Positions 1-64,000 of a stretch of 64,000 nt of DNA are shown in pieces. Positions within the stretch are counted from its first letter, which is position 1. Each line of letters opens with the position of its first letter. The stretch is from positions 1 to 64,000 of the forward strand of contig JASMJM010000170.1 of NCBI GenBank assembly GCA_030749725.1, in the 5' to 3' direction. A model generated the notes under the pieces. That model saw nothing but the letters and a program-made list of their open reading frames with translations. It had not been told where the DNA came from and made no database searches. The stretch is from Pseudomonadales bacterium (lineage in GTDB: Bacteria > Pseudomonadota > Gammaproteobacteria > Pseudomonadales > Azotimanducaceae). The translations under genes were made by a program, and so were the position numbers.

Positions 1-2
1 GC

Positions 3-71
3 TATCGATTAAAGGAAAAGCTAAGAGCCGGAATTATTAAGAAACCACCACAAGAGATCACTACTGACTAG
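3..71 (+). CDS. C-terminal end of an IstB-like ATPase (IS21 family), partial
   Basis: The window opens inside a reading frame that stays open to a TAG at 69-71. The 22 visible residues start YRLKEKLRAG, similar to the basic C-terminal tail of IstB helper ATPases of IS21-family elements. The match is short, so the call rests mainly on the next feature: two copies of an IS-end-type repeat follow immediately. The rest of the protein lies before the window. Alternative: another transposition helper. Confidence 0.4.
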   Translation, partial: YRLKEKLRAGIIKKPPQEITTD

Positions 72-77
72 ACACAG

Positions 78-140
78 GGGGGTCAATTTTGAACTGCCGG
101 AATCAAATCAAAGGGGGTCAGTTTTAAACTGCCGTTGACA
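78..140 (+). mobile_element. Right end of an IS21-like element with two terminal repeat units
   Basis: Two near-identical 22-bp units lie at 78-99 and 113-134. Both begin GGGGGTCA and end ACTGCCG, and differ at two positions. The outer edge reads TTGACA, so from outside the element begins TGTCAACGGCAG. Multiple internal copies of the terminal repeat and TG...CA-type tips are typical of IS21-family ends. The tip is placed at about 140. The left end is outside the window, so target duplication cannot be checked. Confidence 0.6.
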
Positions 141-161
141 CTCTTCCTAAGGAGTAGTTCA

Positions 162-1208
162 ATGTCTGATGCCCATCTCAAGGTAGCGCCTTATGAGTTG
201 ATGGAGCGCCTGCCCGAAACATTGTTGACGGGTTGCTACGATGTGCCGATGGTTGCGGGCAAGAATATCCTCTGGTGCTCGACTCTGCAGCTGGCGTGGG
301 ATCATCTGGGTGACTATATCGGCAGCGATCCCGATCTGGAGAAGTCGACTATCACTGCTGACAGTCTCAATATGCATTTGGTCAATGCAGATGAGATTGA
401 TGCGGGCAGCCACGTTGCCATGGCTGGTATTGGCAGGGAGAAGATTGTCGAGCGGATCCAGGCAGCGCTGATAGATAAGTTCGGGGAGGACGTTGACACA
501 TCGCTGCTACCGGATCCCGGTGCTGTCGGTCCAATCGATCTGTTAGCGTACGCGTTCCTGCTTAAGTCGATGGAATTTTCCACGCCCTTTTTTGACCTGG
601 ATGAGAGCATCTTTGTCAGCTCCGAAAGAACAGCTAGATCAGTTAAGACCTTCGGCTATGATCCGGGCAGAAATGATGGTGATGAGGCTGTGCTGCGACA
701 GATCACCATACACCACTATGTCAGCAGGGATGAATTCATCATCGAGTTGCAGACAGAGATTGAGCAGGATCATCTGATCTTCGCACGCATACCGCCGGCT
801 GCCACGCTTGAGGAGACGATCCGGTATGCATGCCAACTGTTGACCTTCGGCGGGGATGCGGTCATGCCTTTCGACACGGACTATCCACTGACAATTCCCC
901 GACTTGACTTTGATATCACCCGGGAATTCCATGAGTTCATTGGTATATATCTGCTCAATGAGAACTTCGAAGAGTTCGTTTTCCAGACCGTGGCACAGAA
1001 TATTCGCTTCCGTTTGAATCGGGAGGGTGCACTGCTAAAAAGTGAGGCGGCCACCTTTCTGGTGGGCAGCTCTGAAGTGGAAACCGAGCCGCCAAGTTTC
1101 AACCTGTGTGCACCCCATCTGGTGTTGATGTTACGGGACGGCGCGCAGAATCCCTACTTCGCTCTCTGGCAGGACAATGGTGAACTGTGTGTACCGGCAG
1201 ATAAATGA
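162..1208 (+). CDS. Divergent serpin-like protein (tentative)
   Basis: 348 residues, no signal peptide. ATG 162 is preceded by TAAGGAG (148-154) and is preferred over an upstream TTG at 135 that lies in the IS end. No domain is obvious, but several segments fall in serpin order: KNILWCSTLQLAWDHL near residue 36 (serpin N-terminal NxxxSPxS helix), EFIIELQTE in the middle (strand before the LP motif), IPRLDFDI near 255 (PKF strand), NREGALLKSEAATF at 286-299 (hinge NEEGTEAAAAT), and APHLVLMLRD at 317-326 (RPFLFxIRD). If correct, it is a cytoplasmic protease-inhibitor fold with a poor hinge (K and S where small residues are usual), so inhibition is doubtful. The IS end sits 22 bp upstream and may have replaced its promoter. 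Confidence 0.4.
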   Translation: MSDAHLKVAPYELMERLPETLLTGCYDVPMVAGKNILWCSTLQLAWDHLGDYIGSDPDLEKSTITADSLNMHLVNADEIDAGSHVAMAGIGREKIVERIQAALIDKFGEDVDTSLLPDPGAVGPIDLLAYAFLLKSMEFSTPFFDLDESIFVSSERTARSVKTFGYDPGRNDGDEAVLRQITIHHYVSRDEFIIELQTEIEQDHLIFARIPPAATLEETIRYACQLLTFGGDAVMPFDTDYPLTIPRLDFDITREFHEFIGIYLLNENFEEFVFQTVAQNIRFRLNREGALLKSEAATFLVGSSEVETEPPSFNLCAPHLVLMLRDGAQNPYFALWQDNGELCVPADK

Positions 1209-1259
1209 AAGGGCGTTCGAACTGCGTAAGACCGGTGCCATCGAGCCGAGAATCTGTCT

Positions 1260-2384
1260 GTGAATAGAATCTTCAAGTCAGTCGTCTTTACACTGTCCAT
1301 GATCCTTTCTGGCTGTACCGATGCTGCCCCTCCGGTAGTCTTGGGCAGGGTTCCTGACGGTGGAATACAGCCGCAGTTAATCAGTGATCGAGAGGGAGGC
1401 GTTCGCCTCCTCTACTACAAGCACCTCAATAGCGATTCGAAACAGGGCCACCTCTATTACCGCAAGTACGTAGCTGTAAGCCAACGGTGGCTGAAACCGA
1501 TCCAGGTCGCCACCACAGCATACCGCAATGCAGGTACCATCGGGCGCGCATCAATGGCATTGGATGATCGCGGTCGCCTGCATGTAAGCTGGTTCAGCAT
1601 CAATCCCGCATCTTACTACTACAGCCGATCGAACCTGCAAAAAAGCCGGTTTGAAGCGGAGCGCTCATTGTTGACTGTGGATTTGAGCGAAGTGGAAGCG
1701 GCCGCAGATGTGGCGGTGTATCGAGACAGGGTCACGCTTAGCTGGCACGCAGGGCCACTTGACAGCGAACCCGCTCGGACCGTTTTTACTATGACCTCTG
1801 TCGACGGCGGTGAAACATTCAGCCATGCAACGGAAACAGGCGATACAGAGTTGGGCGCCTGTGCCTGTTGCAGTCTCGCTGCTGACTTCAGCAGCGAGGG
1901 AACGTTAATAGTTGGCTATCGAAGTGCCGTGAATGGTGAAGGACGCCATATGCAATTACTGAGCGTAGGTGACGGTACGACCGATACCAAGCTGATCCAT
2001 CAGTGGCAACTCAATGCGTGCCCTGTGTCTACCAATTACTTGAGTCGAGACACGAACAAACGACATTGGATGGTTTTTGAAACACAGGGGAGTATCTACC
2101 AGGTTCTCTTGGCGGGGAAGGAGACGACTCCCACACTGGTCAGGGCTCCCCAGGAGAAGACACGACAGAAACATCCTGCCATGGCTTTTAACAGTGCTGG
2201 TGAGAGGGTCGTCGTGTGGGGTGAAGGGTTTGGCTTTTTCTCGGGCGGAGATTTAGCCCTGCAGCTGTTTAGTTCTGTCGGTGACCCCACTTCCTCAGTC
2301 GACACGAAGGGCCTTAACATACCGGACAATAGTTTTGCCTCTGTTACCGCACTTCAAGACGGATCATTTCTCGTCCTGTATTAG
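1260..2384 (+). CDS. Lipoprotein with sialidase-like (BNR/Asp-box) beta-propeller
   Basis: 374 residues from GTG 1260. The N terminus is a lipoprotein signal ending in LSGC, with Cys19 as the lipidated residue. The body alternates short beta-rich segments typical of sialidase-like propellers: LLYYKH, RLHVSWFS, VTLSWHAG and a clear Asp box, SVDGGETF. A CACC cluster near residue 200 is unusual and could form a disulfide pair or bind metal. The catalytic Arg triad and Tyr/Glu pair of true sialidases are not evident, so a sugar-binding or sulfated-glycan role is as likely as hydrolysis. It lies on the same strand as the upstream serpin-like gene, about 50 bp away. Confidence 0.55.
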   Translation: MNRIFKSVVFTLSMILSGCTDAAPPVVLGRVPDGGIQPQLISDREGGVRLLYYKHLNSDSKQGHLYYRKYVAVSQRWLKPIQVATTAYRNAGTIGRASMALDDRGRLHVSWFSINPASYYYSRSNLQKSRFEAERSLLTVDLSEVEAAADVAVYRDRVTLSWHAGPLDSEPARTVFTMTSVDGGETFSHATETGDTELGACACCSLAADFSSEGTLIVGYRSAVNGEGRHMQLLSVGDGTTDTKLIHQWQLNACPVSTNYLSRDTNKRHWMVFETQGSIYQVLLAGKETTPTLVRAPQEKTRQKHPAMAFNSAGERVVVWGEGFGFFSGGDLALQLFSSVGDPTSSVDTKGLNIPDNSFASVTALQDGSFLVLY

Positions 2385-2393
2385 TCCCGTCTA

Positions 2394-3158
2394 CTACCCA
2401 CCACTGACAGTGATACGCTGATTAGTGATATAACGACCATCTTCCGAGCAGAGATGCACGACTGAAGCGGCTATATCGTCCGGTGTGCAGACGAAACCGA
2501 AGGGAGCATCGGCATCACGCAGGCGCATATCGTCGTTACCTGTAAGCAGGGAAATCAGTTTGCGTCCCATGTCGGTATCGACCAATCCGGGAGCGACTAT
2601 GTTAACCCGCATGCCATTGGATCTCTCTTCCTGAGCCAGTGTATGGGCCAATGCCTCCATACCCGCCTTGCCGACACTATAGGTTCCCATGCGTGCCCCC
2701 ATGCTCTGGGCAGCAACCGATGAAATCATAATGACATCGCTGCGCTCTGCTTCTCGCATGTGTGGAACGAGGGCGCGACACATATGGATGGGTCCCCACA
2801 GGTTCGCGCCGAGCAGAAGTTGCCATTGGGCGATGGTGGATTCGCTGATGGTCGGTCGATTCACGGCTGACGAACCGATACCGGCATTGTTTACCAGTAT
2901 GTCGATTCCCGAAAAGTCGTCAATTGCCTTTTCGCACATCTGCTCGCAGGTGGCCTGATCGGAAACGTCTGCCTGGTAGATCTCAGCCTTGCGGCCGAGT
3001 TTCGCTACTTCCTCCGACACTTCTCGTGCAGCATCCTCATTGCTGGCGTAGTTAATGGCTACGTCCGCACCCTCCTGGGCACAGCGCAAGACGATCGCTC
3101 GTCCAATGCCCCGACTTCCCCCCGTCACTAACGCTGACCTGCCATCCAATTTACCCAA
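2394..3158 (-). CDS. SDR family NAD(P)-dependent oxidoreductase (FabG-like)
   Basis: 254 residues, the usual classical-SDR length. Motifs are complete: TGGSRGIG at 12-19 (cofactor loop), NNAG at 90-93, catalytic Ser146/147, Tyr160 and Lys164 in YxxxK, and a C-terminal tail ending TVSGG, like FabG-type enzymes. INYASN after beta-2 suggests NADP preference. The upstream-facing neighbour is a DUF1080 sugar hydrolase and the downstream neighbour the BNR lipoprotein, with which it converges (10 bp gap). Substrate unknown; it could reduce a keto-sugar or hydroxy acid made by neighbouring enzymes. Confidence 0.85.
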   Translation of the reverse strand: MGKLDGRSALVTGGSRGIGRAIVLRCAQEGADVAINYASNEDAAREVSEEVAKLGRKAEIYQADVSDQATCEQMCEKAIDDFSGIDILVNNAGIGSSAVNRPTISESTIAQWQLLLGANLWGPIHMCRALVPHMREAERSDVIMISSVAAQSMGARMGTYSVGKAGMEALAHTLAQEERSNGMRVNIVAPGLVDTDMGRKLISLLTGNDDMRLRDADAPFGFVCTPDDIAASVVHLCSEDGRYITNQRITVSGG

Positions 3159-3519
3159 AATAGAATCTCCTCATTGTATTCTTGTCGGTGTTCCGGTATT
3201 GCCAGGCCCATACCTTAATCCATAATGCCTGGATGGCTCAAGACAACTATGTTCTCCACACAAGTGCCGATGGACGACTTGACGGGTATAAGTCGCGACA
3301 CTACCATCATGCCAGACAGCAGGAAGCGATGCTGCGCGAAGGGCGAAAGTTGATCAAGCAGAAGGCTAACGGAAAGGTCATCCGCAATCAGGGAATCCCA
3401 TGCTGACAAGTATGAATTATGCAGGTCTTACGTCTCACTTTGTTTCGACGCGAACGACACGGCGCGGAACCATAACTCATCCCTGGAAGCTCTCTTCGCC
3501 CCACAAAATAGTTGTTATC
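3159..3519. other. Intergenic region between divergent SDR and DUF1080 genes
   Basis: This stretch should hold two divergent promoters. Open frames crossing it (for example from a TTG at 3182) show no ribosome site or recognisable product. I see no strong hairpin or operator. Confidence 0.4.
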
Positions 3520-4302
3520 TTGAAGAAGATGCTACTCCTACTGACCTTGGTTGGCGCCTCTGTACATACGTTAGGTCAGGAAGGCAACGAGTCCGATGAG
3601 TGGATCAGCCTGTTCAACGGCCATGACCTGTCAAATTGGGTGGTTAAGTTTACCGGCCATGACCTTGGCAACAATTACCTGAATACCTTCAGGGTCGAAG
3701 ACGGTATCCTAAAGGTGTCCTATGATAATTGGTCCGAATTCAAGGGTGAGTTCGGCCACCTTTTCTATAATGCGGTTTTCTCCCACTACCTGCTCAGGGT
3801 GGAATACCGTTTCACCGGAGATCAGGCATCCAATGGCGCCGGCTGGGCCTATCGCAACAATGGCATTATGCTGCACAGTCAGGTGCCTGCGACCATGACT
3901 CGAGACCAGGAGTTTCCCGCATCGATTGAAGTGCAGATACTGGGTGGTAACGGTCGCCGCCAGCGTCCTACAGCAAATGTGTGCTCGCCGGGGACCCACT
4001 TCGTGATGGATGGCAAACTGATTACACGGCACTGTACCAATTCAGGCTCCGAGACGTTTCACGGCGATCAATGGGTGAGCCTGGAAATTGAAGTGCGAGG
4101 GAACAGCTTAATCAAGCACAGGGTCAATGGGGTAGAGGTCTTCACCTATACCAATCCCCAGTTGGATGAAAACGACGACGATGCCCGCAGACTGGTCGAT
4201 CAGGGTCAGTCTGTCGCCTTGAGCAAAGGCTATATCGCAATTCAGGCGGAAAGCCACCCCACCGAGTTTAGAAAAATCGAGATACTGCCGCTGTCGAAAT
4301 GA
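3520..4302 (+). CDS. DUF1080 protein (3-keto-disaccharide hydrolase family), secreted
   Basis: The frame is open from 3400, but the signal peptide starts at TTG 3520: (M)KKMLLLLTLVGASVHTLGQ. The mature part opens WISLFNGHDLSNWV, the DUF1080 signature (SLFNGKDLxGW), and the jelly-roll continues to IEILPL at the end (260 residues from 3520). Members of this family cleave 3-keto-glycosides or bind glycans in the periplasm. The gene converges with the GMC dehydrogenase gene (6 bp between stops), which fits a shared 3-keto-glycoside route. Uncertain points: the start codon has no clear Shine-Dalgarno site, and ATG 3529 is an alternative. Confidence 0.8.
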   Translation: MKKMLLLLTLVGASVHTLGQEGNESDEWISLFNGHDLSNWVVKFTGHDLGNNYLNTFRVEDGILKVSYDNWSEFKGEFGHLFYNAVFSHYLLRVEYRFTGDQASNGAGWAYRNNGIMLHSQVPATMTRDQEFPASIEVQILGGNGRRQRPTANVCSPGTHFVMDGKLITRHCTNSGSETFHGDQWVSLEIEVRGNSLIKHRVNGVEVFTYTNPQLDENDDDARRLVDQGQSVALSKGYIAIQAESHPTEFRKIEILPLSK

Positions 4303-4308
4303 CCAGCG

Positions 4309-6006
4309 CTACGCTCTGCCTGCTTCCACAAGGTCGGCAGCGTAATGAGCGGCTCGCGCGCTGAACGCCATGTAACTCAGGGACGGATTCTGACAAGCGG
4401 ACGACGCCATAAATGAACCGTCGGTTATGAATAGATTCGGAACGTCATGAGCCTGGCACCAGCCGTTTAGCACCGAGGTGGCAGGATCTCGACCCATTCT
4501 GGCACTGCCCATTTCATGAATTCGATTGCCCGGTTTGGTGAGAAATACCGGACCTGCAGCTATATTTGTACAGCCCGCTGCTTCAAGCATGGCAATGGCA
4601 TCTTTGCGCGCCTCCTGCAGCATGGTGCGTTCGTTCTCTCCCATGCTGCAGTTGAAGACTGCCAGGGGATTACCCCATCTATCACGTCGTGACGGGTGCA
4701 GGGTCACGCGATTGTCAGGATTGGGAAGCTGCTCGCCAAATGCGCCAATGCCAATCCGCCAGGGGCCGGGGCGTCTATGGGACTCCTTGAATGCACGCCC
4801 GATACCGGGAATCCGGCCACCGGCGTTACCCGTTGGCGCGGACCAACCCTGAAAACCGAAGCCGCGCTTGTAGGGTTTGTCCTGCCGAGCGATGTTGGCG
4901 TAGCGTGGGATATAGATGCCACCCGGTCTGCGCCCGAAAACGGTCTTGTTGTCAAAGCCGCCGATCAGACCGCTGGCATTGGCACCGCTCACATGATCCA
5001 TGAGATTCCTGCCCACCTGGCCGGAACGGTTGGCAAGACCGTCGGGGAACGCATCGGATCTCGACTGCAGCAGAATCAACGCCGAAGCAATGGTCGATGC
5101 ATTGAGAAAAACAAGCCGAGCCGTGTAAAGTCTTTGCTCGTTGGTTTCGGCATCCACCACCCGTACGCCGCTCACTCGACCCGTCTGCGCGTTGTAGTCA
5201 ACGGATTTGACGATGGCATTGTGAACGATGGTGCAGTTGCCACTGCGCGCCGCCGCCGGCAGCGTTGCATTAAGTGATGAAAAGTAGGCTTTGAACACAC
5301 AGCCGTGATTACAGAGATCCCGCGCCTGACAATTGCTGCGACCCAGTGCGCGCTGTTCCTCCGTCACCTGAGTAATATGTCCCACTCGGGCGGGAATGAC
5401 GTTACGACCCGGAAACGCGGCTTCGACTCTGGCTTTAAATTCTTTCTCCGCACAGGTCAGTTCGAAGGCCGGCTGGAAAATGCTGTCGGGTAGCTGCGGC
5501 AGACCTTCTGCGCTGCCTGAGATACCGGCAAAGCGCTCAACATGTTCATACCAGGGAGCGATGTCCTGGTAGCGGATCGGCCAATCGACGCCGATGCCTT
5601 CCAGCCTGTTGGCTGTAAAATCCTGGGGTCCAAGACGATACGTCTGGCGACTCCACATGATCGAGCGCCCGCCGGTATGGTAGCCGCGCAACCAGTCATA
5701 GCTGGTGCCCGTGGTCTCTTCATAGGGGTGTTCGTCGTCCTTTACCCAGAACTGCTTCGTGGTTGCCTTGATGGCATAGGCAACGCCGCCGTACTGTTTT
5801 GGATAATGCTTGGCTATTTCATCCTGCGGGATGCGGTCCAGATTGGGGCGCTGCCACGGCGCCATCTGGTCTGTGTAGTCTTTCTCCGGTTCGATTTTCC
5901 TGCCACGTTCCAGCACCAGAACTTTCAAACCGCGTTCACTGAGTTCCTTGGCACTCCAGCCACCGCTCATTCCGGAACCGACCACGATCGCATCAAAATC
6001 CGTCAC
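4309..6006 (-). CDS. GMC family oxidoreductase (sugar 3-dehydrogenase-like large subunit)
   Basis: 565 residues. An FAD-binding GSGMSGG loop lies at 10-16 and ends in LVLERGR. The C-terminal GMC_oxred_C domain has HEMGSARMG with His497 and NPSLSYMA with Asn540, the catalytic His/Asn pair of this branch. It lacks its own signal peptide. Members of this branch pair with a Tat-exported gluconate-2-dehydrogenase-subunit-3-like protein and a cytochrome, and some oxidise glycosides at C3. The partner subunit lies directly upstream (103 bp). No cytochrome c gene is adjacent. Third gene of the minus-strand operon. Confidence 0.88.
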   Translation of the reverse strand: MTDFDAIVVGSGMSGGWSAKELSERGLKVLVLERGRKIEPEKDYTDQMAPWQRPNLDRIPQDEIAKHYPKQYGGVAYAIKATTKQFWVKDDEHPYEETTGTSYDWLRGYHTGGRSIMWSRQTYRLGPQDFTANRLEGIGVDWPIRYQDIAPWYEHVERFAGISGSAEGLPQLPDSIFQPAFELTCAEKEFKARVEAAFPGRNVIPARVGHITQVTEEQRALGRSNCQARDLCNHGCVFKAYFSSLNATLPAAARSGNCTIVHNAIVKSVDYNAQTGRVSGVRVVDAETNEQRLYTARLVFLNASTIASALILLQSRSDAFPDGLANRSGQVGRNLMDHVSGANASGLIGGFDNKTVFGRRPGGIYIPRYANIARQDKPYKRGFGFQGWSAPTGNAGGRIPGIGRAFKESHRRPGPWRIGIGAFGEQLPNPDNRVTLHPSRRDRWGNPLAVFNCSMGENERTMLQEARKDAIAMLEAAGCTNIAAGPVFLTKPGNRIHEMGSARMGRDPATSVLNGWCQAHDVPNLFITDGSFMASSACQNPSLSYMAFSARAAHYAADLVEAGRA

Positions 6007-6109
6007 TGTTTATCTCCGCTGTAATGTGCGGGCCGCGCAGGTCGGGCCGCGTAGGGTGGCACGCATAGTGGCACGCACATTGTGGCACGCATGAAGTGAC
6101 GCATAGATC

Positions 6110-6631
6110 CTAGCGTTCCACACAGGGGTCCCATCGACCCGGGTTAGCCACCCACTTCCGCTCAAGCAGGGCACCTTCCTTGCTGGCAAAATAGGCCTGA
6201 GTGATAAGCCCCTTGAGATTTCGGTATCCGACGTGTGGTGAACCACTCTCAAACGCACGTCCGTCAAATTCACGTAAAGTCCTCTCCGCATCCGTTGAAT
6301 TGGCAGTGACGAAATCAGGGCCCAGCGCCTCTTCAATGTCGGTTAGGACGGTGTGCATGAATTGCCTGGTGGCTGCATTTGCCCACTCGACCATGAATCC
6401 ATCCAGAAAGCCCGGTACATCCGCATCGATCGCTCCCGGCGTTTCGGTTCTGGGAATGAGCAGATCGCTGATTCTGGAAACCAATGCCATTTCACGTTGG
6501 CTGAACAGTCGGCCGCGGGCCGCACTGGAATTCGTAGGCGTGACCTTTGCCATGCCACCGCAGGCAGCTAGCATAGAAGCCCCACCAACAGAAACAATCA
6601 GGCCCTGTAATATCTCTCGGCGTGTTTGCAT
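6110..6631 (-). CDS. Gluconate 2-dehydrogenase subunit 3-like protein, Tat-exported
   Basis: 173 residues. The N terminus MQTRREILQGL is a Tat-like twin-Arg motif, followed by a hydrophobic stretch and a possible lipobox ending AAC at Cys24. The body matches the small helical partner of GMC dehydrogenases: FSQREMALVSRISDLLIPRTETPGA is the family core. It is expected to escort the FAD subunit through the Tat system, since that subunit has no signal of its own. It sits between the TIM-barrel protein (33 bp upstream) and the GMC gene. Confidence 0.85.
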   Translation of the reverse strand: MQTRREILQGLIVSVGGASMLAACGGMAKVTPTNSSAARGRLFSQREMALVSRISDLLIPRTETPGAIDADVPGFLDGFMVEWANAATRQFMHTVLTDIEEALGPDFVTANSTDAERTLREFDGRAFESGSPHVGYRNLKGLITQAYFASKEGALLERKWVANPGRWDPCVER

Positions 6632-6664
6632 AGGTTCGCTGCCCTCGATGGTCTGATTGGCTGG

Positions 6665-7555
6665 CTAAAACACCAGGTTGCGCAGGGCCTTAATGCTGGC
6701 TGCAACCGACGTCAGCCCGCCGCCGGCACGACCGCCGCCGGTACGCCGGCCGCCGGAGCGCCGGCCGCCAGGATTGTCATGTTCTACAAAATAGTGCTTA
6801 AACCCAGCCGTATTCCGGTAGCTGAACAGTTCAGCAAAATCGATGCTGCCACTTCCCACATCGACCATCCTACGGCTGGAATCCATGTCCTTAACATGCA
6901 GCATGGCAAAGCGTCCCGGGTGTTTCTTGAAGTAAGGAATGGGGTCTACACCGGCATACATAATCCAGAACAGATCCATCTCCATGGCTACCAGCTCTGG
7001 GTCCGTTTCCGCCAACAGGATATCGTAGGGGATCTGGCTGTCGGTGGCTGCAAATTCAAAGTTGTGATTGTGATAGCCCATCTGCAAGCCGGCACTCTTG
7101 CACGCTTCCCCGGCACGATTTAACAATTCCGCGTTTCGATGGTAGTGGTCGAGGGTGCGCTCATTGGGTGGAATGAATGGCACGACCATGTATTTCTGGC
7201 CGATGATGAGCGCTGTCTCGATTTCGGTCTCGAGATTATCCCGGATCATCGGCAACGGAATGTGGGTGGCGGGGGATGTCATGCCGAGCTGATCCAGAAT
7301 CTGCCGGACTTCCTTCGAGGATTTGTCGAAATAGCCCGCGAATTCCATTTCGCTGTAGCCAAGCGCCGCGACCTTAGCCAGCGTACCGGTAAAGTCCTGT
7401 GCCATTTCACGGCGCAACGTATAGAGCTGAAGACCAATGTTTTTAAGGCGACGCGATGGTGCCGCGTGCAAACCCCAGGGAACTGCTGCCATGGACAAAG
7501 CCGCAGCGGCTTTGAGGAGGGTACGCCTGCTTTGCAGGATGTCGTTCATATGCAT
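6665..7555 (-). CDS. Sugar phosphate isomerase/epimerase-like TIM barrel, Tat signal, repeat insertion
   Basis: 296 residues with a Tat signal SRRTLLKAAAALSMAA and ATG 7555 preceded by GAGGGA. The xylose-isomerase-like barrel starts at IGLQLYTLRREM and includes YHNHNFEF and MEMDLFW with metal-ligand His and Glu, and MLHVKDMD. Such proteins isomerise or eliminate 3-keto-sugars in GMC/DUF1080 clusters. Odd: just before the last helix there is a Gly/Arg-rich insert of four 5-residue units (GGRRS, GGRRT, GGGRA, GGGLT) encoded by a 15-bp tandem repeat. It follows VEHDNPG, close to the end of the barrel, so activity may survive. Confidence 0.85.
   Translation of the reverse strand: MHMNDILQSRRTLLKAAAALSMAAVPWGLHAAPSRRLKNIGLQLYTLRREMAQDFTGTLAKVAALGYSEMEFAGYFDKSSKEVRQILDQLGMTSPATHIPLPMIRDNLETEIETALIIGQKYMVVPFIPPNERTLDHYHRNAELLNRAGEACKSAGLQMGYHNHNFEFAATDSQIPYDILLAETDPELVAMEMDLFWIMYAGVDPIPYFKKHPGRFAMLHVKDMDSSRRMVDVGSGSIDFAELFSYRNTAGFKHYFVEHDNPGGRRSGGRRTGGGRAGGGLTSVAASIKALRNLVF
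6710..6769. repeat. 15-bp tandem repeat, four units, in frame
   Basis: Units at 6710-6724, 6725-6739, 6740-6754 and 6755-6769. On the coding (minus) strand each starts GGCGG; the two units at 6740-6769 begin GGCGGCCGGCG and are nearly identical. The period is a multiple of three, so copy-number change keeps the frame. GC content is far above the flanks. Confidence 0.85.
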
Positions 7556-7915
7556 GGTGAACTCCCTCGCGCCTGTGGAGTCAAGGCAGGGTCACAATGT
7601 TTCAGGCATCTGAGCACGGTTAGTTCCGAGGACTTGTATGCTACCGGGTAATAGTGGTCCTTCGCATTCTCTTTGGTACTGAGTGGCGAATCAAGTAGCT
7701 GCTGCTTCATCGTAGGGGCCAGTCTGGCGGTAGGCACAAAGGAGCAGACCCTGATGCTGGTATGGTCGCTGACCGGCTTTTTTGCCGGATTTATCTACCC
7801 GGCCTGGTGCGCTATCTATCCAGATAATGAAGAGATCAATCTTCGCTGATCCATTGCTGGACGTTTTAGCGTTATAACGTTATGATGTTGTCCATTCAAG
7901 GACGGAGGGCAAATC
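7556..7915. other. Intergenic stretch with a possible membrane-protein remnant
   Basis: A plus-strand open stretch from about 7655 to a TGA at 7847-7849 encodes hydrophobic sequence with two possible membrane segments (FIVGASLAVG and TGFFAGFIYPAW) and no convincing start. It reads like the tail of a transporter, but I cannot name the family. The toxin-antitoxin promoter lies at its right end. Nothing else is evident. Confidence 0.3.
7870..7879. promoter_or_regulatory. Palindromic operator candidate for the RHH/RelE system
   Basis: CGTTATAACG is a perfect 10-bp palindrome, 37 bp before the antitoxin start. RHH antitoxins usually bind short palindromes over their own promoter. The TTATAA core may overlap the -10 box. 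Confidence 0.5.
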
Positions 7916-8149
7916 GTGAGCAATCTATCCAAAAGGTCCACCGTCTATTTCGATCCTTCAATCCACCATGCATTGAAACTCAGGGCCGCATCCAGCCAAT
8001 CGTCTCTCTCTGAGCTGGTGGACGAAGCTGTACGACTCCTCATGCGTGAGGATCAAGATGATCTCAGTGCCTTCGCAGATAGAGTCAATGAACCAGAGAT
8101 GAGTTATGAGGCCCTACTCAACGATCTGAAGAAGCTTGGCAAAATATGA
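7916..8149 (+). CDS. Ribbon-helix-helix (CopG-like) antitoxin
   Basis: 77 residues from GTG 7916, with GGAGGG at 7904-7909. The N terminus RSTVYFDPSIHHALKLRAA is the RHH strand-helix, followed by SSLSELVDEAVRLLM, the second helix. The acidic C-terminal part (EPEMSYEALLNDLKKLG) is the toxin-neutralising region. It overlaps the toxin start by 14 bp, so the two are translationally coupled. Role: autorepressor and antidote. Confidence 0.88.
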   Translation: MSNLSKRSTVYFDPSIHHALKLRAASSQSSLSELVDEAVRLLMREDQDDLSAFADRVNEPEMSYEALLNDLKKLGKI

Positions 8150-8393
8150 CATCACGTTTAAGAGATCGGTGGCGAAGGATCTCCGCGGCATTCCCAATCA
8201 AGACGTAAAACGTATTCTGAGTCGGATCGATGATCTAGCGGAAAATCCGAGAGGGCAAGGCTGTCTAGAACTCTCCGGCCAAGATCGCTACAGAGTTCGA
8301 TGGGGCTATTACCGGATTATTTATGAGATAGTCGATGACAGGCTGGTGGTGGTTGTTGTCAAAGTGGGGTCGGGCGTATACCAGGCTGGCTAA
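8136..8393 (+). CDS. RelE/ParE family toxin
   Basis: 85 residues from TTG 8136, overlapping the antitoxin. RelE-fold features: FKRSVAKDLRGIP helix, RILSRIDDLAENPRG, the strand RYRVRWGYYRIIYEI, and VVVVKVGSG at the end. Arg and Tyr residues in RVRWGYYRIIY fit mRNA-interferase-type RelE, acting on ribosome-bound mRNA. Length is normal and the gene is intact. It resembles the second system at 58304-58775 in layout. Confidence 0.88.
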   Translation: MAKYDITFKRSVAKDLRGIPNQDVKRILSRIDDLAENPRGQGCLELSGQDRYRVRWGYYRIIYEIVDDRLVVVVVKVGSGVYQAG

Positions 8394-8432
8394 CAACCTG
8401 AGATAGGCGCGCCAGCCCGCAACAATGCAGCA

Positions 8433-9491
8433 TCACACCCGTCGCATGGAAGGAAGGACGGCACTTTCCATCAATGTTTGACTGCCATCGCGTCTGCCGC
8501 TGACCGGACCGCTGAGAATGAGTTTGTCGAGGCCAAGGTCCTGTAATCCCTGCAAACGTTCGATGCAGTGGTCGGGTGATCCAACGATGGCGAAGCGATC
8601 GATAAACTCATCGGTTAGAACGCCAGCTTGCGGCGAATCACCACGGGTGTGCTCGCGCATATCGTAAGCATCATGTATGGAGTTCAGTATCTGACGCTGA
8701 TCAGCAGAGACCGGCCCCGATACCTGACCATGCATGACAGAGAATCGTGCAAACGTGGTCAGTCCACCCTTGACCATCTCTCTGGCGCGTTCCTGGTCCG
8801 TATCGCAAGCGCAATTCACATAGGCACCCAAGGCGATATCGCTTGGATCGAGACCTGCCTCGCCACGCGCTCGGCGTACCGTTTCAATGCCCCAGGCGAT
8901 GCGTTCCGGCTCTGCGCCGAGTGTAAACATGACTCGATCAGCATGCCGGGCCGCGATGGCAATCACCATGGGTCCGGTTGCTGCAACCTCGACAGGAACT
9001 TTCTGCCCATCGCTCATCCACTCTATACTGCTGTCCTTGGGCGTATCCGACAATCCGAGATTCTCAACCGGTTCTGCCACGCTGGCCGGAATGTCAATCT
9101 CATCAAAAGGCACCGCGTCTCCATGCAGGTATATCTGCAGGTGACGCAGATACGTCTCGAACTGTGACAACCGAGCCGGTGCTCGCCCAAGATGAGCCAG
9201 AGCCGAGTCACCCCGACCGATACCCAGAACGGCGCGACCCTTTGACAGTCGCTGAATGCTGGAAATCGCCGAAGCGGTCACCGCCGCATATCGAGTCACC
9301 GAATTGGTTACACCCGGACCAATTCCGATCCGCGTAGTTGCGGCTGCTGCCATCGCCAGTGCAACGTAACAATCCCCTGACAGATTCTGTGAGTCGACCA
9401 CCACCAACCCATCCCATCCAGCGTCTTCATTCTGACGTGCCACGTGTTGAATGCCTCTTGGTGAAGCATTCCCTAAAGTCCAAAGTTCCAT
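8433..9491 (-). CDS. LLM class (luciferase-like) flavin-dependent oxidoreductase 1
   Basis: 352 residues from ATG 9491 (AGAGGGA ahead; a GTG one codon upstream is possible). TIM-barrel bacterial-luciferase fold: WTLGNASPRGIQHVARQNEDAGWDG start, RIGIGPGVTN strand, GRAVLGIGRGDSAL flavin-site loop, and IVGSPDHCIERLQ at the C terminus. The pattern is closer to F420-dependent methylene-H4MPT reductase-like members than to two-component monooxygenases. Cofactor (F420 or FMN) and substrate cannot be set from sequence. Neighbours: sulfatase upstream and the toxin gene convergent. Confidence 0.85.
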   Translation of the reverse strand: MELWTLGNASPRGIQHVARQNEDAGWDGLVVVDSQNLSGDCYVALAMAAAATTRIGIGPGVTNSVTRYAAVTASAISSIQRLSKGRAVLGIGRGDSALAHLGRAPARLSQFETYLRHLQIYLHGDAVPFDEIDIPASVAEPVENLGLSDTPKDSSIEWMSDGQKVPVEVAATGPMVIAIAARHADRVMFTLGAEPERIAWGIETVRRARGEAGLDPSDIALGAYVNCACDTDQERAREMVKGGLTTFARFSVMHGQVSGPVSADQRQILNSIHDAYDMREHTRGDSPQAGVLTDEFIDRFAIVGSPDHCIERLQGLQDLGLDKLILSGPVSGRRDGSQTLMESAVLPSMRRV

Positions 9492-9580
9492 CACAAAATC
9501 CCTCTAATTGATCAGTCTACTCCCACTGACACTCACCAAAGTCTTCCGACTTATTCAAGCGCGTTGTTTTGGGGTACATA

Positions 9581-9723
9581 GCAGAAGGGCTGCGGTCTCC
9601 TTTTCGTAGCGATCGGGCGTAGCGCCGAGCGCGCGGAGAGAGACCCAAAGGGGCTCTCGACCAAGTGAGGGCAGCTGGGAGAGTCGCTGCGCCGCGGAGA
9701 AAAGGAGACCGCAGCCCTTCTGC
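9581..9723. repeat. 143-bp MITE-like element with 25-bp perfect inverted repeats
   Basis: The arm at 9581-9605 (starts GCAGAAGGGCTGCGG) is exactly complementary to 9699-9723. Complementarity continues imperfectly inward (TAGCGA against TCGCTGC). The interior has no reading frame of interest. It fills the gap between the convergent-side LLM gene start and the sulfatase stop. It could be a non-autonomous transposon or a large hairpin ending sulfatase transcripts. No clear target duplication is visible. Confidence 0.7.
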
Positions 9724-9788
9724 GGACAGACTTGATAAAATCTAAAGAAGATGTCAGCCGAGCTTCATCCATTGATTGCTACCATCCG

Positions 9789-11243
9789 CTAGATCAACCC
9801 CAGCCTCTCATACTGCCCCTCCGGCGAATCCATCTCCCGCATTGTTTGCTTCAGCAGTTCGACGTATTTCTCTTCCATCTCCGATCCTGCCAAGTTGCGC
9901 AGCTGGCCCGGGTCGTCTTCGATGTTGAAGAGCTGCGTGTCTTTAACGGTGCTCCACCTGTTCATGTGCCAACGGGTACGCAGCACCGCCAGGTCCGTGT
10001 AAGGCAGAAACTGCCCGAACTCCGCATCCTCAAAGAACTGCGCTCCCGGCACCTCATGGAAGTGATAGGACGTCGGACTCAGAAAATGCTGATATAGCGG
10101 ACCGTTGTCCTCGCGCGCCGCGGCCCGCATGTAGGTGAAGCTGCCGTCGGTGACGTTTACCGGCATGCCGAACCAGCCGTACAAGGCCGCCTTGCGCTTG
10201 ACGGGCGCATCCTTTTCAAGGACCTCCTTAAGGGACTCGCCGTGAATCGGGTGTTCAAAACTCACGTTAAAGAAATCCAGCAACGTCGGCATCATGTCAA
10301 TGTTCTGGGTAAGCTGACTGCGCCTCTGTCCGGCGTGCAGATTGCCGGGCAGCTTGATGACCAGTGGGATGTTGCCGAGCTCATTCCAAACGTGCCAGCG
10401 ATTCTTGCCGGTGCTGTCGTGCTCGCCGATCAGATGGCCATGGTCGGTGGTCAGAATAATGAGCGTGTCGTCGAAGCTGTTCTGCCGTTCCAATTCGTCG
10501 AAGAGCTTGCCCAGATATTCATCCGCCATGCTGACTGTACCAGCGTATTGCCTGCGCAGATGGGTGGTGGCCTCCTCACCCTCCTCCACCTCACGGTATG
10601 TCGTCCAGTCATAGCGCGGTCCCTTCCAGTCATCGCCATAGCGATCCACATATTCCCTGGGACAGTCAAACGGTTCGTGGGGATCGAACCCCTCTACCCA
10701 CAGAACATAGTCGTCAGCGCCTTCATTACGCTGCAGCCAGTCGATGGCACCGGTGAATGTCTTTGGGGTTGAATAGTTTGCGGCACTGGTAAAAGCCTCG
10801 CGGTTCATATCATACTGGGCGCTCCAACGGCCCAGGTGTTCTGGTTCGGCCGGTGGTGTCGTCGCCGAACGCCAGCAGTCCCCTTCCTGGCCGCGGTGAA
10901 AGGCGTAGGTATCGAACTGGGTGTGATAGTCCTCGCCACCCACGTGGAAATAGTGATAGTGGTCGGTCTCCATATGGGATCGGATGCCGGCGCCTCTCAA
11001 GAGACGTGTGAAGGGAATGTCAAAGGGTTCGATGGGTCCCCAGTTTCGTTCCAGGAAATTCAGCCGGCCGGTGAGGATATCCCGCCGAGCCGGCATACAG
11101 GGGGCAGACCCAATCCAGTGGTTGTCGAATACCATACCCTTGTCAGCCAGGCGCACTATATTGGGTGATTGCATCCAGTCGTTGCCGTAGATGGGCAGGT
11201 AGTTGCGGTTCAAGCTGTCGAGAAGGACGAATATGACCTTCAT
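9789..11243 (-). CDS. Type I sulfatase (arylsulfatase family)
   Basis: 484 residues from ATG 11243, preceded by GGGAGA; an upstream extension lacks support. Asp9 in LLDS is a calcium ligand. The formylglycine site is CMPAR with Cys49 (CxPxR), so it needs the anaerobic or FGE-type maturase, not seen in this window. TTDHGHLIGEHD carries the metal-site Asp/His. No signal peptide, so it acts in the cytoplasm on imported sulfate esters or related phosphonates/phosphates. Divergent from the HMG-CoA-lyase-like gene. Confidence 0.9.
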   Translation of the reverse strand: MKVIFVLLDSLNRNYLPIYGNDWMQSPNIVRLADKGMVFDNHWIGSAPCMPARRDILTGRLNFLERNWGPIEPFDIPFTRLLRGAGIRSHMETDHYHYFHVGGEDYHTQFDTYAFHRGQEGDCWRSATTPPAEPEHLGRWSAQYDMNREAFTSAANYSTPKTFTGAIDWLQRNEGADDYVLWVEGFDPHEPFDCPREYVDRYGDDWKGPRYDWTTYREVEEGEEATTHLRRQYAGTVSMADEYLGKLFDELERQNSFDDTLIILTTDHGHLIGEHDSTGKNRWHVWNELGNIPLVIKLPGNLHAGQRRSQLTQNIDMMPTLLDFFNVSFEHPIHGESLKEVLEKDAPVKRKAALYGWFGMPVNVTDGSFTYMRAAAREDNGPLYQHFLSPTSYHFHEVPGAQFFEDAEFGQFLPYTDLAVLRTRWHMNRWSTVKDTQLFNIEDDPGQLRNLAGSEMEEKYVELLKQTMREMDSPEGQYERLGLI

Positions 11244-11387
11244 TCTGATTCTCCCGTGGCGACGTGGTCCGGTAGAATGTACCATGAATGGCTGCGGGAA
11301 CTCATCCTGTGGCGGCGCCGATAGAGTGTTTCGGATCAAGCCCTGATGGTTGGCAGTACACGTACCTCATATCACAGAGAGGCCAAC

Positions 11388-12479
11388 ATGAACAAATTGC
11401 CTAAGTCGGTAGAGGTCAGGGACGACACCATGCGGGAAGGATTACAGATCGAGAGCAAGGACATCTCTGTTGACGAGAAATTGAGACTCCTCGACGCGCT
11501 CGGAGAGACCGACATCAAGGTCATCTCCATCGGCTCCTTTGTCAGTCCGAAGTGGACCCCCCAAATGGCGTGCATCGACGAGATCGCGGAGCGATTTGAG
11601 CCGAAACCCGGCGTCACCTATACCGCCGCGGTCTTCAACCAGCAGGGCTTTGAACGGGCTGACAAGTATTACCCCAAGATCAACGTGCGGACGCGCGAAT
11701 ACATGACTCACGTCGAGGTGGGTGGGACATTCGCCATGCGTAACTACAACAGGACCGCGGAGCAAATGCTGCAGTCTGTTGACGGCACCGTTGAACGAGC
11801 CAAACAAGCCGGTGTCGAATCGGGAGGAATTGTCATTGGCAATCCCTTCGGTTCCAACTTTGAAGGGGATGTCCCCCTTGATCAGTCGTTGGCTGTTTTT
11901 GCGCAGGTGATCGACCGATGGCATGCGCAAGGTCTGAAGGTGGCGAGCTGCAGAATCCTCGATGATATGGGTGCATGTATGCCTGATCAACTGACTGAAA
12001 TGCTGTCCGCTATCAGGTCGAGATGGCCGGAGATAACCGACTTCGGTCTTCATCTTCACAATCAGCGAGGCGTCACCAATATCTGTTATTACGAGGCCCT
12101 CAAGTTTGGCGTCACCCGATTCGATACATCGCTCGGCGGCCTGGGTGGCTGTCCCTATTGCGGTAACGGCAGAAGCGCTGGACACGTTCCAACGGAAGAT
12201 TTCGTCTATATGTGCGAAGAGATGGGCGTCGACACCGGTCTTGACCTCGACAAATTGATAGAGGCTACCGCCATCGCCGAGGAAGTCGTCGGTCATCCGC
12301 TGTGGGGGCATGTCTCAAAGGCCGGGCCTCGGCCACGGGGTAAAACGCTCTACCCGAAAGACATGCCGTTCGTCGAGACGCTCGAGGAAGCCAGTCATTT
12401 CAGAAAGGGCCCATCCGTATACGCTCACCAGGTGAAGCCTTGGCGAGAAGACAGCGCACTAATGAAATCGTTGGATTAG
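11388..12479 (+). CDS. HMG-CoA lyase-like aldolase
   Basis: 363 residues from ATG 11388, with GAGAGG at 11377-11382. RDDTMREGLQ near the N terminus corresponds to the RDG(x)REG(L)Q metal/substrate motif of the DRE-TIM metallolyases, here with DD for DG. HLHNQRG supplies the HxH metal ligands, and GLGGCPYCGNG is the HMGL active-site Cys loop. Likely a Claisen-type lyase on a 3-hydroxy-3-methylglutaryl-CoA-like thioester. Preceded by the divergent sulfatase gene (145 bp). Confidence 0.88.
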   Translation: MNKLPKSVEVRDDTMREGLQIESKDISVDEKLRLLDALGETDIKVISIGSFVSPKWTPQMACIDEIAERFEPKPGVTYTAAVFNQQGFERADKYYPKINVRTREYMTHVEVGGTFAMRNYNRTAEQMLQSVDGTVERAKQAGVESGGIVIGNPFGSNFEGDVPLDQSLAVFAQVIDRWHAQGLKVASCRILDDMGACMPDQLTEMLSAIRSRWPEITDFGLHLHNQRGVTNICYYEALKFGVTRFDTSLGGLGGCPYCGNGRSAGHVPTEDFVYMCEEMGVDTGLDLDKLIEATAIAEEVVGHPLWGHVSKAGPRPRGKTLYPKDMPFVETLEEASHFRKGPSVYAHQVKPWREDSALMKSLD

Positions 12480-12834
12480 TATCGGGCCTAGCAGAAACTC
12501 CGCATTAGATAGGTTCCTAACGGTACATCTACATCGTACCTCATGGGTCACGTATATCATTTTCAGCTTCTCCTGATCCAATGTTCGTACCTTAGGGCGT
12601 CTGCCCGAGCGCCAGTACAATTGGACAGCACTGTATTGTCGATTCGACAATCGATCTGTTGCAGCCCCGAGCCATATCCCGATAGTCAGCTTCTATCTCC
12701 ATTCCACCCACGTCGAGCTTTCATACCGAACACTGACTGATGTCGGTTTTTTTCGGTGAGAACGGTGTTAATACTCCAAATACACCAAGTGAACTGCAGA
12801 GCCTTGATCGGAGCAATTGACGGGGGAAGAAGCA
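12480..12834. other. Intergenic region, no gene seen
   Basis: No convincing reading frame. The only structure noted is the palindrome at 12635-12651. Confidence 0.4.
12635..12651. promoter_or_regulatory. 17-bp palindrome, operator candidate
   Basis: ATTGTCGA-T-TCGACAAT, 8-bp arms, perfect. It lies about 185 bp before the truncated transporter gene. No regulator is encoded next to it. Confidence 0.35.
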
Positions 12835-12835
12835 A

Positions 12836-13276
12836 GTGTCAACAAAAGCCAGTAAGGTGAGCATCTTTTTCTATGGATTCGGCAATCTATCACCTGCCAT
12901 CAAGGGAAATTTCCTTGGTGCACCGATCTTCTATTACTACAACAACGTTCTTGGTCTTGAAGCATGGCTGGTCAGCTTAGCACTGGCACTGGCTCTCGTG
13001 ATCGACGGTATTACGGACCCGCTGGTTGGCTACATGTCCGATCACACTCGGTCCAGGTTTGGGCGACGTCACCCGTATATCTACGCCAGTGTACTTCCAG
13101 GCGCGTTGTGTTACTTCTTCCTGATTATGGCCAACTTCGGCACGTCACAATCGGCAACGGCAAAAAGCAGTCCGGCTGGTTTGCTTGCACGTACCGATCT
13201 GCAGGACATTCACACCATGATAGACTATGCTCAGTTGCCGAAAATTGAATCAGTGCAGGTAAAGGAGACTCTATAA
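12836..13276 (+). pseudogene. Truncated GPH-type (glycoside-pentoside-hexuronide:cation) MFS transporter
   Basis: 146 residues from GTG 12836 (GGGGGAAG ahead). Residues 1 to about 100 match the start of a GPH/melibiose-type symporter: FYGFGNLSPAIKG, two membrane helices, ALVIDGITDPLVGYMSDHTRSRFGRRHPYI (the family D-P-x-x-G loop). After FLIMANFGTS the sequence becomes polar and unrelated, and the protein ends where 11-12 helices are expected. So most of the transporter is deleted. The stop overlaps the ABM gene start (TAATG), so the stub may still be translated and drive that gene. Confidence 0.75.
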
Positions 13277-13707
13277 TGAAGACAGACTCAAACCGCCGGG
13301 ACTTTCTGACCACGACATTAGTTCTCGCTGGTGCTTCTACGGTTGGACAACTGGGGTTTGTCCGTGAGGTCGCCGCCAAGGAGAACAGCATCACCCAGTT
13401 GGCAAGCTTTCGAATAAATCCTGAAAAGGAAGCGGAAGCCTTGGCGTTTCTAAAAGAACTCACTGCAGCCGTTGAAGCCAAGGAACCGGGCGTGCTGGCA
13501 TACATCGCTCACCGCTCGTCATCGGATCCGAATCTGCTAACGTTCTTCGAGATCTATGCGGACGAAGCGGCAGTTGCCAATCACGGCAAACAACCCCACC
13601 TTGCGGGAATGGGCAAGGCGTTTCGCGATGGAGTTTTCAGACCCTTTGCGGAAGGACGGGCCGTAAAAGTCGAACGACTCGACCGGGTAAGCGGCTTTTC
13701 GCGGTAG
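13276..13707 (+). CDS. Tat-exported antibiotic-biosynthesis-monooxygenase (ABM) fold protein
   Basis: 143 residues. NRRDFLTTT is a Tat motif, followed by a hydrophobic stretch and REVAAKE. The mature part is a single ABM ferredoxin-like domain: ITQLASFRINPEKEAEALAFLKEL, GVLAYIAHRSSSDPNLLTFFEIYADEAAV, HLAGMG. Single-domain members include quinol monooxygenases like YgiN and heme-degrading enzymes; substrate unknown. Export is unusual for this family. Coupled to the upstream stub by a 1-nt overlap. Confidence 0.82.
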   Translation: MKTDSNRRDFLTTTLVLAGASTVGQLGFVREVAAKENSITQLASFRINPEKEAEALAFLKELTAAVEAKEPGVLAYIAHRSSSDPNLLTFFEIYADEAAVANHGKQPHLAGMGKAFRDGVFRPFAEGRAVKVERLDRVSGFSR

Positions 13708-13883
13708 TAGCTGCAACTTATAGAGGTCGTTACCTACAGGAGTTGGCTCTTCAAGCAACGTGGACCCGTTCCTGCAAGCCAAGTGTCACGATGGCTCTGC
13801 CTGTGGACTGTTGCAGGTTCGTTGGTCGAAGCAAAGAAAACGCCAGCATGTCAACCAAACTCGTGCGCTGAGTTGCCCCGGAC

Positions 13884-14795
13884 TTGGGAGACCTACCGAT
13901 TAATCTATCGACTGAGCGATTTGAGCGCGCCACGGACTTCCTGCTTGCCAATGCGCGTCTGCTGGAACGTCGGCTCTACGATGTGCATTTCCGCGACGGA
14001 CCCAAAGAAGCTGTCACCAGCTCTGTCGGAGCCTACCGGAATCGGGATGGCGGTCTTGGTTGGGGGCTCGAGCCGGATACGACTTCGCCGGAGAGCCAGC
14101 CGCTGTTCACCATCATGGGGCTTGAGAGCTTGCGCCAGGTGGGTGCACTCGATGCCATGCTGCTCCAGAACTCACTGCCATACTTTGAAAGCGTCCTGAC
14201 GGACGAAGGCGGGATTCCATGGATGTTTCGGCCATCGGGTCGGTACCCGCGAGCGGATCACTTCGAGAACGTGAGTGAACGTGCGACGATTGCGGCGACG
14301 GCGCCCGTGTTGGCTCTCTGTATAGAATTTGGGGTAGTACGTCCGTGGATGAAGGTCGCTGAGACATTCGTGTGGCGCGAAATGGCGCGCCAAGGAGATG
14401 ATCACGCTATGTGTGCGGCCTGCATGAAGCGGCGCGCCGCGTTCCTGGCACAGCGGACCAGCGAGGCACGTGGTGCGCGGGAGATCGAAGCGCTTCGTTT
14501 GCGGGTGTCCAGTGACGCGGTTCTCTGCACCGACCCAGCCGAAGCGGATTGGGGACTCTACGGACACCCGAGTTCAGTCAGCTATGCGCCATCGCCAGAC
14601 AGTCTCTTGAGAGGGGCTTTTTCAATGCACCGCATCGACGAGGATCTGGATACGCTGATCGAGCGGCAGTGCACAGACGGTCGATGGGCGACCAACTACG
14701 GGATCAGTGAACGCACTCGCCTCGATTGGGATGGCATCTACACACTGGAGTCGCTGCTTACACTTCGCGCATACGGACGGATCGTCGATGAGTGA
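13884..14795 (+). CDS. Terpenoid-cyclase/prenyltransferase-like alpha-alpha toroid protein
   Basis: 303 residues from TTG 13884 (start uncertain). Soluble, rich in helix pairs separated by glycine-aromatic turns: YRNRDGGLGWGLEPD, LTDEGGIPWMF and CTDGRWATNYGI, as in squalene-cyclase/protein-prenyltransferase toroids. The DxDD cyclase acid and the zinc site of prenyltransferases are not seen, so catalytic function cannot be assigned. It precedes the PQQ dehydrogenase gene by about 70 bp on the same strand. Confidence 0.6.
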   Translation: MGDLPINLSTERFERATDFLLANARLLERRLYDVHFRDGPKEAVTSSVGAYRNRDGGLGWGLEPDTTSPESQPLFTIMGLESLRQVGALDAMLLQNSLPYFESVLTDEGGIPWMFRPSGRYPRADHFENVSERATIAATAPVLALCIEFGVVRPWMKVAETFVWREMARQGDDHAMCAACMKRRAAFLAQRTSEARGAREIEALRLRVSSDAVLCTDPAEADWGLYGHPSSVSYAPSPDSLLRGAFSMHRIDEDLDTLIERQCTDGRWATNYGISERTRLDWDGIYTLESLLTLRAYGRIVDE

Positions 14796-14867
14796 ACCAG
14801 ACCCCACCGGTTGCTTTCGATCCGCGAATCACTAATAATCAAGACCAGAAAAAGCGAGGGAACGATA

Positions 14868-16781
14868 ATGAAATACACGCTTACCGGACTCCTCTTGATC
14901 ACGGCTGTGGGCAGCAGTCCAGTACCAGGCGCGCAACCAACGATAACGGACTACGACTGGCCAACCTATGCCAGGAACCCGGATTCATCGAAATATGCGG
15001 ATATCGACCAGATAAACAGAGATACCGTGGGCAAACTACGGGTCGTCTGGACCTGGGACTCACCGGACAATGAATTCCTCAAGGCTAACACCCGTTATGC
15101 GCACAGTGGTTTTAAGAGCACACCGATCAAGATTGGTAACGTACTCTATGTGAGTACCCCAATGGGACACGCGGCTGCAATAGATGCCACAACAGGTGAG
15201 CAAAAGTGGGTGTTCGATACCAAAACCTATGAGCACGGCAGACCCGCCAATATTGGGTTCAACCACCGCGGTGTCGCTTACCGGGAAGAGGGTGATAAAC
15301 GGCGTATATTGATGGGGACCAATAACGCGTTTCTGTGGTCACTGGATGCTGATACCGGATTGCCGGACAAAAGCTTCGGCAAAGATGGCAAGGTAGATCT
15401 CACCGTTGGCCTCGGACGGGAAATAGATCGCTCGAAATATTCGAATGTTGCCGCCGTCACCATCGTCGGCGACACGGTGGTGATGGGAGCGGTTATCAGC
15501 GACATGCCACTGCTCGAGTGGTACAACGCGAAGCAAACCGATATGCCCCCTGGCCACATCCGCGGTTTTGATGTGAACACCGGCAGGCAGAAGTGGATAT
15601 TCCACTCGATTCCCAAACCCGGTGAAGTAGGGAACGAAACCTGGGAGAACGACTCCTGGAAGGTCACAGGGTCAACCAATGTCTGGACGCTGATGAGCTC
15701 GGATCCTGAACTGGGATACGTCTATCTTCCATTTGGGGCTCCTACTAACGATTGGTATGGGGGGCATCGGCTGGGGGACAACCTGTTCGGCAACAGCATT
15801 GTCTGTCTGGATGCATCCAACGGCAAATTGGTCTGGTACTTCCAGGCGGTCCATCACGACCTGTGGGATTACGATCTACCGGCCGCACCAACTCTTGTGG
15901 ATATCACTGTGGATGGCAAAGATATCAAGGCGCTCGCCCAGGTATCGAAACAGGGATTTCTGTATGTTCTGGATCGCGTAACCGGCAAGCCCGTTTGGCC
16001 CATTGAAGAGCGACCGGTACCCCAGAGCGATGTTCCGGGTGAGCGAACCGCAGCGACGCAACCTTTTCCAACACGACCTGCGCCGTTTGATGTACAGGGC
16101 CTAACCGTGGATGACTTGATCGATTTCACTCCCGAACTACGCGCCGAAGCTGTGGAGATGATCAGCAAATATAGAAACGAAGGAGTTTTCACACCGCCTT
16201 CATTGGGGGGCTCCATTCAGATGCCCGGTGATGGTGGTGGAGCCGAGTGGAATAGCGCTTCATTTGATCCGCACACATCGTTGCTGTACGTGTCTTCAAT
16301 GAGTTCCGCCATCGTCTCCCAGTTGTTCGAGCCAAAGCCCGGCGTCACCGAGTACCGTTTCCTGCGCGGCGGCAATAGATTTCTGCGCGGACCAAAACGC
16401 CTGCCACTGACGAAGCCCCCCTACAGTCGTATCAGCGCTATCGATCTGAATACCGGTGACTACGCGTGGGTCGTGCCAAATGGGCAAGGCATGCGCCAGC
16501 GAATCATCGACATGGGTATACCCGATCCGGGGCCGGTGGGTGCGTTCGGCCACGCGAGTCCGTTAGTGACGAAATCTCTCCTCTTTGTCCCTGCATACGA
16601 CGGCAAGCCTTTGCTGCGTGCCCTGGACAAAGCGACCGGCAAGACGGTTCATGAAACGGAACTGCTGTTGCGAGCCACGGGCCCGGCGATGACCTACATG
16701 GTCAATGGCAAACAGTATATCTCCATGGCGTCGATGGGTGGTGCCAAGGATTCCAAACTGGTCACCCTTGCCCTGCCGTGA
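14868..16781 (+). CDS. PQQ-dependent dehydrogenase (quinoprotein), copy 1
   Basis: 637 residues from ATG 14868 with GAGGGAA ahead; the frame extends upstream without support. Signal peptide MKYTLTGLLLITAVGSSPVPGAQ, periplasmic. Eight-bladed propeller with repeats such as LYVSTPMGHAAAIDATTGEQKWVFDT, FLWSLDADTG, RGFDVNTGRQKWIFHS and VCLDASNGKLVWYFQ. No C-terminal cytochrome c domain, so an external electron acceptor is needed. Very similar along its whole length to the protein at 54979-56898. Substrate is likely an alcohol or sugar. Confidence 0.88.
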   Translation: MKYTLTGLLLITAVGSSPVPGAQPTITDYDWPTYARNPDSSKYADIDQINRDTVGKLRVVWTWDSPDNEFLKANTRYAHSGFKSTPIKIGNVLYVSTPMGHAAAIDATTGEQKWVFDTKTYEHGRPANIGFNHRGVAYREEGDKRRILMGTNNAFLWSLDADTGLPDKSFGKDGKVDLTVGLGREIDRSKYSNVAAVTIVGDTVVMGAVISDMPLLEWYNAKQTDMPPGHIRGFDVNTGRQKWIFHSIPKPGEVGNETWENDSWKVTGSTNVWTLMSSDPELGYVYLPFGAPTNDWYGGHRLGDNLFGNSIVCLDASNGKLVWYFQAVHHDLWDYDLPAAPTLVDITVDGKDIKALAQVSKQGFLYVLDRVTGKPVWPIEERPVPQSDVPGERTAATQPFPTRPAPFDVQGLTVDDLIDFTPELRAEAVEMISKYRNEGVFTPPSLGGSIQMPGDGGGAEWNSASFDPHTSLLYVSSMSSAIVSQLFEPKPGVTEYRFLRGGNRFLRGPKRLPLTKPPYSRISAIDLNTGDYAWVVPNGQGMRQRIIDMGIPDPGPVGAFGHASPLVTKSLLFVPAYDGKPLLRALDKATGKTVHETELLLRATGPAMTYMVNGKQYISMASMGGAKDSKLVTLALP

Positions 16782-16942
16782 CTCGACTGCGGCTGCACGA
16801 TTCTCCTGAGGAGGCAGTCAAGCGTTAGCTTTGCGATACATGTAGTTAGCACTATCCGGCAAGTAGTCCTACATCGACACGTGTTGCTTGCCACCCCAAT
16901 TGTGTGATAGAAGAATCAGACAACGGCGCGTAATGGCCAGGA

Positions 16943-18121
16943 GTGACGGGGGCTGCAGTGACAGAGATTTTCGGTACTTGCGATCCGCAATTCAATCCCG
17001 TGAAAGATGCCTTCAGTAGGAATTTCGTAATCAACGAAGAGGTGGGGGCGGCCGTCTCCGTCTACATGCAGGGGGAGAAAGTCGTTGATCTGTGGGGCGG
17101 TTACGCGGACGAGCGCCAGAAGGTCGCGTGGCAGGAAGATACCCTCTGTGCATTCTATTCGACCGGCAAACCATTTGTGGCCACGAGCCTGCTGCGTCAA
17201 GTTGATGCCGGTAGGATCAAGCTGGATGATCCGGTATGCAGTGTCTGGCCGGAATTTGCCGCAGCGGGAAAGGAGCAGATCACGTTTCGCCAGCTACTGT
17301 GTCATCAATCCGGGGTGGTAGCGATAGGCAATAAGCTGCCGCGAGAAGCAGCTTACGATTGGGAACTCATGGTTGGTGAAATTGCAGCTCAACGTCCCTG
17401 GTGGGAGCCTGGCTCGCGCCATGTCTATCATACCCACACCTTTGGGTTTCTGGTTGGCGAAGCGGTTCGAAGGATAACCGGCCTGATGCCCGGAGATTAC
17501 TTGCAGCAGGAAATTATGGGTCCGTTGGGAGACGAGTTGTACGTTGGCGTAGCGGATGAGGACTTGGGTCGCCTGGCTGTGATGGCTAGGGAAACTGATT
17601 TCAATATCCCCAACAGACCGACTGTATCGATCCTTGACAGAGAAATATCCGACGAAGAGAAGATGCTGGTCTATGCCGTCGCGAATCCGCCAGGTACACC
17701 TGACGGCGGCGAAGGACCGTTGCGGGGTTGGCAGAAAGCGCAGATTCCGGCTACCAACGGCCACGGTACGGCGCGTGCAATTGCACATTTCTATGCGGTG
17801 CAGGCGATGGGTGGAGAGATGGATGGCCTTCGCCTGTTGTCACCGGAACTGCTGACAGAGGCAACCAGTATCCAGTCCGAAGGGTACTGCCCGATACTTA
17901 AGAGGAATGTCAAGTTTGGTTTGGGCTTTCAGATTACGCAGCCCGACCGACCATTCGGTTCCAGTGAACACTCATTCGGTCACTACGGCAACGGCGGCTC
18001 CCTTGGATATGCGGATCCGGATGCCGGCGTGGGTTTCGCGTATGTGATGAATTACATTCCGAGACGTAAGCAGAACGCCAGGAGTCGCGATCTAACCGAA
18101 GCACTGGGTTCCTGCGTCTAA
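16943..18121 (+). CDS. Serine hydrolase of the beta-lactamase/EstB family
   Basis: 392 residues from GTG 16943 (an in-frame GTG at 16958 is an alternative). Class C beta-lactamase-like fold. STGK at 73-76 is the SxxK nucleophile motif, in the EstB-type FYSTGKPFVA context; YHTHTFGFLVGE is the Tyr motif region; FGHYGNGGSLGYADPDAG is the C-terminal H/G motif. No signal peptide, so an intracellular carboxylesterase or lactonase is likelier than a lactamase. Confidence 0.87.
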   Translation: MTGAAVTEIFGTCDPQFNPVKDAFSRNFVINEEVGAAVSVYMQGEKVVDLWGGYADERQKVAWQEDTLCAFYSTGKPFVATSLLRQVDAGRIKLDDPVCSVWPEFAAAGKEQITFRQLLCHQSGVVAIGNKLPREAAYDWELMVGEIAAQRPWWEPGSRHVYHTHTFGFLVGEAVRRITGLMPGDYLQQEIMGPLGDELYVGVADEDLGRLAVMARETDFNIPNRPTVSILDREISDEEKMLVYAVANPPGTPDGGEGPLRGWQKAQIPATNGHGTARAIAHFYAVQAMGGEMDGLRLLSPELLTEATSIQSEGYCPILKRNVKFGLGFQITQPDRPFGSSEHSFGHYGNGGSLGYADPDAGVGFAYVMNYIPRRKQNARSRDLTEALGSCV

Positions 18122-18200
18122 CGACCATCCATCAGTCGCCTGGATTCACTGCCCGCACGGTCTGCCTCTGCAGTAATGATGATGCCCGACTCAGGCTGCC

Positions 18201-19448
18201 CTACCACAGACCGTACTTCTGCACTTCAGCACGACCCACTACCATATGATGCACTTCATCCGGCCCATCGGCGAAGCGTAAGTGACGTTGATTCGTGTAC
18301 ATACCCGGCAGTGGCGTCCACTGTGAAATGCCGGTCGCGCCGTGCATCTGGATTGCCTCATCGATGATCTGACACACTCTTTCGGGCACCATGGCTTTCA
18401 CCGCACTGACATAGACTCTGGCTTCCTTGTTACCCAGTACGTCCATGGCCTTGGCCGCTTGCAGCACCATCAATCGCATTGAGTCGATGCTGATTCGGGC
18501 ACGGGAAATAACTTCCAGATTCTTGCCCAGCTTGGCGATGGGTTTACCAAAGGCGATGCGGCTGCCGGCGCGCTTGACCATGAGTTCCAGTGCTTTCTCT
18601 GCCTGGCCGATCGAGCGCATGCAGTGATGGATACGACCTGGTCCGAGGCGGACCTGAGAAATCTCGAATCCACGACCTTCTCCCAGCAGTATGTTCCCCT
18701 TGGGAACGCGTGCATCCTTGAACAGGATGCGCATGTGGCCACGCGGTGCACCATCGCTGCCAAAGACTTCCATCGCTTCCACAATGTCAACACCCGGCGC
18801 ATCCGTGGGCACCAGGATCTGCGACTGTTGCTTGCTGGGGGCTGCATTGGGACTGGTTTTGACCATCGTGATCATGACCTTACAGCGCGGGTCACCGGCT
18901 CCCGATATGTAGTATTTCTCACCGTTGATGACCCACTCGTCGCCATCCAGGACCGCACTCGTGCTGACGTTCTTTGCGTCCGATGAGGCCACGCCAGGTT
19001 CGGTCATGGCATAGGCGGAACGAATCTCGCCGTTCAGCAACGGCTTCAGCCATTTCTCTTTTTGCTCTTCGGTACCGACCCGTTCCAGCACTTCCATATT
19101 GCCTGTATCGGGCGCGCTGCAGTTCAGCGTTTCCGAAGCCAGGGTGAATTTCCCCAATTCGGCAGCAATATAGGCATAGTCGAGATTCTTCAGTCCTTCG
19201 CCCGTCTCAGCGTCCGGCAGGAAGAAGTTCCACAAACCGGCCTTTTTGGCTTTTTCCTTAGCGCCGTCGAGTAGCTCCAATTGGCGCGGGTGCCAGGACC
19301 AACGATCCTCTTTCTCTTTGTCGAGGGCATAGAATTCTTCGGTGATCGGCTCCACATTATCAGCGATGTGTTTTTTGACAGCATCCATCAGTGGCTGGGC
19401 TTGCTCTGACATGACCAGGTTGAACAGATCGCTTTCTAGATCAGGCAT
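18201..19448 (-). CDS. Acyl-CoA dehydrogenase
   Basis: 415 residues from ATG 19448, preceded by CGGAGAAC. The frame extends to 19679, but that part crosses an inverted repeat and looks non-coding. ACAD features: YAMTEPGVASSDAKN (FAD-contact strand), WVINGEKYYISGAGDPRC, LLGEGRGFEISQVRLGPGRIHHCMRSIG, and IQMHGATGISQWTPL near the C terminus. RSIGQAEKALELMVKRAGSRIAFGKPI resembles ACAD10/11-type and FadE members acting on unusual acyl chains. It would feed the crotonases at 22620-24281. Confidence 0.9.
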   Translation of the reverse strand: MPDLESDLFNLVMSEQAQPLMDAVKKHIADNVEPITEEFYALDKEKEDRWSWHPRQLELLDGAKEKAKKAGLWNFFLPDAETGEGLKNLDYAYIAAELGKFTLASETLNCSAPDTGNMEVLERVGTEEQKEKWLKPLLNGEIRSAYAMTEPGVASSDAKNVSTSAVLDGDEWVINGEKYYISGAGDPRCKVMITMVKTSPNAAPSKQQSQILVPTDAPGVDIVEAMEVFGSDGAPRGHMRILFKDARVPKGNILLGEGRGFEISQVRLGPGRIHHCMRSIGQAEKALELMVKRAGSRIAFGKPIAKLGKNLEVISRARISIDSMRLMVLQAAKAMDVLGNKEARVYVSAVKAMVPERVCQIIDEAIQMHGATGISQWTPLPGMYTNQRHLRFADGPDEVHHMVVGRAEVQKYGLW

Positions 19449-19479
19449 ATCATCGTTCTCCGCGTTTGTAGCAAGGCGA

Positions 19480-19557
19480 CTAGGAGGCTGTCCGAGAACT
19501 GCGACCGTCGCGAGGCTTGTCCGCAGTAGGTTAGTCTGTTCTCGGACAACCTCCTGG
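19480..19557. repeat. 78-bp MITE-like inverted repeat upstream of the acyl-CoA dehydrogenase
   Basis: The left arm at 19480-19499 (CTAGGAGGCTGTCCGAGAAC) pairs with 19538-19557 with two mismatches. The spacer is 38 bp. It lies in the leader of the minus-strand gene and could form a strong hairpin. Its TGTCCGAGAAC core resembles termini of known IS families, suggesting a solo end or MITE. Confidence 0.6.
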
Positions 19558-19805
19558 GCTGCACTTCCGGCAGCGATTGTACCATTTGCATTGACCAACC
19601 GGAGTGGCATTGGATATTGAGGGAGTGTAGTGATCGGGGTTGGCTGACTCATATGATGTGTGCTTTTGCGTGAAGCCATGGTTCATGTGTGGAACCGTTT
19701 CTTTGAGCCAAAGCGCGAAAAGCGGGGCAGCACCCTAGTCTGTTAGCACCTGTCAGTTTAGTCTATGCTCCCGTCTATTGGAGTTTACGTGGAGGATTCA
19801 CGCAG

Positions 19806-20133
19806 ATGGATCGTGACGATCACAAGATCATCGTTGACTTGACCGTCAAGGCCGAGCTGGCTTACCGAACTTACCTGCCTGCTAACTATTCAGATGAGGG
19901 GGACAGGAAACCACTGTTGCTGTTTCTCCACGGCGGCGGCGAACGCGGATCGGATCTCGATCTGTTGACCGCTACCGCCCTCCCAAAACATATTGAAGAA
20001 GGTCTGCAGCTGCCATTTGTCACCGTCTGTCCACAGTGCCCCGAAGGTGAATGGTGGGACCCGCAGCTGCTGGCTGTGCTGTTGGTTACGACTGGTTGCT
20101 GTCGCATCGAAGAACGTGATTTAGAGTATCCAG
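19806..20133 (+). pseudogene. Truncated alpha/beta hydrolase (polyhydroxybutyrate depolymerase/esterase-like)
   Basis: The frame starts at ATG 19806 and reads a normal esterase N terminus: YRTYLPANYSD, LLLFLHGGGERGSD (oxyanion loop), TVCPQCPEGEWWDPQLL. After about residue 90 the sense is lost: DWLLSHRR appears in another frame and RIEERD returns in frame, so a frameshift has occurred. The frame then runs into the LLM gene on the other strand (20134). The nucleophile elbow GxSxG, the Asp and the His are missing. A non-functional remnant. Confidence 0.7.
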
Positions 20134-21081
20134 CTATGCCACGCGCGGCGCCAGCTCTCCTGCCAGATAACTTGGAAACTCGTCCCATGCATAATCGAAG
20201 TGTTGAAACTGGATTTCGGCAACCCCAAGTTCGGCGTACTCACTGAGCTGGTCAACCACTTCGTTGGTCAGCCCCGTAATAAAGCCACGACTCGACATCG
20301 TTTCCCTGTATGCTGCGGGAGACCCGCTCTGACCTACCTGTTTCATCTGATACTCGGTTATTCGATCCAACATGCCCTGGTCGTGTCCAATCAGGCCAAA
20401 CGACGCCATCGAACGACGCAGCGAACCGGGATCCCGTCCGAGCGCGTGACACGATTGCTCCACCGCTTCGAGCTTCCTTCTATACACCGCGACCGGTAAG
20501 TTCATGCAATTCCATTCGGCGCCATATTTTGCAGCGATAGGTAACGTTCGTTTTCTACCGGCACCGCCGATGAGTATCGGTGTATCGGCGCCTTCGGTGG
20601 GTTTGGGTAGGCAGTTCGCTTCATTCAACTGGTAATAGTCACCCGCATAGCTCGCGGGACCTTCACCCCACAGCGCTTTGATGACCTCAATGCCCTCTTC
20701 GAGTCGATCAAAACGCTCTTTGAGGCCGGGAAAAGGAATGCCGTATGCATCGTGTTCCGGTTGGTACCAGCCGGAGCCTAATCCCAGTATGAAGCGACCC
20801 TCGCTCAATAGGTTGATCTGTGCTGCCATTCTGCCGAGGTCGACCGGAGAGCGGAAAGTAATCGGCGTGACAAGTGGTCCGAAACGAATCGACTTAGTCT
20901 CTCTTGCTGCGACTGCGAAGGATACATAGGCCTCCAACGAGTCTTCCTGCTTACCGAAAATATAGAAGTGATCCGACCGATACACCGCCGGAAAGCCCAA
21001 TTGCTCGGCCGACTTTATGATGTGAATCCAGCGTTCCCAGGTGAGGCCATTTTGGCCTTCGACCATCAATCCTATCTGCAT
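20134..21081 (-). CDS. LLM class flavin-dependent oxidoreductase 2
   Basis: 315 residues from ATG 21081 with GGGAGA ahead; the longer frame to 21144 is not supported. Luciferase-like barrel: MQIGLMVEGQNGLTWERW start, AVYRSDHFYI, RFGPLVTPITFRSPVDLGRMAAQINLLSEGRFILGLGSGW, and TPILIGGAGRKRTLPIAAKYGAEWNC. This matches the F420-dependent LLM subgroup (TIGR03560-like). Paralogous to the protein at 8433-9491 only at fold level. Adjacent to the enolase-superfamily gene on the same strand. Confidence 0.87.
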   Translation of the reverse strand: MQIGLMVEGQNGLTWERWIHIIKSAEQLGFPAVYRSDHFYIFGKQEDSLEAYVSFAVAARETKSIRFGPLVTPITFRSPVDLGRMAAQINLLSEGRFILGLGSGWYQPEHDAYGIPFPGLKERFDRLEEGIEVIKALWGEGPASYAGDYYQLNEANCLPKPTEGADTPILIGGAGRKRTLPIAAKYGAEWNCMNLPVAVYRRKLEAVEQSCHALGRDPGSLRRSMASFGLIGHDQGMLDRITEYQMKQVGQSGSPAAYRETMSSRGFITGLTNEVVDQLSEYAELGVAEIQFQHFDYAWDEFPSYLAGELAPRVA

Positions 21082-21187
21082 CCGGGCGTCTCCCTTCCTC
21101 GCGAAAACGGCGAGTGTATCATGTTGGGTACTTGCGCTTTCCACCAGTAGTCTCGATAGGTTTGGCTGTCGGCGAGCGAAGGTCTAT

Positions 21188-22381
21188 TCATCGCGAGCGT
21201 GATCGAACTTGCTGAAAGGGGTGCTTGGCTGCTACCTCCTCGTCCAGTTCGACGCCCAGACCAGGCTTCGTCGGCGGGATGATGTAACCATCCTCCCACT
21301 GGATCGGCTCCTTCAGAATTTCAGCGTGGAAACCTCCAAATGTCTCGATACTCTCCTGAATCAGAAAGTTGGGGCTGCACGTATCCAGTTGGATATTGGC
21401 AGCCGCCTCTATGGGACCACAATACAAGTGAGGCGCGATCTGCGCGTAGTATGCTTCAGCCATCCCGGTTATCTTCTTGGCTTCGAGTATCCCTCCGACA
21501 CGTCCCAGCGCCATTTGCAGAATTGCTGCGGCTTGCTTTTCCAGCAACTCGCGAAACTCGTACTTGGTTGCCAGTCGCTCGCCGGTAGCCACTGGAATAC
21601 TGGTGAAGCCGGCAACTCGGGCCATCTCGTCCGTGTTCTCGGGGGGAACCGGCTCCTCAAACCACAGGGGATCGAATCTTTCAAGGCGCCTTGCCAACCG
21701 GATGGCGCCGGAAGTAGTGGTCTGCCCGTGGGTGCCGACCAGTATGTCACACTTGCTGCCTACAGCTTCACGCACGCGTCCAACGATTTCCTCGGCATTA
21801 TCGAGCGCCTCCAACGAAGGCTCTCTGGGGTCAAAAGATGACCTAAGGTTGATAATGGGGTCGAACTTGACCGCGGTGAAGCCTTGTTCAACATAAGCAG
21901 CGGCTCTTATTGCAGCTTGTTCCGGGTCAGTGTGTGGCGAGCGGCTGGTGGTGTCGCCGGCTGCCGGATAAAGGTACGTGAAGGATCTGAGTCTGTCGTG
22001 GTATTGACCGCCGAGAAGATTATAGACCGGCTGGTTCAGCGCCTTACCGACGATGTCCCAACACGCCATTTCGATTGCGCTGAGCACTCCCATCACAGTG
22101 TGGTCCGGGTGCTGGTGATGCTGGAGACGTTCATAGCCCTCACCGTAGTAGATGATCCGCCACAACCTTTCAATCTTGAACGGGTCGGCGTCAATAACGT
22201 AGGTTCCACCAATGTCCTCGATCAGGGCGGCTATCGTGTTCGGGTGAAACTGTACGGAGTAAGCTTCACCGATACCCTCTATGCCATCATCGGTCGTGAG
22301 TTTCACGAATACCCAATTGCGTCCCCCGTGATGGGGAGGCGGTGTTCCCACGACGAATGTTTTGAGATCGATTATTTTCAT
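21188..22381 (-). CDS. Enolase-superfamily (mandelate racemase/muconate lactonizing) dehydratase
   Basis: 397 residues. MLE_N capping domain (MKIIDLKTFVVGTP) and MR/MLE barrel. Second-ligand motif WFEEP, third-strand TGERLAT, and APHLYCGP with the catalytic His. Where most members have DxN as first metal ligand, this protein reads ILVGTHGQ, so a His/Thr replaces Asp. The lid GGRNWVFVKLTT and HHQHPDHTVMGVLSAIEMACWDI resemble sugar-acid dehydratases of the galactonate type. Probably dehydrates an aldonate or aldarate; consistent with oxidised sugars from the dehydrogenases here. Confidence 0.85.
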   Translation of the reverse strand: MKIIDLKTFVVGTPPPHHGGRNWVFVKLTTDDGIEGIGEAYSVQFHPNTIAALIEDIGGTYVIDADPFKIERLWRIIYYGEGYERLQHHQHPDHTVMGVLSAIEMACWDIVGKALNQPVYNLLGGQYHDRLRSFTYLYPAAGDTTSRSPHTDPEQAAIRAAAYVEQGFTAVKFDPIINLRSSFDPREPSLEALDNAEEIVGRVREAVGSKCDILVGTHGQTTTSGAIRLARRLERFDPLWFEEPVPPENTDEMARVAGFTSIPVATGERLATKYEFRELLEKQAAAILQMALGRVGGILEAKKITGMAEAYYAQIAPHLYCGPIEAAANIQLDTCSPNFLIQESIETFGGFHAEILKEPIQWEDGYIIPPTKPGLGVELDEEVAAKHPFQQVRSRSR

Positions 22382-22619
22382 GGACTGTCCTCCATTTTCG
22401 TTTTCATAGGGAAATGAACCTGGCCTCTTGATTAAGGCACAGAATCTAGGCCATGTGCAACGCAGCGGAGCCCTCGGGATGCGGTCTCAGATGATCTAAC
22501 GATCTATGAATGGTGTAATGACTCGTTGACATTCCCTGCAATCGCGGCTAGTTTTTCCAGTCTTGCCAAGAATTGTGACAAGTGCCACCAGTTAAATCAT
22601 CCAACAAAAAGAGAATCAT

Positions 22620-23408
22620 ATGAGTCAGGAACTTATCGTCGAAAAGAAGGATTGCATCGCCCGCGTAACCCTAAACCGCCCTGAGGTACTCAATGCGCTT
22701 TCGGCGTCCTTACGCAGAGAGATCGTTGCTGCTTTTAAGGAACTTACCCTTGATACACAGGTTCAGGTCATCATCCTCACCGGTGCCGGCCGGTCCTTCT
22801 GCGCAGGGCTGGATCTTAAGGAAATGGGTGGCGAGGTCCCGTCCGAAGGCGGACTCACCGGCAGGGATTTTTCAGACATACTGGCCGCCACTCCTCAACC
22901 GATAATCTGTGCAGTGAACGGCCATGTGATCACGGGTGGATTTGAGTTGGCCTTGATGTGCGACTTCATCATCGCCTCGGATACCGCAATGTTTGCAGAC
23001 ACACATGCCAGGCTTGGCATCGTTTCGGGATGGGGGTTGTCGCAGAAACTGCCGCGGCTGATCGGCATCAATAGAGCCAAGGAAATCTCGCTAACCGGCA
23101 ATTACCTTGATGCGAATACCGCCTATGAGTGGGGCCTAGTTAACCGTGTGGTGCGCCCGGAGGACCTGCTGCCCACCTGTGAGGCCATGGCCAGGGACAT
23201 TGCGACAACGGAACCGAACGCGCGCGCAACCATGCTTGGGATTATGGATGCAGGATGGAAGACGACGCTGGAAGAGGGCTATGAGATCGAACAGACGTCC
23301 CACAGTAATCGCAATAGCAGTGAGGGCAGTGCCGAGAAGATAGCAGCCCGGCGTGCCGCCATTCAAGCCAGAGGACGCGAGCAGAGCATTCCCAACACAG
23401 CCAGCTAG
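22620..23408 (+). CDS. Enoyl-CoA hydratase/isomerase (crotonase) 1
   Basis: 262 residues from ATG 22620. Crotonase motifs: VTLNRPEVLNAL, IILTGAGRSFCAGLDLKEMG (oxyanion hole), AVNGHVITGGFELALMCDFIIAS, ADTHARLGIVSGWGLSQKLPRLIG. Where active hydratases have two Glu residues, the second position here reads GLSQ, and the first falls at ELALMCD, so hydration is plausible but not certain. First gene of a plus-strand run with crotonase 2 and two membrane proteins. Confidence 0.9.
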   Translation: MSQELIVEKKDCIARVTLNRPEVLNALSASLRREIVAAFKELTLDTQVQVIILTGAGRSFCAGLDLKEMGGEVPSEGGLTGRDFSDILAATPQPIICAVNGHVITGGFELALMCDFIIASDTAMFADTHARLGIVSGWGLSQKLPRLIGINRAKEISLTGNYLDANTAYEWGLVNRVVRPEDLLPTCEAMARDIATTEPNARATMLGIMDAGWKTTLEEGYEIEQTSHSNRNSSEGSAEKIAARRAAIQARGREQSIPNTAS

Positions 23409-23462
23409 GCGCACAATTCTCACCAATATCCGGTTCAAACTTCCTACACTGAGGGAATCACG

Positions 23463-24281
23463 ATGCCCGATTACGAATTCTTGCTCTACGACGTGGCCGA
23501 GAATACCTGCACCATCACGTTTAACCGCCCAGAGAAGCGCAACGCGCTGAACACCAAGTTGCTGGAAGAGCTTGACGATGCGCTGGATATTGCCGAGGCG
23601 AATGACGATGTCCGGGTGGTACTGTTCAAAGGGGCGGGCACAGCGTTCAGTGCGGGATATGACCTGCGTGACAATCCCTATACGGTACCCCCTGAGGGGC
23701 AGGATCGGTGGCGACTGAACGATGCGGTTCCCGCGTTACGCAAGATCAGCGAGCGTTATCTGAGAATCTGGTATTACCCCAAGGCGACCGTTGCGCAGGT
23801 GCAGGGACCCGCGATCGCGACAGGTTGCTACTTTCAGATGCTGTGTGATATCGCTTTCGCGGCGGACACGGCGACCTTCGGACACCAGGCGCAACGCGTT
23901 GGGGGGGTGACCAGTCTGCCCCTGTGGGTGTGGATGCTGGGAATGCGCCAGGCCAAGTACCTGCTGTTGACCGGCAGGTTGATAACAGCCAAGGAGGCGC
24001 AGAAGATCGGTCTGGTGACGCGCGTTTTTCCCGCTGACGAGTTGCAGGGAGAGGTGACGCGTCTCTGCCAAGACCTGGCATTGCGTAATCCATTGGGTTC
24101 GATGTGGCTTAAGGATGCAATCAACGCTGACTACGACATGATGGGTTTACGGGCGTCGTTCCCGATGCATTACTCGATGAATGCAGCGTCCCGCGTGCAG
24201 GAGCACAATCCGGGTGAGCTGTCCCTGGCCGACATCGTGTTTGGTGGAAACCGGCAGGAAGTGCCGGAGGGTGAACCCTAG
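23463..24281 (+). CDS. Enoyl-CoA hydratase/isomerase (crotonase) 2
   Basis: 272 residues from ATG 23463 with GAGGGA ahead. ITFNRPEKRNALNTKLLEELDDALD, VVLFKGAGTAFSAGYDLRDNP (oxyanion hole), QGPAIATGCYFQMLCDIAFAAD and FGHQAQRVGGVTSLPLWVWMLG. Glycine-rich ATGCYFQM replaces the usual GGGxEL, so the catalytic Glu is missing, which is common in non-hydratase crotonases. It lies 54 bp after crotonase 1. Likely the same CoA-ester pathway. Confidence 0.88.
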   Translation: MPDYEFLLYDVAENTCTITFNRPEKRNALNTKLLEELDDALDIAEANDDVRVVLFKGAGTAFSAGYDLRDNPYTVPPEGQDRWRLNDAVPALRKISERYLRIWYYPKATVAQVQGPAIATGCYFQMLCDIAFAADTATFGHQAQRVGGVTSLPLWVWMLGMRQAKYLLLTGRLITAKEAQKIGLVTRVFPADELQGEVTRLCQDLALRNPLGSMWLKDAINADYDMMGLRASFPMHYSMNAASRVQEHNPGELSLADIVFGGNRQEVPEGEP

Positions 24282-24532
24282 TTCACGACTGTCTATCGGC
24301 TTCTTCTTTCTGCTTTGCCTCTGAATTTACATCCCCTTTGGATTTAGGGCGGTCGTGGCCAAAAGGCGTGCGGACCTATATCAAGCCCCCGGGAAAAGCC
24401 TTCCTAAAACAGGGGTGATTCTGCTTGTACTCGCCCGTATTTGAATGTTAGGGTTGAGCATCAATCTCGATCAGCGCAGAAACTCACGCCGCTGAACCGA
24501 CAATAAGAAGAGCACAAAAGGGCAAAAATACA

Positions 24533-25108
24533 ATGGAAATGTTGGAAGCACTAGAAGCCAGTGCCTACGCCATGTGGGTGAAGGAGTCATCTACTGCATA
24601 TGTGGCGTTTCTGGCTTTTCACTCAATCGGCATGGCGTTTCTGGTAGGCATCAGCGGAGCGACCGCGATGCGGATTCTCGGAGTTGCCCGCAGTATGCCC
24701 CTTGAGCCGATGGCGGGCTTTTTCCCTCTCATGTATGCGGGTTTTTGGATCAACGCTGTAACGGGTACGGTGCTTCTCAGCCTGTACCCGACCAAGTTTC
24801 TCGTAGACGGGACCACCTATATAAAGCTTGCGGCCGTCGCGGCTGCCATGGTCATCATAGTAAAGCTTCAAGCCCATGTATTTGGTGGTGGTGAGGGTCT
24901 GGACACACCGGCCGGGTCGAAGAAGGCGAAGATGTTGGCGGTTGCATTGCTTGCCGCTTGGCTCATCGCCACGGTAGCCGGGCGGGTCATGGCATACTCC
25001 TTAACTACCAAGCTCCAAACTGCAGGCGCTGTCCTGGTAGTCGTGGTGCTGGCACTGACCATCGGGTACTTCGCTGGACGCAGGTTTGGCTGGATCGAAT
25101 CATCATGA
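24533..25108 (+). CDS. DUF6644-like integral membrane protein 1
   Basis: 191 residues, about five to six membrane helices (YVAFLAFHSIGMAFLVGISGATAM, MYAGFWINAVTGTVLLSL, LAAVAAAMVIIV, MLAVALLAAWLIATVAGR, AGAVLVVVVLALTIGYF). His29 in the first helix and the HSIGMAFLVG motif resemble heme- or metal-ligand positions in cytochrome-b-like membrane proteins. Related to the next protein (shared LGVARSMP/LGVAKSMP loop). Function unknown. Confidence 0.72.
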   Translation: MEMLEALEASAYAMWVKESSTAYVAFLAFHSIGMAFLVGISGATAMRILGVARSMPLEPMAGFFPLMYAGFWINAVTGTVLLSLYPTKFLVDGTTYIKLAAVAAAMVIIVKLQAHVFGGGEGLDTPAGSKKAKMLAVALLAAWLIATVAGRVMAYSLTTKLQTAGAVLVVVVLALTIGYFAGRRFGWIESS

Positions 25109-25156
25109 CAGAACCCGTGACAGCGACCATCGAATAATCAAAAATGAGGTTACGCC

Positions 25157-25666
25157 GTGTTCGGATTACCTGAAACTTTTCTCGAGTTATGGTTCGTAGA
25201 AGATTTCATAGCCGCCTATAATTGGGTCTGGCCGCTATGCGAGATCCTGCATTTCATCGGGCTGATCTTCCTCGTCGGCATTGTGACCATTTTCGACCTG
25301 CGCCTGCTGGGTGTGGCGAAAAGCATGCCCATCAAACCGTTGCGACAGCTCATGCCCTGGGCCGTGTTCGGGTTTGGCCTGTGTGTGTTCACGGGACTCG
25401 TTTTCGTGACGGGTCTATGGGCCAATGTAAAGACCCATCCTATAGAGGCATTGGTGGTCGACCACTACCTTCAACTGAAGCTGATCTTCATTGCCCTCGC
25501 CGGGGTCAACCTGCTTGCCTTTTACAAGAGTGGCATATCCGAGGCAATCGATGCGGTGGGTCCTGGAGAGGACGCACCCCCGCAGGCCAAGTTCATCGCA
25601 ACGGCCTCGTTGGTGCTTTGGGTTGGCGTTGTCTATTGGGGTCGCCTGGTCCCTTGGGGACTCTGA
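25157..25666 (+). CDS. DUF6644-like integral membrane protein 2
   Basis: 169 residues from GTG 25157 (GAGG ahead), 48 bp after its paralogue. About four to five helices: WVWPLCEILHFIGLIFLVGIVTIFDLRLLG, LMPWAVFGFGLCVFTGLVFVTGLW, KLIFIALAGVNLLAFY, ASLVLWVGVVYWGRL. The EILHFIGLIFLVG and DHYLQLKLIFI segments carry conserved His residues likely to bind heme or metal. Likely forms a heteromer with protein 1 and with the small peptide that follows. Confidence 0.75.
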   Translation: MFGLPETFLELWFVEDFIAAYNWVWPLCEILHFIGLIFLVGIVTIFDLRLLGVAKSMPIKPLRQLMPWAVFGFGLCVFTGLVFVTGLWANVKTHPIEALVVDHYLQLKLIFIALAGVNLLAFYKSGISEAIDAVGPGEDAPPQAKFIATASLVLWVGVVYWGRLVPWGL

Positions 25667-25713
25667 GGTGGATACCCGGGAGCGAAGCGAATTCCCCTTA
25701 GGAGGACGTCTGC

Positions 25714-25800
25714 ATGTCTAAAGAGTGGCGTAATGTGGCGATCACGTTGGTTCTCACCGCAATCGTGTTGATCTTCACGACTTCTTTGATGATGTATTGA
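25714..25800 (+). CDS. 28-residue single-span membrane peptide
   Basis: ATG 25714 is preceded by a strong TAGGAGG (25698-25705 region). The peptide starts MSKEWRNVAIT and continues with one hydrophobic helix (LVLTAIVLIFTTSLMMY). It follows DUF6644-like protein 2 by about 48 bp on the same strand. Good ribosome site, charged start and ideal single helix make it more than chance, and such mini-subunits are common in membrane oxidoreductases. No homologue is claimed. Confidence 0.6.
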   Translation: MSKEWRNVAITLVLTAIVLIFTTSLMMY

Positions 25801-25871
25801 AGGTCGCAGGCGTTATGGCCTGTTGCTTCGATTGATCCTGACCGAACCGGCCTCACGTATTCATTGAATTG

Positions 25872-26948
25872 TTAGCCGAGCGGCAACTCACCCCAACCCT
25901 CTCGCCTGCGTATTGCTTCGAGCAATCCTGCAGTTCCCGTCATCATGTTGTCGCCGAGGGGAGCGCCAAGCAGGATTCTCAGGTTCGAGCCGGCCAGCAG
26001 GGCACGCCGGGGTCCGGTGGCAAGGATGATTTCGATCGAGTCGAAGCCAAGAGCCCTGCGCGAATAGGCGCCGTGGCCTCCCTCTGTCAGAATCTGTGCG
26101 TGCTCCAGTTGACCGTCTGCGAGTTCCTGCAGCAGCGAGTCCATCCCCGATAGACTGATGTCCTTGGTGTGGTATTCCACGAAGCCACACAGCTCATTCC
26201 CCTCGAAGCTGGCGGCAACGGTATGAGACGTGGCGACGTCGAGGACCAGCGCGCGCCGGCAATCCCGCACCCGGACATCCAGCGTGGCACCGAGTATGGC
26301 TGCCATGCCGCTATCCATGACGTAGATCGAGGGGCTGGGCAGCCGACGCGCTGCATCGCGCACGGCCTGCAGGCGGCTCATGTCCTCCGGGACGTCGCTG
26401 CCGTGGTACAGGAGCGCATCCGGCGAAGGCTGTGCGTCGAGAACCGGCACGTAGTGATTGTGGCGATAGTCGAGATGCGACACGCCCGGTGGCGCGACCC
26501 CGTGATCCTGCACGCATACCGCCACGATATCGAAGTCGAAGGCGACGCCGAATCCGTCGACGATGCTTTGGATTCGGTCAAGTTCCAGATCGGCGAGTGT
26601 AATGACCGTATAGTCTCCGGCCGTCACAAGCGAGCGACAGCGCTCTTCGTCGATCACCTCCAGACCGAGGGCGCGTACCCGGTCGAGATCGTGGGAGAGA
26701 GTCGATGCAGCCGCCTCGGATATCAGCACCTCCTCAGTGGCAGCGCGCTGTCTGATGGCCTGGGATACAGCCCCGCCGCCCATCTCGCTACCCGCGATCA
26801 GCAGCTTTCCGTGCGCAGCGAGGACCCGTTCCGCCGTCGTGCGCACGGGTGAACGCACGACGGCCTTGTAGTGCAGTTGCGAGGCTGTGTCGAAGTAGAG
26901 GACATCCATGGTTCCTGCACCGATGTCGATGGCGAGGATTCTGCTCAT
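25872..26948 (-). CDS. DUF1786 protein (ASKHA-type ATPase fold)
   Basis: 358 residues from ATG 26948 with AGGTAG ahead. The start SRILAIDIGAGTMDVLYFD is an actin-like phosphate-1 loop (DIGAGTxD), and YVMDSGMAAILGATLDVRVRDCRRALVLDVATSHT is the phosphate-2/adenosine region. DUF1786 has been annotated as a putative pyruvate-formate-lyase-activating protein, but this member has no CxxxCxxC radical-SAM motif. It sits three genes from the glycyl radical enzyme, so a helper role is possible. Confidence 0.75.
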   Translation of the reverse strand: MSRILAIDIGAGTMDVLYFDTASQLHYKAVVRSPVRTTAERVLAAHGKLLIAGSEMGGGAVSQAIRQRAATEEVLISEAAASTLSHDLDRVRALGLEVIDEERCRSLVTAGDYTVITLADLELDRIQSIVDGFGVAFDFDIVAVCVQDHGVAPPGVSHLDYRHNHYVPVLDAQPSPDALLYHGSDVPEDMSRLQAVRDAARRLPSPSIYVMDSGMAAILGATLDVRVRDCRRALVLDVATSHTVAASFEGNELCGFVEYHTKDISLSGMDSLLQELADGQLEHAQILTEGGHGAYSRRALGFDSIEIILATGPRRALLAGSNLRILLGAPLGDNMMTGTAGLLEAIRRREGWGELPLG

Positions 26949-27196
26949 GATCTGCTACCTGTGATTCAGAACGATGGTTCGGCCTTTATTGGATCGTTAG
27001 TGACAATTGTCTGCGAGAAGTTCTGCCAACTGGATTGATTGGGTGTCCTAACGATTTGGATATGTCTGATGATGTCTCGGCTCCCCTGGAAAATTTGAAC
27101 AGTGGCGGCCTGCCGAAATCATCACGCCGATCCGAGATGATCGCACGTAATCCAAAAAGCGTCAAAGTAAGTAGACGTTAAGATTGCAGGCTTGAA

Positions 27197-29113
27197 TCAC
27201 TCGCCGGACGACAGCTCCTCAATGCCTGCTGCCACGCGCTGAGCTTTCTCCTCATCCCACCACCATGCATCGACATAAGGGATGCGCCTGAGTTTATCGT
27301 TGCGCACTTCTCCGAACTTGTCCCAATAGACCAAACGGAATCCGGGCTGCGAGCCAAGCGGAATAAAGTAGAAGTTCCACATGATCACGCGATCAAGAGC
27401 GCGCGCCGCCGCATATAGTTTTTGCGCTGTATCCGCCGCGATGACCGAGTCGATCAAGCTATCGATAACCGGGCTGCGGACGCGCGTCCAATTCTGTCCG
27501 AAGTCCTGCCCTGCGGCGGCGCTGCCCAACCAATTGCGAAGCTGTATTCCCGGGGTGTTGCTTGGACCGTAACGGATGGTATTGCCGTCGAATTTTCCTG
27601 TTCGGCTTCGATAGAGCCAGTTTGAGATTTCGGGAGCGATGGCTGTAGTAGCGATGCCTATGCGATTGAGGCTTGTTGTGAGCGATAGGGCCTGACGGGT
27701 CGAATAGTAGGAAACGCCGATAAAGTCGAGGGTAAAGGGTTCCCCGGTCTCTATATTGCGCATGACTCCATCTTGTATTTCCCAACCGACCTCTTTGAAG
27801 AGGGCAAGTGCTCGACGCACATTCTTGCGTTGCAGGCCGAAGCCACTGCTTTCCGGCTGCCTGAACTCCTCGGTAAACACCCGTGCCGGTACTTGATCGC
27901 GCCAGGGCTCGAGAAGCTCGAGTTCGTCTTTGCCTGGCAGGCCTGTGTGCGCCATGGGTGAATTTTGAAAGAAGCTCACCCCCGTATCGTAGAAGTCGTA
28001 AAACAAGACACGGTTGGTCCATGTGAAGTCATACAGCAACCACAATGCCTCGCGTATGCGGATATCCCTCAGGTTGGGGCGTTCGACGTTCCAGAATATA
28101 GGCCACCATAGGCCCTCGACTCGAGACAGTGGTCTGAGTTCGCGCTTGAATAAACCGGCCCTGACCGCTGGAAAATCGTATTGCGTCGCCCAATTCTTGG
28201 AGACACCTTCCTCTCGAACATCGATGACGTTGCCCTTGTGCGCCTCTCCCATGACGCTCTCATCCTTGAAATAATCGAATTTCACCACGTCGAAATTGTA
28301 CCGGCCCTTGTTAACCGGGATATCTCGCCCCCAGTAATCCTCCACTCGCTCATATTCGACAACACGTCCTACCTCAGCGCGCGCCAACCGATAGGGACCA
28401 CTGCCGAGCGGGGGTATAACGGTGGTTTTCGAAATGTCGCGACTCTGCCAATAGTGCTTTGGTAAAATGTTGAAAATGCCAATCGTGAACGGCAGGGTGG
28501 GATTTATCTCGATCCCTTTCTTGCGTACGAAACAGAGTTCCCGATCGCCAAACGAAAACACATGGTCGATGTCCTCGAGTGCCGTTTTGAGCGCAACCGA
28601 GCCGTGCTCCGCGAACATCTCGAAGGTATACAATACATCGTCAACGGTGACGGGCCGGCCGTCGTGCCAGGTGGCATTATCCCGAAGCTTGAATGCTACC
28701 CATGCCACGTCAGGGCCCACCATTACGCCTTCGGCCAGTCGGCCGTAATAGCTAACCGGTTCGTCGATGGCGGGCTCAAGCAGGCGGTCGTATACGACTC
28801 CACCCGTTATGGAATATCCGGTTGCCAGGCGGCCCTTCTCGATTATGCTGTTGTAGTTGTCGAAGGTGCCCATTTCCGCCAAACGGATCGCACCGGCTTT
28901 AGGCGCATCGGGGTTGGTGTACTCGAAGTGCGTGAAATCCTCACCGTATTTTAGCGGTAATAGATGAGAGATGGCGTGAGCGTATTGTGGATTGCTGCAT
29001 GGCGGCTCATCGGCTAGCGCCGCGGTGTTCGCCAACGCGACTGTCAGAACAACGCCGGCCAACTTACCACTCACTTTGGACGCCAGCCGGATGACACCCC
29101 TGCTGCTTCTCAC
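27197..29113 (-). CDS. Family 5 extracellular solute-binding protein (YejA-like oligopeptide binding)
   Basis: 638 residues from GTG 29113, with signal peptide VVLTVALANTAALA then DEPP. SBP_bac_5 fold: SHLLPLKYGEDFTHFEYTNPDAPKAGAIRLAEMGTFDNYNSI is the YejA-type N terminus, and WVAFKLRDNATWHDGRPVTVDDVLYTFEMF the family core. YejA homologues bind oligopeptides or microcin C. No YejBEF permease or ATPase lies within the window on either side, so it is orphaned here. Not clearly linked to its neighbours. Confidence 0.87.
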   Translation of the reverse strand: MRSSRGVIRLASKVSGKLAGVVLTVALANTAALADEPPCSNPQYAHAISHLLPLKYGEDFTHFEYTNPDAPKAGAIRLAEMGTFDNYNSIIEKGRLATGYSITGGVVYDRLLEPAIDEPVSYYGRLAEGVMVGPDVAWVAFKLRDNATWHDGRPVTVDDVLYTFEMFAEHGSVALKTALEDIDHVFSFGDRELCFVRKKGIEINPTLPFTIGIFNILPKHYWQSRDISKTTVIPPLGSGPYRLARAEVGRVVEYERVEDYWGRDIPVNKGRYNFDVVKFDYFKDESVMGEAHKGNVIDVREEGVSKNWATQYDFPAVRAGLFKRELRPLSRVEGLWWPIFWNVERPNLRDIRIREALWLLYDFTWTNRVLFYDFYDTGVSFFQNSPMAHTGLPGKDELELLEPWRDQVPARVFTEEFRQPESSGFGLQRKNVRRALALFKEVGWEIQDGVMRNIETGEPFTLDFIGVSYYSTRQALSLTTSLNRIGIATTAIAPEISNWLYRSRTGKFDGNTIRYGPSNTPGIQLRNWLGSAAAGQDFGQNWTRVRSPVIDSLIDSVIAADTAQKLYAAARALDRVIMWNFYFIPLGSQPGFRLVYWDKFGEVRNDKLRRIPYVDAWWWDEEKAQRVAAGIEELSSGE

Positions 29114-29937
29114 ACGACCTACGATCAGTCAGAAAGCAGAACTGGGACGTGCGAAACGCACATAGGTGTTTTGCCACGAAACTTCCCTCTAATTGACACC
29201 CAGTAAAGCAGGTCGCTAGCTGTATTCGGACCGGAGAGCGCATTAGCCCAGAAATTTCACAGACAAAAAGGTACTACGACTGAATATACGCAAACTCAAC
29301 TTGAAACTCCAGCCCCCTTGAGCCGCAAAGCCCAGTCGAAGTTCCAGCGTCCGGCTGGCAGGTGCAACGATGGTTTTCTGCCTGCCGGTCAGGCAGATAT
29401 ATTCGCTGGATTATTGGCATCGTGACAGGTCAGATAGCCCGCTCCGTGCGCCCAATCTGCGTCGTTTGAATAGTCAAACGAAAATTGTGTAGATGTCAGG
29501 GCGGGAATAATTGAAGAGACTAAATATTCCTTTCTGCAATGCTGGTAGGGGCACACTTGGATCCCTGAGCACCGCATCAGAACGCACCCAATGTCCCGGA
29601 AATCTCTGCTCACGACCCCCTGGTTCGTGTTCGTCTTCCTCGTCCTGACGGGGGCTGATTTGTCGGTCGACGTATTGACTCGCGTACTTCAAGACCATGG
29701 ATGCGAGCGTGATCATCGAGAAAAAGAGCGGCGGCTTTGCGTAGGATCACACAGAACGTCGGCACCGTCACGCTGGCGTCTTCGAGGTGGATGATGTCAT
29801 CGACCCGTCTGACACCAGACGTGCAGGTCAAGGAAAAGCGATTCTGTATCGATGCGTGGTAGTCGAAAAGGACAGGCACGGTTGCCCGCGGATATTCATC
29901 CTGGAGACAACATCTTAGCCGCGGATTCAGTCTATCC
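29114..29937. other. 824-bp intergenic stretch, possible decayed membrane gene
   Basis: No intact gene. On the minus strand, two overlapping frames between about 29600 and 29880 read VTVPTFCVILRKAAALF and then, in another frame, FFSMITLASMVLKYASQYVD followed by a charged tail DEEDEHEP. This looks like the end of a membrane protein with a frameshift, but I cannot name it. A weak hairpin at about 29351-29387 (CTGGCAGG.. CCTGCC) is the only other structure. Confidence 0.25.
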
Positions 29938-32004
29938 TTAGAACCCGTGTTGCGTTCTCGACATGACGTGATCCTGCAGGTCCGGCGGGAGTTCTACGAA
30001 GACAGCAGAGAATCCCCAGACGCGCACGATAAGGGTTCTGTACTCCGGGTTGTCGGGGTCTTCCCTGGCCCTTTCGAGGATGTCGCGATTGATGATATTC
30101 ATCTGCAGCGTGGCCGTGCCCCGCAGCGTAAGGAACGTGTCGACGAGGGTGACGAATTTCTCAAAGGATTCACTGTCTGCGACGGTTGAGGAATGCAGGG
30201 CCATGTCCAGAACGGAGCCGTGGGATGCCTTGGTAAGGTCCACCTTGGAGGTAGAATTCAGGACGGCGGTTGGGCCGCTCTTGTCCATGCCCACCGCGGG
30301 CGAAAAGCTGTTGGCCGTCAGGTCGCCCTGACGGCGCCCATCAGGGGAGGCACCGATGTTCCGTTTGCCGTGGATGCCGAAACACATCAGTCCGGCGGCG
30401 CGCTTGTTACCGGGACCGGGAGGGTTCTGCGCCCTTTCGTGGACGCCATCGCAGAAATATTCGGCGATATCCTTGGCAATCCGGTCCACGTAATCGTCGC
30501 CGTTGCCGAACTTGGGTGCCCGGTTGCGCAGCATCTGCCGCAGGCGCTCATATCCCTTGTAGTCAGCCTTGATGGCTTTGACAAATTCACTCCAGGTGAG
30601 CGTGCCGTCTTCGAAGATGAATTTCTTGATGGCGGCCAGGCCATCTGCGGTGTCCCCCACCTGAGCCAGGATGGACCCGGCAATGCTGTAGCGCATGGCC
30701 GAAGGCGATGCCTCTTCCAGGCAGTCTTCGATGCTGGCGGCAAAAAAGGGAGACGTGATGGGCGGGTTCGGCTGCCGGTCTTCCGGCATGAACTGGGCCA
30801 GGCGTTCTTTGAAATCGGCCATGACGTCTTCGAAGGTTTTGTACGGATGGTCTTCGGCAGCGAGCACCGTTTCGGTGAGCACAGGTAAGGAATCGTGTAC
30901 CCGGAATGCAATGGTGCCTTTACCGCCCATAATCAGTTCGGAGCAACCGTCATTACAGTAATCGCGTGCTTCTTCAATGGGTATGCCGAGGCGCAGCAGG
31001 GCGGGAAGGACGACTTCGTCGTTAAAGACAGCCAGAATATTGGCGCCCCTGGCCATGACTTGGCAGGATGCCCGGACCAGTTCCGCCGGCGAGCCGTCGA
31101 AGCATCGGACATTCAGCTTGGGTTCGGGGAGCATGAGTTTGGCGGACGCCTCCATGCACATGTGCGTGAGTTCGTTGCAGGCATCTTTGCCATCGGCAGT
31201 CTGCCCGGCAAGCGAGATATTGCGCAGGACGTCATTATTCACACCCCAGTTTTCGTCGCCAAAGTAGTTCAGCTTGATAAACAGACATTCCAGGAGTTCC
31301 TGTCCCGCTTCCCGGGTCAGTCTGCCGTTCGCTATGTCTTGTTTGTAGAATGGGTACATCCACTGGTCGAATCGGCCGATGCAGCCAACGCCCCCGAAAA
31401 CACGGGTGAATTGAAAGAGCTGCAGTGCAGCCTGGAACGAGGTGGGTGGACCAAGGGTAAGTTCTCGGCAGATACCGGCAGTGGTTTCCAATTCCCGCCG
31501 GCGATCACTACTGGTTTGGTGCGCCGCCATCCCGGCAGCGAAGTCGGCGAATCTAACGACGTAGTCACAGGCAGCCTGGTAGGCAATCTCGACGGCCTCA
31601 AGGAATTGCTTTTTTTCGGGACTGGTTTCTTTCTGCCGTTTCTCACGGGCTCGATCGCGGATGCCAGGCAGACCCATGCGCAGGATAAGGGCATGGCCAG
31701 GAGGATAATGTGGATCGTAGTATCCCAGGTTCAACGCCTTGCGGTTTTCGACCCGGGTCAATCGGCAACCGACGATCAGTTCCTCGGCCTGAATGAAGGG
31801 GTCGCTCGCGTCGAGGAGCGCAGCAAAGTCCTTGGCGTGGCCGACCAATGTGTCTTCCCGGGACCCGGCGACGTTCTTCTGACCGACTCCTTCAAGGTGT
31901 GTTTTCTGCCAGTACATATCCCGGAGCCGGTAAATTCTGCTATCGGGGTCGAGGTCCAGGAATGCACTTCCTTCGACTTGCCTCACGGCTGCTTGAGCTT
32001 GCAT
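29938..32004 (-). CDS. Glycyl radical enzyme (PFL-like dehydratase/lyase family)
   Basis: 688 residues from ATG 32004, preceded by GAGAGG; a longer frame to 32274 is open but lacks a ribosome site. Catalytic GCSE at 353-356 (Cys354 thiyl, Glu356 base) and the glycyl loop RVWGFSA with Gly664 are both present; the usual loop is RVxGYS, here with Trp and Phe. The GCxE motif puts it near choline trimethylamine-lyase, glycerol dehydratase and isethionate-lyase enzymes, not PFL itself. No radical-SAM activase (CxxxCxxC) is encoded in this window. Strictly anaerobic chemistry, unlike the oxidases around. Confidence 0.87.
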   Translation of the reverse strand: MQAQAAVRQVEGSAFLDLDPDSRIYRLRDMYWQKTHLEGVGQKNVAGSREDTLVGHAKDFAALLDASDPFIQAEELIVGCRLTRVENRKALNLGYYDPHYPPGHALILRMGLPGIRDRAREKRQKETSPEKKQFLEAVEIAYQAACDYVVRFADFAAGMAAHQTSSDRRRELETTAGICRELTLGPPTSFQAALQLFQFTRVFGGVGCIGRFDQWMYPFYKQDIANGRLTREAGQELLECLFIKLNYFGDENWGVNNDVLRNISLAGQTADGKDACNELTHMCMEASAKLMLPEPKLNVRCFDGSPAELVRASCQVMARGANILAVFNDEVVLPALLRLGIPIEEARDYCNDGCSELIMGGKGTIAFRVHDSLPVLTETVLAAEDHPYKTFEDVMADFKERLAQFMPEDRQPNPPITSPFFAASIEDCLEEASPSAMRYSIAGSILAQVGDTADGLAAIKKFIFEDGTLTWSEFVKAIKADYKGYERLRQMLRNRAPKFGNGDDYVDRIAKDIAEYFCDGVHERAQNPPGPGNKRAAGLMCFGIHGKRNIGASPDGRRQGDLTANSFSPAVGMDKSGPTAVLNSTSKVDLTKASHGSVLDMALHSSTVADSESFEKFVTLVDTFLTLRGTATLQMNIINRDILERAREDPDNPEYRTLIVRVWGFSAVFVELPPDLQDHVMSRTQHGF

Positions 32005-32635
32005 GGGTACCTCTCGTAGATGAATTTGTGGGTACTTGGATTGAAGCTTGGCCGGTAAACAGGGGTCTGATCTACCATGAAATATACCATGGAACCGGAC
32101 CGTATCTGCAGTCATTTCAGAAGCGTCGTTTCCACGTTCATCGAGTGCGACACAGTGACCTTGGCTATTGAGCATGCTTTTCGGATGTCTCCGAAGAGCT
32201 TGGTCTTCCAATATATAGACTGAATAACCATTGATTGGACTGATCAGTTGATCAGGCGTTGAAATGGACAACATATGGACGTATTATATGATTACTTGGA
32301 GTCAAATCCGCGTCGTCGAGGAGGTCCCCAGAGTGTTCAGAGCAGGTAAGTCGGCAGGTAGGAAGATACTGTCATCCATAGCGTGGGCCGGCACGCTCAA
32401 TTGGAAGCTGGCACCCGGAACCGTGCTGCCACCGAGGCAGGATGAAGTCGTCGGTGCATCGGATCGGATCAAGCTTGCATGCAACTCGAATATCGTCGAT
32501 CCGAGTCTTTACCACTATCTCGCCTAAAGGGTCACGAGCGGATCAGGCAGCCGTCACATACTGCCCCAAGAAGCACTAGGGCCCACGTCCCATCTCCTAC
32601 ATCGCATCTTAGTGTATCGACCCAACATGCCGTTC
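32005..32635. other. Intergenic region upstream of the glycyl radical enzyme
   Basis: Contains the palindrome at 32240-32255 and probably the promoter of the glycyl radical gene. A plus-strand frame at 32264-32527 shows no ribosome site or recognisable product and is not called. Confidence 0.4.
32240..32255. promoter_or_regulatory. Perfect inverted repeat CTGATCA-GT-TGATCAG
   Basis: 7-bp arms with a 2-bp centre, 236 bp before the glycyl radical enzyme start. The spacing resembles sites of GntR-type regulators. No such regulator is present in this window, so the assignment is open. Confidence 0.4.
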
Positions 32636-32672
32636 AAAAACGCCGGGCCTCGGTCGGCGACTGAGGCCCGGT
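32636..32672 (-). terminator. Rho-independent terminator of the ThDP enzyme gene
   Basis: Read on the minus strand, CCGGGCCTC (32671-32663) pairs with GAGGCCCGG (32651-32643) over an 11-nt loop, followed by CG and TTTTT (32640-32636). It begins about 15 bp after the stop at 32687, as expected. Confidence 0.8.
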
Positions 32673-32686
32673 ATTCATGACCTGAC

Positions 32687-34396
32687 TCAGGAGGCTGCTT
32701 TTGCCTTAGAGTCCTTAATCATGTTGATGTAAGGCGCAATAAACGGTGAAGGACTCTCGTCATCCACTTCAACGTTTACGATTGCAGGCAGATTTCTCTT
32801 CAGAGCTTCTTTCGCTGCCCGTCGCACGGCCGGCAGGATGTCCTCGTGATTGATGACTTTTTCACCGTAGCCACCCCACATGCCAGCCATGGCCTCATAT
32901 TCACGCATATGGGCCAGTTGCACGTTGCATGGACCCTTCTCTTCCACCTCTTCCGCGCGCAGGTTTTTCTCCTCGATGTGAATCATGCCCCAGGACGAGT
33001 TGTTGGCAATGACGCACACCACGGGGATTCCCAATCGGGCCATGGTTTCCATTTCCATTGCATAGAAGCCGAAGCTGCCATCACCCGTGTACCACAGCAC
33101 CGGTTTCCTGTTGGCAACCCAGGAGCCCACGACCAGACAGGGACCGGTACCGATAGTCCCGTTGGCGCCCGATGAGTGCATTTGACCTGGCCGGGTCGCG
33201 GTCGTAGTGCGACCGAACCAGACAGAGACCTCGCCACCGTCGCTGACGATGGTCCAATCCGAGGCGTCCTCCTCGAGGAACTGGCCTACGTCTCCTGCGG
33301 CCCGAGCAGGGTGTGTCGGTGTTTTCGTGCTGGTGTATTCAGCAGGTAGCTTTCCAGTGGTCCCGCCGGGCACGACTTTACCCGTCCACGGATCGTCAGC
33401 TTTCGGGTTGCGTTTGCCGGTGACCTTTTCGAGGATGTTCTTGGTAACCGCACCGGACGAACCGAGGATGCCAATGTCCGCTCGAACGTTGAAACCGATC
33501 TGTCGCATGTCCGTGTGGACCTGAATGACCTTTGCGTCCTTGGGAATGCCCCTTCCGGATCCCATCCTGAAGTCGAAGCGACAGCCGAGAGCCAGCACGA
33601 CATCGGCTCCACCCATGGCATTGGTCCTCAGCAGCGGATTCTCCGCTTCGTTGCCGAATATGCCGCGGCACAGATTGCCGCTGACACCGACCGGCATCTT
33701 GAGGTAGTCGGACAGGTCTGCGATCGCACCCACATCATCGCCGAGTGACCAGCGCGCGCCATCGTCGACGATCACGGCAGGTCGTTCAGCACTGGCCAGC
33801 AGGTCCGCGGCTTCTTCGATGAGGGCATCGTCGCCACCGGACACCACATTCGCCTTGTAGTTTTCCGGGAAATTGATCTTTTCGTCGTCGACCTGTCGGC
33901 GCACGAGGTCCGTTGGCACCTCCAGGTAAACCGGTCCGGGCGCCCCGTCCAAGGCATGACGGAATGCCATGGATACGTAATATGGCAGGCGCTCGGTCGC
34001 GCTGACTTTCTTGGCCCACTTGCAGCAGGACTCCATCAGCAGCAGGGTATCCATGTCCTGGAGATCTCCCGCGTCGCGCATGGCCATGGACACTGCGCCG
34101 CCAATTTGCAGTACCGGCACATTCAACGACAGTGCTTCCATCATCCCGGCGGGCGTGTTGCCAACCCCGGGACCCGCAGTGGTGACCACTACAGCCGGCT
34201 TGCCCGAGGCCCGTGTGTAGGCGATCGCGGAATACACTGCCGCGCATTCGTGCCTTACGTCTATGATCTCGATGCCTGCGTCCCGCATACCGTAGAAAAT
34301 CGGCATGACGTGTCCGCCGCACAACACGAATGCCTTCTCAATTCCCTCGTTTGCCAGTGCCCTGCCAACGATATGTCCACCGTCAACCATTGCCAT
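32687..34396 (-). CDS. Thiamine-diphosphate-dependent enzyme (acetolactate synthase-like)
   Basis: 569 residues from ATG 34396, with GGAGG 9 nt upstream; the frame is open to 34540 without support. TPP-family layout: GGHIVGRALANEGIEKAFVLCGGH, Glu50 in VRHE (cofactor-activating Glu), AGPGVGNTPAGMMEA, and YTGDGSFGFYAMEMETMARLGIPVVCVIANNSSWG, the GDG-NN motif. Similar to acetolactate synthase, oxalyl-CoA or 2-hydroxyacyl-CoA lyase. The C-terminal VNVEVDDESPSPFI could favour a CoA lyase. Own terminator downstream; hairpin at 34428-34450 upstream. Confidence 0.9.
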   Translation of the reverse strand: MAMVDGGHIVGRALANEGIEKAFVLCGGHVMPIFYGMRDAGIEIIDVRHECAAVYSAIAYTRASGKPAVVVTTAGPGVGNTPAGMMEALSLNVPVLQIGGAVSMAMRDAGDLQDMDTLLLMESCCKWAKKVSATERLPYYVSMAFRHALDGAPGPVYLEVPTDLVRRQVDDEKINFPENYKANVVSGGDDALIEEAADLLASAERPAVIVDDGARWSLGDDVGAIADLSDYLKMPVGVSGNLCRGIFGNEAENPLLRTNAMGGADVVLALGCRFDFRMGSGRGIPKDAKVIQVHTDMRQIGFNVRADIGILGSSGAVTKNILEKVTGKRNPKADDPWTGKVVPGGTTGKLPAEYTSTKTPTHPARAAGDVGQFLEEDASDWTIVSDGGEVSVWFGRTTTATRPGQMHSSGANGTIGTGPCLVVGSWVANRKPVLWYTGDGSFGFYAMEMETMARLGIPVVCVIANNSSWGMIHIEEKNLRAEEVEEKGPCNVQLAHMREYEAMAGMWGGYGEKVINHEDILPAVRRAAKEALKRNLPAIVNVEVDDESPSPFIAPYINMIKDSKAKAAS

Positions 34397-34427
34397 GATC
34401 GATATCCTCCAATTGCATAGGTTAATT

Positions 34428-34450
34428 GTTCCTCGAATTGTTCGAGGAAC
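34428..34450. promoter_or_regulatory. 10-bp perfect inverted repeat upstream of the ThDP enzyme
   Basis: GTTCCTCGAA-TTG-TTCGAGGAAC, located 32 bp before the minus-strand start 34396. Operator or leader hairpin; in RNA it would form a stable 3-nt-loop stem. It also faces the divergent gene at 34675. Confidence 0.5.
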
Positions 34451-34674
34451 GAGTGCACCGAATAATACAACAGCTTTTCTAACGAAGACCGAACCTGGAT
34501 CAAGAAACGGGTGTCTTAACTGGGAGCACCTTATCGACACGCCCAGCGGCGGTTGTCAGGGCTCGTAGTGAGCGCGGCCATTGCCAGTGAACGCTCACAA
34601 GGTGGTCGAAAAAGCGCCTTTGAGCTAAGATCGCAGTCACCATCCAACAAAGAGCCTTCTCCAAGGAGGCCATC

Positions 34675-35706
34675 GTGAATCAGAGAGCCATCACCCTCAT
34701 CGGGCTTGTTCTGACCGCATCCGCAGTCATTGCAGCCGACAGCGAGATCCCGAGAACCGCCAGCGGCAAGCCGGATCTCTCCGGCAACTACGACATCTCC
34801 AGCCTGACCCCATTTCAGAGGCCCAGGAAGTACGGCGAGCAGCTGTTTCTGACCCGCGAAGAGGCAGAGACCATCGCGAAAGGTGCAGCGGACTACCGCA
34901 GGCAAAGGGCCAGCAACAGCGATCCGAATCGAAAGGCACCACCACTCGGTGCCAATGTAGGGGATTACAACTATTTCTGGTATGAATTTGGCAAAGACGG
35001 CTTCGCCATCGACGGCAAGTTCCGCACTTCGATCCTCACGGACCCGTCGAACGGACGCATGCCGGCGCTCACCGACCATGGTAAGGCGCGACGGGTCGGG
35101 CTGCCAAGGTTCGCATGGCAGAACAAAGGCAACGCATGGTGGCTTGAAACGGGCGACACGCCCTACGACGGACCGGAGACGATGGTGCTCGGTATTCGCT
35201 GTATCTATCAACCGACTGCTTCCGTGCCGATCCGGCCGCTGCCATACAATAATCTCAAGACCATCGTGCAGACCGATGATCACGTCGTGATCCACATCGA
35301 GTGGATGCACTGGGCTCGCATCGTGCGCATCGACTCTGCACACCTGCCGGCGGAGATGCGCTCGCTGTCCGGTGACTCCATCGGTTGGTGGGAAGACGAC
35401 GTGCTGGTTGTCGAGACCACCAACTTCCTTGCCTCACCGGGTGTGCCCCGCCAGGGACTTCGTGTCGTCGAGCGCCTCAGCCCAATCGACGCCAAGGGAT
35501 TGCTCTATCAATTCACGGTTGAAGACCCGGACTACAAGGCTCCTTACAGCGGCGAGCTGTTGTGGCCGAAGACCGAGCAGCACGCCTACGAGTACGCGTG
35601 TCACGAGGGCAACTACGCCATGGGCACCATGCTGCGAGGCGCCAGGCTGCAGGAGAAGGAATGGTTGGCCAAGAAGAATGGCCTGAGCGGCCCCAAGAAT
35701 CGTTGA
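34675..35706 (+). CDS. Secreted protein of unknown function
   Basis: 343 residues from GTG 34675, with AAGGAGG ahead. Signal peptide ending AVIAADS. The start ASGKPDLSGNYDIS occurs in a broad group of uncharacterised secreted proteins that sit next to catabolic enzymes and quinoprotein genes. Many Trp/Tyr/His residues (WYEFGKDGF, VVIHIEWMHWARIVRID, GWWEDDVLVVETTNF) suggest beta-rich, perhaps lipid- or ligand-binding. No catalytic signature seen. Divergent from the ThDP enzyme gene. Confidence 0.7.
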   Translation: MNQRAITLIGLVLTASAVIAADSEIPRTASGKPDLSGNYDISSLTPFQRPRKYGEQLFLTREEAETIAKGAADYRRQRASNSDPNRKAPPLGANVGDYNYFWYEFGKDGFAIDGKFRTSILTDPSNGRMPALTDHGKARRVGLPRFAWQNKGNAWWLETGDTPYDGPETMVLGIRCIYQPTASVPIRPLPYNNLKTIVQTDDHVVIHIEWMHWARIVRIDSAHLPAEMRSLSGDSIGWWEDDVLVVETTNFLASPGVPRQGLRVVERLSPIDAKGLLYQFTVEDPDYKAPYSGELLWPKTEQHAYEYACHEGNYAMGTMLRGARLQEKEWLAKKNGLSGPKNR

Positions 35707-35786
35707 TAGACTGCTTTTAGTAAATAGCGGCCGTATTGGCTCGACGACCAGGAACACCGGCGCACATTGGACCCAGGAACTCCCTT

Positions 35787-36377
35787 ATGCCAATTCAATC
35801 CCTACTCTGGGACTTCGGAGACACACTCTGTAATGAATTGTCTCTCTGGCAGGTTAGTCCCGCTTGGATGGCGATATACCGTAGCTTTGATGATGCTGAC
35901 GGAATTGGCGCTGCATGGAATCGGGGCGATCTCGACACACCCGAAGTCGTGGCCGGGCTCGCAAAACGAATGTCGCTGACTGAGATCGAGATTCACGAAC
36001 ACTTGGCGAGAACAGATCTCTTCGAGTTCTTCCCATTTACGTATGCTTTCTTTCGCGCGCGCCACCTGCCTCAAGCAGTCGTCACCGTGAACCCTGCGGC
36101 ATTTCGAGAGATGGCGCAGAAACTTGCGTTCGACCAGATTTGCGAGACCATAGTCGTGTCGGGCGAGGAGAGGAACGTTGACAAGGGGGCACTCTGTGAG
36201 ATTGCACTACAACGCATGACGACTTCGTTCCCTAACGAGGATGCACTGTTGATCGATAACAAGCAGTCCAATATTGATGCGTGGGCAAGTCGTGGTGGAC
36301 CGGGTTACCTTTACACCACTGATCGAGCATTTGAAAGAGATGTAGCCTTTGGAATCGACCGGCTCATTGGGCATTGA
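35787..36377 (+). CDS. HAD-superfamily hydrolase
   Basis: 196 residues from ATG 35787 (an upstream TTG-initiated frame lacks support). Motif I is DFGDTL at 10-15 in place of DxDxT, so the second Asp is retained as general acid. Motif II TVNP is near residue 93, motif III Lys in VDKGALCEIA, and motif IV LLIDNKQSNID. Likely a small-molecule phosphatase or dehalogenase-like enzyme. Converges with the M20 peptidase (120 bp). Confidence 0.75.
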   Translation: MPIQSLLWDFGDTLCNELSLWQVSPAWMAIYRSFDDADGIGAAWNRGDLDTPEVVAGLAKRMSLTEIEIHEHLARTDLFEFFPFTYAFFRARHLPQAVVTVNPAAFREMAQKLAFDQICETIVVSGEERNVDKGALCEIALQRMTTSFPNEDALLIDNKQSNIDAWASRGGPGYLYTTDRAFERDVAFGIDRLIGH

Positions 36378-36497
36378 CTTTACATGGTTCCAATCGCTTC
36401 CAACCGAATTGAGCGTACCCCCCTCCCACAATTCGTGCGTGATGAATTTTGAGATGATTGTGGCTCGAGATATCGTGTCACCCTCGCGGACCGGACG

Positions 36498-37664
36498 CTA
36501 CTCACTCTCTGGCAAACTGGCCTCTGCGACTCTTGCGAAGAAACTCGCTCCGTATACCAACGCCTGATCGTTGAAGTCAAAGCTCGGGTTGTGCAGGGGA
36601 TGACTGTCCTCGCCGTTGCCGACGAACAAGTAGCAGCCCGGCACCTTCTCCGCCATGAAGGAAAAATCTTCAGAGCCGGTGCCCGCGGCAGACTCTCGCA
36701 CCACGTTCTCAGCACCGACCAATTGGTCACACACTTGCGCAGCGGTATTGGTGACGTCCGCATCGTTGACAACAGGATGGAACACCGTGCGGAAGTCAAC
36801 TTCTGCGGCAGCACCATGGCTCGCGGCAACCCCCTGTGCCGATTGAATGATAAGTTGCTCGATCCGATCCATCAGTTCGATGGAGAATGTCCTGACCGTA
36901 CCACTCAAGCGAGCGGTTGCAGGGATTACATTGTAGGCATCGCCGGCGTGTACCTGGGTAACGGACAGTACTGCGACTTGTGCAGGCCCTATTTTCCGAG
37001 ACACTACGGATTGTAGGGACATGATCAATTCGCCTGCGACAACGACCGGATCCACGGACTGGTCGGGGAATGCCCCGTGTGCCCCCTTGCCCTCGATGTC
37101 GATATCGAAGAAAGCCCCTGCAGCATTCCGCGTACCTGGCGTCGCGCCAAACTTGCCAACTGGCACACCGGGAGCGTTGTGAAGGGCAAACACTGTGTCG
37201 CACGGAAACTGCTCAAACAGACCGTCTTCGATCATCGCCTTGGCTCCACCAATGCCCTCTTCCCCAGGCTGGAAAATGAAGTTTACCTGCCCGCGGAAAT
37301 TCTGCGTCTCGGCCAGATACTTTGCAGCGCCCAACAACATGGTTGTGTGGCCGTCATGTCCGCATGCATGCATGCAGCCACTAGTTCCGGAACGATACGC
37401 AAAGGAATTGGCTTCCTTTATGGGCAAGGCATCCATGTCGGCACGTAGCCCCACCGATTGTGTCTCATTGCCGACTTTCAGAACACCCACTACCCCGGTT
37501 TTGCCCACCCCACGGAAAACGGAGATGCCAAACTCCTGCAGTTTCTCGGCTACAAACTCGGACGTACGCGCTTCCTCAAACCCCAATTCCGGATGTGCGT
37601 GGATGTCCCTGCGCCACATGGTCATTTCTTCCTCAATGGCAACTATCGCGTCGATGAGTGGCAT
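36498..37664 (-). CDS. M20 family amidohydrolase (hippurate-hydrolase-like)
   Basis: 388 residues from ATG 37664 with GGGAGA ahead. Metal-site motifs: RDIHAHPELGFEE, MHACGHDGHTTMLLGAAKYLAE, QPGEEGIGGAKAMI, and a C-terminal GNGEDSHPLHNPSFDFND. The dimerisation domain lies in the middle (AFFDIDIEGKGAHGAFPDQSVDPVV). Removes an acyl group from N-acyl amino acids or similar. No signal peptide. Confidence 0.9.
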   Translation of the reverse strand: MPLIDAIVAIEEEMTMWRRDIHAHPELGFEEARTSEFVAEKLQEFGISVFRGVGKTGVVGVLKVGNETQSVGLRADMDALPIKEANSFAYRSGTSGCMHACGHDGHTTMLLGAAKYLAETQNFRGQVNFIFQPGEEGIGGAKAMIEDGLFEQFPCDTVFALHNAPGVPVGKFGATPGTRNAAGAFFDIDIEGKGAHGAFPDQSVDPVVVAGELIMSLQSVVSRKIGPAQVAVLSVTQVHAGDAYNVIPATARLSGTVRTFSIELMDRIEQLIIQSAQGVAASHGAAAEVDFRTVFHPVVNDADVTNTAAQVCDQLVGAENVVRESAAGTGSEDFSFMAEKVPGCYLFVGNGEDSHPLHNPSFDFNDQALVYGASFFARVAEASLPESE

Positions 37665-37824
37665 GGTTTCTCTCCCAAAAAAGGACAATTCTGCCATTTT
37701 CCTGAGATCCTGCAAGTACGTCACCAGAACCACGCCTCGGTAGAGATGGCTAAGATCAAGTTCCCGGTGCATCCTCACCTGTTGCGAATGCATGTCAGAC
37801 AGTCGATGGGTGGCACTGGGAGAC

Positions 37825-38553
37825 TTAGTGTATCGCTCTGACAGAATTGACCATCCGATTGGTCACTTCTACTTCAGAGTAATCTTGCGACTCGCTGCTG
37901 TAAACAATGAACAAGAGCATCTGTTGATTCGTCAGCCACCACTGCCGATACAACGTTCCACTTTCAATGTGCTCATAATGGTAACCGCTCAAGTCACCCC
38001 ACGATTGCCAATCAAGTAATATTGATGAGTCAACGTTGGTAAGATTCCGTAAGATTTCTTTGCTTACCATGGGAAGTCCAGGTAATGATCTGAGTCTCAA
38101 GGTTCCTTTTCCGCCTGAACGAAAAACACGGGTAGTCTCGCCCTGGCCGGAATCAGACGAAGAGTGACGCCAACCTGACGGCATTGAGATTTCAAATGAG
38201 CCCAGTTGGGTCGACGTGTTGCGGTCGCGCACGACTTTGATGTCCAGATGGCCCTTATCGAAATCTTTCACACCGATTCTATATGTGAACTTGCTCGAGC
38301 CCAGGTTCAGCGTTTGGCCGGTGACGTATTTTCCGTCCACCTTCATCTTCATAGCCGCGTATGTACCCAGCAGACGGACGGGTTTGTAGTCACTCGCAGT
38401 TCCTGCGGCAATGTGGCCATAGGATTGTCCGGCGATGCTCACTTCCGTGAAATCGCGTTTCGAGACGTTCTCAATACGAATCTCGGTTGTAGACGTACAG
38501 CCGGAACACACAATACAGCCGATAAGTACTGTACATACAATGGCTACTCTCAT
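37825..38553 (-). CDS. Lipoprotein of unknown function
   Basis: 242 residues, AAAGGAGAG ahead of ATG 38553. Lipobox VCSGC with Cys19. Mature part starts TSTTEIRIENVSKRDFTEVSIAGQSYG, a beta-rich segment, and ends with EVTNRMVNSVRAIH, a tail seen in probable PsbP/DUF1795-like (MSM-type) folds. No catalytic motif. 50 bp from the FG-GAP gene on the same strand, so probably co-transcribed. Confidence 0.65.
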   Translation of the reverse strand: MRVAIVCTVLIGCIVCSGCTSTTEIRIENVSKRDFTEVSIAGQSYGHIAAGTASDYKPVRLLGTYAAMKMKVDGKYVTGQTLNLGSSKFTYRIGVKDFDKGHLDIKVVRDRNTSTQLGSFEISMPSGWRHSSSDSGQGETTRVFRSGGKGTLRLRSLPGLPMVSKEILRNLTNVDSSILLDWQSWGDLSGYHYEHIESGTLYRQWWLTNQQMLLFIVYSSESQDYSEVEVTNRMVNSVRAIH

Positions 38554-38602
38554 CGGATTCTCTCCTTTAGCTTGCGATGACCAGCACGAAACCGATCTTT
38601 AC

Positions 38603-40234
38603 CTATCGCGAGATCAGCGTCGTCACCCAATGCGGCTCGGTTCCCGGTGGACGTATTGGACCCCCGTGCACATCTCGAAGAGTGAACGGGTGATGCATAA
38701 GGATGTCCTGTTTGCCGTCCTTGTTGAGGTCCACCAGCCAGGTGTATTCCCGGTCGTTCGGCACGACCACCGCCACCTCGTGAGACTGTTGGGAAAACAA
38801 GCCTGCCCCCGGGATGCCAGCAAAGACATTCAGGCCCCTGAAGGTATATTCGATGAGCAAGTCTGAACGACCGTCACCGGTCACGTCCCCGATGAGCAAA
38901 TTGGTGTTGAAAGCTTTCGGCCAGATCATCTGTGTCTTTCGCTTTTCGTGGGTCCCTCCTCGAAGTAGGATGTCGAGGGACACCGACCCCGGCTCACGAT
39001 GGCTGGGCGCACCGTCTAACGCGACCGTGCGGGTGGTGTTGGGTGTGTCGGCGTATGCACCGTCGTTCATTCGGTAGAACTCAAGATTCAGCCTGATGTC
39101 GTCACCCATGAACCCCTTCAAGTTCTTCCAGAGGCTGCCCTTAAGATGTTCGACGTCGATCGTTGTGATCATCAGATCGAGCTGGCCGTCGCCATCGAAG
39201 TCATGCCGGCCCATCCCAAGCTGGATGCTCCTCTTCGACTGAAACGTGGCCCCGATTTCTGGCGCGAACGCCGTACCACCATCCGGCGTCGGCGTGCCGA
39301 AGTGGACATCGTAGGACGACTGCTTTTTGGAGATCTTCCTTCCCGTAAGCGAGAAAACGACCAGGTCGCCAACGCCGTCATTGTTCAGGTCAGCTAACGA
39401 ATACAACACTTTCCCCGTCATGTCGCCGGTGGTGAGGGAGTAGATCTTATCTGAATCGAATGCCACGCCGATTGTGAACGCCAGGGCCTTCGGTGAGAAC
39501 AGCCCGCTCGCATCCTGCTGATGCACCTCGAAGTGGTTCCCGCTCCAGGAGACCAGATCGCTGCGACCATCCTGGTTGTAATCCATTTCGTAAGTGCGGC
39601 TCTGGCCCCAGGGGTCATATCGATATCCGTCTGCGCCGTAAATGCCGCTCATGTCCGTGGGCGGGCCGATCTTCACAGCATCGGCAAAGGTGCCGTCGCC
39701 CAACTGGACGATGACCCAGAACCCATCTACGTCCGGCACGACCAGATCATCGCGGCCGTCGCCGTTTACGTCACGGGTGATGTCTACGTGGGGGATTTCG
39801 TCTTTCCGTGGTGGGCGGAAACTGGAATTTACCGCCAGCAGCGTGCTTTCCGTACCCGATTCCGGATCGAACCGGTTCAGGCGACCATTCTCGTAGCTAA
39901 TCAGCCTATCTCGCCCACCAATGTTGGCCACGTCCACGAACAGGACGCTTGGACGCAGCGTCGCCTCAAGCATCGCAGCCCAGTCCGTGCCGTCGAATCC
40001 GTACATGTGCAGCAGACGATTATCACTGGCATCAATGTGTATCACGGCGATTTCCGTCGTCTCGCTGCCGAGATAAGAACCAGGAATTACGGTCTGACGC
40101 CTGGCAATGCCTGTATCGATTTCGTAATGTTCGAACAACTGGTCCTCAGCATACGTCGGCACTGCTACCAGGAGTCCGCCAAGAACCAGAATAGACAACA
40201 GACTGACTACATTTCTTGGCTCGCATGCGGCCAT
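38603..40234 (-). CDS. FG-GAP/VCBS repeat protein, secreted
   Basis: 543 residues from ATG 40234, AGGAGC ahead. Signal peptide LLSILVLGGLLVAVPTYA. At least six calcium-binding FG-GAP blades: DVNGDGRDDLVVPD, DYNQDGRSDLVSW, DLNNDGVGDLVVF, DFDGDGQLDLMI, DVTGDGRSDLLIEY, DLNKDGKQDILMHH. Forms an integrin-alpha-like propeller; such proteins bind ligands or act as calcium-stabilised surface proteins. Function not set. Confidence 0.85.
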   Translation of the reverse strand: MAACEPRNVVSLLSILVLGGLLVAVPTYAEDQLFEHYEIDTGIARRQTVIPGSYLGSETTEIAVIHIDASDNRLLHMYGFDGTDWAAMLEATLRPSVLFVDVANIGGRDRLISYENGRLNRFDPESGTESTLLAVNSSFRPPRKDEIPHVDITRDVNGDGRDDLVVPDVDGFWVIVQLGDGTFADAVKIGPPTDMSGIYGADGYRYDPWGQSRTYEMDYNQDGRSDLVSWSGNHFEVHQQDASGLFSPKALAFTIGVAFDSDKIYSLTTGDMTGKVLYSLADLNNDGVGDLVVFSLTGRKISKKQSSYDVHFGTPTPDGGTAFAPEIGATFQSKRSIQLGMGRHDFDGDGQLDLMITTIDVEHLKGSLWKNLKGFMGDDIRLNLEFYRMNDGAYADTPNTTRTVALDGAPSHREPGSVSLDILLRGGTHEKRKTQMIWPKAFNTNLLIGDVTGDGRSDLLIEYTFRGLNVFAGIPGAGLFSQQSHEVAVVVPNDREYTWLVDLNKDGKQDILMHHPFTLRDVHGGPIRPPGTEPHWVTTLISR

Positions 40235-40330
40235 GGCTGGGCTCCTATAGTTGATGGGAACAGCCTAGCCGTCCACGACTTAATGACACCTGAGGAAATC
40301 CTTTAGATTGTCTTAGGATTGCCATAATAG

Positions 40331-40696
40331 TCACAGGTGACCATCCGCACTCACGGATGATTGGCGGAGTTGGGTTTCATAGAGACCAGGGGTGTTTACA
40401 TGCTCACACGAAGGGCAAGTAATACCATTATGATTCGCATAACCGCCATCGCTTCGACAGTCAAAATAATCAACAGGAATCTGTATAGCCGCAAAAACTG
40501 CTACACCGAGGGAAAACCAAAACAACAGTCTGCCAAAACCAAATAAAACACCAGCAATGCAAGCACCTAAACAGGCAATGGAACAAATAAGAAATACACC
40601 AGGTGCCGACGATCCTCCTGGAGCGGGCTGATAGTCAGCCGCAGAAAAGCTGCTCTTACATTCACCACATCTCATCGTGTATCTGTCATAACACAT
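40331..40696 (-). CDS. Small zinc-ribbon membrane protein
   Basis: 121 residues (start ATG 40696, or ATG 40675 which gives MRCGECK). Cys pairs CGEC at the N terminus and CPSC near the C terminus could form a split zinc ribbon, with two membrane helices between (FLICSIACLGACIAGVLFG, LLFWFSLGVAVFAAIQIPV). Reads as a genuine protein with unknown role. Confidence 0.55.
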   Translation of the reverse strand: MCYDRYTMRCGECKSSFSAADYQPAPGGSSAPGVFLICSIACLGACIAGVLFGFGRLLFWFSLGVAVFAAIQIPVDYFDCRSDGGYANHNGITCPSCEHVNTPGLYETQLRQSSVSADGHL

Positions 40697-40813
40697 GTGA
40701 CGACAGGTTCGCTGGATCCCTTGTCGACTAGCCTAACACTGCATTAGGGGGCCGATTCGCCACAAAGGTGGCCCAAGGGAACCAGAATGCTTGGAGTGCA
40801 TGTTATGCGTGCG

Positions 40814-41063
40814 CTACGCCGAGGCCATGGCCGCCAACGCGAGAAAGGGGACAATATTCAGCGTCACCAACACTAATCGGTACTGCTGAAATACATGGAA
40901 AAACGTTGCCTTTGCTTGCTCTTTGGGCACGCCGAACATCTTCCCGCTGATCTCGCCGGTCCATTCGTGAAAGACGCTGAAGAACAATACCCAAGATCAG
41001 GATTCCGAAATTTATCACGGTACACCATCCGAAGAACGTCGTTAGCTGTTCTATTGAGTCCAT
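40814..41063 (-). pseudogene. Frameshifted DUF6868-like small membrane protein
   Basis: From ATG 41063: MDSIEQLTTFFGWCTVINFGILILG, the DUF6868 start. At about 40985 the frame shifts; in the next frame it continues FFSVFHEWTGEISGKMFGVPKEQAKATFFHVFQQYRLVLVTLNIVPFLALAAMASA and stops at TAG 40814-40816. Together these give a normal ~80-residue two-helix protein. The unshifted frame instead reads unrelated basic sequence. One base change broke the gene, or it is a sequencing error. Confidence 0.75.
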
Positions 41064-41295
41064 TGTTTGTGCTCCACTATTTCCGTTGTCCTCACATTTT
41101 ACTGCGTAGCTCACAGCTTTTCTTCGCTGCTGATGCATGGACTGGACACGTAGCGCACCCAGATCTACTCGCGGCAAAGAGGGAGGAGCCAGGTCGTTCT
41201 CAGGCGACGAGAACGGGTCGGTGGCCCAGGGGTATGGACAGGAACCTTTTTTTGGGCTGTCAGTCAAATACCACCTGCCTCCCGACATCAATCTC

Positions 41296-42087
41296 ATGCA
41301 GCAGCCGGACGAAATCATCCAAGATGCAGTGCCGGCAACTTCCGGTCATGTTCTCAAGATCGCCTTAGTCGCGAGCGTATTGCTGCATCTGGTTGTACTC
41401 GCAGTATGGAAAATGCCTCCCAGCCCAGAGAGCACAGTGGCGAAGAGAACACTTCATATCTCTTTAACCTCGCAACCAAGCTTGAATCAACCGACAGGCG
41501 AGATCAGTCAGGCTATCGAGCAGCACCCACCCGTGCCCCCTTCTCTACCAAGCAAGGAAGAGCCGGAACTCGTTTCTGTTGACGAAGCCGGAAGTGAAGC
41601 GCAGAACGAGGAACAGCCGGCGCAACCTATTGCCACAGCGGCATGGGCTATGGTCAGAGCATACATTGCTCAAGAAGCAGCAAATACTCAGGACACAAAA
41701 AGCCAATCCTGTGATCTGGCACAGCGTGCCTCAAAAGTTCGTCGCTGCGCTGAAGATGATTCGAAGCGCTGGCGCGATTTCGACAGCAAACCATATGACG
41801 AGACCTTCGAAGTAGCATTTGCACCCCTTACGCGCGGCGACCAGCTTCATCGAGACAAGGCAGTTGTGGCGCGTCTAGTGAGGAAACAAGAGCTTCTCGA
41901 TGAAATTGTCAAGTTGGAGGGATTCGAACCTGACGACATTGCACAGATGCGGCGAGAGATTCGTGAGGAAATCGACTATATAGAGAGTAGGTATGCGCGG
42001 GCTAACTTGTTCACAGTAATAAGGGTTGGTGCTGAAGTGGCAACGAACCTGTGGAAGGCAGTAAGAGACAGAAGGAACCGCAATTAA
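41296..42087 (+). CDS. TonB-N-terminus-like single-span protein of unknown function
   Basis: 263 residues from ATG 41296; the frame is open from 41137, but the extra N terminus overlaps the broken DUF6868 gene and looks unrelated. One membrane span (VLKIALVASVLLHLVVLAVWKM), then a proline-rich stretch (HPPVPPSLPSKEEPE), then a charged helical domain ending in RNRN. The LLHLVVLAVWK helix with HxxxL spacing resembles TonB/TolA anchors, but no TonB C-terminal domain is present. Function unknown; before the XRE gene. Confidence 0.5.
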   Translation: MQQPDEIIQDAVPATSGHVLKIALVASVLLHLVVLAVWKMPPSPESTVAKRTLHISLTSQPSLNQPTGEISQAIEQHPPVPPSLPSKEEPELVSVDEAGSEAQNEEQPAQPIATAAWAMVRAYIAQEAANTQDTKSQSCDLAQRASKVRRCAEDDSKRWRDFDSKPYDETFEVAFAPLTRGDQLHRDKAVVARLVRKQELLDEIVKLEGFEPDDIAQMRREIREEIDYIESRYARANLFTVIRVGAEVATNLWKAVRDRRNRN

Positions 42088-42270
42088 CCGAGACAGTACC
42101 GGGTACTTCCTGGCCAAGAAGATTCCTGAATCCCTATGCCGGCAGGAAGCAAGAGCCGATTTCCATGGTGGTATCTGACCCGCGCCTGGTCCTCGACAAG
42201 CTCTTACTGCAGCTCCACCGACCCCAATCGCCAAATCACGTCATCTGAATAGCAAGCTAGTTCCATTCAC

Positions 42271-42288
42271 TATATCCGATCGGATATA
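42271..42288. promoter_or_regulatory. 18-bp perfect palindromic operator over the -10 of the XRE gene
   Basis: TATATCCGATCGGATATA is exactly self-complementary. A -10-like TATACT lies at 42285-42290, only 7 nt before ATG 42298, so transcription would start at or next to the ATG and the mRNA would be leaderless. Binding by the XRE protein would block its own promoter. Confidence 0.7.
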
Positions 42289-42297
42289 CTATCGGCT

Positions 42298-42792
42298 ATG
42301 GACCTGATACGACAATTGAGAACCAGCGCTAGCATGACACAGCAGCAACTGGCTGCACACGCAGCAACATCTCAGTCTACTATCGCTGCCTACGAATCCG
42401 GCACGAAGTCGCCGACGCTGCGAACGGTAGAGCGGTTTGCCGCTTCGCTCGGCCTGGAGTTGATAGCCGCATTCACGCCTCGCATGACCCGTGAAGATCA
42501 TCGAAGCCTGGCCTTCCATCACGCCATTGCGGAGATAATACGAAACGACCCGGTGCCGGCGTTGTGCCGGGCTAAGGAGAATCTGAATCGACTGCGCAAA
42601 CTCCACCCCGGCGCGGCATCACTGTTTGCACGATGGCATGCCTGGATGGATATGCCGGCGGAAGAATTAATAGCCAGAATGCTGGACCATGGCTTGATAT
42701 CAAGAGACATGCGGCAGGTTTCCCCCTTCTCCGGATTGTTGAGTGCACCGGAACGGGCGCAGCTACTGCGGCGATTCCGGAAGGACCACTAG
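42298..42792 (+). CDS. XRE-family HTH antitoxin/regulator
   Basis: 164 residues. HTH: IRQLRTSASMTQQQLAAHAATSQSTIAAYESGTKSPTLRTVERFAASLG (residues 4-52), a classic XRE domain. The C-terminal part has no known domain; its helices (REDHRSLAFHHAIAEII, RAKENLNRLRKL) are expected to hold the toxin. It has no Shine-Dalgarno site, fitting a leaderless start. The toxin start GTG 42795 follows its stop by 2 bp, so the genes are coupled. Confidence 0.85.
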   Translation: MDLIRQLRTSASMTQQQLAAHAATSQSTIAAYESGTKSPTLRTVERFAASLGLELIAAFTPRMTREDHRSLAFHHAIAEIIRNDPVPALCRAKENLNRLRKLHPGAASLFARWHAWMDMPAEELIARMLDHGLISRDMRQVSPFSGLLSAPERAQLLRRFRKDH

Positions 42793-42794
42793 AG

Positions 42795-43040
42795 GTGAAA
42801 AAGGATCAATTCGAACATACGATCAGGGCCGCAGGCGCAATACTCGGCGTTAGCCAAGTACTCGTTATTGGCAGTCAGGCCATCCACGCTTCGACCGATG
42901 ATAGAATTCCCGAGGCCGAGCGTTCGATCGAAGTGGATGTCTCCGTGCTCCAGGATAGGGACGGTTCGAAAGCGGATCTCATTGATGGTTCAATCGGTCA
43001 ACTGTCGATGTTCCAGGACAACTTTGGGTATTACGCATAG
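42795..43040 (+). pseudogene. DUF6036-like nucleotidyltransferase toxin, N-terminal part, nonsense-mutated
   Basis: From GTG 42795 the frame gives 81 residues: KKDQFEHTIRAAGAILG, VLVIGSQAIHAS (NTase GS motif), ERSIEVDVSV (metal-binding acidic motif) and FGYYA, then TAG at 43038-43040. Reading on in the same frame gives GVTPASAILPTGWRKRLVPYVSP and the rest of the protein (next feature). In this family the FGYYA motif is followed by Q-GV, so CAG became TAG. The antitoxin remains intact. Confidence 0.75.
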
Positions 43041-43088
43041 GGCGTAACGCCAGCGAGCGCCATACTACCCACGGGTTGGAGAAAACGT

Positions 43089-43325
43089 TTGGTTCCTTAC
43101 GTATCCCCGGCAACCAATGGGGTCACCGCGCTTTGCCTGGAGCCACACGATCTCTGGCTATCTAAGGCCATTGCAGGACGCCCCAGAGACACTGAATTCT
43201 GTGCAGCGTTGGTGCAACGAAATATAGTCAATGGGGCGACGTTGCGAGCGCGGCTAAGCAAGGTAAAAAGCCTGGACGCACCCAATAGAACGCGCATTAT
43301 CGACCTCATCAGCACACTGGAGTAA
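43089..43325 (+). pseudogene. DUF6036-like toxin, C-terminal part after the in-frame stop
   Basis: 78 residues from 43089 in the same frame as 42795-43040: LVPYVSPATNGVTALCLEPHDLWLSKAIAGRPRDTEFCAALV is the family C-terminal domain (EPHDLxxSKL motif). It ends in TAA after LISTLE. The original product would be about 176 residues. ATG-like starts here are not credible, so it is a non-translated remainder unless TAG is read through. Confidence 0.7.
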
Positions 43326-43454
43326 CTCAGCCAGTTCGCATCCGAATGAGGCCCAGCGGGCCCGTCGGGTCAAATGTGGATACCAGCAGAAGAACCAGTG
43401 CTATTTATCGACAAGGGATGGTGCTAATGACTACACTGAGTTTGTAGCTAACTC

Positions 43455-45446
43455 TTGAGATCGACATTGGCAGTACTAACCAATCAACGTGTGACCAGAG
43501 AAAAGTGGTCGGCCCTCTTTGCACTGATTGCTCTTCTCGTGACTCCCTCAGTGCCGGCGGATGATGGCCTGACACTGTTACCGCCTGAGTGGTACAAGGC
43601 ACCCCAGACCGCGAGTCAACTCGGTATCGAGCGTTTTTCGGAAAGCCCGCTGCTGGCTGGTCGAGACCTGCCACCAGTCGGGCAGCGATTGCCGGAGGAC
43701 CCACAGGTGATCGTGCCCTTTGGGGAGATTGGCAAGTACGGTGGCAAGGCTCGTATCACCCTTGGCGACGGGTGGACGTTCTTCAATTGGGAAGCGGCTC
43801 TGACGATCTCTCCCGACCTGCGCACCTTGCTTCCGAATCTGGCGCGAACATGGACGGTGAGTGCAGACGGGAGAACGATCACCATTCACCTGCGCCGGGG
43901 GCTCAAGTGGTCCGATGGCATGCCCCTCACCAGTGATGACTTTGTATTCACTTTCGACCACATCTGGATGGACCCGGAATTCTCCCCCGTCACTTCGCGG
44001 CTGGTTGTCGGGGGCACGATCGTCAAAGTTGACGACCTGAGCATACGCTACGTATTTGAGAAACCGAATCCGTTGTTCGTCAATCTGATCGCCCAGTACG
44101 GCAATTTCATGGTCGATCCCAAACACTACTATCGGAACTGGCATCCGGCTTTCGTGGACCGAGACGAGCTGAATGAACGCATCAAGGAGATGGGCTTTAT
44201 TTCGTGGATGGCGTTCGTCGATGCCCAGCGCAACGCACGCATCGAAGAGAGTGTGGACGTCCCGACGCTAAGAGCGTATCGCGTTGTCAGTCGCACGCCG
44301 ATAATGATGCGCTTTGAGCGCAACCCGTATTACCACAAAGTCGATCCGGCAGGACAGCAACTGCCATACATCGATGCCATCGACGCGGAGATTATCCTCG
44401 ACAATTCAGAACTGGTGACGGCAAAAGCATCGGCGGGACAGCTCGATTTTGCAGCATTTGCGCTCAGAACTCAGGATATCCCGCTGCTCAAGCTGGGAGA
44501 ACGACACGGGCAGGTCAAGGTCAATGTCTGGCGACGGCTGCACACCAGCGATGTCGTGATTCAGCCGAACTACAACTACGCCGACAAGCGCTTGCGGGAG
44601 CTGTATTGGGATAAGCGATTTCGACATGCCTTGTCGCACGCTATCAACCGTCAGGAAATGAATGAGATTATTTACTTTGGGCGCGGTGTCCCGCAACAGG
44701 TGACCGTCCATCCCTCCAGCGTCTTTTATGAACCTCGATTTGCCACTGCCTACACTAGGTACGATCCGGATCGTGCCAAGGCGTTGCTGGATGAAATCGG
44801 TGTGAGGGATATCAATAGTGACGGGCTGCGTGAGTACCCGGATGGTTCGGAGTTGATCATTACCATGGAGTTTCTTGATTTCGAAACACCAAAAGGGATC
44901 ACCATGGAATTGGTGTCAGCTTACTGGCGAGCGGTGGGTGTCGATATGCGCCTCAAGCTTGTGGACCGGGCATTGCAGTCCGCCCGTGCCCAGGCTGGCG
45001 CCATGCAGATGACGCTCTGGCATGCGGACTTCAGCACTGACATTCTATTCCCGATTTTGCCCAGGTGGTGGGTCCCCATGTACACAGGCTGGGACAGCAT
45101 CCTGTGGAATGACTGGGTACGCTATTTCCTCACCGATGGCCGCCTTGGCGAGGAGCCGCCGCCCGCCATGCAGGAGTTGCAGCGTTGGTCCGACGAGTTG
45201 CGATGGGCGACAGACCCGGCAGTGAGACTTGCAGCGGGCAAGAAGATACTAGCCTCGTCCGCAGAGAATTTATGGACGTTCGGGACGGTCGGTCTGGCAC
45301 CTCACCCCGTAGTGATTTCAAGTCGTCTAAAAAACGTGATCCCAAATGGTATCTGGGGATGGGACAACCGGTGGACGTTGTCCTATCACCCTTCGACCTG
45401 GTATTTCCAGGAGAGCGATGACGTCGCGGTGGGTTCTGACGACTAA
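43455..45446 (+). CDS. Family 5 extracellular solute-binding protein (peptide/nickel type)
   Basis: 663 residues from TTG 43455 (start tentative). Signal peptide LFALIALLVTPSVPA then DDG. SBP_bac_5 features: IRITIHLRRGLKWSDGMPLTSDDFVFTFDHI-type core, MMRFERNPYYHKVDPAGQQLPYID, RFRHALSHAINRQEMNEIIYFGRGVP. The last 60 residues are normal. Like the YejA homologue at 27197, it has no permease or ATPase neighbours here. Unusually large for the family. Confidence 0.87.
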   Translation: MRSTLAVLTNQRVTREKWSALFALIALLVTPSVPADDGLTLLPPEWYKAPQTASQLGIERFSESPLLAGRDLPPVGQRLPEDPQVIVPFGEIGKYGGKARITLGDGWTFFNWEAALTISPDLRTLLPNLARTWTVSADGRTITIHLRRGLKWSDGMPLTSDDFVFTFDHIWMDPEFSPVTSRLVVGGTIVKVDDLSIRYVFEKPNPLFVNLIAQYGNFMVDPKHYYRNWHPAFVDRDELNERIKEMGFISWMAFVDAQRNARIEESVDVPTLRAYRVVSRTPIMMRFERNPYYHKVDPAGQQLPYIDAIDAEIILDNSELVTAKASAGQLDFAAFALRTQDIPLLKLGERHGQVKVNVWRRLHTSDVVIQPNYNYADKRLRELYWDKRFRHALSHAINRQEMNEIIYFGRGVPQQVTVHPSSVFYEPRFATAYTRYDPDRAKALLDEIGVRDINSDGLREYPDGSELIITMEFLDFETPKGITMELVSAYWRAVGVDMRLKLVDRALQSARAQAGAMQMTLWHADFSTDILFPILPRWWVPMYTGWDSILWNDWVRYFLTDGRLGEEPPPAMQELQRWSDELRWATDPAVRLAAGKKILASSAENLWTFGTVGLAPHPVVISSRLKNVIPNGIWGWDNRWTLSYHPSTWYFQESDDVAVGSDD

Positions 45447-45672
45447 GTTCTCCGTTCTACATGCTCTGGAGATTTGATGCTTGCCTGACGACGGATCGTC
45501 TAACAACTCTGCTTAGTATGATGGCATCTTTGGTTCAGACAGATCGTTCATTTCCTACCGAACCCTAGAATAGCCGTTGGTGAAATGAAAAGCTGAAGAT
45601 GTCGAAGCCGGTCAGGAGGTAGGGGAGCTTTTCTGCTATTATTGCAGCTCGCCCCCAAGGAGAGTACAACAA

Positions 45673-46707
45673 TTGAGTAAGCCACCCACGAGTCAAGCCT
45701 CAACCCACAACATGAAAGAGAAGGCGCCCGCGAATCAACCCACTGCGGAACGTAGGCAGCCCCTCCGTGTCCACGTGGTTTGCGGGGATATTATGGTCGT
45801 GACGAATAGGATGGTCTTCGACCATGATGTCCAGTATGCGAATCGGAAGATTCTGGAGTGGATGGATGAGTATCAGGGATGCAAGCTGGTCGGCACGGTG
45901 TCCAGCGACTACAGCGACCTCGACAAATGGCTGAAACACGCACATATCCTCGTCAGCTACTGCTCTGGGCCCATAGCGGACGACCAAAACACGGAGGTGC
46001 TGCAGAAGTGGCTCGAAGCAGGTGGCAGAATGATCGGCATCCATGGCACCTCTGGCGGGTATGCGAGGAGAGTGAAAGAGGAGGACTTCTCCAACGCCCT
46101 GTTTGAAGGGGAAATCCATTCCAACGGCAATGGCCCAAGGAAATGGGTGAAAAAGTCCTTCCACGACACGCTTGGTGCATTCTTCATGGCCCATGCTCCT
46201 ATTCACACATTTCCAGTGCAAGTTGCAGATGCTGAACACCCACTAAACGCCGGCATTCCCTCTAAGTTTGCAGTTGAGGATGAGTTATACCTGTTTGAAT
46301 TGGAGGGTGAGCTCTCTGACTACAAAATTCTCCTCACCACGGACTACGATATCATGGGAGTGGATATGGTCCGCTCGAATTATGCCTACACCAAGGGCTA
46401 CCCTTGGGATCCCAAGCGCAACATCCAAGAGCTGCAGGAGCTGTACGCAAAGAACGCGTCACCGAAGCAATCGGAAATGCTGGTCGACCGCGACCCAGGC
46501 GAGAGAAACGCTGCCCACCCAGCTTTGGGGAGCCCGGTCAAGCGGGTGTTGGCATATGAACGAAAAGTTGGAGATGGGGCGGTTTGTTACATGGGCCTCG
46601 GGCACTGTACGGTCAACACACCTGGCCGTCCTGGCTACAAAGGACCATGGGCGAATCCCACTTTCGAGCAGCTGGTGAAGAATGCCATCGCGTGGGCTGC
46701 AGCCTAA
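45673..46707 (+). CDS. ThuA-domain protein, cytoplasmic
   Basis: 344 residues from TTG 45673 with AAGGAGAG ahead. ThuA/GATase-like features: LRVHVVCGDI start, ILVSYCSGPI, GRMIGIHGTSGGYARR (class I glutamine-amidotransferase-like elbow without the Cys), and a C-terminal CYMGLGHCTVNTPGRPGYKGPWANPTFEQLVKNAIAWAA tail typical for the family. ThuA proteins act in disaccharide catabolism via 3-keto forms. No signal peptide, unlike the second one. Next to an MFS gene. Confidence 0.87.
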   Translation: MSKPPTSQASTHNMKEKAPANQPTAERRQPLRVHVVCGDIMVVTNRMVFDHDVQYANRKILEWMDEYQGCKLVGTVSSDYSDLDKWLKHAHILVSYCSGPIADDQNTEVLQKWLEAGGRMIGIHGTSGGYARRVKEEDFSNALFEGEIHSNGNGPRKWVKKSFHDTLGAFFMAHAPIHTFPVQVADAEHPLNAGIPSKFAVEDELYLFELEGELSDYKILLTTDYDIMGVDMVRSNYAYTKGYPWDPKRNIQELQELYAKNASPKQSEMLVDRDPGERNAAHPALGSPVKRVLAYERKVGDGAVCYMGLGHCTVNTPGRPGYKGPWANPTFEQLVKNAIAWAAA

Positions 46708-46763
46708 AGCAGAGCGGTAAACCGAATAGTGCGACCACAGCTGAAGCACACATCCCAAAGCCG

Positions 46764-48020
46764 ATGCCTGAGGTCGGTGTGAGTCCGCAACTTTCGCTCT
46801 TCAGGACCCCAGCATTTCTGAGCCTGTGGTTTGTAGGAGCGATTGGCGCCACTGCACGATGGCTCGAGATGCTGGTGATCGGGATATTTGTCTTTGACGT
46901 GACAAGTTCACCATTTCTTGTTGCCCTGATGCTGCTGCTGCGGATGTTGCCCATGGGGTTGTTTGGTGTGTTTGGCGGGATTGTTGCCGATCGGTTTGAC
47001 CGCAGACGGGTATTGATCGCGGTGATGAGCGTCATGACGACGCTGGCTGCTGTACTGGGCCTGCTGGCGGCGTACGATCTTATCAAGGTGTGGCTCGTCG
47101 GCCTGGGTGCATTTGCCTCCGGGCTGATCTGGGTGTCGGACTTTCCGGTGCGTCGAACATTGCTGAGTGAATTGGCGGGACCCGGCAGAACGGGCACGGC
47201 GATGAGCCTGGATATCATGTCCGGCTCAGGTTCGCGCATGATCGGCCCACTCTTGGGTGGTGGGATCTATGCCGGTTTTGGCCTGGGCGGCGCTTTTCTT
47301 GTAACCGCAGTCGCCTATGCGATCAGCGTGGTGGTCCTGTGGCGGCTCAAACATCGGGACGAAGGCACCGGCGCGGCGCATGACGGTGTTGTCACGACGA
47401 TTATCGAGGGCTTTCGTGGACTCAGTCGCAATCCTACGCTGGTTGGGATATTTGCCGTCACGGTGGTTTTCAATATCTGGGGTTTTCCTTTTATGTCGAT
47501 GCTCCCGGTTATCGGCAAAGATCTGCTGAATCTCGATCCGTTTGCGGTTGGGCTGCTGGCAAGCGCAGAAGGATTGGGCGCGTTCGTGGGTGCGATTGCC
47601 CTGGCAATTTTGGGTCGGGTTCGTTGGTTTCGCTATCTCTATTTTTTGGGTGTGCTGATATACATGCTTATGGCCCTGGGGTTTGCCAATTCGACCATTT
47701 GGTGGCTGTCCACCGCGTTTCTTGTCGCCACGGGCGGCGCCATCGCTGCCTTTGCTGCCATGCAGAGCGCACTTGTGCTGCTGAATTCCGATGATGATAC
47801 CCGGCATCGAATGATGGGTGTGCTGTCAATGTGCATCGGCACCGGACTGATCGGCTTCCTGCACCTGGGCTTGCTCGCCGATTGGTTAGGCGCCTCGCTT
47901 GCGTGTTCCGTCATTGCTGTCGAGGGGATACTTGCCCTCTTTTTCGTGTTTCGCGCCTGGCCGGAGCTGTTGATGTGGCAGCCGGCGGCGTACTCTCGCG
48001 CCAGTGAAACCACTATGTAA
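46764..48020 (+). CDS. MFS transporter (EntS/MFS_3-like)
   Basis: 418 residues from ATG 46764 (a longer frame overlapping the ThuA stop is open but unsupported). Twelve-helix layout: FLSLWFVGAIGATARWLEMLVIGIFVF start, LLRMLPMGLFGVFGGIVADRFDRRRVL (the G-x-x-x-D-R-x-x-R-R loop), and the end LACSVIAVEGILALFFVFRAWPEL. MFS_3 members export siderophores or drugs. Follows the ThuA gene on the same strand, so it may carry the same substrate. Confidence 0.85.
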   Translation: MPEVGVSPQLSLFRTPAFLSLWFVGAIGATARWLEMLVIGIFVFDVTSSPFLVALMLLLRMLPMGLFGVFGGIVADRFDRRRVLIAVMSVMTTLAAVLGLLAAYDLIKVWLVGLGAFASGLIWVSDFPVRRTLLSELAGPGRTGTAMSLDIMSGSGSRMIGPLLGGGIYAGFGLGGAFLVTAVAYAISVVVLWRLKHRDEGTGAAHDGVVTTIIEGFRGLSRNPTLVGIFAVTVVFNIWGFPFMSMLPVIGKDLLNLDPFAVGLLASAEGLGAFVGAIALAILGRVRWFRYLYFLGVLIYMLMALGFANSTIWWLSTAFLVATGGAIAAFAAMQSALVLLNSDDDTRHRMMGVLSMCIGTGLIGFLHLGLLADWLGASLACSVIAVEGILALFFVFRAWPELLMWQPAAYSRASETTM

Positions 48021-48407
48021 TGTCGGATCCGGCTGTCGGCAGGTTCCGTAAGATCGACCGCCACCAGACGTCCATACAGTTCTCCTCCAACGCGGTTTGA
48101 AACTGGTGAATTTGTACGGACTGTCTACGGCCCTCCGAGCCGTCTGTCACTGTTGAGAATTGGGGCCAGAAAGGCTGCCCAGGTGCGTTCTTATGGGAGA
48201 TGCGGCGACAATTCGCCGTCGCAGAACTTCTGGTCGTCGGCTGATCTATACCGATAAACCACCGTATTGTGCTACATTAGCGTAAGTTGACGCATATCAA
48301 TGCGTCGATCAGCCGGTTCTCTAGCATAGATAAACTGCAACATCACCAATTCAAAACCCCTGCATCTCCGCATTAACAGGCATAAGTCGTCAGTCCCGGA
48401 GGACCCG
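48021..48407. other. Intergenic region before the DUF5916 gene
   Basis: No gene seen. An inverted repeat GACGCAT-ATCA-ATGCGTC at 48289-48306 is the only structure and could be an operator. Confidence 0.35.
48289..48306. promoter_or_regulatory. Perfect 7-bp inverted repeat, 4-bp spacer
   Basis: GACGCAT-ATCA-ATGCGTC, 101 bp before the TTG start at 48408. A regulator or RNA hairpin; no evidence to choose. Confidence 0.3.
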
Positions 48408-50810
48408 TTGACCATTCCAAATCACTTGACCAGATGCGTTGCGCGCGGTTTGGTCAGTGCATTGTTATGTCTGCCGGTCGTCGCGCAGGCGAGCTCGTCC
48501 ATTGTTCTCGGTAGTTACAGTAGAGCCGCGAGTGCTGAGCAACGACGTTCCGACCTTGCGGAAACTCTGAATCGAACTCTGGTAGTTTCTCCGGTAACAG
48601 TCAATGGACGGGTCTATTACAGGGTCCAGACACGAAACACCGTTGATGTCGCGAACGCGAGAAACATCCTGGCAGAACTCAAGCGGCAGGGCTTTGCTGA
48701 TGCATGGATAGATCATCACCCGGACGTACAGCCTGAGCAACTCCCGAGTAGGGTTTCGACGTTTAGCAGAACGCCCGAGAAACGGAATCGCAAAGTCCTC
48801 AAGAATGTCCTGTATGCTGCGGCGTCTTCTCCGCAGGCCATGGCAGTGGTTCCCTCACCGATAGCAGCACCTCCATCCCCCGCGAAACCGATACAACTTG
48901 CCCGCATCAGGGTGGATGACTTATCACAAGTTGCGAATACTCAATCGGCCGACAGCGATGAAGTTCCGGCAACAGACACCCCTATTGACCTGCCAAAATA
49001 TGCAGATGCCAAGATTGTTGTGGATGGCAGCCTGGATGAACCGATCTGGTCGGAGGTCCCCGGCTACGACAATATGCGTGTCATCGAACCAGATACCTTG
49101 AAGCGCCCGGCGAACAGAACGATCAACAAGATCTTCTATACCGATGAAGGTCTCTACGTAGGGGTAATGGCAGAGCAGGACAAGGACACGCTGATCGTCC
49201 AGATGAGCTCGCGGGATAAGTTGCTGAACCGTGATGGGACCTCCCTGAGCATCGATCCTACTGGCGAGGGTAGCTACGGATTCTTTTTTGCCATAAACCT
49301 GGGCGGCTCCATGGAAGACGGGACCATACTGCCGGAGAGTCAATTCAGCAGGGAATGGGATGGCGCCTGGTACGGCAGCGCTGTAGAAACCGAATACGGT
49401 TATTCGACGGAGATGTTCATTCCCTGGTCCATAATGGCAATGCCCGATGTGACCGACCTGCGGGAGATGGGTATCTACGTCTCGCGCAAGGTAGCAAGCC
49501 TAGATGAACGCTGGGCATGGCCAACGATTCCGTTCACTCGCGGTCGGTTCATGTCCGTGTTGCAGCCGATCCAACTTAGGGATGTGAAACCGAGCAAGCA
49601 GTTGGCGTTCTATCCCTTCACGGCGTCGACCTACAACAATATTCGGGCTGAATCGGATTATCGCGTTGGTATGGATGTCTTCTGGCGGCCATCGACCAAC
49701 ATGCAGCTAACCGCAACCCTCAATCCGGACTTCGGTGCCGTCGAGTCAGATGACGTGGTGGTCAATCTGACCGCGTACGAAACGTTCTTCCCGGAAAAGA
49801 GGCTTTTCTTTCTCGAGGGTAGTGATGTTTTTGTCACCTCGCCGCGCTCCAACATCATGCGCATGAGTTCGAGTGGCGGCGCGCGCCGATCGGTAAGCAC
49901 CTATATTCCCGAGCCGACGACGCTGGTTAACACGCGCCGCATCGGTGGCCCGGCGTCAACTCCCGAGATTCCGACCGGCGTAACAGTTTCCGGCGTGGAA
50001 CTTGGCAAACCAACCGAGCTCCTTGGTGCGGCCAAGGCGACCGGGCAGTTCGGCGGACTCCGATACGGCGTGATGGGCGCGGCTGAAAACGACACGCACT
50101 TCTACGGTACGTTTGAAGACGGAACACCCACCAGGGTCCTGCAGGACGGGCGGGACTTTGCTGTCCTGCGACTGCTCTACGAGGATAGCCAGAAAGGGCG
50201 TCGATCGTTCGGCATGCTGTCAACCCTGGTCGCACACCCCACTCAGGATGCCATGACTCATGGCGTCGATGCACACTACGTCAGTCAGGGCGGCAATGTG
50301 AGGGTGGATGGTCAGTTGATGCACAGTGACGTAGCTGATCTCAAGGGCTATGGCGGCTTCCTGGACATTCGATACATTCAGAAGCGTGGGCTGTTCCACA
50401 GTCTGGCGCTCGACTATCTTGATAAAGACCTGGATGTTACCGATCTTGGATTTATCCGACGCAACGACGTTAAGGGTTTCCGCTACGGCATCAGCTACAT
50501 GGGCTCGAATGTAGGCCCATTCAGAAGACTTGTCAGCTTTGTGAATGTCGGTCGAGACTTCAATGGCGAGGGCCAGGTCACCCGCACCGGGATCTTCGTT
50601 CGCAACAACCTGACGATGCACAATCAATCGGAGATCGGCTTGGGCTTTGCGTATTTTCCACGAGTGTGGGATGACCGCACCAGCGACGGAAACGGTTCCT
50701 ATCGAATTGGCGAAAAGGCCATGATCGATTTAAGCTATGGTACCGACAGCAGCCTTCCTGTTAGTGCAAGTGTTGCCGTTGCCATGACAAAGGAAGACCT
50801 GGGTACGTAG
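48408..50810 (+). CDS. SPOR-CBM9-DUF5916 outer membrane protein, N-terminal part up to an in-frame TAG
   Basis: 800 residues from TTG 48408 with GGAGGA ahead. Signal peptide ending AQA; a SPOR-like domain follows (residues about 31-105, VVSPVTVNGRVYYRVQT). Then a CBM9-like carbohydrate-binding module (about 195-330, DGSLDEPIWSEVPGYDNM), then the DUF5916 beta-barrel start (EIFFPEKRLFFLEGSDVF-like region near 470). The frame stops at TAG 50808-50810 within the barrel. The remaining barrel strands continue in the same frame to 51314. The SPOR fusion is unusual for DUF5916. Confidence 0.75.
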   Translation: MTIPNHLTRCVARGLVSALLCLPVVAQASSSIVLGSYSRAASAEQRRSDLAETLNRTLVVSPVTVNGRVYYRVQTRNTVDVANARNILAELKRQGFADAWIDHHPDVQPEQLPSRVSTFSRTPEKRNRKVLKNVLYAAASSPQAMAVVPSPIAAPPSPAKPIQLARIRVDDLSQVANTQSADSDEVPATDTPIDLPKYADAKIVVDGSLDEPIWSEVPGYDNMRVIEPDTLKRPANRTINKIFYTDEGLYVGVMAEQDKDTLIVQMSSRDKLLNRDGTSLSIDPTGEGSYGFFFAINLGGSMEDGTILPESQFSREWDGAWYGSAVETEYGYSTEMFIPWSIMAMPDVTDLREMGIYVSRKVASLDERWAWPTIPFTRGRFMSVLQPIQLRDVKPSKQLAFYPFTASTYNNIRAESDYRVGMDVFWRPSTNMQLTATLNPDFGAVESDDVVVNLTAYETFFPEKRLFFLEGSDVFVTSPRSNIMRMSSSGGARRSVSTYIPEPTTLVNTRRIGGPASTPEIPTGVTVSGVELGKPTELLGAAKATGQFGGLRYGVMGAAENDTHFYGTFEDGTPTRVLQDGRDFAVLRLLYEDSQKGRRSFGMLSTLVAHPTQDAMTHGVDAHYVSQGGNVRVDGQLMHSDVADLKGYGGFLDIRYIQKRGLFHSLALDYLDKDLDVTDLGFIRRNDVKGFRYGISYMGSNVGPFRRLVSFVNVGRDFNGEGQVTRTGIFVRNNLTMHNQSEIGLGFAYFPRVWDDRTSDGNGSYRIGEKAMIDLSYGTDSSLPVSASVAVAMTKEDLGT

Positions 50811-50819
50811 TCATCCAAT

Positions 50820-51314
50820 ATGCGCGCCGGCATAACCTGGAAACCCGTGGATCGTATCTCGTTTGATCTCGACTTCGGTATCCGCAATCGTGACAAGTGG
50901 TTACTGCATTTAGCCGGCTCCACATTTGCCACCTATGAAGCAAAGGACCTGCAACCCAGAGTTGCTATGGATGTGTTTCTAACGGCGAAACAACAGTTGC
51001 GTTTCACCATGCAATGGGCGGGGATAAAAGCTCACGCTGTCGAGTTGTACGAACTCCTTGATGGTCAAGATGAACTCAGCTATGACAGCACAGTCAGCAG
51101 CGACGACTATGACTTCACCATCAGTCGTATTACCACGCAACTGAGATATCGTTGGGAAATAGCCCCCCTCTCCGATCTGTTCCTGGTCTATACCAGGGGC
51201 AGCAATCTACCCAACCAGGTGGATGATTCATTCGACAACCTGTTTCACGACAGCTTGACGGATCCTGTTGTGGATATGTTTGTAGCGAAGCTGCGGTACC
51301 GATTTAGCAGGTGA
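50820..51314 (+). pseudogene. DUF5916 barrel C-terminal part after the in-frame stop
   Basis: In frame with 48408-50810: TAG is followed by SSNMRAGITWKPVDRISFDLDFGIRN and ends LRYRFSR, a typical outer-membrane C-terminal strand ending in aromatic-x. So only one codon separates two halves of a 968-residue protein. ATG 50820 has no ribosome site. Nonsense mutation is likeliest; programmed readthrough is not excluded. Confidence 0.75.
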
Positions 51315-51347
51315 TGTCCTGTAACGACGCACGTCCTCGGCAGGCGA

Positions 51348-53138
51348 TCAGGGCACGACCCAGATGGGCGATGACCACGCCCTTTCCTGCGTGGTGGCTG
51401 CTAGGTCTGGTCTCGGTGGGACACCCGTTCGTATAGCATCTCGCGTCGACCAGCGGCAACTGGGATTTTCCAGGACCCGTACGTAATAGAACGCACTCAG
51501 AGTGGGCTTAAACTCGGGATCGGTCCACAGCGTCTTGAGTTCTCCTGCACCAACGTCTTCGGTCGCCGAACAGGTCGCGAGGTCGACACGGGCGCCGTTG
51601 TCGGGGCACCGACGCGTAGTGGGATCGACGGCGAGGCCATCGGAGCAGGCGACATCGAAGACTTTCTCATGGGCATTACCGTCTTCGTACCAACCCTTGA
51701 TGACTTGCATACGCTGAAGCCTTCCCTGATTCGGATCGGCCAGCGCCCAGACGAGGAACTGTGGCGAAGCGCTGTGCGCCTTGAGGTCCCCGCCCTGAGG
51801 TACGGCCGAGCTCGGAAGCGGCGCACCCGGCGCAGCCGATGCCGCCGTACCCAGATCGTAGCCGCCGACGAAGCGCACCCGAATACGCGGGCCCGAAGTC
51901 CCGAAGGTCTCCTTGCTCCGTAAGGCGTCGAAGATCACGTCGCGCGTGTTGGCCTTCGCCCACACTCCGGTGACCCCCGATCCACCGTAGTATCGGGACG
52001 GGGTCTCCAGGTAACCACGCATGCCGTCGTCGGTGGACACAGGTATCGATCCGCGTCCCGGACTTATCGGCGGCTCTTCCTCACCGACGAATGTCGAGTC
52101 GAAGGACTGCTCCGAAAAGCCATGGGTATCGCTGGCTGCTACGACGCCGAAGTGGTATGGATTGAACCCCTGTTCCTCCTGCAGCATCAGACCGCGTTTC
52201 CAGGCGTCCCTGACGAAACTGCCCTGGGGCGTGATCTTGCCAAAGCCACCCAGTTTGTAGGGAGCGATTTCGAAGTCAGCCCATTCGTCGTTCGGCGACA
52301 GGAACGGGTGTGTGTCCGATGAGCCTTTGATCTGGGTAATCTCCACCAGAGGTTCGTTGCGCATGCGCTGTTCGGACCAGGTGGCGGTGAGAGGAGACCC
52401 ATCAAAGGTGGCAAGCTCGAATCCACGCCCGCCGGAGATGTTCATGTTGTGGGGAATGGCGATGGCCTCCATGCCCTGGTCACGGTATCGGTCGAGCCAG
52501 TCCCACAGGACTTCGGGATTCAGGGTTTCGATACGACCGATCAGCGTATCGGGAGCCCTGCTTCCCCTGTAGATGATGTTGCGGTGCAGGTTATTGATTC
52601 CCGGCTTGTCGGTGAACTCATCCGGTGTGAATTCGAACGCTATAAAGGTAGTGAAGGTGCCGGGATCGTTGTGCCGTTCTGCAGCCATCTGCGTGTCTTT
52701 CCAGGCGCTGAGCACTACGTCCCCGGGAAGCCGCGACCGGTCGAAGGTGTAGGCGCCGCCGAAGTTGCGGTTGTCGACAATGCTGCGCACATCGAGTTCT
52801 TTCGCCATCGGATGATCTCTATCCGTCTTCATCCTCCACCAGACACCGAGAAAGAATGCGTGGTCGGTGACGGCGTAGAAGTCGAGGGGCTCGGAAATCA
52901 CCACCTCGCGTCCGGATGCATGGGGAATGGGTTCCCCTTTGGCGAACCGGTAGGCATCGTCGGGGGAGGCGAGGGTGCCGAAAAAGAATGCGTCGTACGA
53001 ATAGCGGGTATGGATGTGAAGATCACCGAAATAGGCCTGTTTCTGCGGCGACTGGTCGTGTTGATCCGCCACGGCAACTGCCGAAAGCGTTATGCATAAG
53101 AACAGGGCCGGGCCAGTGGTACCGTGTGACAGCTTCAT
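51348..53138 (-). CDS. DUF3604 protein (PHP-like metal-dependent), secreted
   Basis: 596 residues from ATG 53138 (four codons after another Met) with GAGGCC ahead. Signal peptide LFLCITLSAVAVADQ. DUF3604 opens YFGDLHIHTRYSYDAF (HxH metal pair) and includes EPLDFYAVTDHAFF, IPHNMNIS and VAASDTHGF, matching PHP-type metal ligands. Family function is unproven; often placed near sulfatase or alcohol-degradation genes. The VOC gene ends 54 bp before its start. Confidence 0.87.
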   Translation of the reverse strand: MKLSHGTTGPALFLCITLSAVAVADQHDQSPQKQAYFGDLHIHTRYSYDAFFFGTLASPDDAYRFAKGEPIPHASGREVVISEPLDFYAVTDHAFFLGVWWRMKTDRDHPMAKELDVRSIVDNRNFGGAYTFDRSRLPGDVVLSAWKDTQMAAERHNDPGTFTTFIAFEFTPDEFTDKPGINNLHRNIIYRGSRAPDTLIGRIETLNPEVLWDWLDRYRDQGMEAIAIPHNMNISGGRGFELATFDGSPLTATWSEQRMRNEPLVEITQIKGSSDTHPFLSPNDEWADFEIAPYKLGGFGKITPQGSFVRDAWKRGLMLQEEQGFNPYHFGVVAASDTHGFSEQSFDSTFVGEEEPPISPGRGSIPVSTDDGMRGYLETPSRYYGGSGVTGVWAKANTRDVIFDALRSKETFGTSGPRIRVRFVGGYDLGTAASAAPGAPLPSSAVPQGGDLKAHSASPQFLVWALADPNQGRLQRMQVIKGWYEDGNAHEKVFDVACSDGLAVDPTTRRCPDNGARVDLATCSATEDVGAGELKTLWTDPEFKPTLSAFYYVRVLENPSCRWSTRDAIRTGVPPRPDLAATTQERAWSSPIWVVP

Positions 53139-53191
53139 GTTTGGCCTCACTTATTCGGCAGCATTAGTCAATCGGCACCTGCCGGAACTCC

Positions 53192-53935
53192 TCACACCAG
53201 TTTTACCAAGGTGCGCGCGAACTCGAACGTTTCACCGGCACGGGCACGATCGGTTGCCGTCATATCGATGCCTGTCAGGCGATCACGGCTGCCGGCGGGG
53301 CCGTCGACAAATCGGACGCTGGTGTCGTCGAGCGCGATGGATCCGTCGGCGTCGAGTTCGCGGCCAAGCAGTTCGGAGAACCGGGTCGCCACGCGGTCGG
53401 GATCGGTCGAAGAGATCTCCGCCGCAACCATGCCTGATACAACATCGGTACGACGATGCCATGGCCACGCCTGTCCTGCCCAGGCCCATGAATCCCAATC
53501 TTCCATCCAGTCGAATGAAGTGAGCACACCACCCGTATCACCCGGATGCAGATGGATGCCGCCACCTTTGACGCCATTGTGTTCGCGAATGGGCATGTCC
53601 ATTACGATACGCACATTGGCGGCTTCGGCTCGAGCACGTGCCTTGCCGAGATCGTCTACCTGCAGGATCAGCATGTAACCGGCGGCCCCGCCCTGTTTAT
53701 CCAGGAACTTTTGCGTGGGAGCCTCGGGCCGTTCCGGTTGCAGTATTTCGAGAAACGTGTTGCCGATGGCAAAGACACCGTTGAACATCCAGATCGGCGC
53801 GCCCGGTCTGTCGCGGTGTACGGGTGTGATATCAAGTGCGGACTCGACCTCTCTCTCGATGGGCCGGATGTCAGGGGCACATATCGCAATCTGGCGGATG
53901 CGGATTCGCTCTGGTGCTGGTGGCAAGTTATTCAT
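53192..53935 (-). CDS. VOC-superfamily protein
   Basis: 247 residues. Two beta-alpha-beta units: IRIRQIAICAPDIRPIEREVESALDI at the start, GAPIWMFNGVFAIGNTFLEIL (with NTFLEIL Glu as metal ligand), GGIHLHPGDTGGVLTSFDWME, and the second domain VSGMVAAEISSTDPDRVATRFSELLGRE. Glyoxalase_3-like, unassigned substrate. Same strand as the DUF3604 gene downstream. Confidence 0.82.
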   Translation of the reverse strand: MNNLPPAPERIRIRQIAICAPDIRPIEREVESALDITPVHRDRPGAPIWMFNGVFAIGNTFLEILQPERPEAPTQKFLDKQGGAAGYMLILQVDDLGKARARAEAANVRIVMDMPIREHNGVKGGGIHLHPGDTGGVLTSFDWMEDWDSWAWAGQAWPWHRRTDVVSGMVAAEISSTDPDRVATRFSELLGRELDADGSIALDDTSVRFVDGPAGSRDRLTGIDMTATDRARAGETFEFARTLVKLV

Positions 53936-54265
53936 TTGTTATCCCAATTCAATGATAGGTACCAGACAAAGCCTACCAAACCGCGTCGGTATGCGCGACT
54001 GGGCGGCATGCGCATCAGGTGGTTAGCTGGACGGATCCGACTTGGAGAAGCGAGATGGCGAGGCTTGAAAAGGTTCCAGTGCCGACAGATCCGGAATCTG
54101 CGTTCGGTACAATGCGACCTATGGCTCACTCATCCGTGCCAACGACCCCGACCTGGACCCACCGGGTGCCGGTAAATTGGGGCTAACACGCGCTAACGAA
54201 TTCAGGATCGTGGCCGATGACAGTGGAGCTTAGCCGTTGGGCGGCTGCTGCAGTGTGATACCCGT
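53936..54265. other. Intergenic region, nothing recognised
   Basis: Between the VOC gene start and the stop of the DUF2283-HTH gene on the same strand. It should hold the VOC gene promoter. Open frames crossing it are shadows of the VOC gene; no hairpin noticed. Confidence 0.35.
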
Positions 54266-54580
54266 TCAGGCCACGAGGCCGATGATGTCCGATTTCTTAA
54301 AGCGATACTGATTCCCTTCCTTGATAAACTTGATTTTGTTGTTGCGTATTCTTCTTCTGATAGTGGATTCCGAGACACCCAGAAACTCACAGACTTGCCG
54401 TAAAGTCAGAAGCTCGGAACCTGCAAACAGCTTCAGGGAGTCAGTTATATCAATGCCAATGACATGTCCTGACCTGTTGTAGCGAACAATTATGCCATCT
54501 TCATAGACCGACTTGTCTTCAACGTCATCGGTGAAGTCAATGGATAGAAAATCTATCGCCGCATCATGATAAATCTTCAT
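54266..54580 (-). CDS. DUF2283-HTH fusion antitoxin
   Basis: 104 residues. N-terminal half MKIYHDAAIDFLSIDF, DGIIVRYNRSGHVIGIDI is a DUF2283 domain. C-terminal half LLTLRQVCEFLGVSESTIRRRIRNNKIKFIKEGNQYRFKKSDIIGLV is an excisionase/MerR-type winged HTH. It likely binds DNA and neutralises the DUF4258 protein. The start overlaps the upstream toxin stop as ATGA (54577-54580). The toxin is the first gene, the reverse of most pairs. Confidence 0.8.
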   Translation of the reverse strand: MKIYHDAAIDFLSIDFTDDVEDKSVYEDGIIVRYNRSGHVIGIDITDSLKLFAGSELLTLRQVCEFLGVSESTIRRRIRNNKIKFIKEGNQYRFKKSDIIGLVA

Positions 54581-54819
54581 TTCAGCACCTCGAAGTTTGT
54601 CATAACAGTTACCACTTCCAGTAAGCCATTGCCTTTGTCTACAGCAACCACTGCCAACGAATTGTCCTTCCGCCCTCGCACCTGCTTGAAAGCAATTACC
54701 TTATCTCGCGATTGCTTAATCGAACCATCGGGATCAGACAAGAGAATCTCTACTTCCCGTGGTGATATCCCCCTCTGCATCATTCTTTCCACAGCGTGTG
54801 AAGTGTATCTAATCGCCAT
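54577..54819 (-). CDS. DUF4258-family toxin candidate
   Basis: 80 residues from ATG 54819 (the frame extends to 54855 but starts with unrelated residues). DUF4258 features: YTSHAVERMMQRGISPREVEILLSDPDG, KVIAFKQVRGRKDNSLAVVAVDKGNG and VVTVMT strand. RelE-related fold; toxicity is inferred from DUF2283 pairing. Intact. Confidence 0.78.
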   Translation of the reverse strand: MAIRYTSHAVERMMQRGISPREVEILLSDPDGSIKQSRDKVIAFKQVRGRKDNSLAVVAVDKGNGLLEVVTVMTNFEVLK

Positions 54820-54978
54820 GATCTGAGAATAGCACCAACCATAGATGATAGTCAATTTCTAGTCAAACGATAGTCATAACTTGTCACAGTGATGGGATAT
54901 GAGATCTCGCGTCCAGGTTGCTTTCAAGAACTCAATCCCAAATAATCGAAGGCCAATTCCCCAATTAGAAGCAGAATA

Positions 54979-56898
54979 ATGAGAAACATACCCGGACTGA
55001 TTCTATTCGTCGCCCTTGTGACCCTGACGCAGCCAAGCAGATCTGAAGTCAGTTCCGGCGAGAATTTCGACTGGCCTTACTATGCCAGCGATCCCGGTTC
55101 CTCGAAATATGCACCCCTCGATCAGATCAACAAAAACACGATCAAGGACCTGCAAGTCACCTGGACCTGGAAGTCACCGGATAATGAATTTCTTGGCAAC
55201 AAGACCGGGTATGCACCCCAGCCGTTCAAGAGCACGCCCTTAAAGATCGGACGAACGCTTTACATAAGCACGCCCATGGGATTTGTCGCCGCAATCGATG
55301 CGGTGACCGGTGTACAGAAATGGGTATTCGATACCAAAACTTACCAGCACGGTCGTCCCGCCAATATGGGCTTTAATCATCGCGGCGTCGGTTATTTTGA
55401 GAGGGGAAACAAGAGACGCGTTCTCATGGGAACCAACAACGCCTTTCTGTGGTCGTTGGATGCGGATACCGGGCTGCCTGATAAGACATTTGGTGCAAAT
55501 GGCAAGGTTGATCTCACGGTTGGTTTAGGACGGCCAGTCGATCGGTCCAAGTACTCCAATACTGCGGCGGTCACCATCGTTGGTGATATCGTTGTGTTGG
55601 GCTCGGTCATCTCTGACATGCCATTGGTCGGATGGCTGACAAAAAAGCAAATCGACATGCCGCCCGGTCACATTCGCGGATTTGATATCCATAGCGGCGA
55701 ACAGAAGTGGATATTTCACTCCATACCGCAACCAGGAGAGGTCGGCCATGACACCTGGGAGAACCAGTCCTGGAAAGTAACCGGATCAACCAATGCCTGG
55801 ACCCTGATGAGCGCCGATCATGAACTGGGCTATGTCTATGTGCCATTCGGTGTATCGAGTAACGACTGGTATGGGGGGCAACGGTTGGGAGACAACCTGT
55901 TCGGCAACAGCATTGTGTGTCTTAACGCCAAGAATGGAGAATTGGTCTGGTACTTCCAGACAGTGCATCACGATCTGTGGGATTACGACTTGCCAGCGGC
56001 TCCCAATCTTGTCGACATCACCGTCGATGGCAAGCAAATAAAGGCGCTTGCCCAGGTCTCGAAGCAGGCGTTTGTCTACGTTCTCGATCGAGTGACCGGA
56101 GAACCCGTTTGGCCGATCGAAGAACGCCCCGTTCCTCAGAGTGATATGCCGGGCGAACGGGCAGCAGCCACACAACCCTTCCCAACCAAACCCGCTGCCT
56201 TCGACGTGCAGGGATTGAGCACCGATGATCTGATCGATTTCACCCCGGAAATGCGAGCTGAAGCCATCGAGTCTCTCAGCAAATACCGGAATGACGGTTT
56301 CTTTACGCCGCCGTCGATACGCGGTTCGATTGCGGTGCCCATGGATCCCGGTGGCGCCGAGTGGAGCGGCGCGGCTTTCGATCCCGACACATCCATGTTT
56401 TATATTCCGTCGATCACCGGTGCCATCACGATTACCCTGTATGAGACAGATCCGGAAGAAACCGAATTCCGCTATATCCGCGGCGGCAATCGATTCCTGC
56501 GGGGACCCAAGCGTCTGCCGCTGTTGAAACCACCTTACAGTCGTCTCAGCGCCATCAATCTGAATACCGGTGATTACGAGTGGGTCATCCCCAATGGCAA
56601 CGGTATTCGCCAACGCATCATCGACCTGGGAATCCCCGATCCCGGACCTGTGGGTGCGCCGTTTGGGCACACACCGCCTCTACTGACCAAGTCACTGTTG
56701 TTCGTTGCACAATTTGACGATGGCAAGGCACTGTTACGGGCGCGCGATAAGGCAACCGGCGCTTTGGTCCATGAGATTGAGCTACCCATTCGGGCGACCG
56801 GTGCACCCATGACATACATGGTGAACGGAAGACAGTACATTGCCGTTGCTGCTGGTGGCCGCAAGGATGCTAGATTACTGACGCTGGCGCTGCCGTGA
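54979..56898 (+). CDS. PQQ-dependent dehydrogenase (quinoprotein), copy 2
   Basis: 639 residues from ATG 54979. Signal peptide MRNIPGLILFVALVTLTQPSRS. Nearly the same length and order as copy 1 at 14868-16781, with long shared blocks (GHIRGFDI, LDADTGLPDK, WYFQTVHHDLWDYDLPAAP, PVWPIEERPVPQSD). Lacks a cytochrome c domain. The two probably arose by duplication, 38 kb apart, and may differ in substrate. Followed by a convergent ThuA gene. Confidence 0.9.
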   Translation: MRNIPGLILFVALVTLTQPSRSEVSSGENFDWPYYASDPGSSKYAPLDQINKNTIKDLQVTWTWKSPDNEFLGNKTGYAPQPFKSTPLKIGRTLYISTPMGFVAAIDAVTGVQKWVFDTKTYQHGRPANMGFNHRGVGYFERGNKRRVLMGTNNAFLWSLDADTGLPDKTFGANGKVDLTVGLGRPVDRSKYSNTAAVTIVGDIVVLGSVISDMPLVGWLTKKQIDMPPGHIRGFDIHSGEQKWIFHSIPQPGEVGHDTWENQSWKVTGSTNAWTLMSADHELGYVYVPFGVSSNDWYGGQRLGDNLFGNSIVCLNAKNGELVWYFQTVHHDLWDYDLPAAPNLVDITVDGKQIKALAQVSKQAFVYVLDRVTGEPVWPIEERPVPQSDMPGERAAATQPFPTKPAAFDVQGLSTDDLIDFTPEMRAEAIESLSKYRNDGFFTPPSIRGSIAVPMDPGGAEWSGAAFDPDTSMFYIPSITGAITITLYETDPEETEFRYIRGGNRFLRGPKRLPLLKPPYSRLSAINLNTGDYEWVIPNGNGIRQRIIDLGIPDPGPVGAPFGHTPPLLTKSLLFVAQFDDGKALLRARDKATGALVHEIELPIRATGAPMTYMVNGRQYIAVAAGGRKDARLLTLALP

Positions 56899-56916
56899 GG
56901 CGCGGACGGTAGACGT

Positions 56917-57918
56917 CTATCGTTCCAGATGGAGGTTTACCAATGGCTTGAACGGATCAAAGGACTCGTTCATGGTCCAGGCCATCGCCCGTAGTAGGAT
57001 GATCCGAAAGTAGGGATCGTTGAATGCGAAGAAGTTATGGCCGGCGATGGTGGCGAAAACCTTACCCTTGCCTACCTCCTTGGTCCACATGACCGGCCAC
57101 TTCTTGCTGTCCATTTCCTCGGGTTTAGGTGGACCGTCCTGTGGGTATCGATTTCTTGGGGCCGCTTCCGCAGTCACCAGCGTCGTGATACTGGTCGCGT
57201 CGCCGGTTAAAGGCCAATAGAGTTCATCATGGAGATCGAAGTTCTTTGGAAAACGTCTGAGGATGGGGGAGTTGATTCCCTCGGGCGTCACAGTCATGGA
57301 GACAACTGAGCCTGAAACGGTGGGCCGGACATTTCGAGTCCTGTCCCCGTACCCCCAAGCCAGTCCAATGCGCTTTGCCAATTCCACGCCTGTGCCTTCA
57401 TAGACGGCGAAGTGTAGGAATATCAGACCGCCTCCCCGTTTCTGATGGGCGTCAATCATATCGTAATCCCAGATGGACCGTGGATCCCCTTCCGGTTCGG
57501 TACCGTCGTCAAATCCGGTGGCCCCGTCATGATGGGGCATCAAATAGAATACGACCAGATCGGCTTTGGCCCATTGCTCCTGAGTCGGGAAATAGTAGAC
57601 GGGGGTGATCGTCAGGCGCGGGACGTGGGGCAGAAGATCGTAGCAGTAACGGTCCATGACCCAGGCGTACTCGTGGGCGTCTCGCCATTGGTCGTGAAAT
57701 TGATCGATGCCCCACACCCAAAGAACGTTCAGGTCCCGAGAAGGCTCGGCCTGCTCAATTGGGCCCATGATGCGCGCGACCTCCGCCGAATCGCGTTGCT
57801 GCGGCTCCTGCCATGGCAATATGAGCTGCGAAACCGTTTGGCTATTGGCCTGATTTGCTGCCATCAGAGCCACGAGCCCAATGGCAAATATCCGATGCAG
57901 CGTACGAATCGTAATCAT
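56917..57918 (-). CDS. ThuA-domain protein, secreted
   Basis: 333 residues, AAGGGA ahead of ATG 57918. Signal peptide IGLVALMAANQANSQ. ThuA region: LNVLWVWGIDQFHDQW, DLVVFYLMPHHDGATG, and KGKVFATIAGHNFFAFNDPYFRIILLRAMAWTMNE, the family end. Trehalose-utilisation-type fold; catalytic residues are not settled. It converges with PQQ dehydrogenase copy 2 (18 bp), a link between the quinoprotein and the ThuA/3-keto-sugar theme. Confidence 0.85.
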   Translation of the reverse strand: MITIRTLHRIFAIGLVALMAANQANSQTVSQLILPWQEPQQRDSAEVARIMGPIEQAEPSRDLNVLWVWGIDQFHDQWRDAHEYAWVMDRYCYDLLPHVPRLTITPVYYFPTQEQWAKADLVVFYLMPHHDGATGFDDGTEPEGDPRSIWDYDMIDAHQKRGGGLIFLHFAVYEGTGVELAKRIGLAWGYGDRTRNVRPTVSGSVVSMTVTPEGINSPILRRFPKNFDLHDELYWPLTGDATSITTLVTAEAAPRNRYPQDGPPKPEEMDSKKWPVMWTKEVGKGKVFATIAGHNFFAFNDPYFRIILLRAMAWTMNESFDPFKPLVNLHLER

Positions 57919-58266
57919 CGTTTACTCCCTTCGGCTGTCGGATAGTTTAATGCAGAAGGTGTGTCATTACATCGGCAAATGCCTCAACAAGAGAAGTGTG
58001 CCTGATTCGGCAGTCAGCACCTCTGCCGCGCTGTCAGCATCATGTCCCGGGCATCACATCCGGTCCCGTGGCCAAGCGGACACTGAGTCTTTGGATCTTC
58101 GAGTTACCACGTATAAACATTCGGGTGCGCTTCGGGTCGACGCAGGCCGGCATCGATGAATCAAAAAGACAATTCGCATCGCGGTGGCCACCGTTGAGGA
58201 GACCTGTATACCAAGAGCCTACAGGCGAAAGCTCGTTGCCGCCAACCTTGCTCAGTTGTGCTATCA

Positions 58267-58288
58267 ATTGCTATCATATGGTAGCAAT
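58267..58288. promoter_or_regulatory. 22-bp near-perfect palindromic operator of the second RelE system
   Basis: ATTGCTATCATATGGTAGCAAT has one symmetric mismatch pair. It ends 15 bp before ATG 58304, with AAGGGG between. The antitoxin probably binds here. Confidence 0.65.
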
Positions 58289-58303
58289 CAAAGGGGATTG
58301 AAC

Positions 58304-58528
58304 ATGACCCAGACTCAACTTGCTACCCGAATCGATGCAACCGTGAAAAAGGCTGTGGAAACAGTCTGCCAAATCAAAGGTTTAAAGATGAATCGTTTCA
58401 TCGAAGAGGCATTGATCGACAAGCTTGAAGAAATTGATGATATCGAAGACCTGAAGAAAATCCGATTTGAAAAGTCCAGGCCGCTTGCTGACGTGCTTAA
58501 GGATTTGAAACTCGATGGCAAAATATGA
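58304..58528 (+). CDS. Antitoxin of the second RelE-type system
   Basis: 74 residues from ATG 58304. Short helix-rich N terminus (TQTQLATRIDATVKKAVETVCQIKGLKMNRFIEEALIDKLEEIDD), an RHH/MetJ-type DNA-binding half, and an acidic C-terminal part ending ADVLKDLKLDGKI. The end K-L-x-x-x-GKI resembles the first antitoxin (KKLGKI). It overlaps the toxin by 14 bp, the same arrangement as at 8136-8149. Confidence 0.82.
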   Translation: MTQTQLATRIDATVKKAVETVCQIKGLKMNRFIEEALIDKLEEIDDIEDLKKIRFEKSRPLADVLKDLKLDGKI

Positions 58529-58775
58529 GATCGAAGTATCTGCAACAGCAGAGAAGCAGCTTCGACGATTGAATCAGGCCGATCAGATTAGAATCCTGAC
58601 ACGGGTGACGGGCCTGTCAGACGAACCGCGACCCGTGGGTAGCCGTAAGTTACGTGGTTATGAGGATATTTATCGAATTCGAATCGGGGACTACAGAGTT
58701 CTGTACAGTGTCGAGGACGACAGGTTAATAATCATCGTTCTCAAAGTGGGGCATCGAAGAGGCGTTTACCGTTAG
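58515..58775 (+). CDS. RelE/ParE-type toxin of the second system
   Basis: 86 residues. ATG 58515, overlapping the antitoxin. YEIEVSATAEKQLRRLNQADQIRILTRV, RKLRGYEDIYRIRIGDYRVLYSVEDDRLIIIVLKVGHRRGVYR: a clear RelE/ParE strand with the RIRIGDYRVLY core. Related to the 8136 toxin at fold level only. Intact. Confidence 0.88.
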   Translation: MAKYEIEVSATAEKQLRRLNQADQIRILTRVTGLSDEPRPVGSRKLRGYEDIYRIRIGDYRVLYSVEDDRLIIIVLKVGHRRGVYR

Positions 58776-58927
58776 TCGATACGGCACCGGTGGTGAGCAG
58801 GTAGTCCCCGAGTCCCGGCCATGGTATGGTCTGTCAGTGGGTATCGCGGGGTGGGCATGTACTTGCAAATCGATGGGCAACATGACTCGCTCGTCAGTCT
58901 GTCGGCAATCACCAAACAGAATTTAGA

Positions 58928-61900
58928 TTGAAGAAAACAGCTCTTCTCATCGTCGTCTTGAATTTGCACTTCCTGGTCATCGGATGCTCCGGTTCGGGCG
59001 GTTCAGGCGGTTCATCGGAACCGACACCAACACCCGCACCAACACCGACGCCAACACCCACACCGACCCCAACAGACGGACCCTCGGCCATCGTTATCAA
59101 CGAGTTCCTGGCGTCCAACGATCAAGGACTCGAAGACGAGGATGGTGATACGTCTGACTGGATCGAACTTTACAATCCTGGCGAGGAAGCGGTCGAACTC
59201 GGTGGATGGGTGTTGTCCGACGGGCCCTCGAACCAATGGTCGTTCCCCGAGATTACCATCGGGGCCGGCGCCTACCTCGTGGTCTTTGCCTCAGGCAAGG
59301 ATCGCAAACCTAGTCCGGTGACTGTTGTGGGTGGTGTGAGCAACCTGCATACCAGTTTCCAGTTGGAGCGAAACGGGGAGTATCTTGCGCTGCAGGACCC
59401 GGATGGAACTGCCTCGAGTCTTTTCGATCCGGAATACCCCACGCAGATCGCCGATGTCTCCTACGGCAGATATGGAAGCGGAGAAGCGTTCCGGTATTTC
59501 ACCACACCGACACCGGGTCGAACCAATGGCGGCACGGTATATGAAGGAGTGGTAGCCGACACGTCGTTCAGCGTGGATCGCGGCTTCTATACCGATCCCT
59601 TTGAAGTGACGATTGCGACAGAAACCGTGAGTGCCACCATACGCTACACCCTCGACGGCTCTGCGCCTACGATCAGTCACGGATCGGTCTATGCGGCACC
59701 GATCGACATCAGCGGCACTGCGGTCCTGCGTGCCGCCGCCTTTAGATCCACCTGGTTACCCACCAACGTGGACACGCAGACTTACATCTTTGTCGATGAT
59801 GTCATCACTCAATCCCCCGGTGGCGAAGCACCCGGACCCGACTGGCCAGGCGGCCTCGTCAACGGCCAGGTTTTGGACTATGGTATGGATGCGGGGGTGG
59901 TGTACGATTCGCGGTATGTGGACCTGATGGATGATGCGCTGCTGTCGGTTCCCTCGGTTTCGCTGGTAACCGACGTTTCGAATCTGTTCGACCCGGGAAC
60001 GGGGATCTACGTCAACGCAATAGAGGATGGCCGGGAATGGGAGCGGCCCGCATCGGTGGAACTTATCAACCCCGACGGTTCTGACGGTTTCCAGGTAGAA
60101 GCGGGCCTGCGTATTCGCGGCGGGTTCAGCCGGCAAGACTTCAACCCCAAGCATGCGTTCCGTCTCTTCTTCAGGAGCGAATATGGCGACGACAAGCTTC
60201 GGTTCCCGCTGTTTGGGGACGAGGGGGCCGATCAGTTCGACAAGGTCGACCTGCGTACGGCCATGAATTACTCCTGGAGCATAGGCTCCAGTCGACTCAA
60301 CACGATGGTCCGCGACGTGTTCAACCGGGATGCGCAAAGGGACATGGGCCAGCCATATACACGCAGCCGCTATTACCATCTCTACATCAACGGCGTCTAC
60401 TGGGGTCTCTACCAGACTCAGGAACGTCCCGAGGCCCGTTATGCTGAAACCTACTTCGGAGGGGACAAGGACGACTACGATGTGGTGAAAGTGGACTCGG
60501 GATTGACGCTTGATGTCAATGATGTGCAGTCATACAGGCCCTATACGATGGTGGCAACAGACGGCAATCTCGCTGCATGGCACCGACTGTGGGAAGCGGC
60601 CAACGCCGGTTTCGATTCGGACGAATCTTACTATCGCGCACAGGGACTCAATGCCGACGGCACAGCGAACTCCTCTTATGAAGTCCTGCTCGACGTGGAT
60701 AACCTTGCCGACTACATGCTGATCATCTTCTACGGCGGCAACATCGATTCGCCGATTACCAGATTCGGATCGGAAAACGTGCCGAACAACGTATATGCTA
60801 TCTATAACAGGGCGAATCCCGACGGGTTTAGGTCCTTTATTCACGACGCAGAACACACCATGCTCGTTGGCGACCTCCACGGTTACGGTGATGAACTCTA
60901 CACCGACCGCACTGGGCCGTTCCCTGCCGGTACCAACCGTGACTACTCCAACCCGCAATGGCTCCATCAGCAGCTTGCCGTTCATCCCGAATACCGGATG
61001 CGATTCGCGGACCGTGCCCATCGTGTCTTCTTTAATGACGGCGCCCTCACGCCGGCCGCATCGGAAGCGCGGTTGATGTCTCGCGCAAACGAAATCGACC
61101 TGGCCATCATCGCCGAATCTGCGCGTTGGGGGGATACCGCCGTGGACCCGGGAAGGACCAAGCACGATGACTGGCTGCCGGCCATCAACGATATCGTTGA
61201 CATATGGATTCCCAATCGCACTGATATCGTCCTCGGACAACTTGAGAGCAAGCGCTGGTATCCCGAGGTCGACGCTCCCGTTTTCAGCATAAACGGCGCA
61301 AACCAGCATGGTGGAGACGTCTCGGCGGGCGACGTGTTGACGATGGTTAATCCGGGCGGATCCGGGACCATCTACTACACTCTCGATGGCTCCGATCCGC
61401 GTCTGCCGGGGACCTATGCGTGGAGTTACACGGCCGTCGTTGCGGAGAACGCCGCGAAACGAATCCTCGTTCCGGCGACTGAGGGCAGCCTCTACCAGGG
61501 CGGTCAGTTCACAGTCACGTTCTACAAGGCAACTATACCCATCTCGAGCGTGGATACCGCCTTTAGGCAAGTGATACGCAAGCCGGCCAATCAATCAAGC
61601 GTGGTCAGGCAAACAGCAGCCGTCGTCAACTTCCTCAACACGGGGCCGAGCGCTCACTACGCTAGTGACAGCCCGTTTCCCGGAACGACGATCGGCAGCG
61701 ACGTGGACGATTTCGCCGTCGAGGTGTCTGGCGCGATCTATATCCCGGAAGCGGGCGAATGGACGTTTGGCGTCAACAGCGACGATGGTTTCTACCTGTC
61801 TGTTGGCGGCCGGGAGATGTCGTCGGGCGGGCGCGCTCCGGCCGACACGCTTGCCGTCTTCAGTTTCCCGGCGGCCGGTGCCTATCCCGTGTACCTGCTG

Positions 61901-62134
61901 TCCTACGATCGCGCCGGAGGCTCTGAGCTAGAGTTGTTCGCGGCGCAAGGGAGCTTCGGCTCCTGGAATGGGGCGGACTTCGATCTTGTGGGGGACACCG
62001 CCAACGGCGGACTTGAGGTGCTGGGCACCGCCTGGACCTCCCTGGACTTCGACGATTCGTCATGGATCCAGCGGCACTGGGGGCGTCGGCTACGAAACGG
62101 GTGCATCCTGTGCCGGAACGGCGACCTGCTATGA
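58928..62134 (+). CDS. CotH-kinase lipoprotein with lamin-tail and PA14-like domains, up to a frameshift
   Basis: 1068 residues from TTG 58928 before a frameshift. Lipobox LVIGC; a (PT)n linker; a lamin-tail domain (about 53-160, INEFLASNDQGLEDEDGDTSDWIELYNPG); a chitobiase-like segment (VSATIRYTLDGSAP); a CotH kinase-like core (about 330-650, PSVSLVTDVSNLFD, KVDLRTAMNYSWS, RYYHLYINGVYWGLYQTQE); a second beta domain with TLDGSDPR; and a PA14-like stretch near 900-990 (VSGAIYIPEAGEWTFGVNSDDGFYL). Acts at the cell surface. The frame breaks at 62072. Confidence 0.8.
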   Translation: MKKTALLIVVLNLHFLVIGCSGSGGSGGSSEPTPTPAPTPTPTPTPTPTDGPSAIVINEFLASNDQGLEDEDGDTSDWIELYNPGEEAVELGGWVLSDGPSNQWSFPEITIGAGAYLVVFASGKDRKPSPVTVVGGVSNLHTSFQLERNGEYLALQDPDGTASSLFDPEYPTQIADVSYGRYGSGEAFRYFTTPTPGRTNGGTVYEGVVADTSFSVDRGFYTDPFEVTIATETVSATIRYTLDGSAPTISHGSVYAAPIDISGTAVLRAAAFRSTWLPTNVDTQTYIFVDDVITQSPGGEAPGPDWPGGLVNGQVLDYGMDAGVVYDSRYVDLMDDALLSVPSVSLVTDVSNLFDPGTGIYVNAIEDGREWERPASVELINPDGSDGFQVEAGLRIRGGFSRQDFNPKHAFRLFFRSEYGDDKLRFPLFGDEGADQFDKVDLRTAMNYSWSIGSSRLNTMVRDVFNRDAQRDMGQPYTRSRYYHLYINGVYWGLYQTQERPEARYAETYFGGDKDDYDVVKVDSGLTLDVNDVQSYRPYTMVATDGNLAAWHRLWEAANAGFDSDESYYRAQGLNADGTANSSYEVLLDVDNLADYMLIIFYGGNIDSPITRFGSENVPNNVYAIYNRANPDGFRSFIHDAEHTMLVGDLHGYGDELYTDRTGPFPAGTNRDYSNPQWLHQQLAVHPEYRMRFADRAHRVFFNDGALTPAASEARLMSRANEIDLAIIAESARWGDTAVDPGRTKHDDWLPAINDIVDIWIPNRTDIVLGQLESKRWYPEVDAPVFSINGANQHGGDVSAGDVLTMVNPGGSGTIYYTLDGSDPRLPGTYAWSYTAVVAENAAKRILVPATEGSLYQGGQFTVTFYKATIPISSVDTAFRQVIRKPANQSSVVRQTAAVVNFLNTGPSAHYASDSPFPGTTIGSDVDDFAVEVSGAIYIPEAGEWTFGVNSDDGFYLSVGGREMSSGGRAPADTLAVFSFPAAGAYPVYLLSYDRAGGSELELFAAQGSFGSWNGADFDLVGDTANGGLEVLGTAWTSLDFDDSSWIQRHWGRRLRNGCILCRNGDLL
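59021..59074 (+). repeat. Pro-Thr repeat linker
   Basis: A degenerate ACACCG-type hexamer repeat encodes PTPTPAPTPTPTP..., a flexible surface linker between the lipobox and the lamin-tail domain. It is slippage-prone. Confidence 0.7.
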
Positions 62135-62654
62135 CGACTTCTTTGACATCGACGTCGAGGCCGGTATGCATGACACGATCGGCTCCGTCTACATCCGCAT
62201 TCCCTTCACGCTGTCCGCGGATGAACTGGACTCTGCTAACCTGCTGACACTGACGATGCGATACGACGACGGATTCATAGCCTACCTCAATGGGACCGAA
62301 GTGGCCCGCGCAAACGCGCCGCAGACACCGCAATGGGACTCCACAGCCACCGCCGTCAACGACGACAATGCAGCTATTCTGTTGAACGAATTCGACATTT
62401 CCGATCAAGTTGATGCCCTGGTGCGCGACAACATCCTGGCGATCCACGGTCTGAACGTCTCTGTCGGAAGCTCGGACTTCCTTTCGTCGGTGGAACTGGC
62501 GGTCGCAGAACTGACTGGGACATCGCCGGCCGATCCAGGCGCGAGTGTCTATACGGGCGGATCGTCTTTAAGTGAGACGGTGCACGTCTCCGCCCGGGTC
62601 CTCGTCGACGGCGAGTGGAGCGCGTTGAACGAGGCGACGTATGTGTTCCCTTAG
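62073..62654 (+). pseudogene. C-terminal domain of the CotH lipoprotein, after the frameshift
   Basis: In the +1 frame from 62073 the product continues GTGGVGYETG... DTIGSVYIRIPFTL, LTLTMRYDDGFIAYLNGTEVAR, and ends ALNEATYVFP. It joins the preceding DFDDSSWIQ as expected for a jelly-roll (SSWxxGxGGVGYE). An extra C at 62072 or a deletion of two bases explains the break. A sequencing error is possible. Confidence 0.75.
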
Positions 62655-62829
62655 CCTGGCTTGCCAGAACCCAACTCCGAGGAAACTGCTCTGAAAATAG
62701 GCCCTAGGACAACCGATGAGAACTACAATCATATCTACCAATATGCCGGGTCAGGTTGGCATGCTGCAGTGTGGCTCCATCACCACGTTGACCCGTGTGA
62801 CTGGAGCTGGGCCGCATTGTCTACTGGCG

Positions 62830-63290
62830 CTAAACCAGCGACTGGTATACCAGCCGTTGAAATGTCTCCTGATAGTCATTGTCCGGCCAGACTTGCTTTC
62901 CGCCAGTGCCCAACACTTGCGTGAAGCAAAGCCCCATCAGCTCTTCGCTGGGATCGGCGAAATAGGTTGTGGCAGCAGCGCCGCCCCAACCGTAGATTCC
63001 CTTGGAGCGAATACGCGGTTTGGTATCTTCGCCGTGATAAACCGCGGCACCGAGACCGAAGTGAAAACCTCGTCCCAGCATGGGGATAGTCATGTCGCCG
63101 GTATGATTGGCGATCATCAGGTCCACTGTTTTTCGGCCGAGAATACGTTTACCGTCGAGTTCGCCGCCGTTCAACAGCATCTGACCAAAGCGAGCGTAAT
63201 CGGTGATGGTAGTCAGCACCCCTCCTGCGTCACTACCTACGCCAAAGTTAACTCTGGGTCCAACGTGTTTTTCGCTGCTACCGGCCCAGA
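62830..63290 (-). pseudogene. C-terminal fragment of a serine hydrolase (beta-lactamase family)
   Basis: Minus-strand open sequence gives NFGVGSDAGGVLTTITDYARFGQMLLNGGELDGKRILGRKTVDLMIANHTGDM... and ends YQSLV. This is the C-terminal third of a class C beta-lactamase-like serine hydrolase (DYARFxxxLLNGG motif). The SxxK and Tyr motifs are missing. It fades toward the IS1182-like element at about 63290, which probably removed the front of the gene. A GTG at 63217-63219 may look like a start, but it is internal. Confidence 0.75.
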
Positions 63291-63346
63291 GTGTGTGAAA
63301 AGTCGCAGTGACGGTATAATCTGACTTTCCAAGATTGGAGTTTTGG

Positions 63347-64000
63347 ATGAGCGGATTTATCCAAGGTCAGGCACGCACTCAATCAGCCTTGTTTCCAGAA
63401 TACCTCGATGATTTCGTCACAGAAGACAGTGCAGTTCGATTGATTGATCTATTCATCGACGAACTGCCCCTTTCAGGTCTTGGCTTCAAAACAGAACCCA
63501 ATAGGAAAGGTAGGCCTGCGTATCATCCCTTGGTCATGCTGAAGATATATGTGTACGGCTATTTCAACCGAGTGCCATCAAGCCGTCGTTTAGAACGTGA
63601 AGCGCAACGCAACATTGAACTCATGTGGCTGACCGGACGCCTGGCACCAGACTTCAAGACCATCGCCGATTTTCGCAAAGACAATGGTGAAGCCATTCGC
63701 CTGGTCTGCCGCGAGTTCGTGATGCTGTGCAAGAAGTTCGACCTGTTCGCCGATGCATTCGTTGCCATCGATGGCAGCAAGTTTAAAGCGGTCAACAATC
63801 GGGATCGGAACTTCACCCGTGCCAAGATGAAACGGCGGTTGGCTGACGTAGACGCCAGCATTGATCGTTACATGGATGAACTGGCTGAGGTCGACCAACA
63901 GGAATCGGCTGATAAGACAGAACGCCTTGTGGATAGGATTGACGCCTTGAAGGCAGAGATGGCGCGACTCAAGACCCTGGAATCCAAGATGCTAGAAACA
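63347..64000 (+). CDS. IS1182-like transposase, N-terminal part, runs off the window
   Basis: At least 218 residues from ATG 63347 with ATTGGAG ahead; TATAAT lies at 63315-63320. DUF772-type N terminus: SALFPEYLDDFVTEDSAVRLIDLFIDELPLSGLGF, GRPAYHPLVMLKIYVYGYFNRVPSSRRLEREAQRNIELMWLTGRLAPDFKTIADFRKDN, then DAFVAIDGSKFKAVN with the first Asp of the DDE. A coiled-coil with Glu/Lys follows. Cut by the window end. The element's left end probably lies at about 63290-63310. Confidence 0.88.
   Translation, partial: MSGFIQGQARTQSALFPEYLDDFVTEDSAVRLIDLFIDELPLSGLGFKTEPNRKGRPAYHPLVMLKIYVYGYFNRVPSSRRLEREAQRNIELMWLTGRLAPDFKTIADFRKDNGEAIRLVCREFVMLCKKFDLFADAFVAIDGSKFKAVNNRDRNFTRAKMKRRLADVDASIDRYMDELAEVDQQESADKTERLVDRIDALKAEMARLKTLESKMLET

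Follow-up and report, generated by a model that had tools for sequence, protein, structure and literature searches.

We present here a four-gene cluster from a Pseudomonadales bacterium that probably encodes an exported glycoside module, with a predicted activity comprising C3 oxidation, 1,2-elimination, and hydration outside the cytoplasm. Judged by its sequences, the cluster appears to be a variant of the known oxidation-elimination-hydration route, with unusual parts. Glycoside cleavage by redox and elimination steps has recently come to be recognized as an alternative to glycoside hydrolases. Eliminases of this kind are described in PMC10628242. No paper on this four-gene cluster was found by titles and abstract starts within part of the literature. 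If the reading is true, glycosides would be opened by redox-elimination outside the cytoplasm, with the oxidation carried out by a Tat-carried flavin/Fe-S enzyme, and the cluster offers four defined proteins as assay targets.

Genome region and features

The window analyzed is a 64,000-nucleotide stretch (GenBank assembly GCA_030749725.1, contig JASMJM010000170.1, positions 1 to 64,000), and the cluster occupies positions 3520 to 7555. The DUF1080 gene is convergent with the genes for a GMC dehydrogenase, a gluconate-dehydrogenase-subunit-3 protein, and a TIM barrel (Table 1). All four open reading frames (ORFs) are open and all four proteins exceed the Pfam gathering cut-offs, in agreement with the families and the arrangement (three co-directional genes and one convergent) given in the initial annotation. 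The start of the DUF1080 gene at 3520 is a TTG codon; the longest ORF begins at 3400. Export signals were read by eye as Sec-like in the DUF1080 protein, twin-arginine with a lipobox in subunit 3, and twin-arginine in the TIM barrel, as first noted for three of the four proteins; by the same reading, the GMC protein has none.

Table 1. Coordinates and proposed roles of the cluster features
Feature	Position	Strand	Remarks
DUF1080 / 3-keto-disaccharide hydrolase family	3520..4302	+	Sec-like leader, QAESHP-motif subclass; proposed to hydrate (or hydrolyze) the 3-keto intermediate
GMC flavoprotein dehydrogenase, 3Fe-4S type	4309..6006	-	Without a signal of its own; proposed glycoside C3 oxidation
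Gluconate 2-dehydrogenase subunit 3 family	6110..6631	-	Twin-arginine, lipoprotein-like N terminus; proposed Tat hitchhiker and GMC anchor
AP_endonuc_2 TIM barrel	6665..7555	-	Twin-arginine leader; proposed metal-dependent 3-keto-glycoside 1,2-eliminase
15-bp-period tandem repeat within the TIM gene	6715..6769	-	3.7 copies; Tandem Repeats Finder

No RNA families were found in positions 1 to 16000. Seven promoter-like sites were counted, against 3.6 (standard deviation, 2.3) in shuffled sequence, and 4 terminator-like sites, against 4.4 after shuffling; no claim on transcription is based on these counts. The GC content is 0.53 to 0.57 throughout the window, so composition shows no sign of transfer, although in the order sample the GMC proteins nearest to this one (75 to 78% identical) come from organisms of another family.

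Proposed enzymes of glycoside cleavage

The TIM-barrel protein matches AP_endonuc_2 (PF01261; E value, 4.6e-14; 53.2 bits against a cut-off of 31.1) and, in the PDB, the structures 8tcd (E value, 6.8e-30) and AtOGE (8bvk; E value, 4.5e-24). In AtOGE, the metal ligands are His132, Asp163, His189, and Glu233, the catalytic residue is His134, and the metal is Mn2+ (PMC10628242). Residues H132, H134, D163, H189, and E233 of AtOGE align with H162, H164, D194, H220, and E258 of the TIM barrel, which are invariant in 17 sequences. With matches to characterized 3-keto-glycoside eliminase structures and the catalytic residues kept, the tie of this isomerase-like protein to 3-keto-sugars is supported. 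The tandem-repeat region of the gene, which had gone unmentioned before, encodes a Gly/Arg-rich insert of 15 residues that is absent from 16 aligned relatives.

The DUF1080 protein matches PF06439 (E value, 1.5e-37; 129.9 bits against a gathering cut-off of 26.8). A PDB sequence search with the protein alone returned 0 matches and one with a 33-row DUF1080 profile returned 14; because that profile mixes both subclasses, fold comparison of the protein's own model is the cleaner evidence. The AlphaFold model (pLDDT, 92.3) aligns with 9fbe at Z 20.2 (rmsd, 3.1; 197 aligned; 19% identity), tied in Z with 3hbk and 4jqt, and with the AL2 hydratase 8v31 at Z 18.5 and the BT2 hydratase 8tda at Z 18.4; these values come from a second comparison over Foldseek's list, whose own ranking begins with 4jqt and places 9fbe fifth. 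The 14 highest-Z rows are all entries of the same family, among them 9fbe, 8rr2, 8v31, 8tda, and 3osd (BT2157). The predicted structure thus matches 3-keto-glycoside eliminase/hydratase structures, in keeping with the role in 3-keto-sugar chemistry first suggested for this protein.

Its residues L141-G142 and Q242-A243-E244 stand where the canonical side of the family has L-D and Q-D-H, a criterion derived in this analysis and not an official definition. In 18 canonical-side sequences, D142 is present in 100%, D243 in 94%, and H244 in 100%. The subclass signature is Q-x-E, mostly QxESHP within the cluster, with L-G replacing L-D. Since the canonical Asp and Asp-His are missing, the chemistry may differ, and the active site of the subclass cannot be inferred from known members. 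We suggest tentatively that the subclass might be a retooled group with a different catalytic set, fitted to the product of one GMC1 clade, and the cluster a wholly extracytoplasmic redox-driven glycosidase for a glycoside class not yet known to be cut in this way.

The roles of the two proteins could be swapped or redundant, which we regard as somewhat unlikely. The DUF1080 protein would then cleave 3-keto-glycosides itself, as eliminase and hydratase, and the TIM barrel would hydrate or serve other anomers or leaving groups. The PDB titles of 9fbe and 8rr2 do read eliminase/hydratase, PMC9007349 describes the family member BT2157 as a 3-ketotrehalose hydrolase, and some orthologous loci (L100 and L104) have the GMC and DUF1080 genes without a window-like TIM barrel. 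Two observations speak against such an exchange: the AtOGE eliminase residues are kept in the TIM barrel, and the canonical-side residues are missing from the DUF1080 protein. We keep elimination by the TIM barrel and hydration by the DUF1080 protein as the preferred assignment.

Proposed enzymes of glycoside oxidation

The GMC protein matches GMC_oxred_C (E value, 3.5e-22; 79.9 bits against 24.6) and GMC_oxred_N (E value, 7.1e-9; 36.2 bits against 23), with further motifs HxxGxxRMG at 497 and NPSL at 540. Its nearest solved relatives in a PDB search are the large subunits of fructose dehydrogenase (FDH) and glucose dehydrogenase (GDH), with an E value of 1.6e-40 over residues 4 to 555 for FDH 7w2j. 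Pyranose oxidases, cellobiose dehydrogenase, and an aminoglycoside oxidase are among the weaker matches, and the 17 PDB matches contain no choline or simple alcohol oxidase. Grouping with choline or alcohol oxidases, which the initial annotation had named as counting against its reading, is thus not what these matches show. The best NCBIfam match is cholesterol oxidase (61.2 bits against a cut-off of 850), and choline dehydrogenase scores 38.3 against 605. Escherichia coli BetA shares 21% identity with the GMC protein and branches outside the GMC1 clade (support, 0.83); with a single protein of this type in the tree, which also serves as its root, the test is weak. A second system, GMC2, was also sought in this genome; besides the window gene, the best matches are 31 to 32% identical, so no GMC2 ortholog is seen.

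The cysteines C226, C232, and C236 (CX5CX3C, 226 to 236) align with the 3Fe-4S cysteines of FDH and GDH, and of 90 related GMC ORFs, 87 carry the motif. In Burkholderia glucose dehydrogenase (BcGDH), according to PMC6719666, Cys212, Cys218, and Cys222 are the 3Fe-4S ligands, the small subunit is a Tat hitchhiker, and a covalent FAD bond "might form" at His105. In the column of the probable FAD-linking FDH His, assigned in this analysis as the counterpart of BcGDH His105, the GMC protein has Met117; the other 14 GMC1 rows have Met, Leu, Ile, or Thr, and 5 GMC2 rows have His.

The subunit 3 protein matches Gluconate_2-dh3 (PF13618; E value, 2.6e-15; 57.4 bits against 23.4), and its RR at residues 4 and 5 is nearly invariant in 46 sequences. 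PF13618, the twin arginine, and the lipobox (by eye) place it with the Tat-signal small subunits of the FDH/GDH type. PDB sequence search, Foldseek, and VIA-align gave no credible match to the BcGDH gamma or FDH small-subunit fold; the VIA-align rows reach Z 3.7 at most, with ATP synthase and other chains. A Pfam scan of the 10 proteins encoded from 135 to 11339 found no cytochrome c subunit, and 6 others were also checked, so the earlier remark that a cytochrome c partner is missing holds for the proteins covered.

It is improbable that the GMC protein and subunit 3 form a common type of exported dehydrogenase for sugars or polyols that does not act at C3 and whose product the neighbors use otherwise, for example by inosose-dehydratase-like elimination by the TIM barrel. 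In favor of this reading, the nearest enzymes of solved structure are the fructose and glucose dehydrogenases, which are not known to oxidize C3, and the sole NCBIfam match of the TIM barrel is inosose dehydratase IolE, below the cut-off (58.4 bits against 290). The GMC protein, however, is just 26% identical to FDH, two independent neighboring families are linked to 3-keto chemistry, and 16 of the 17 genomes with a window-like DUF1080 gene in the order sample (390 genomes, taken as the same sample for GMC and DUF1080 counts) also have this GMC. C3 oxidation by the GMC protein remains our preferred reading.

Conservation in related genomes

A scan of related genomes for conserved order had been proposed with the initial annotation. 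The best 34 of 80 loci were used, and the 31 with a GMC identity of at least 73% were counted (orthologs at 73 to 81%), with loci on too-short contigs dropped from each denominator to leave the informative ones. Neighborhoods were fetched for most, not all, GMC matches; genes of relatives are longest-ORF calls with approximate starts, some on the wrong strand; and a TIM barrel was counted as window-like when it resembled the window protein by blastp. Subunit 3 adjoins GMC in 30 of 30 informative orthologous loci, and a window-like TIM barrel is present in 21 of 27 and missing in 6. A convergent DUF1080 gene lies within 1 kb of GMC in 15 of 29 and is missing in 14, of which three (L115, L117, and L119) have one 3 to 7 kb away. 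The exact four-gene order is conserved in 11 of 25, and L118 and L122, outside the denominators at contig ends, also have it.

The expectation by chance of a DUF1080 gene at most 1 kb from the GMC 3' end is about 0.0001 genes (density from 58 genomes, own included, with 27 matches of which 5 are under the cut-off; 3.8-Mb genomes assumed), against the 15 of 29 observed. The DUF1080-GMC neighborhood is more than chance.

At the genus level of the order sample, GMC is present in all 10 genera that carry the DUF1080 subclass, against 24 of 143 overall (hypergeometric, 2.7e-9; kinship uncorrected). Six genomes with both belong to one genus, so genome-level hypergeometric values overstate the association and the genus-level value is fairer. 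In this sample, just 5 of the 20 window-like DUF1080 genes have this GMC within 1 kb. In the regions around the other 15, where some contigs are short, profiles found no GMC, subunit 3, or Gfo/Idh/MocA gene, and there is one weak TIM match (L219). A fortuitous neighborhood of unrelated secreted sugar enzymes, to which this 5 of 20 lends some weight, is very improbable and already disfavored by the conservation of subunit 3, the TIM barrel, and the exact order in orthologous loci and by the genus-level association.

Proposed route and later steps

In the route that we favor, the GMC protein would, by its family, oxidize C3 of a glycoside after Tat export by way of the signal-bearing, lipoprotein-like subunit 3, with electrons passing from FAD to the 3Fe-4S cluster and on to an acceptor not seen nearby. 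The TIM barrel, whose catalytic residues are conserved, would then use a divalent metal and His164 to remove the C2 proton, expelling the aglycone or second sugar to give a 2-hydroxy-3-keto-glycal. The exported DUF1080 protein, with its modeled fold, may hydrate the glycal to a 3-keto-sugar, or may alternatively cleave substrates that the TIM barrel does not. The 3-keto-sugar would then enter the cytoplasm, perhaps through an Rbs-type ABC transporter, for processing by Gfo/Idh/MocA and TIM-barrel enzymes there; candidates for these lie on contig C62 here and within the cluster in about half of the orthologous loci. Points that weigh against this route are the incomplete conservation of the order, the distance of most window-like DUF1080 genes from this GMC, the missing canonical DUF1080 residues, Met117, the NCBIfam matches of the GMC protein and the TIM barrel to other functions far below the cut-offs, and the lack of a structural match for subunit 3.

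Upstream in the informative orthologous loci are genes for Gfo/Idh/MocA (14 of 25), a second TIM barrel (13 of 25), and sugar ABC transport (10 of 25), families confirmed by Pfam on examples, with one ABC case (L110) being a 60-amino-acid ORF. The counterparts in this genome are on contigs C62 and C135, with the matching cytoplasmic-type Gfo/Idh/MocA enzyme and TIM barrel on C62. These two C62 enzymes are likelier later steps than the two ThuA genes of the window (45673 and 56917), both of which are ThuA by Pfam and show no linkage to the cluster in the window; a family-5 solute-binding protein lies beside one and a PQQ dehydrogenase beside the other. Of the oxidize-then-cleave route as originally proposed, the exported core is supported by the kept gene order, the type of GMC protein, and the 3-keto-type matches of the TIM barrel and DUF1080 proteins, and the ThuA steps are not supported.

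Comparison with known systems

The Caulobacter crescentus lactose 3-dehydrogenase LacABC, with the DUF1080 protein CCNA_01705, is an earlier case of a DUF1080 protein accompanying a periplasmic dehydrogenase (PMC9007349). Like the system proposed here, LacABC is a membrane-bound dehydrogenase active in the periplasm, with a nearby DUF1080 protein proposed to hydrolyze the 3-keto-glycoside. Compared by description, our cluster differs in having an exported TIM barrel and in that no cytochrome subunit gene is seen by it. LacABC includes a cytochrome subunit.

Both cleavage families are common to our cluster and the gut-bacterial enzymes of 3-keto-glycoside elimination and hydration (8tcd, 8tcr, 8tcs, 8tct, 8v31 [AL2], and 8tda [BT2]), which we take to be the structures of Nasseri et al. 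2024. Oxidation in the gut-bacterial system is by NAD-dependent Gfo/Idh/MocA enzymes, whereas here a GMC dehydrogenase and its Tat partner would carry it out.

The O-glycoside beta-eliminase AtOGE of Agrobacterium tumefaciens (8bvk) belongs to the same family as the TIM barrel, with metal ligands and catalytic His conserved. Unlike AtOGE, the TIM barrel carries a twin-arginine leader and is encoded next to a flavin/Fe-S dehydrogenase pair. In the GlycDH operon, AtOGE is accompanied by a different oxidoreductase and by a further isomerase-like gene (PMC10628242).

Relative to fructose dehydrogenase (7w2j) and Burkholderia glucose dehydrogenase (6a2u), the cluster has no cytochrome c gene seen in its neighborhood, Met at the probable FAD-linking His position, and the low identity to FDH given above. 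It shares with both the GMC fold, the cluster cysteines, and a Tat-signal small subunit (PMC6719666).

All four cluster proteins exceeded their Pfam cut-offs, and leaders were read by eye in three of them, in agreement with the families and export signals that the initial annotation had named. GMC has no leader visible by eye; the pattern fits joint export of this flavoprotein with the signal-bearing subunit 3. For glucose dehydrogenase, a "hitchhiker" subunit is proposed to take the flavoprotein along in export (PMC6719666, excerpt). GMC would oxidise a glycoside at C3, and the TIM barrel and DUF1080 protein would split the cleavage work between them, probably outside the cytoplasm. This putative exported oxidise-then-cleave route is supported by the gene families, gene order, Fe-S cysteines, eliminase residues and DUF1080 fold. 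Its suggested later steps, two ThuA proteins, are not: one ThuA gene adjoins a family-5 solute-binding protein and the other a PQQ dehydrogenase. The genome comprises 173 contigs totaling 3.84 Mb.

Features of the window and of related loci
Feature	Location	Strand	Remarks
DUF1080, subunit 3, GMC and TIM-barrel genes	window 3520-7555	DUF1080 +; other three -	convergent
DUF1080 protein			Sec-like leader, by eye
Subunit 3 (gluconate-dehydrogenase-subunit-3)			twin-arginine leader with lipobox at its end, by eye
TIM barrel			twin-arginine leader, by eye
Tandem repeat, 15-bp period	window 6715-6769		inside TIM-barrel gene, at Gly/Arg-rich stretch
Short open frame and ParE-like gene	window, about 7916-8393		open frame by eye
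ParE-like toxin gene	window 8136-8393		PF05016
Sulfatase	window 9789-11339		PF00884; about 2 kb from cluster
PQQ-type dehydrogenase beta-propeller genes (two)	window 14811-16781, 54979-56898
Sulfatase near orthologous cluster	L059:57-1400
Adjacent DUF1080 genes of both subclasses	L100:11741-13323, L111:11702-13426		between GMC1 pair and GMC2 pair
Two Gfo/Idh/MocA and TIM-barrel pairs	L183:8285-12444 (contig C62)		convergent
Second DUF1080 copy	L035:5889-6788 (contig C173)		canonical QDH motif, in-frame TAG stop

The closest solved structure to GMC is the fructose dehydrogenase large subunit (7w2j; E = 1.6e-40, residues 4-555), followed by the glucose dehydrogenase large subunit (6a2u; E = 3.3e-31). 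Weaker matches include pyranose oxidases, cellobiose dehydrogenases and an aminoglycoside oxidase; none of the 17 PDB matches is a choline or simple alcohol oxidase, whereas grouping with choline or alcohol oxidases would have refuted the route according to the initial annotation. The top NCBIfam model, cholesterol oxidase, fell far short of its cut-off (61.2 versus 850 bits). C226, C232 and C236 match the cysteine triad that binds the 3Fe-4S cluster of glucose dehydrogenase (PMC6719666, excerpt), and 87 of 90 related GMC ORFs share this motif. A small tree places the window GMC with proteins from similar loci inside one clade, GMC1 (support 0.83), apart from a second group, GMC2; the tree was rooted on Escherichia coli BetA and so shows only that BetA falls outside GMC1. 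At the position assigned to the FAD-linking His, the window GMC has Met117 and the other 14 GMC1 rows have Met, Leu, Ile or Thr; all five GMC2 rows have His. No cytochrome c gene was found among ten flanking proteins scanned against Pfam.

The TIM barrel matches PDB 8tcd (E = 6.8e-30) and AtOGE, the O-glycoside beta-eliminase of Agrobacterium tumefaciens (8bvk; E = 4.5e-24); its sole NCBIfam match is IolE (58.4 bits; cut-off, 290). AtOGE has the metal ligands His132, Asp163, His189 and weakly bound Glu233 and the catalytic residue His134 (PMC10628242, excerpt). Counted along the alignment, these correspond to H162, D194, H220, E258 and H164, all of which, with the twin arginines, are invariant across 17 aligned homologs. 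The window protein carries 15 additional Gly/Arg-rich residues near its C terminus, absent from the 16 other sequences; gain or loss of whole 15-bp repeat copies would keep the reading frame.

An AlphaFold model of the DUF1080 protein was built from 33 sequences (pLDDT, 92.3). Top Foldseek matches were all DUF1080-family structures, with 4jqt first and 9fbe, titled 3-keto-glycoside eliminase/hydratase with 2-hydroxy-3-keto-glucal, fifth. A re-examination of these matches with VIA-align placed 9fbe (Z = 20.2) in a tie with 3hbk (19.8) and 4jqt (19.6), followed by AL2 hydratase, BT2 hydratase and BT2157 (Z about 18.5); CBM66 and lectin-like folds appeared only below rank 14. The 33 sequences split into 18 on the canonical side, with Asp142 (100%), Asp243 (94%) and His244 (100%), and 15 window-like sequences including the window's, with Gly (87%), Ala (73%) and Glu (100%) at these positions plus His246 (100%). 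All five PDB alignments displayed have the L-D residue and Q-x-H motif. Judged by these residues, the window protein belongs to a distinct subclass that lacks the canonical ones.

One genome per species was scanned, giving 80 loci encoding GMC relatives. The 34 most similar were analysed; of these, 31 reached 73% identity and entered the counts wherever the contig extended far enough. Subunit 3 is immediately upstream of GMC in 30/30 informative loci, a window-like TIM barrel is upstream in 21/27, and a convergent DUF1080 gene lies within 1 kb in 15/29 (chance expectation, about 0.0001 DUF1080 genes). The complete order of TIM barrel, subunit 3, GMC and convergent DUF1080 recurs in 11/25, so the arrangement is retained in part of these relatives, a point that the initial annotation had asked to be checked. 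In a 58-genome set, DUF1080 lies within 10 kb in 4 of 8 other strong GMC1 loci and adjoins GMC2 in 4/4. In L100 and L111, the window-like DUF1080 is the one adjoining GMC1.

The window DUF1080 protein alone was also searched against 390 genomes of the order (E up to 1e-12), yielding 20 genes in 17 genomes. GMC1 occurs in 16 of these 17 versus 44/390 overall (hypergeometric P = 6.6e-16) and, by genus, in 10/10 versus 24/143 (2.7e-9), kinship making both values look stronger than they are. No more than 5 of these 20, counting the one in the window, are within 1 kb of GMC, which speaks against tight coupling. In the regions covered around the other 15, some of them on short contigs, profiles picked up neither GMC nor subunit 3 nor Gfo/Idh/MocA genes, and one weak TIM match lies 6 kb off (L219). 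L-D occurs in none of these 15, L-G in 13 and Q-x-E in 13, the pattern leaving two unresolved.

Also upstream in the orthologous loci are a Gfo/Idh/MocA gene (14/25 informative loci), another TIM barrel that blastp does not relate to the window one (13/25) and sugar ABC transporter genes, a putative import route (10/25, one of which, L110, rests on a 60-aa ORF); these families were confirmed by Pfam on example loci. In A. tumefaciens CNPSo 675 (L155), sugar ABC, TIM-barrel, Gfo/Idh/MocA, second TIM-barrel, GMC1 and subunit 3 genes are clustered. The exported and cytoplasmic halves are apart in the window's genome and joined in about half of informative orthologous loci. On contig C62, a TIM barrel 66% identical to the cytoplasmic-type one of locus L096 adjoins a Gfo/Idh/MocA enzyme 47% identical to that of L096, with another pair of this kind alongside; the pairs there lie beside two genes resembling ABC exporter halves by eye. 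Contig C135 encodes an Rbs-like binding protein, and adjoining genes resemble its ABC ATPase and permease by eye. This genome's second DUF1080 copy looks like a pseudogene from its sequence, and profiles detected no GMC or subunit 3 gene in the 12 kb around it.

Because sulfatases lie near the cluster in both the window and L059, the substrate could be a sulfated glycoside. The short open frame just upstream of the ParE-like gene may encode an antitoxin.

The cluster would be a variant of an already known route. Biologically, its nearest precedent is the LacABC system of Caulobacter, which is accompanied by a DUF1080 protein (PMC9007349, excerpt); chemically, AtOGE and the eliminase/hydratase structures are nearest.
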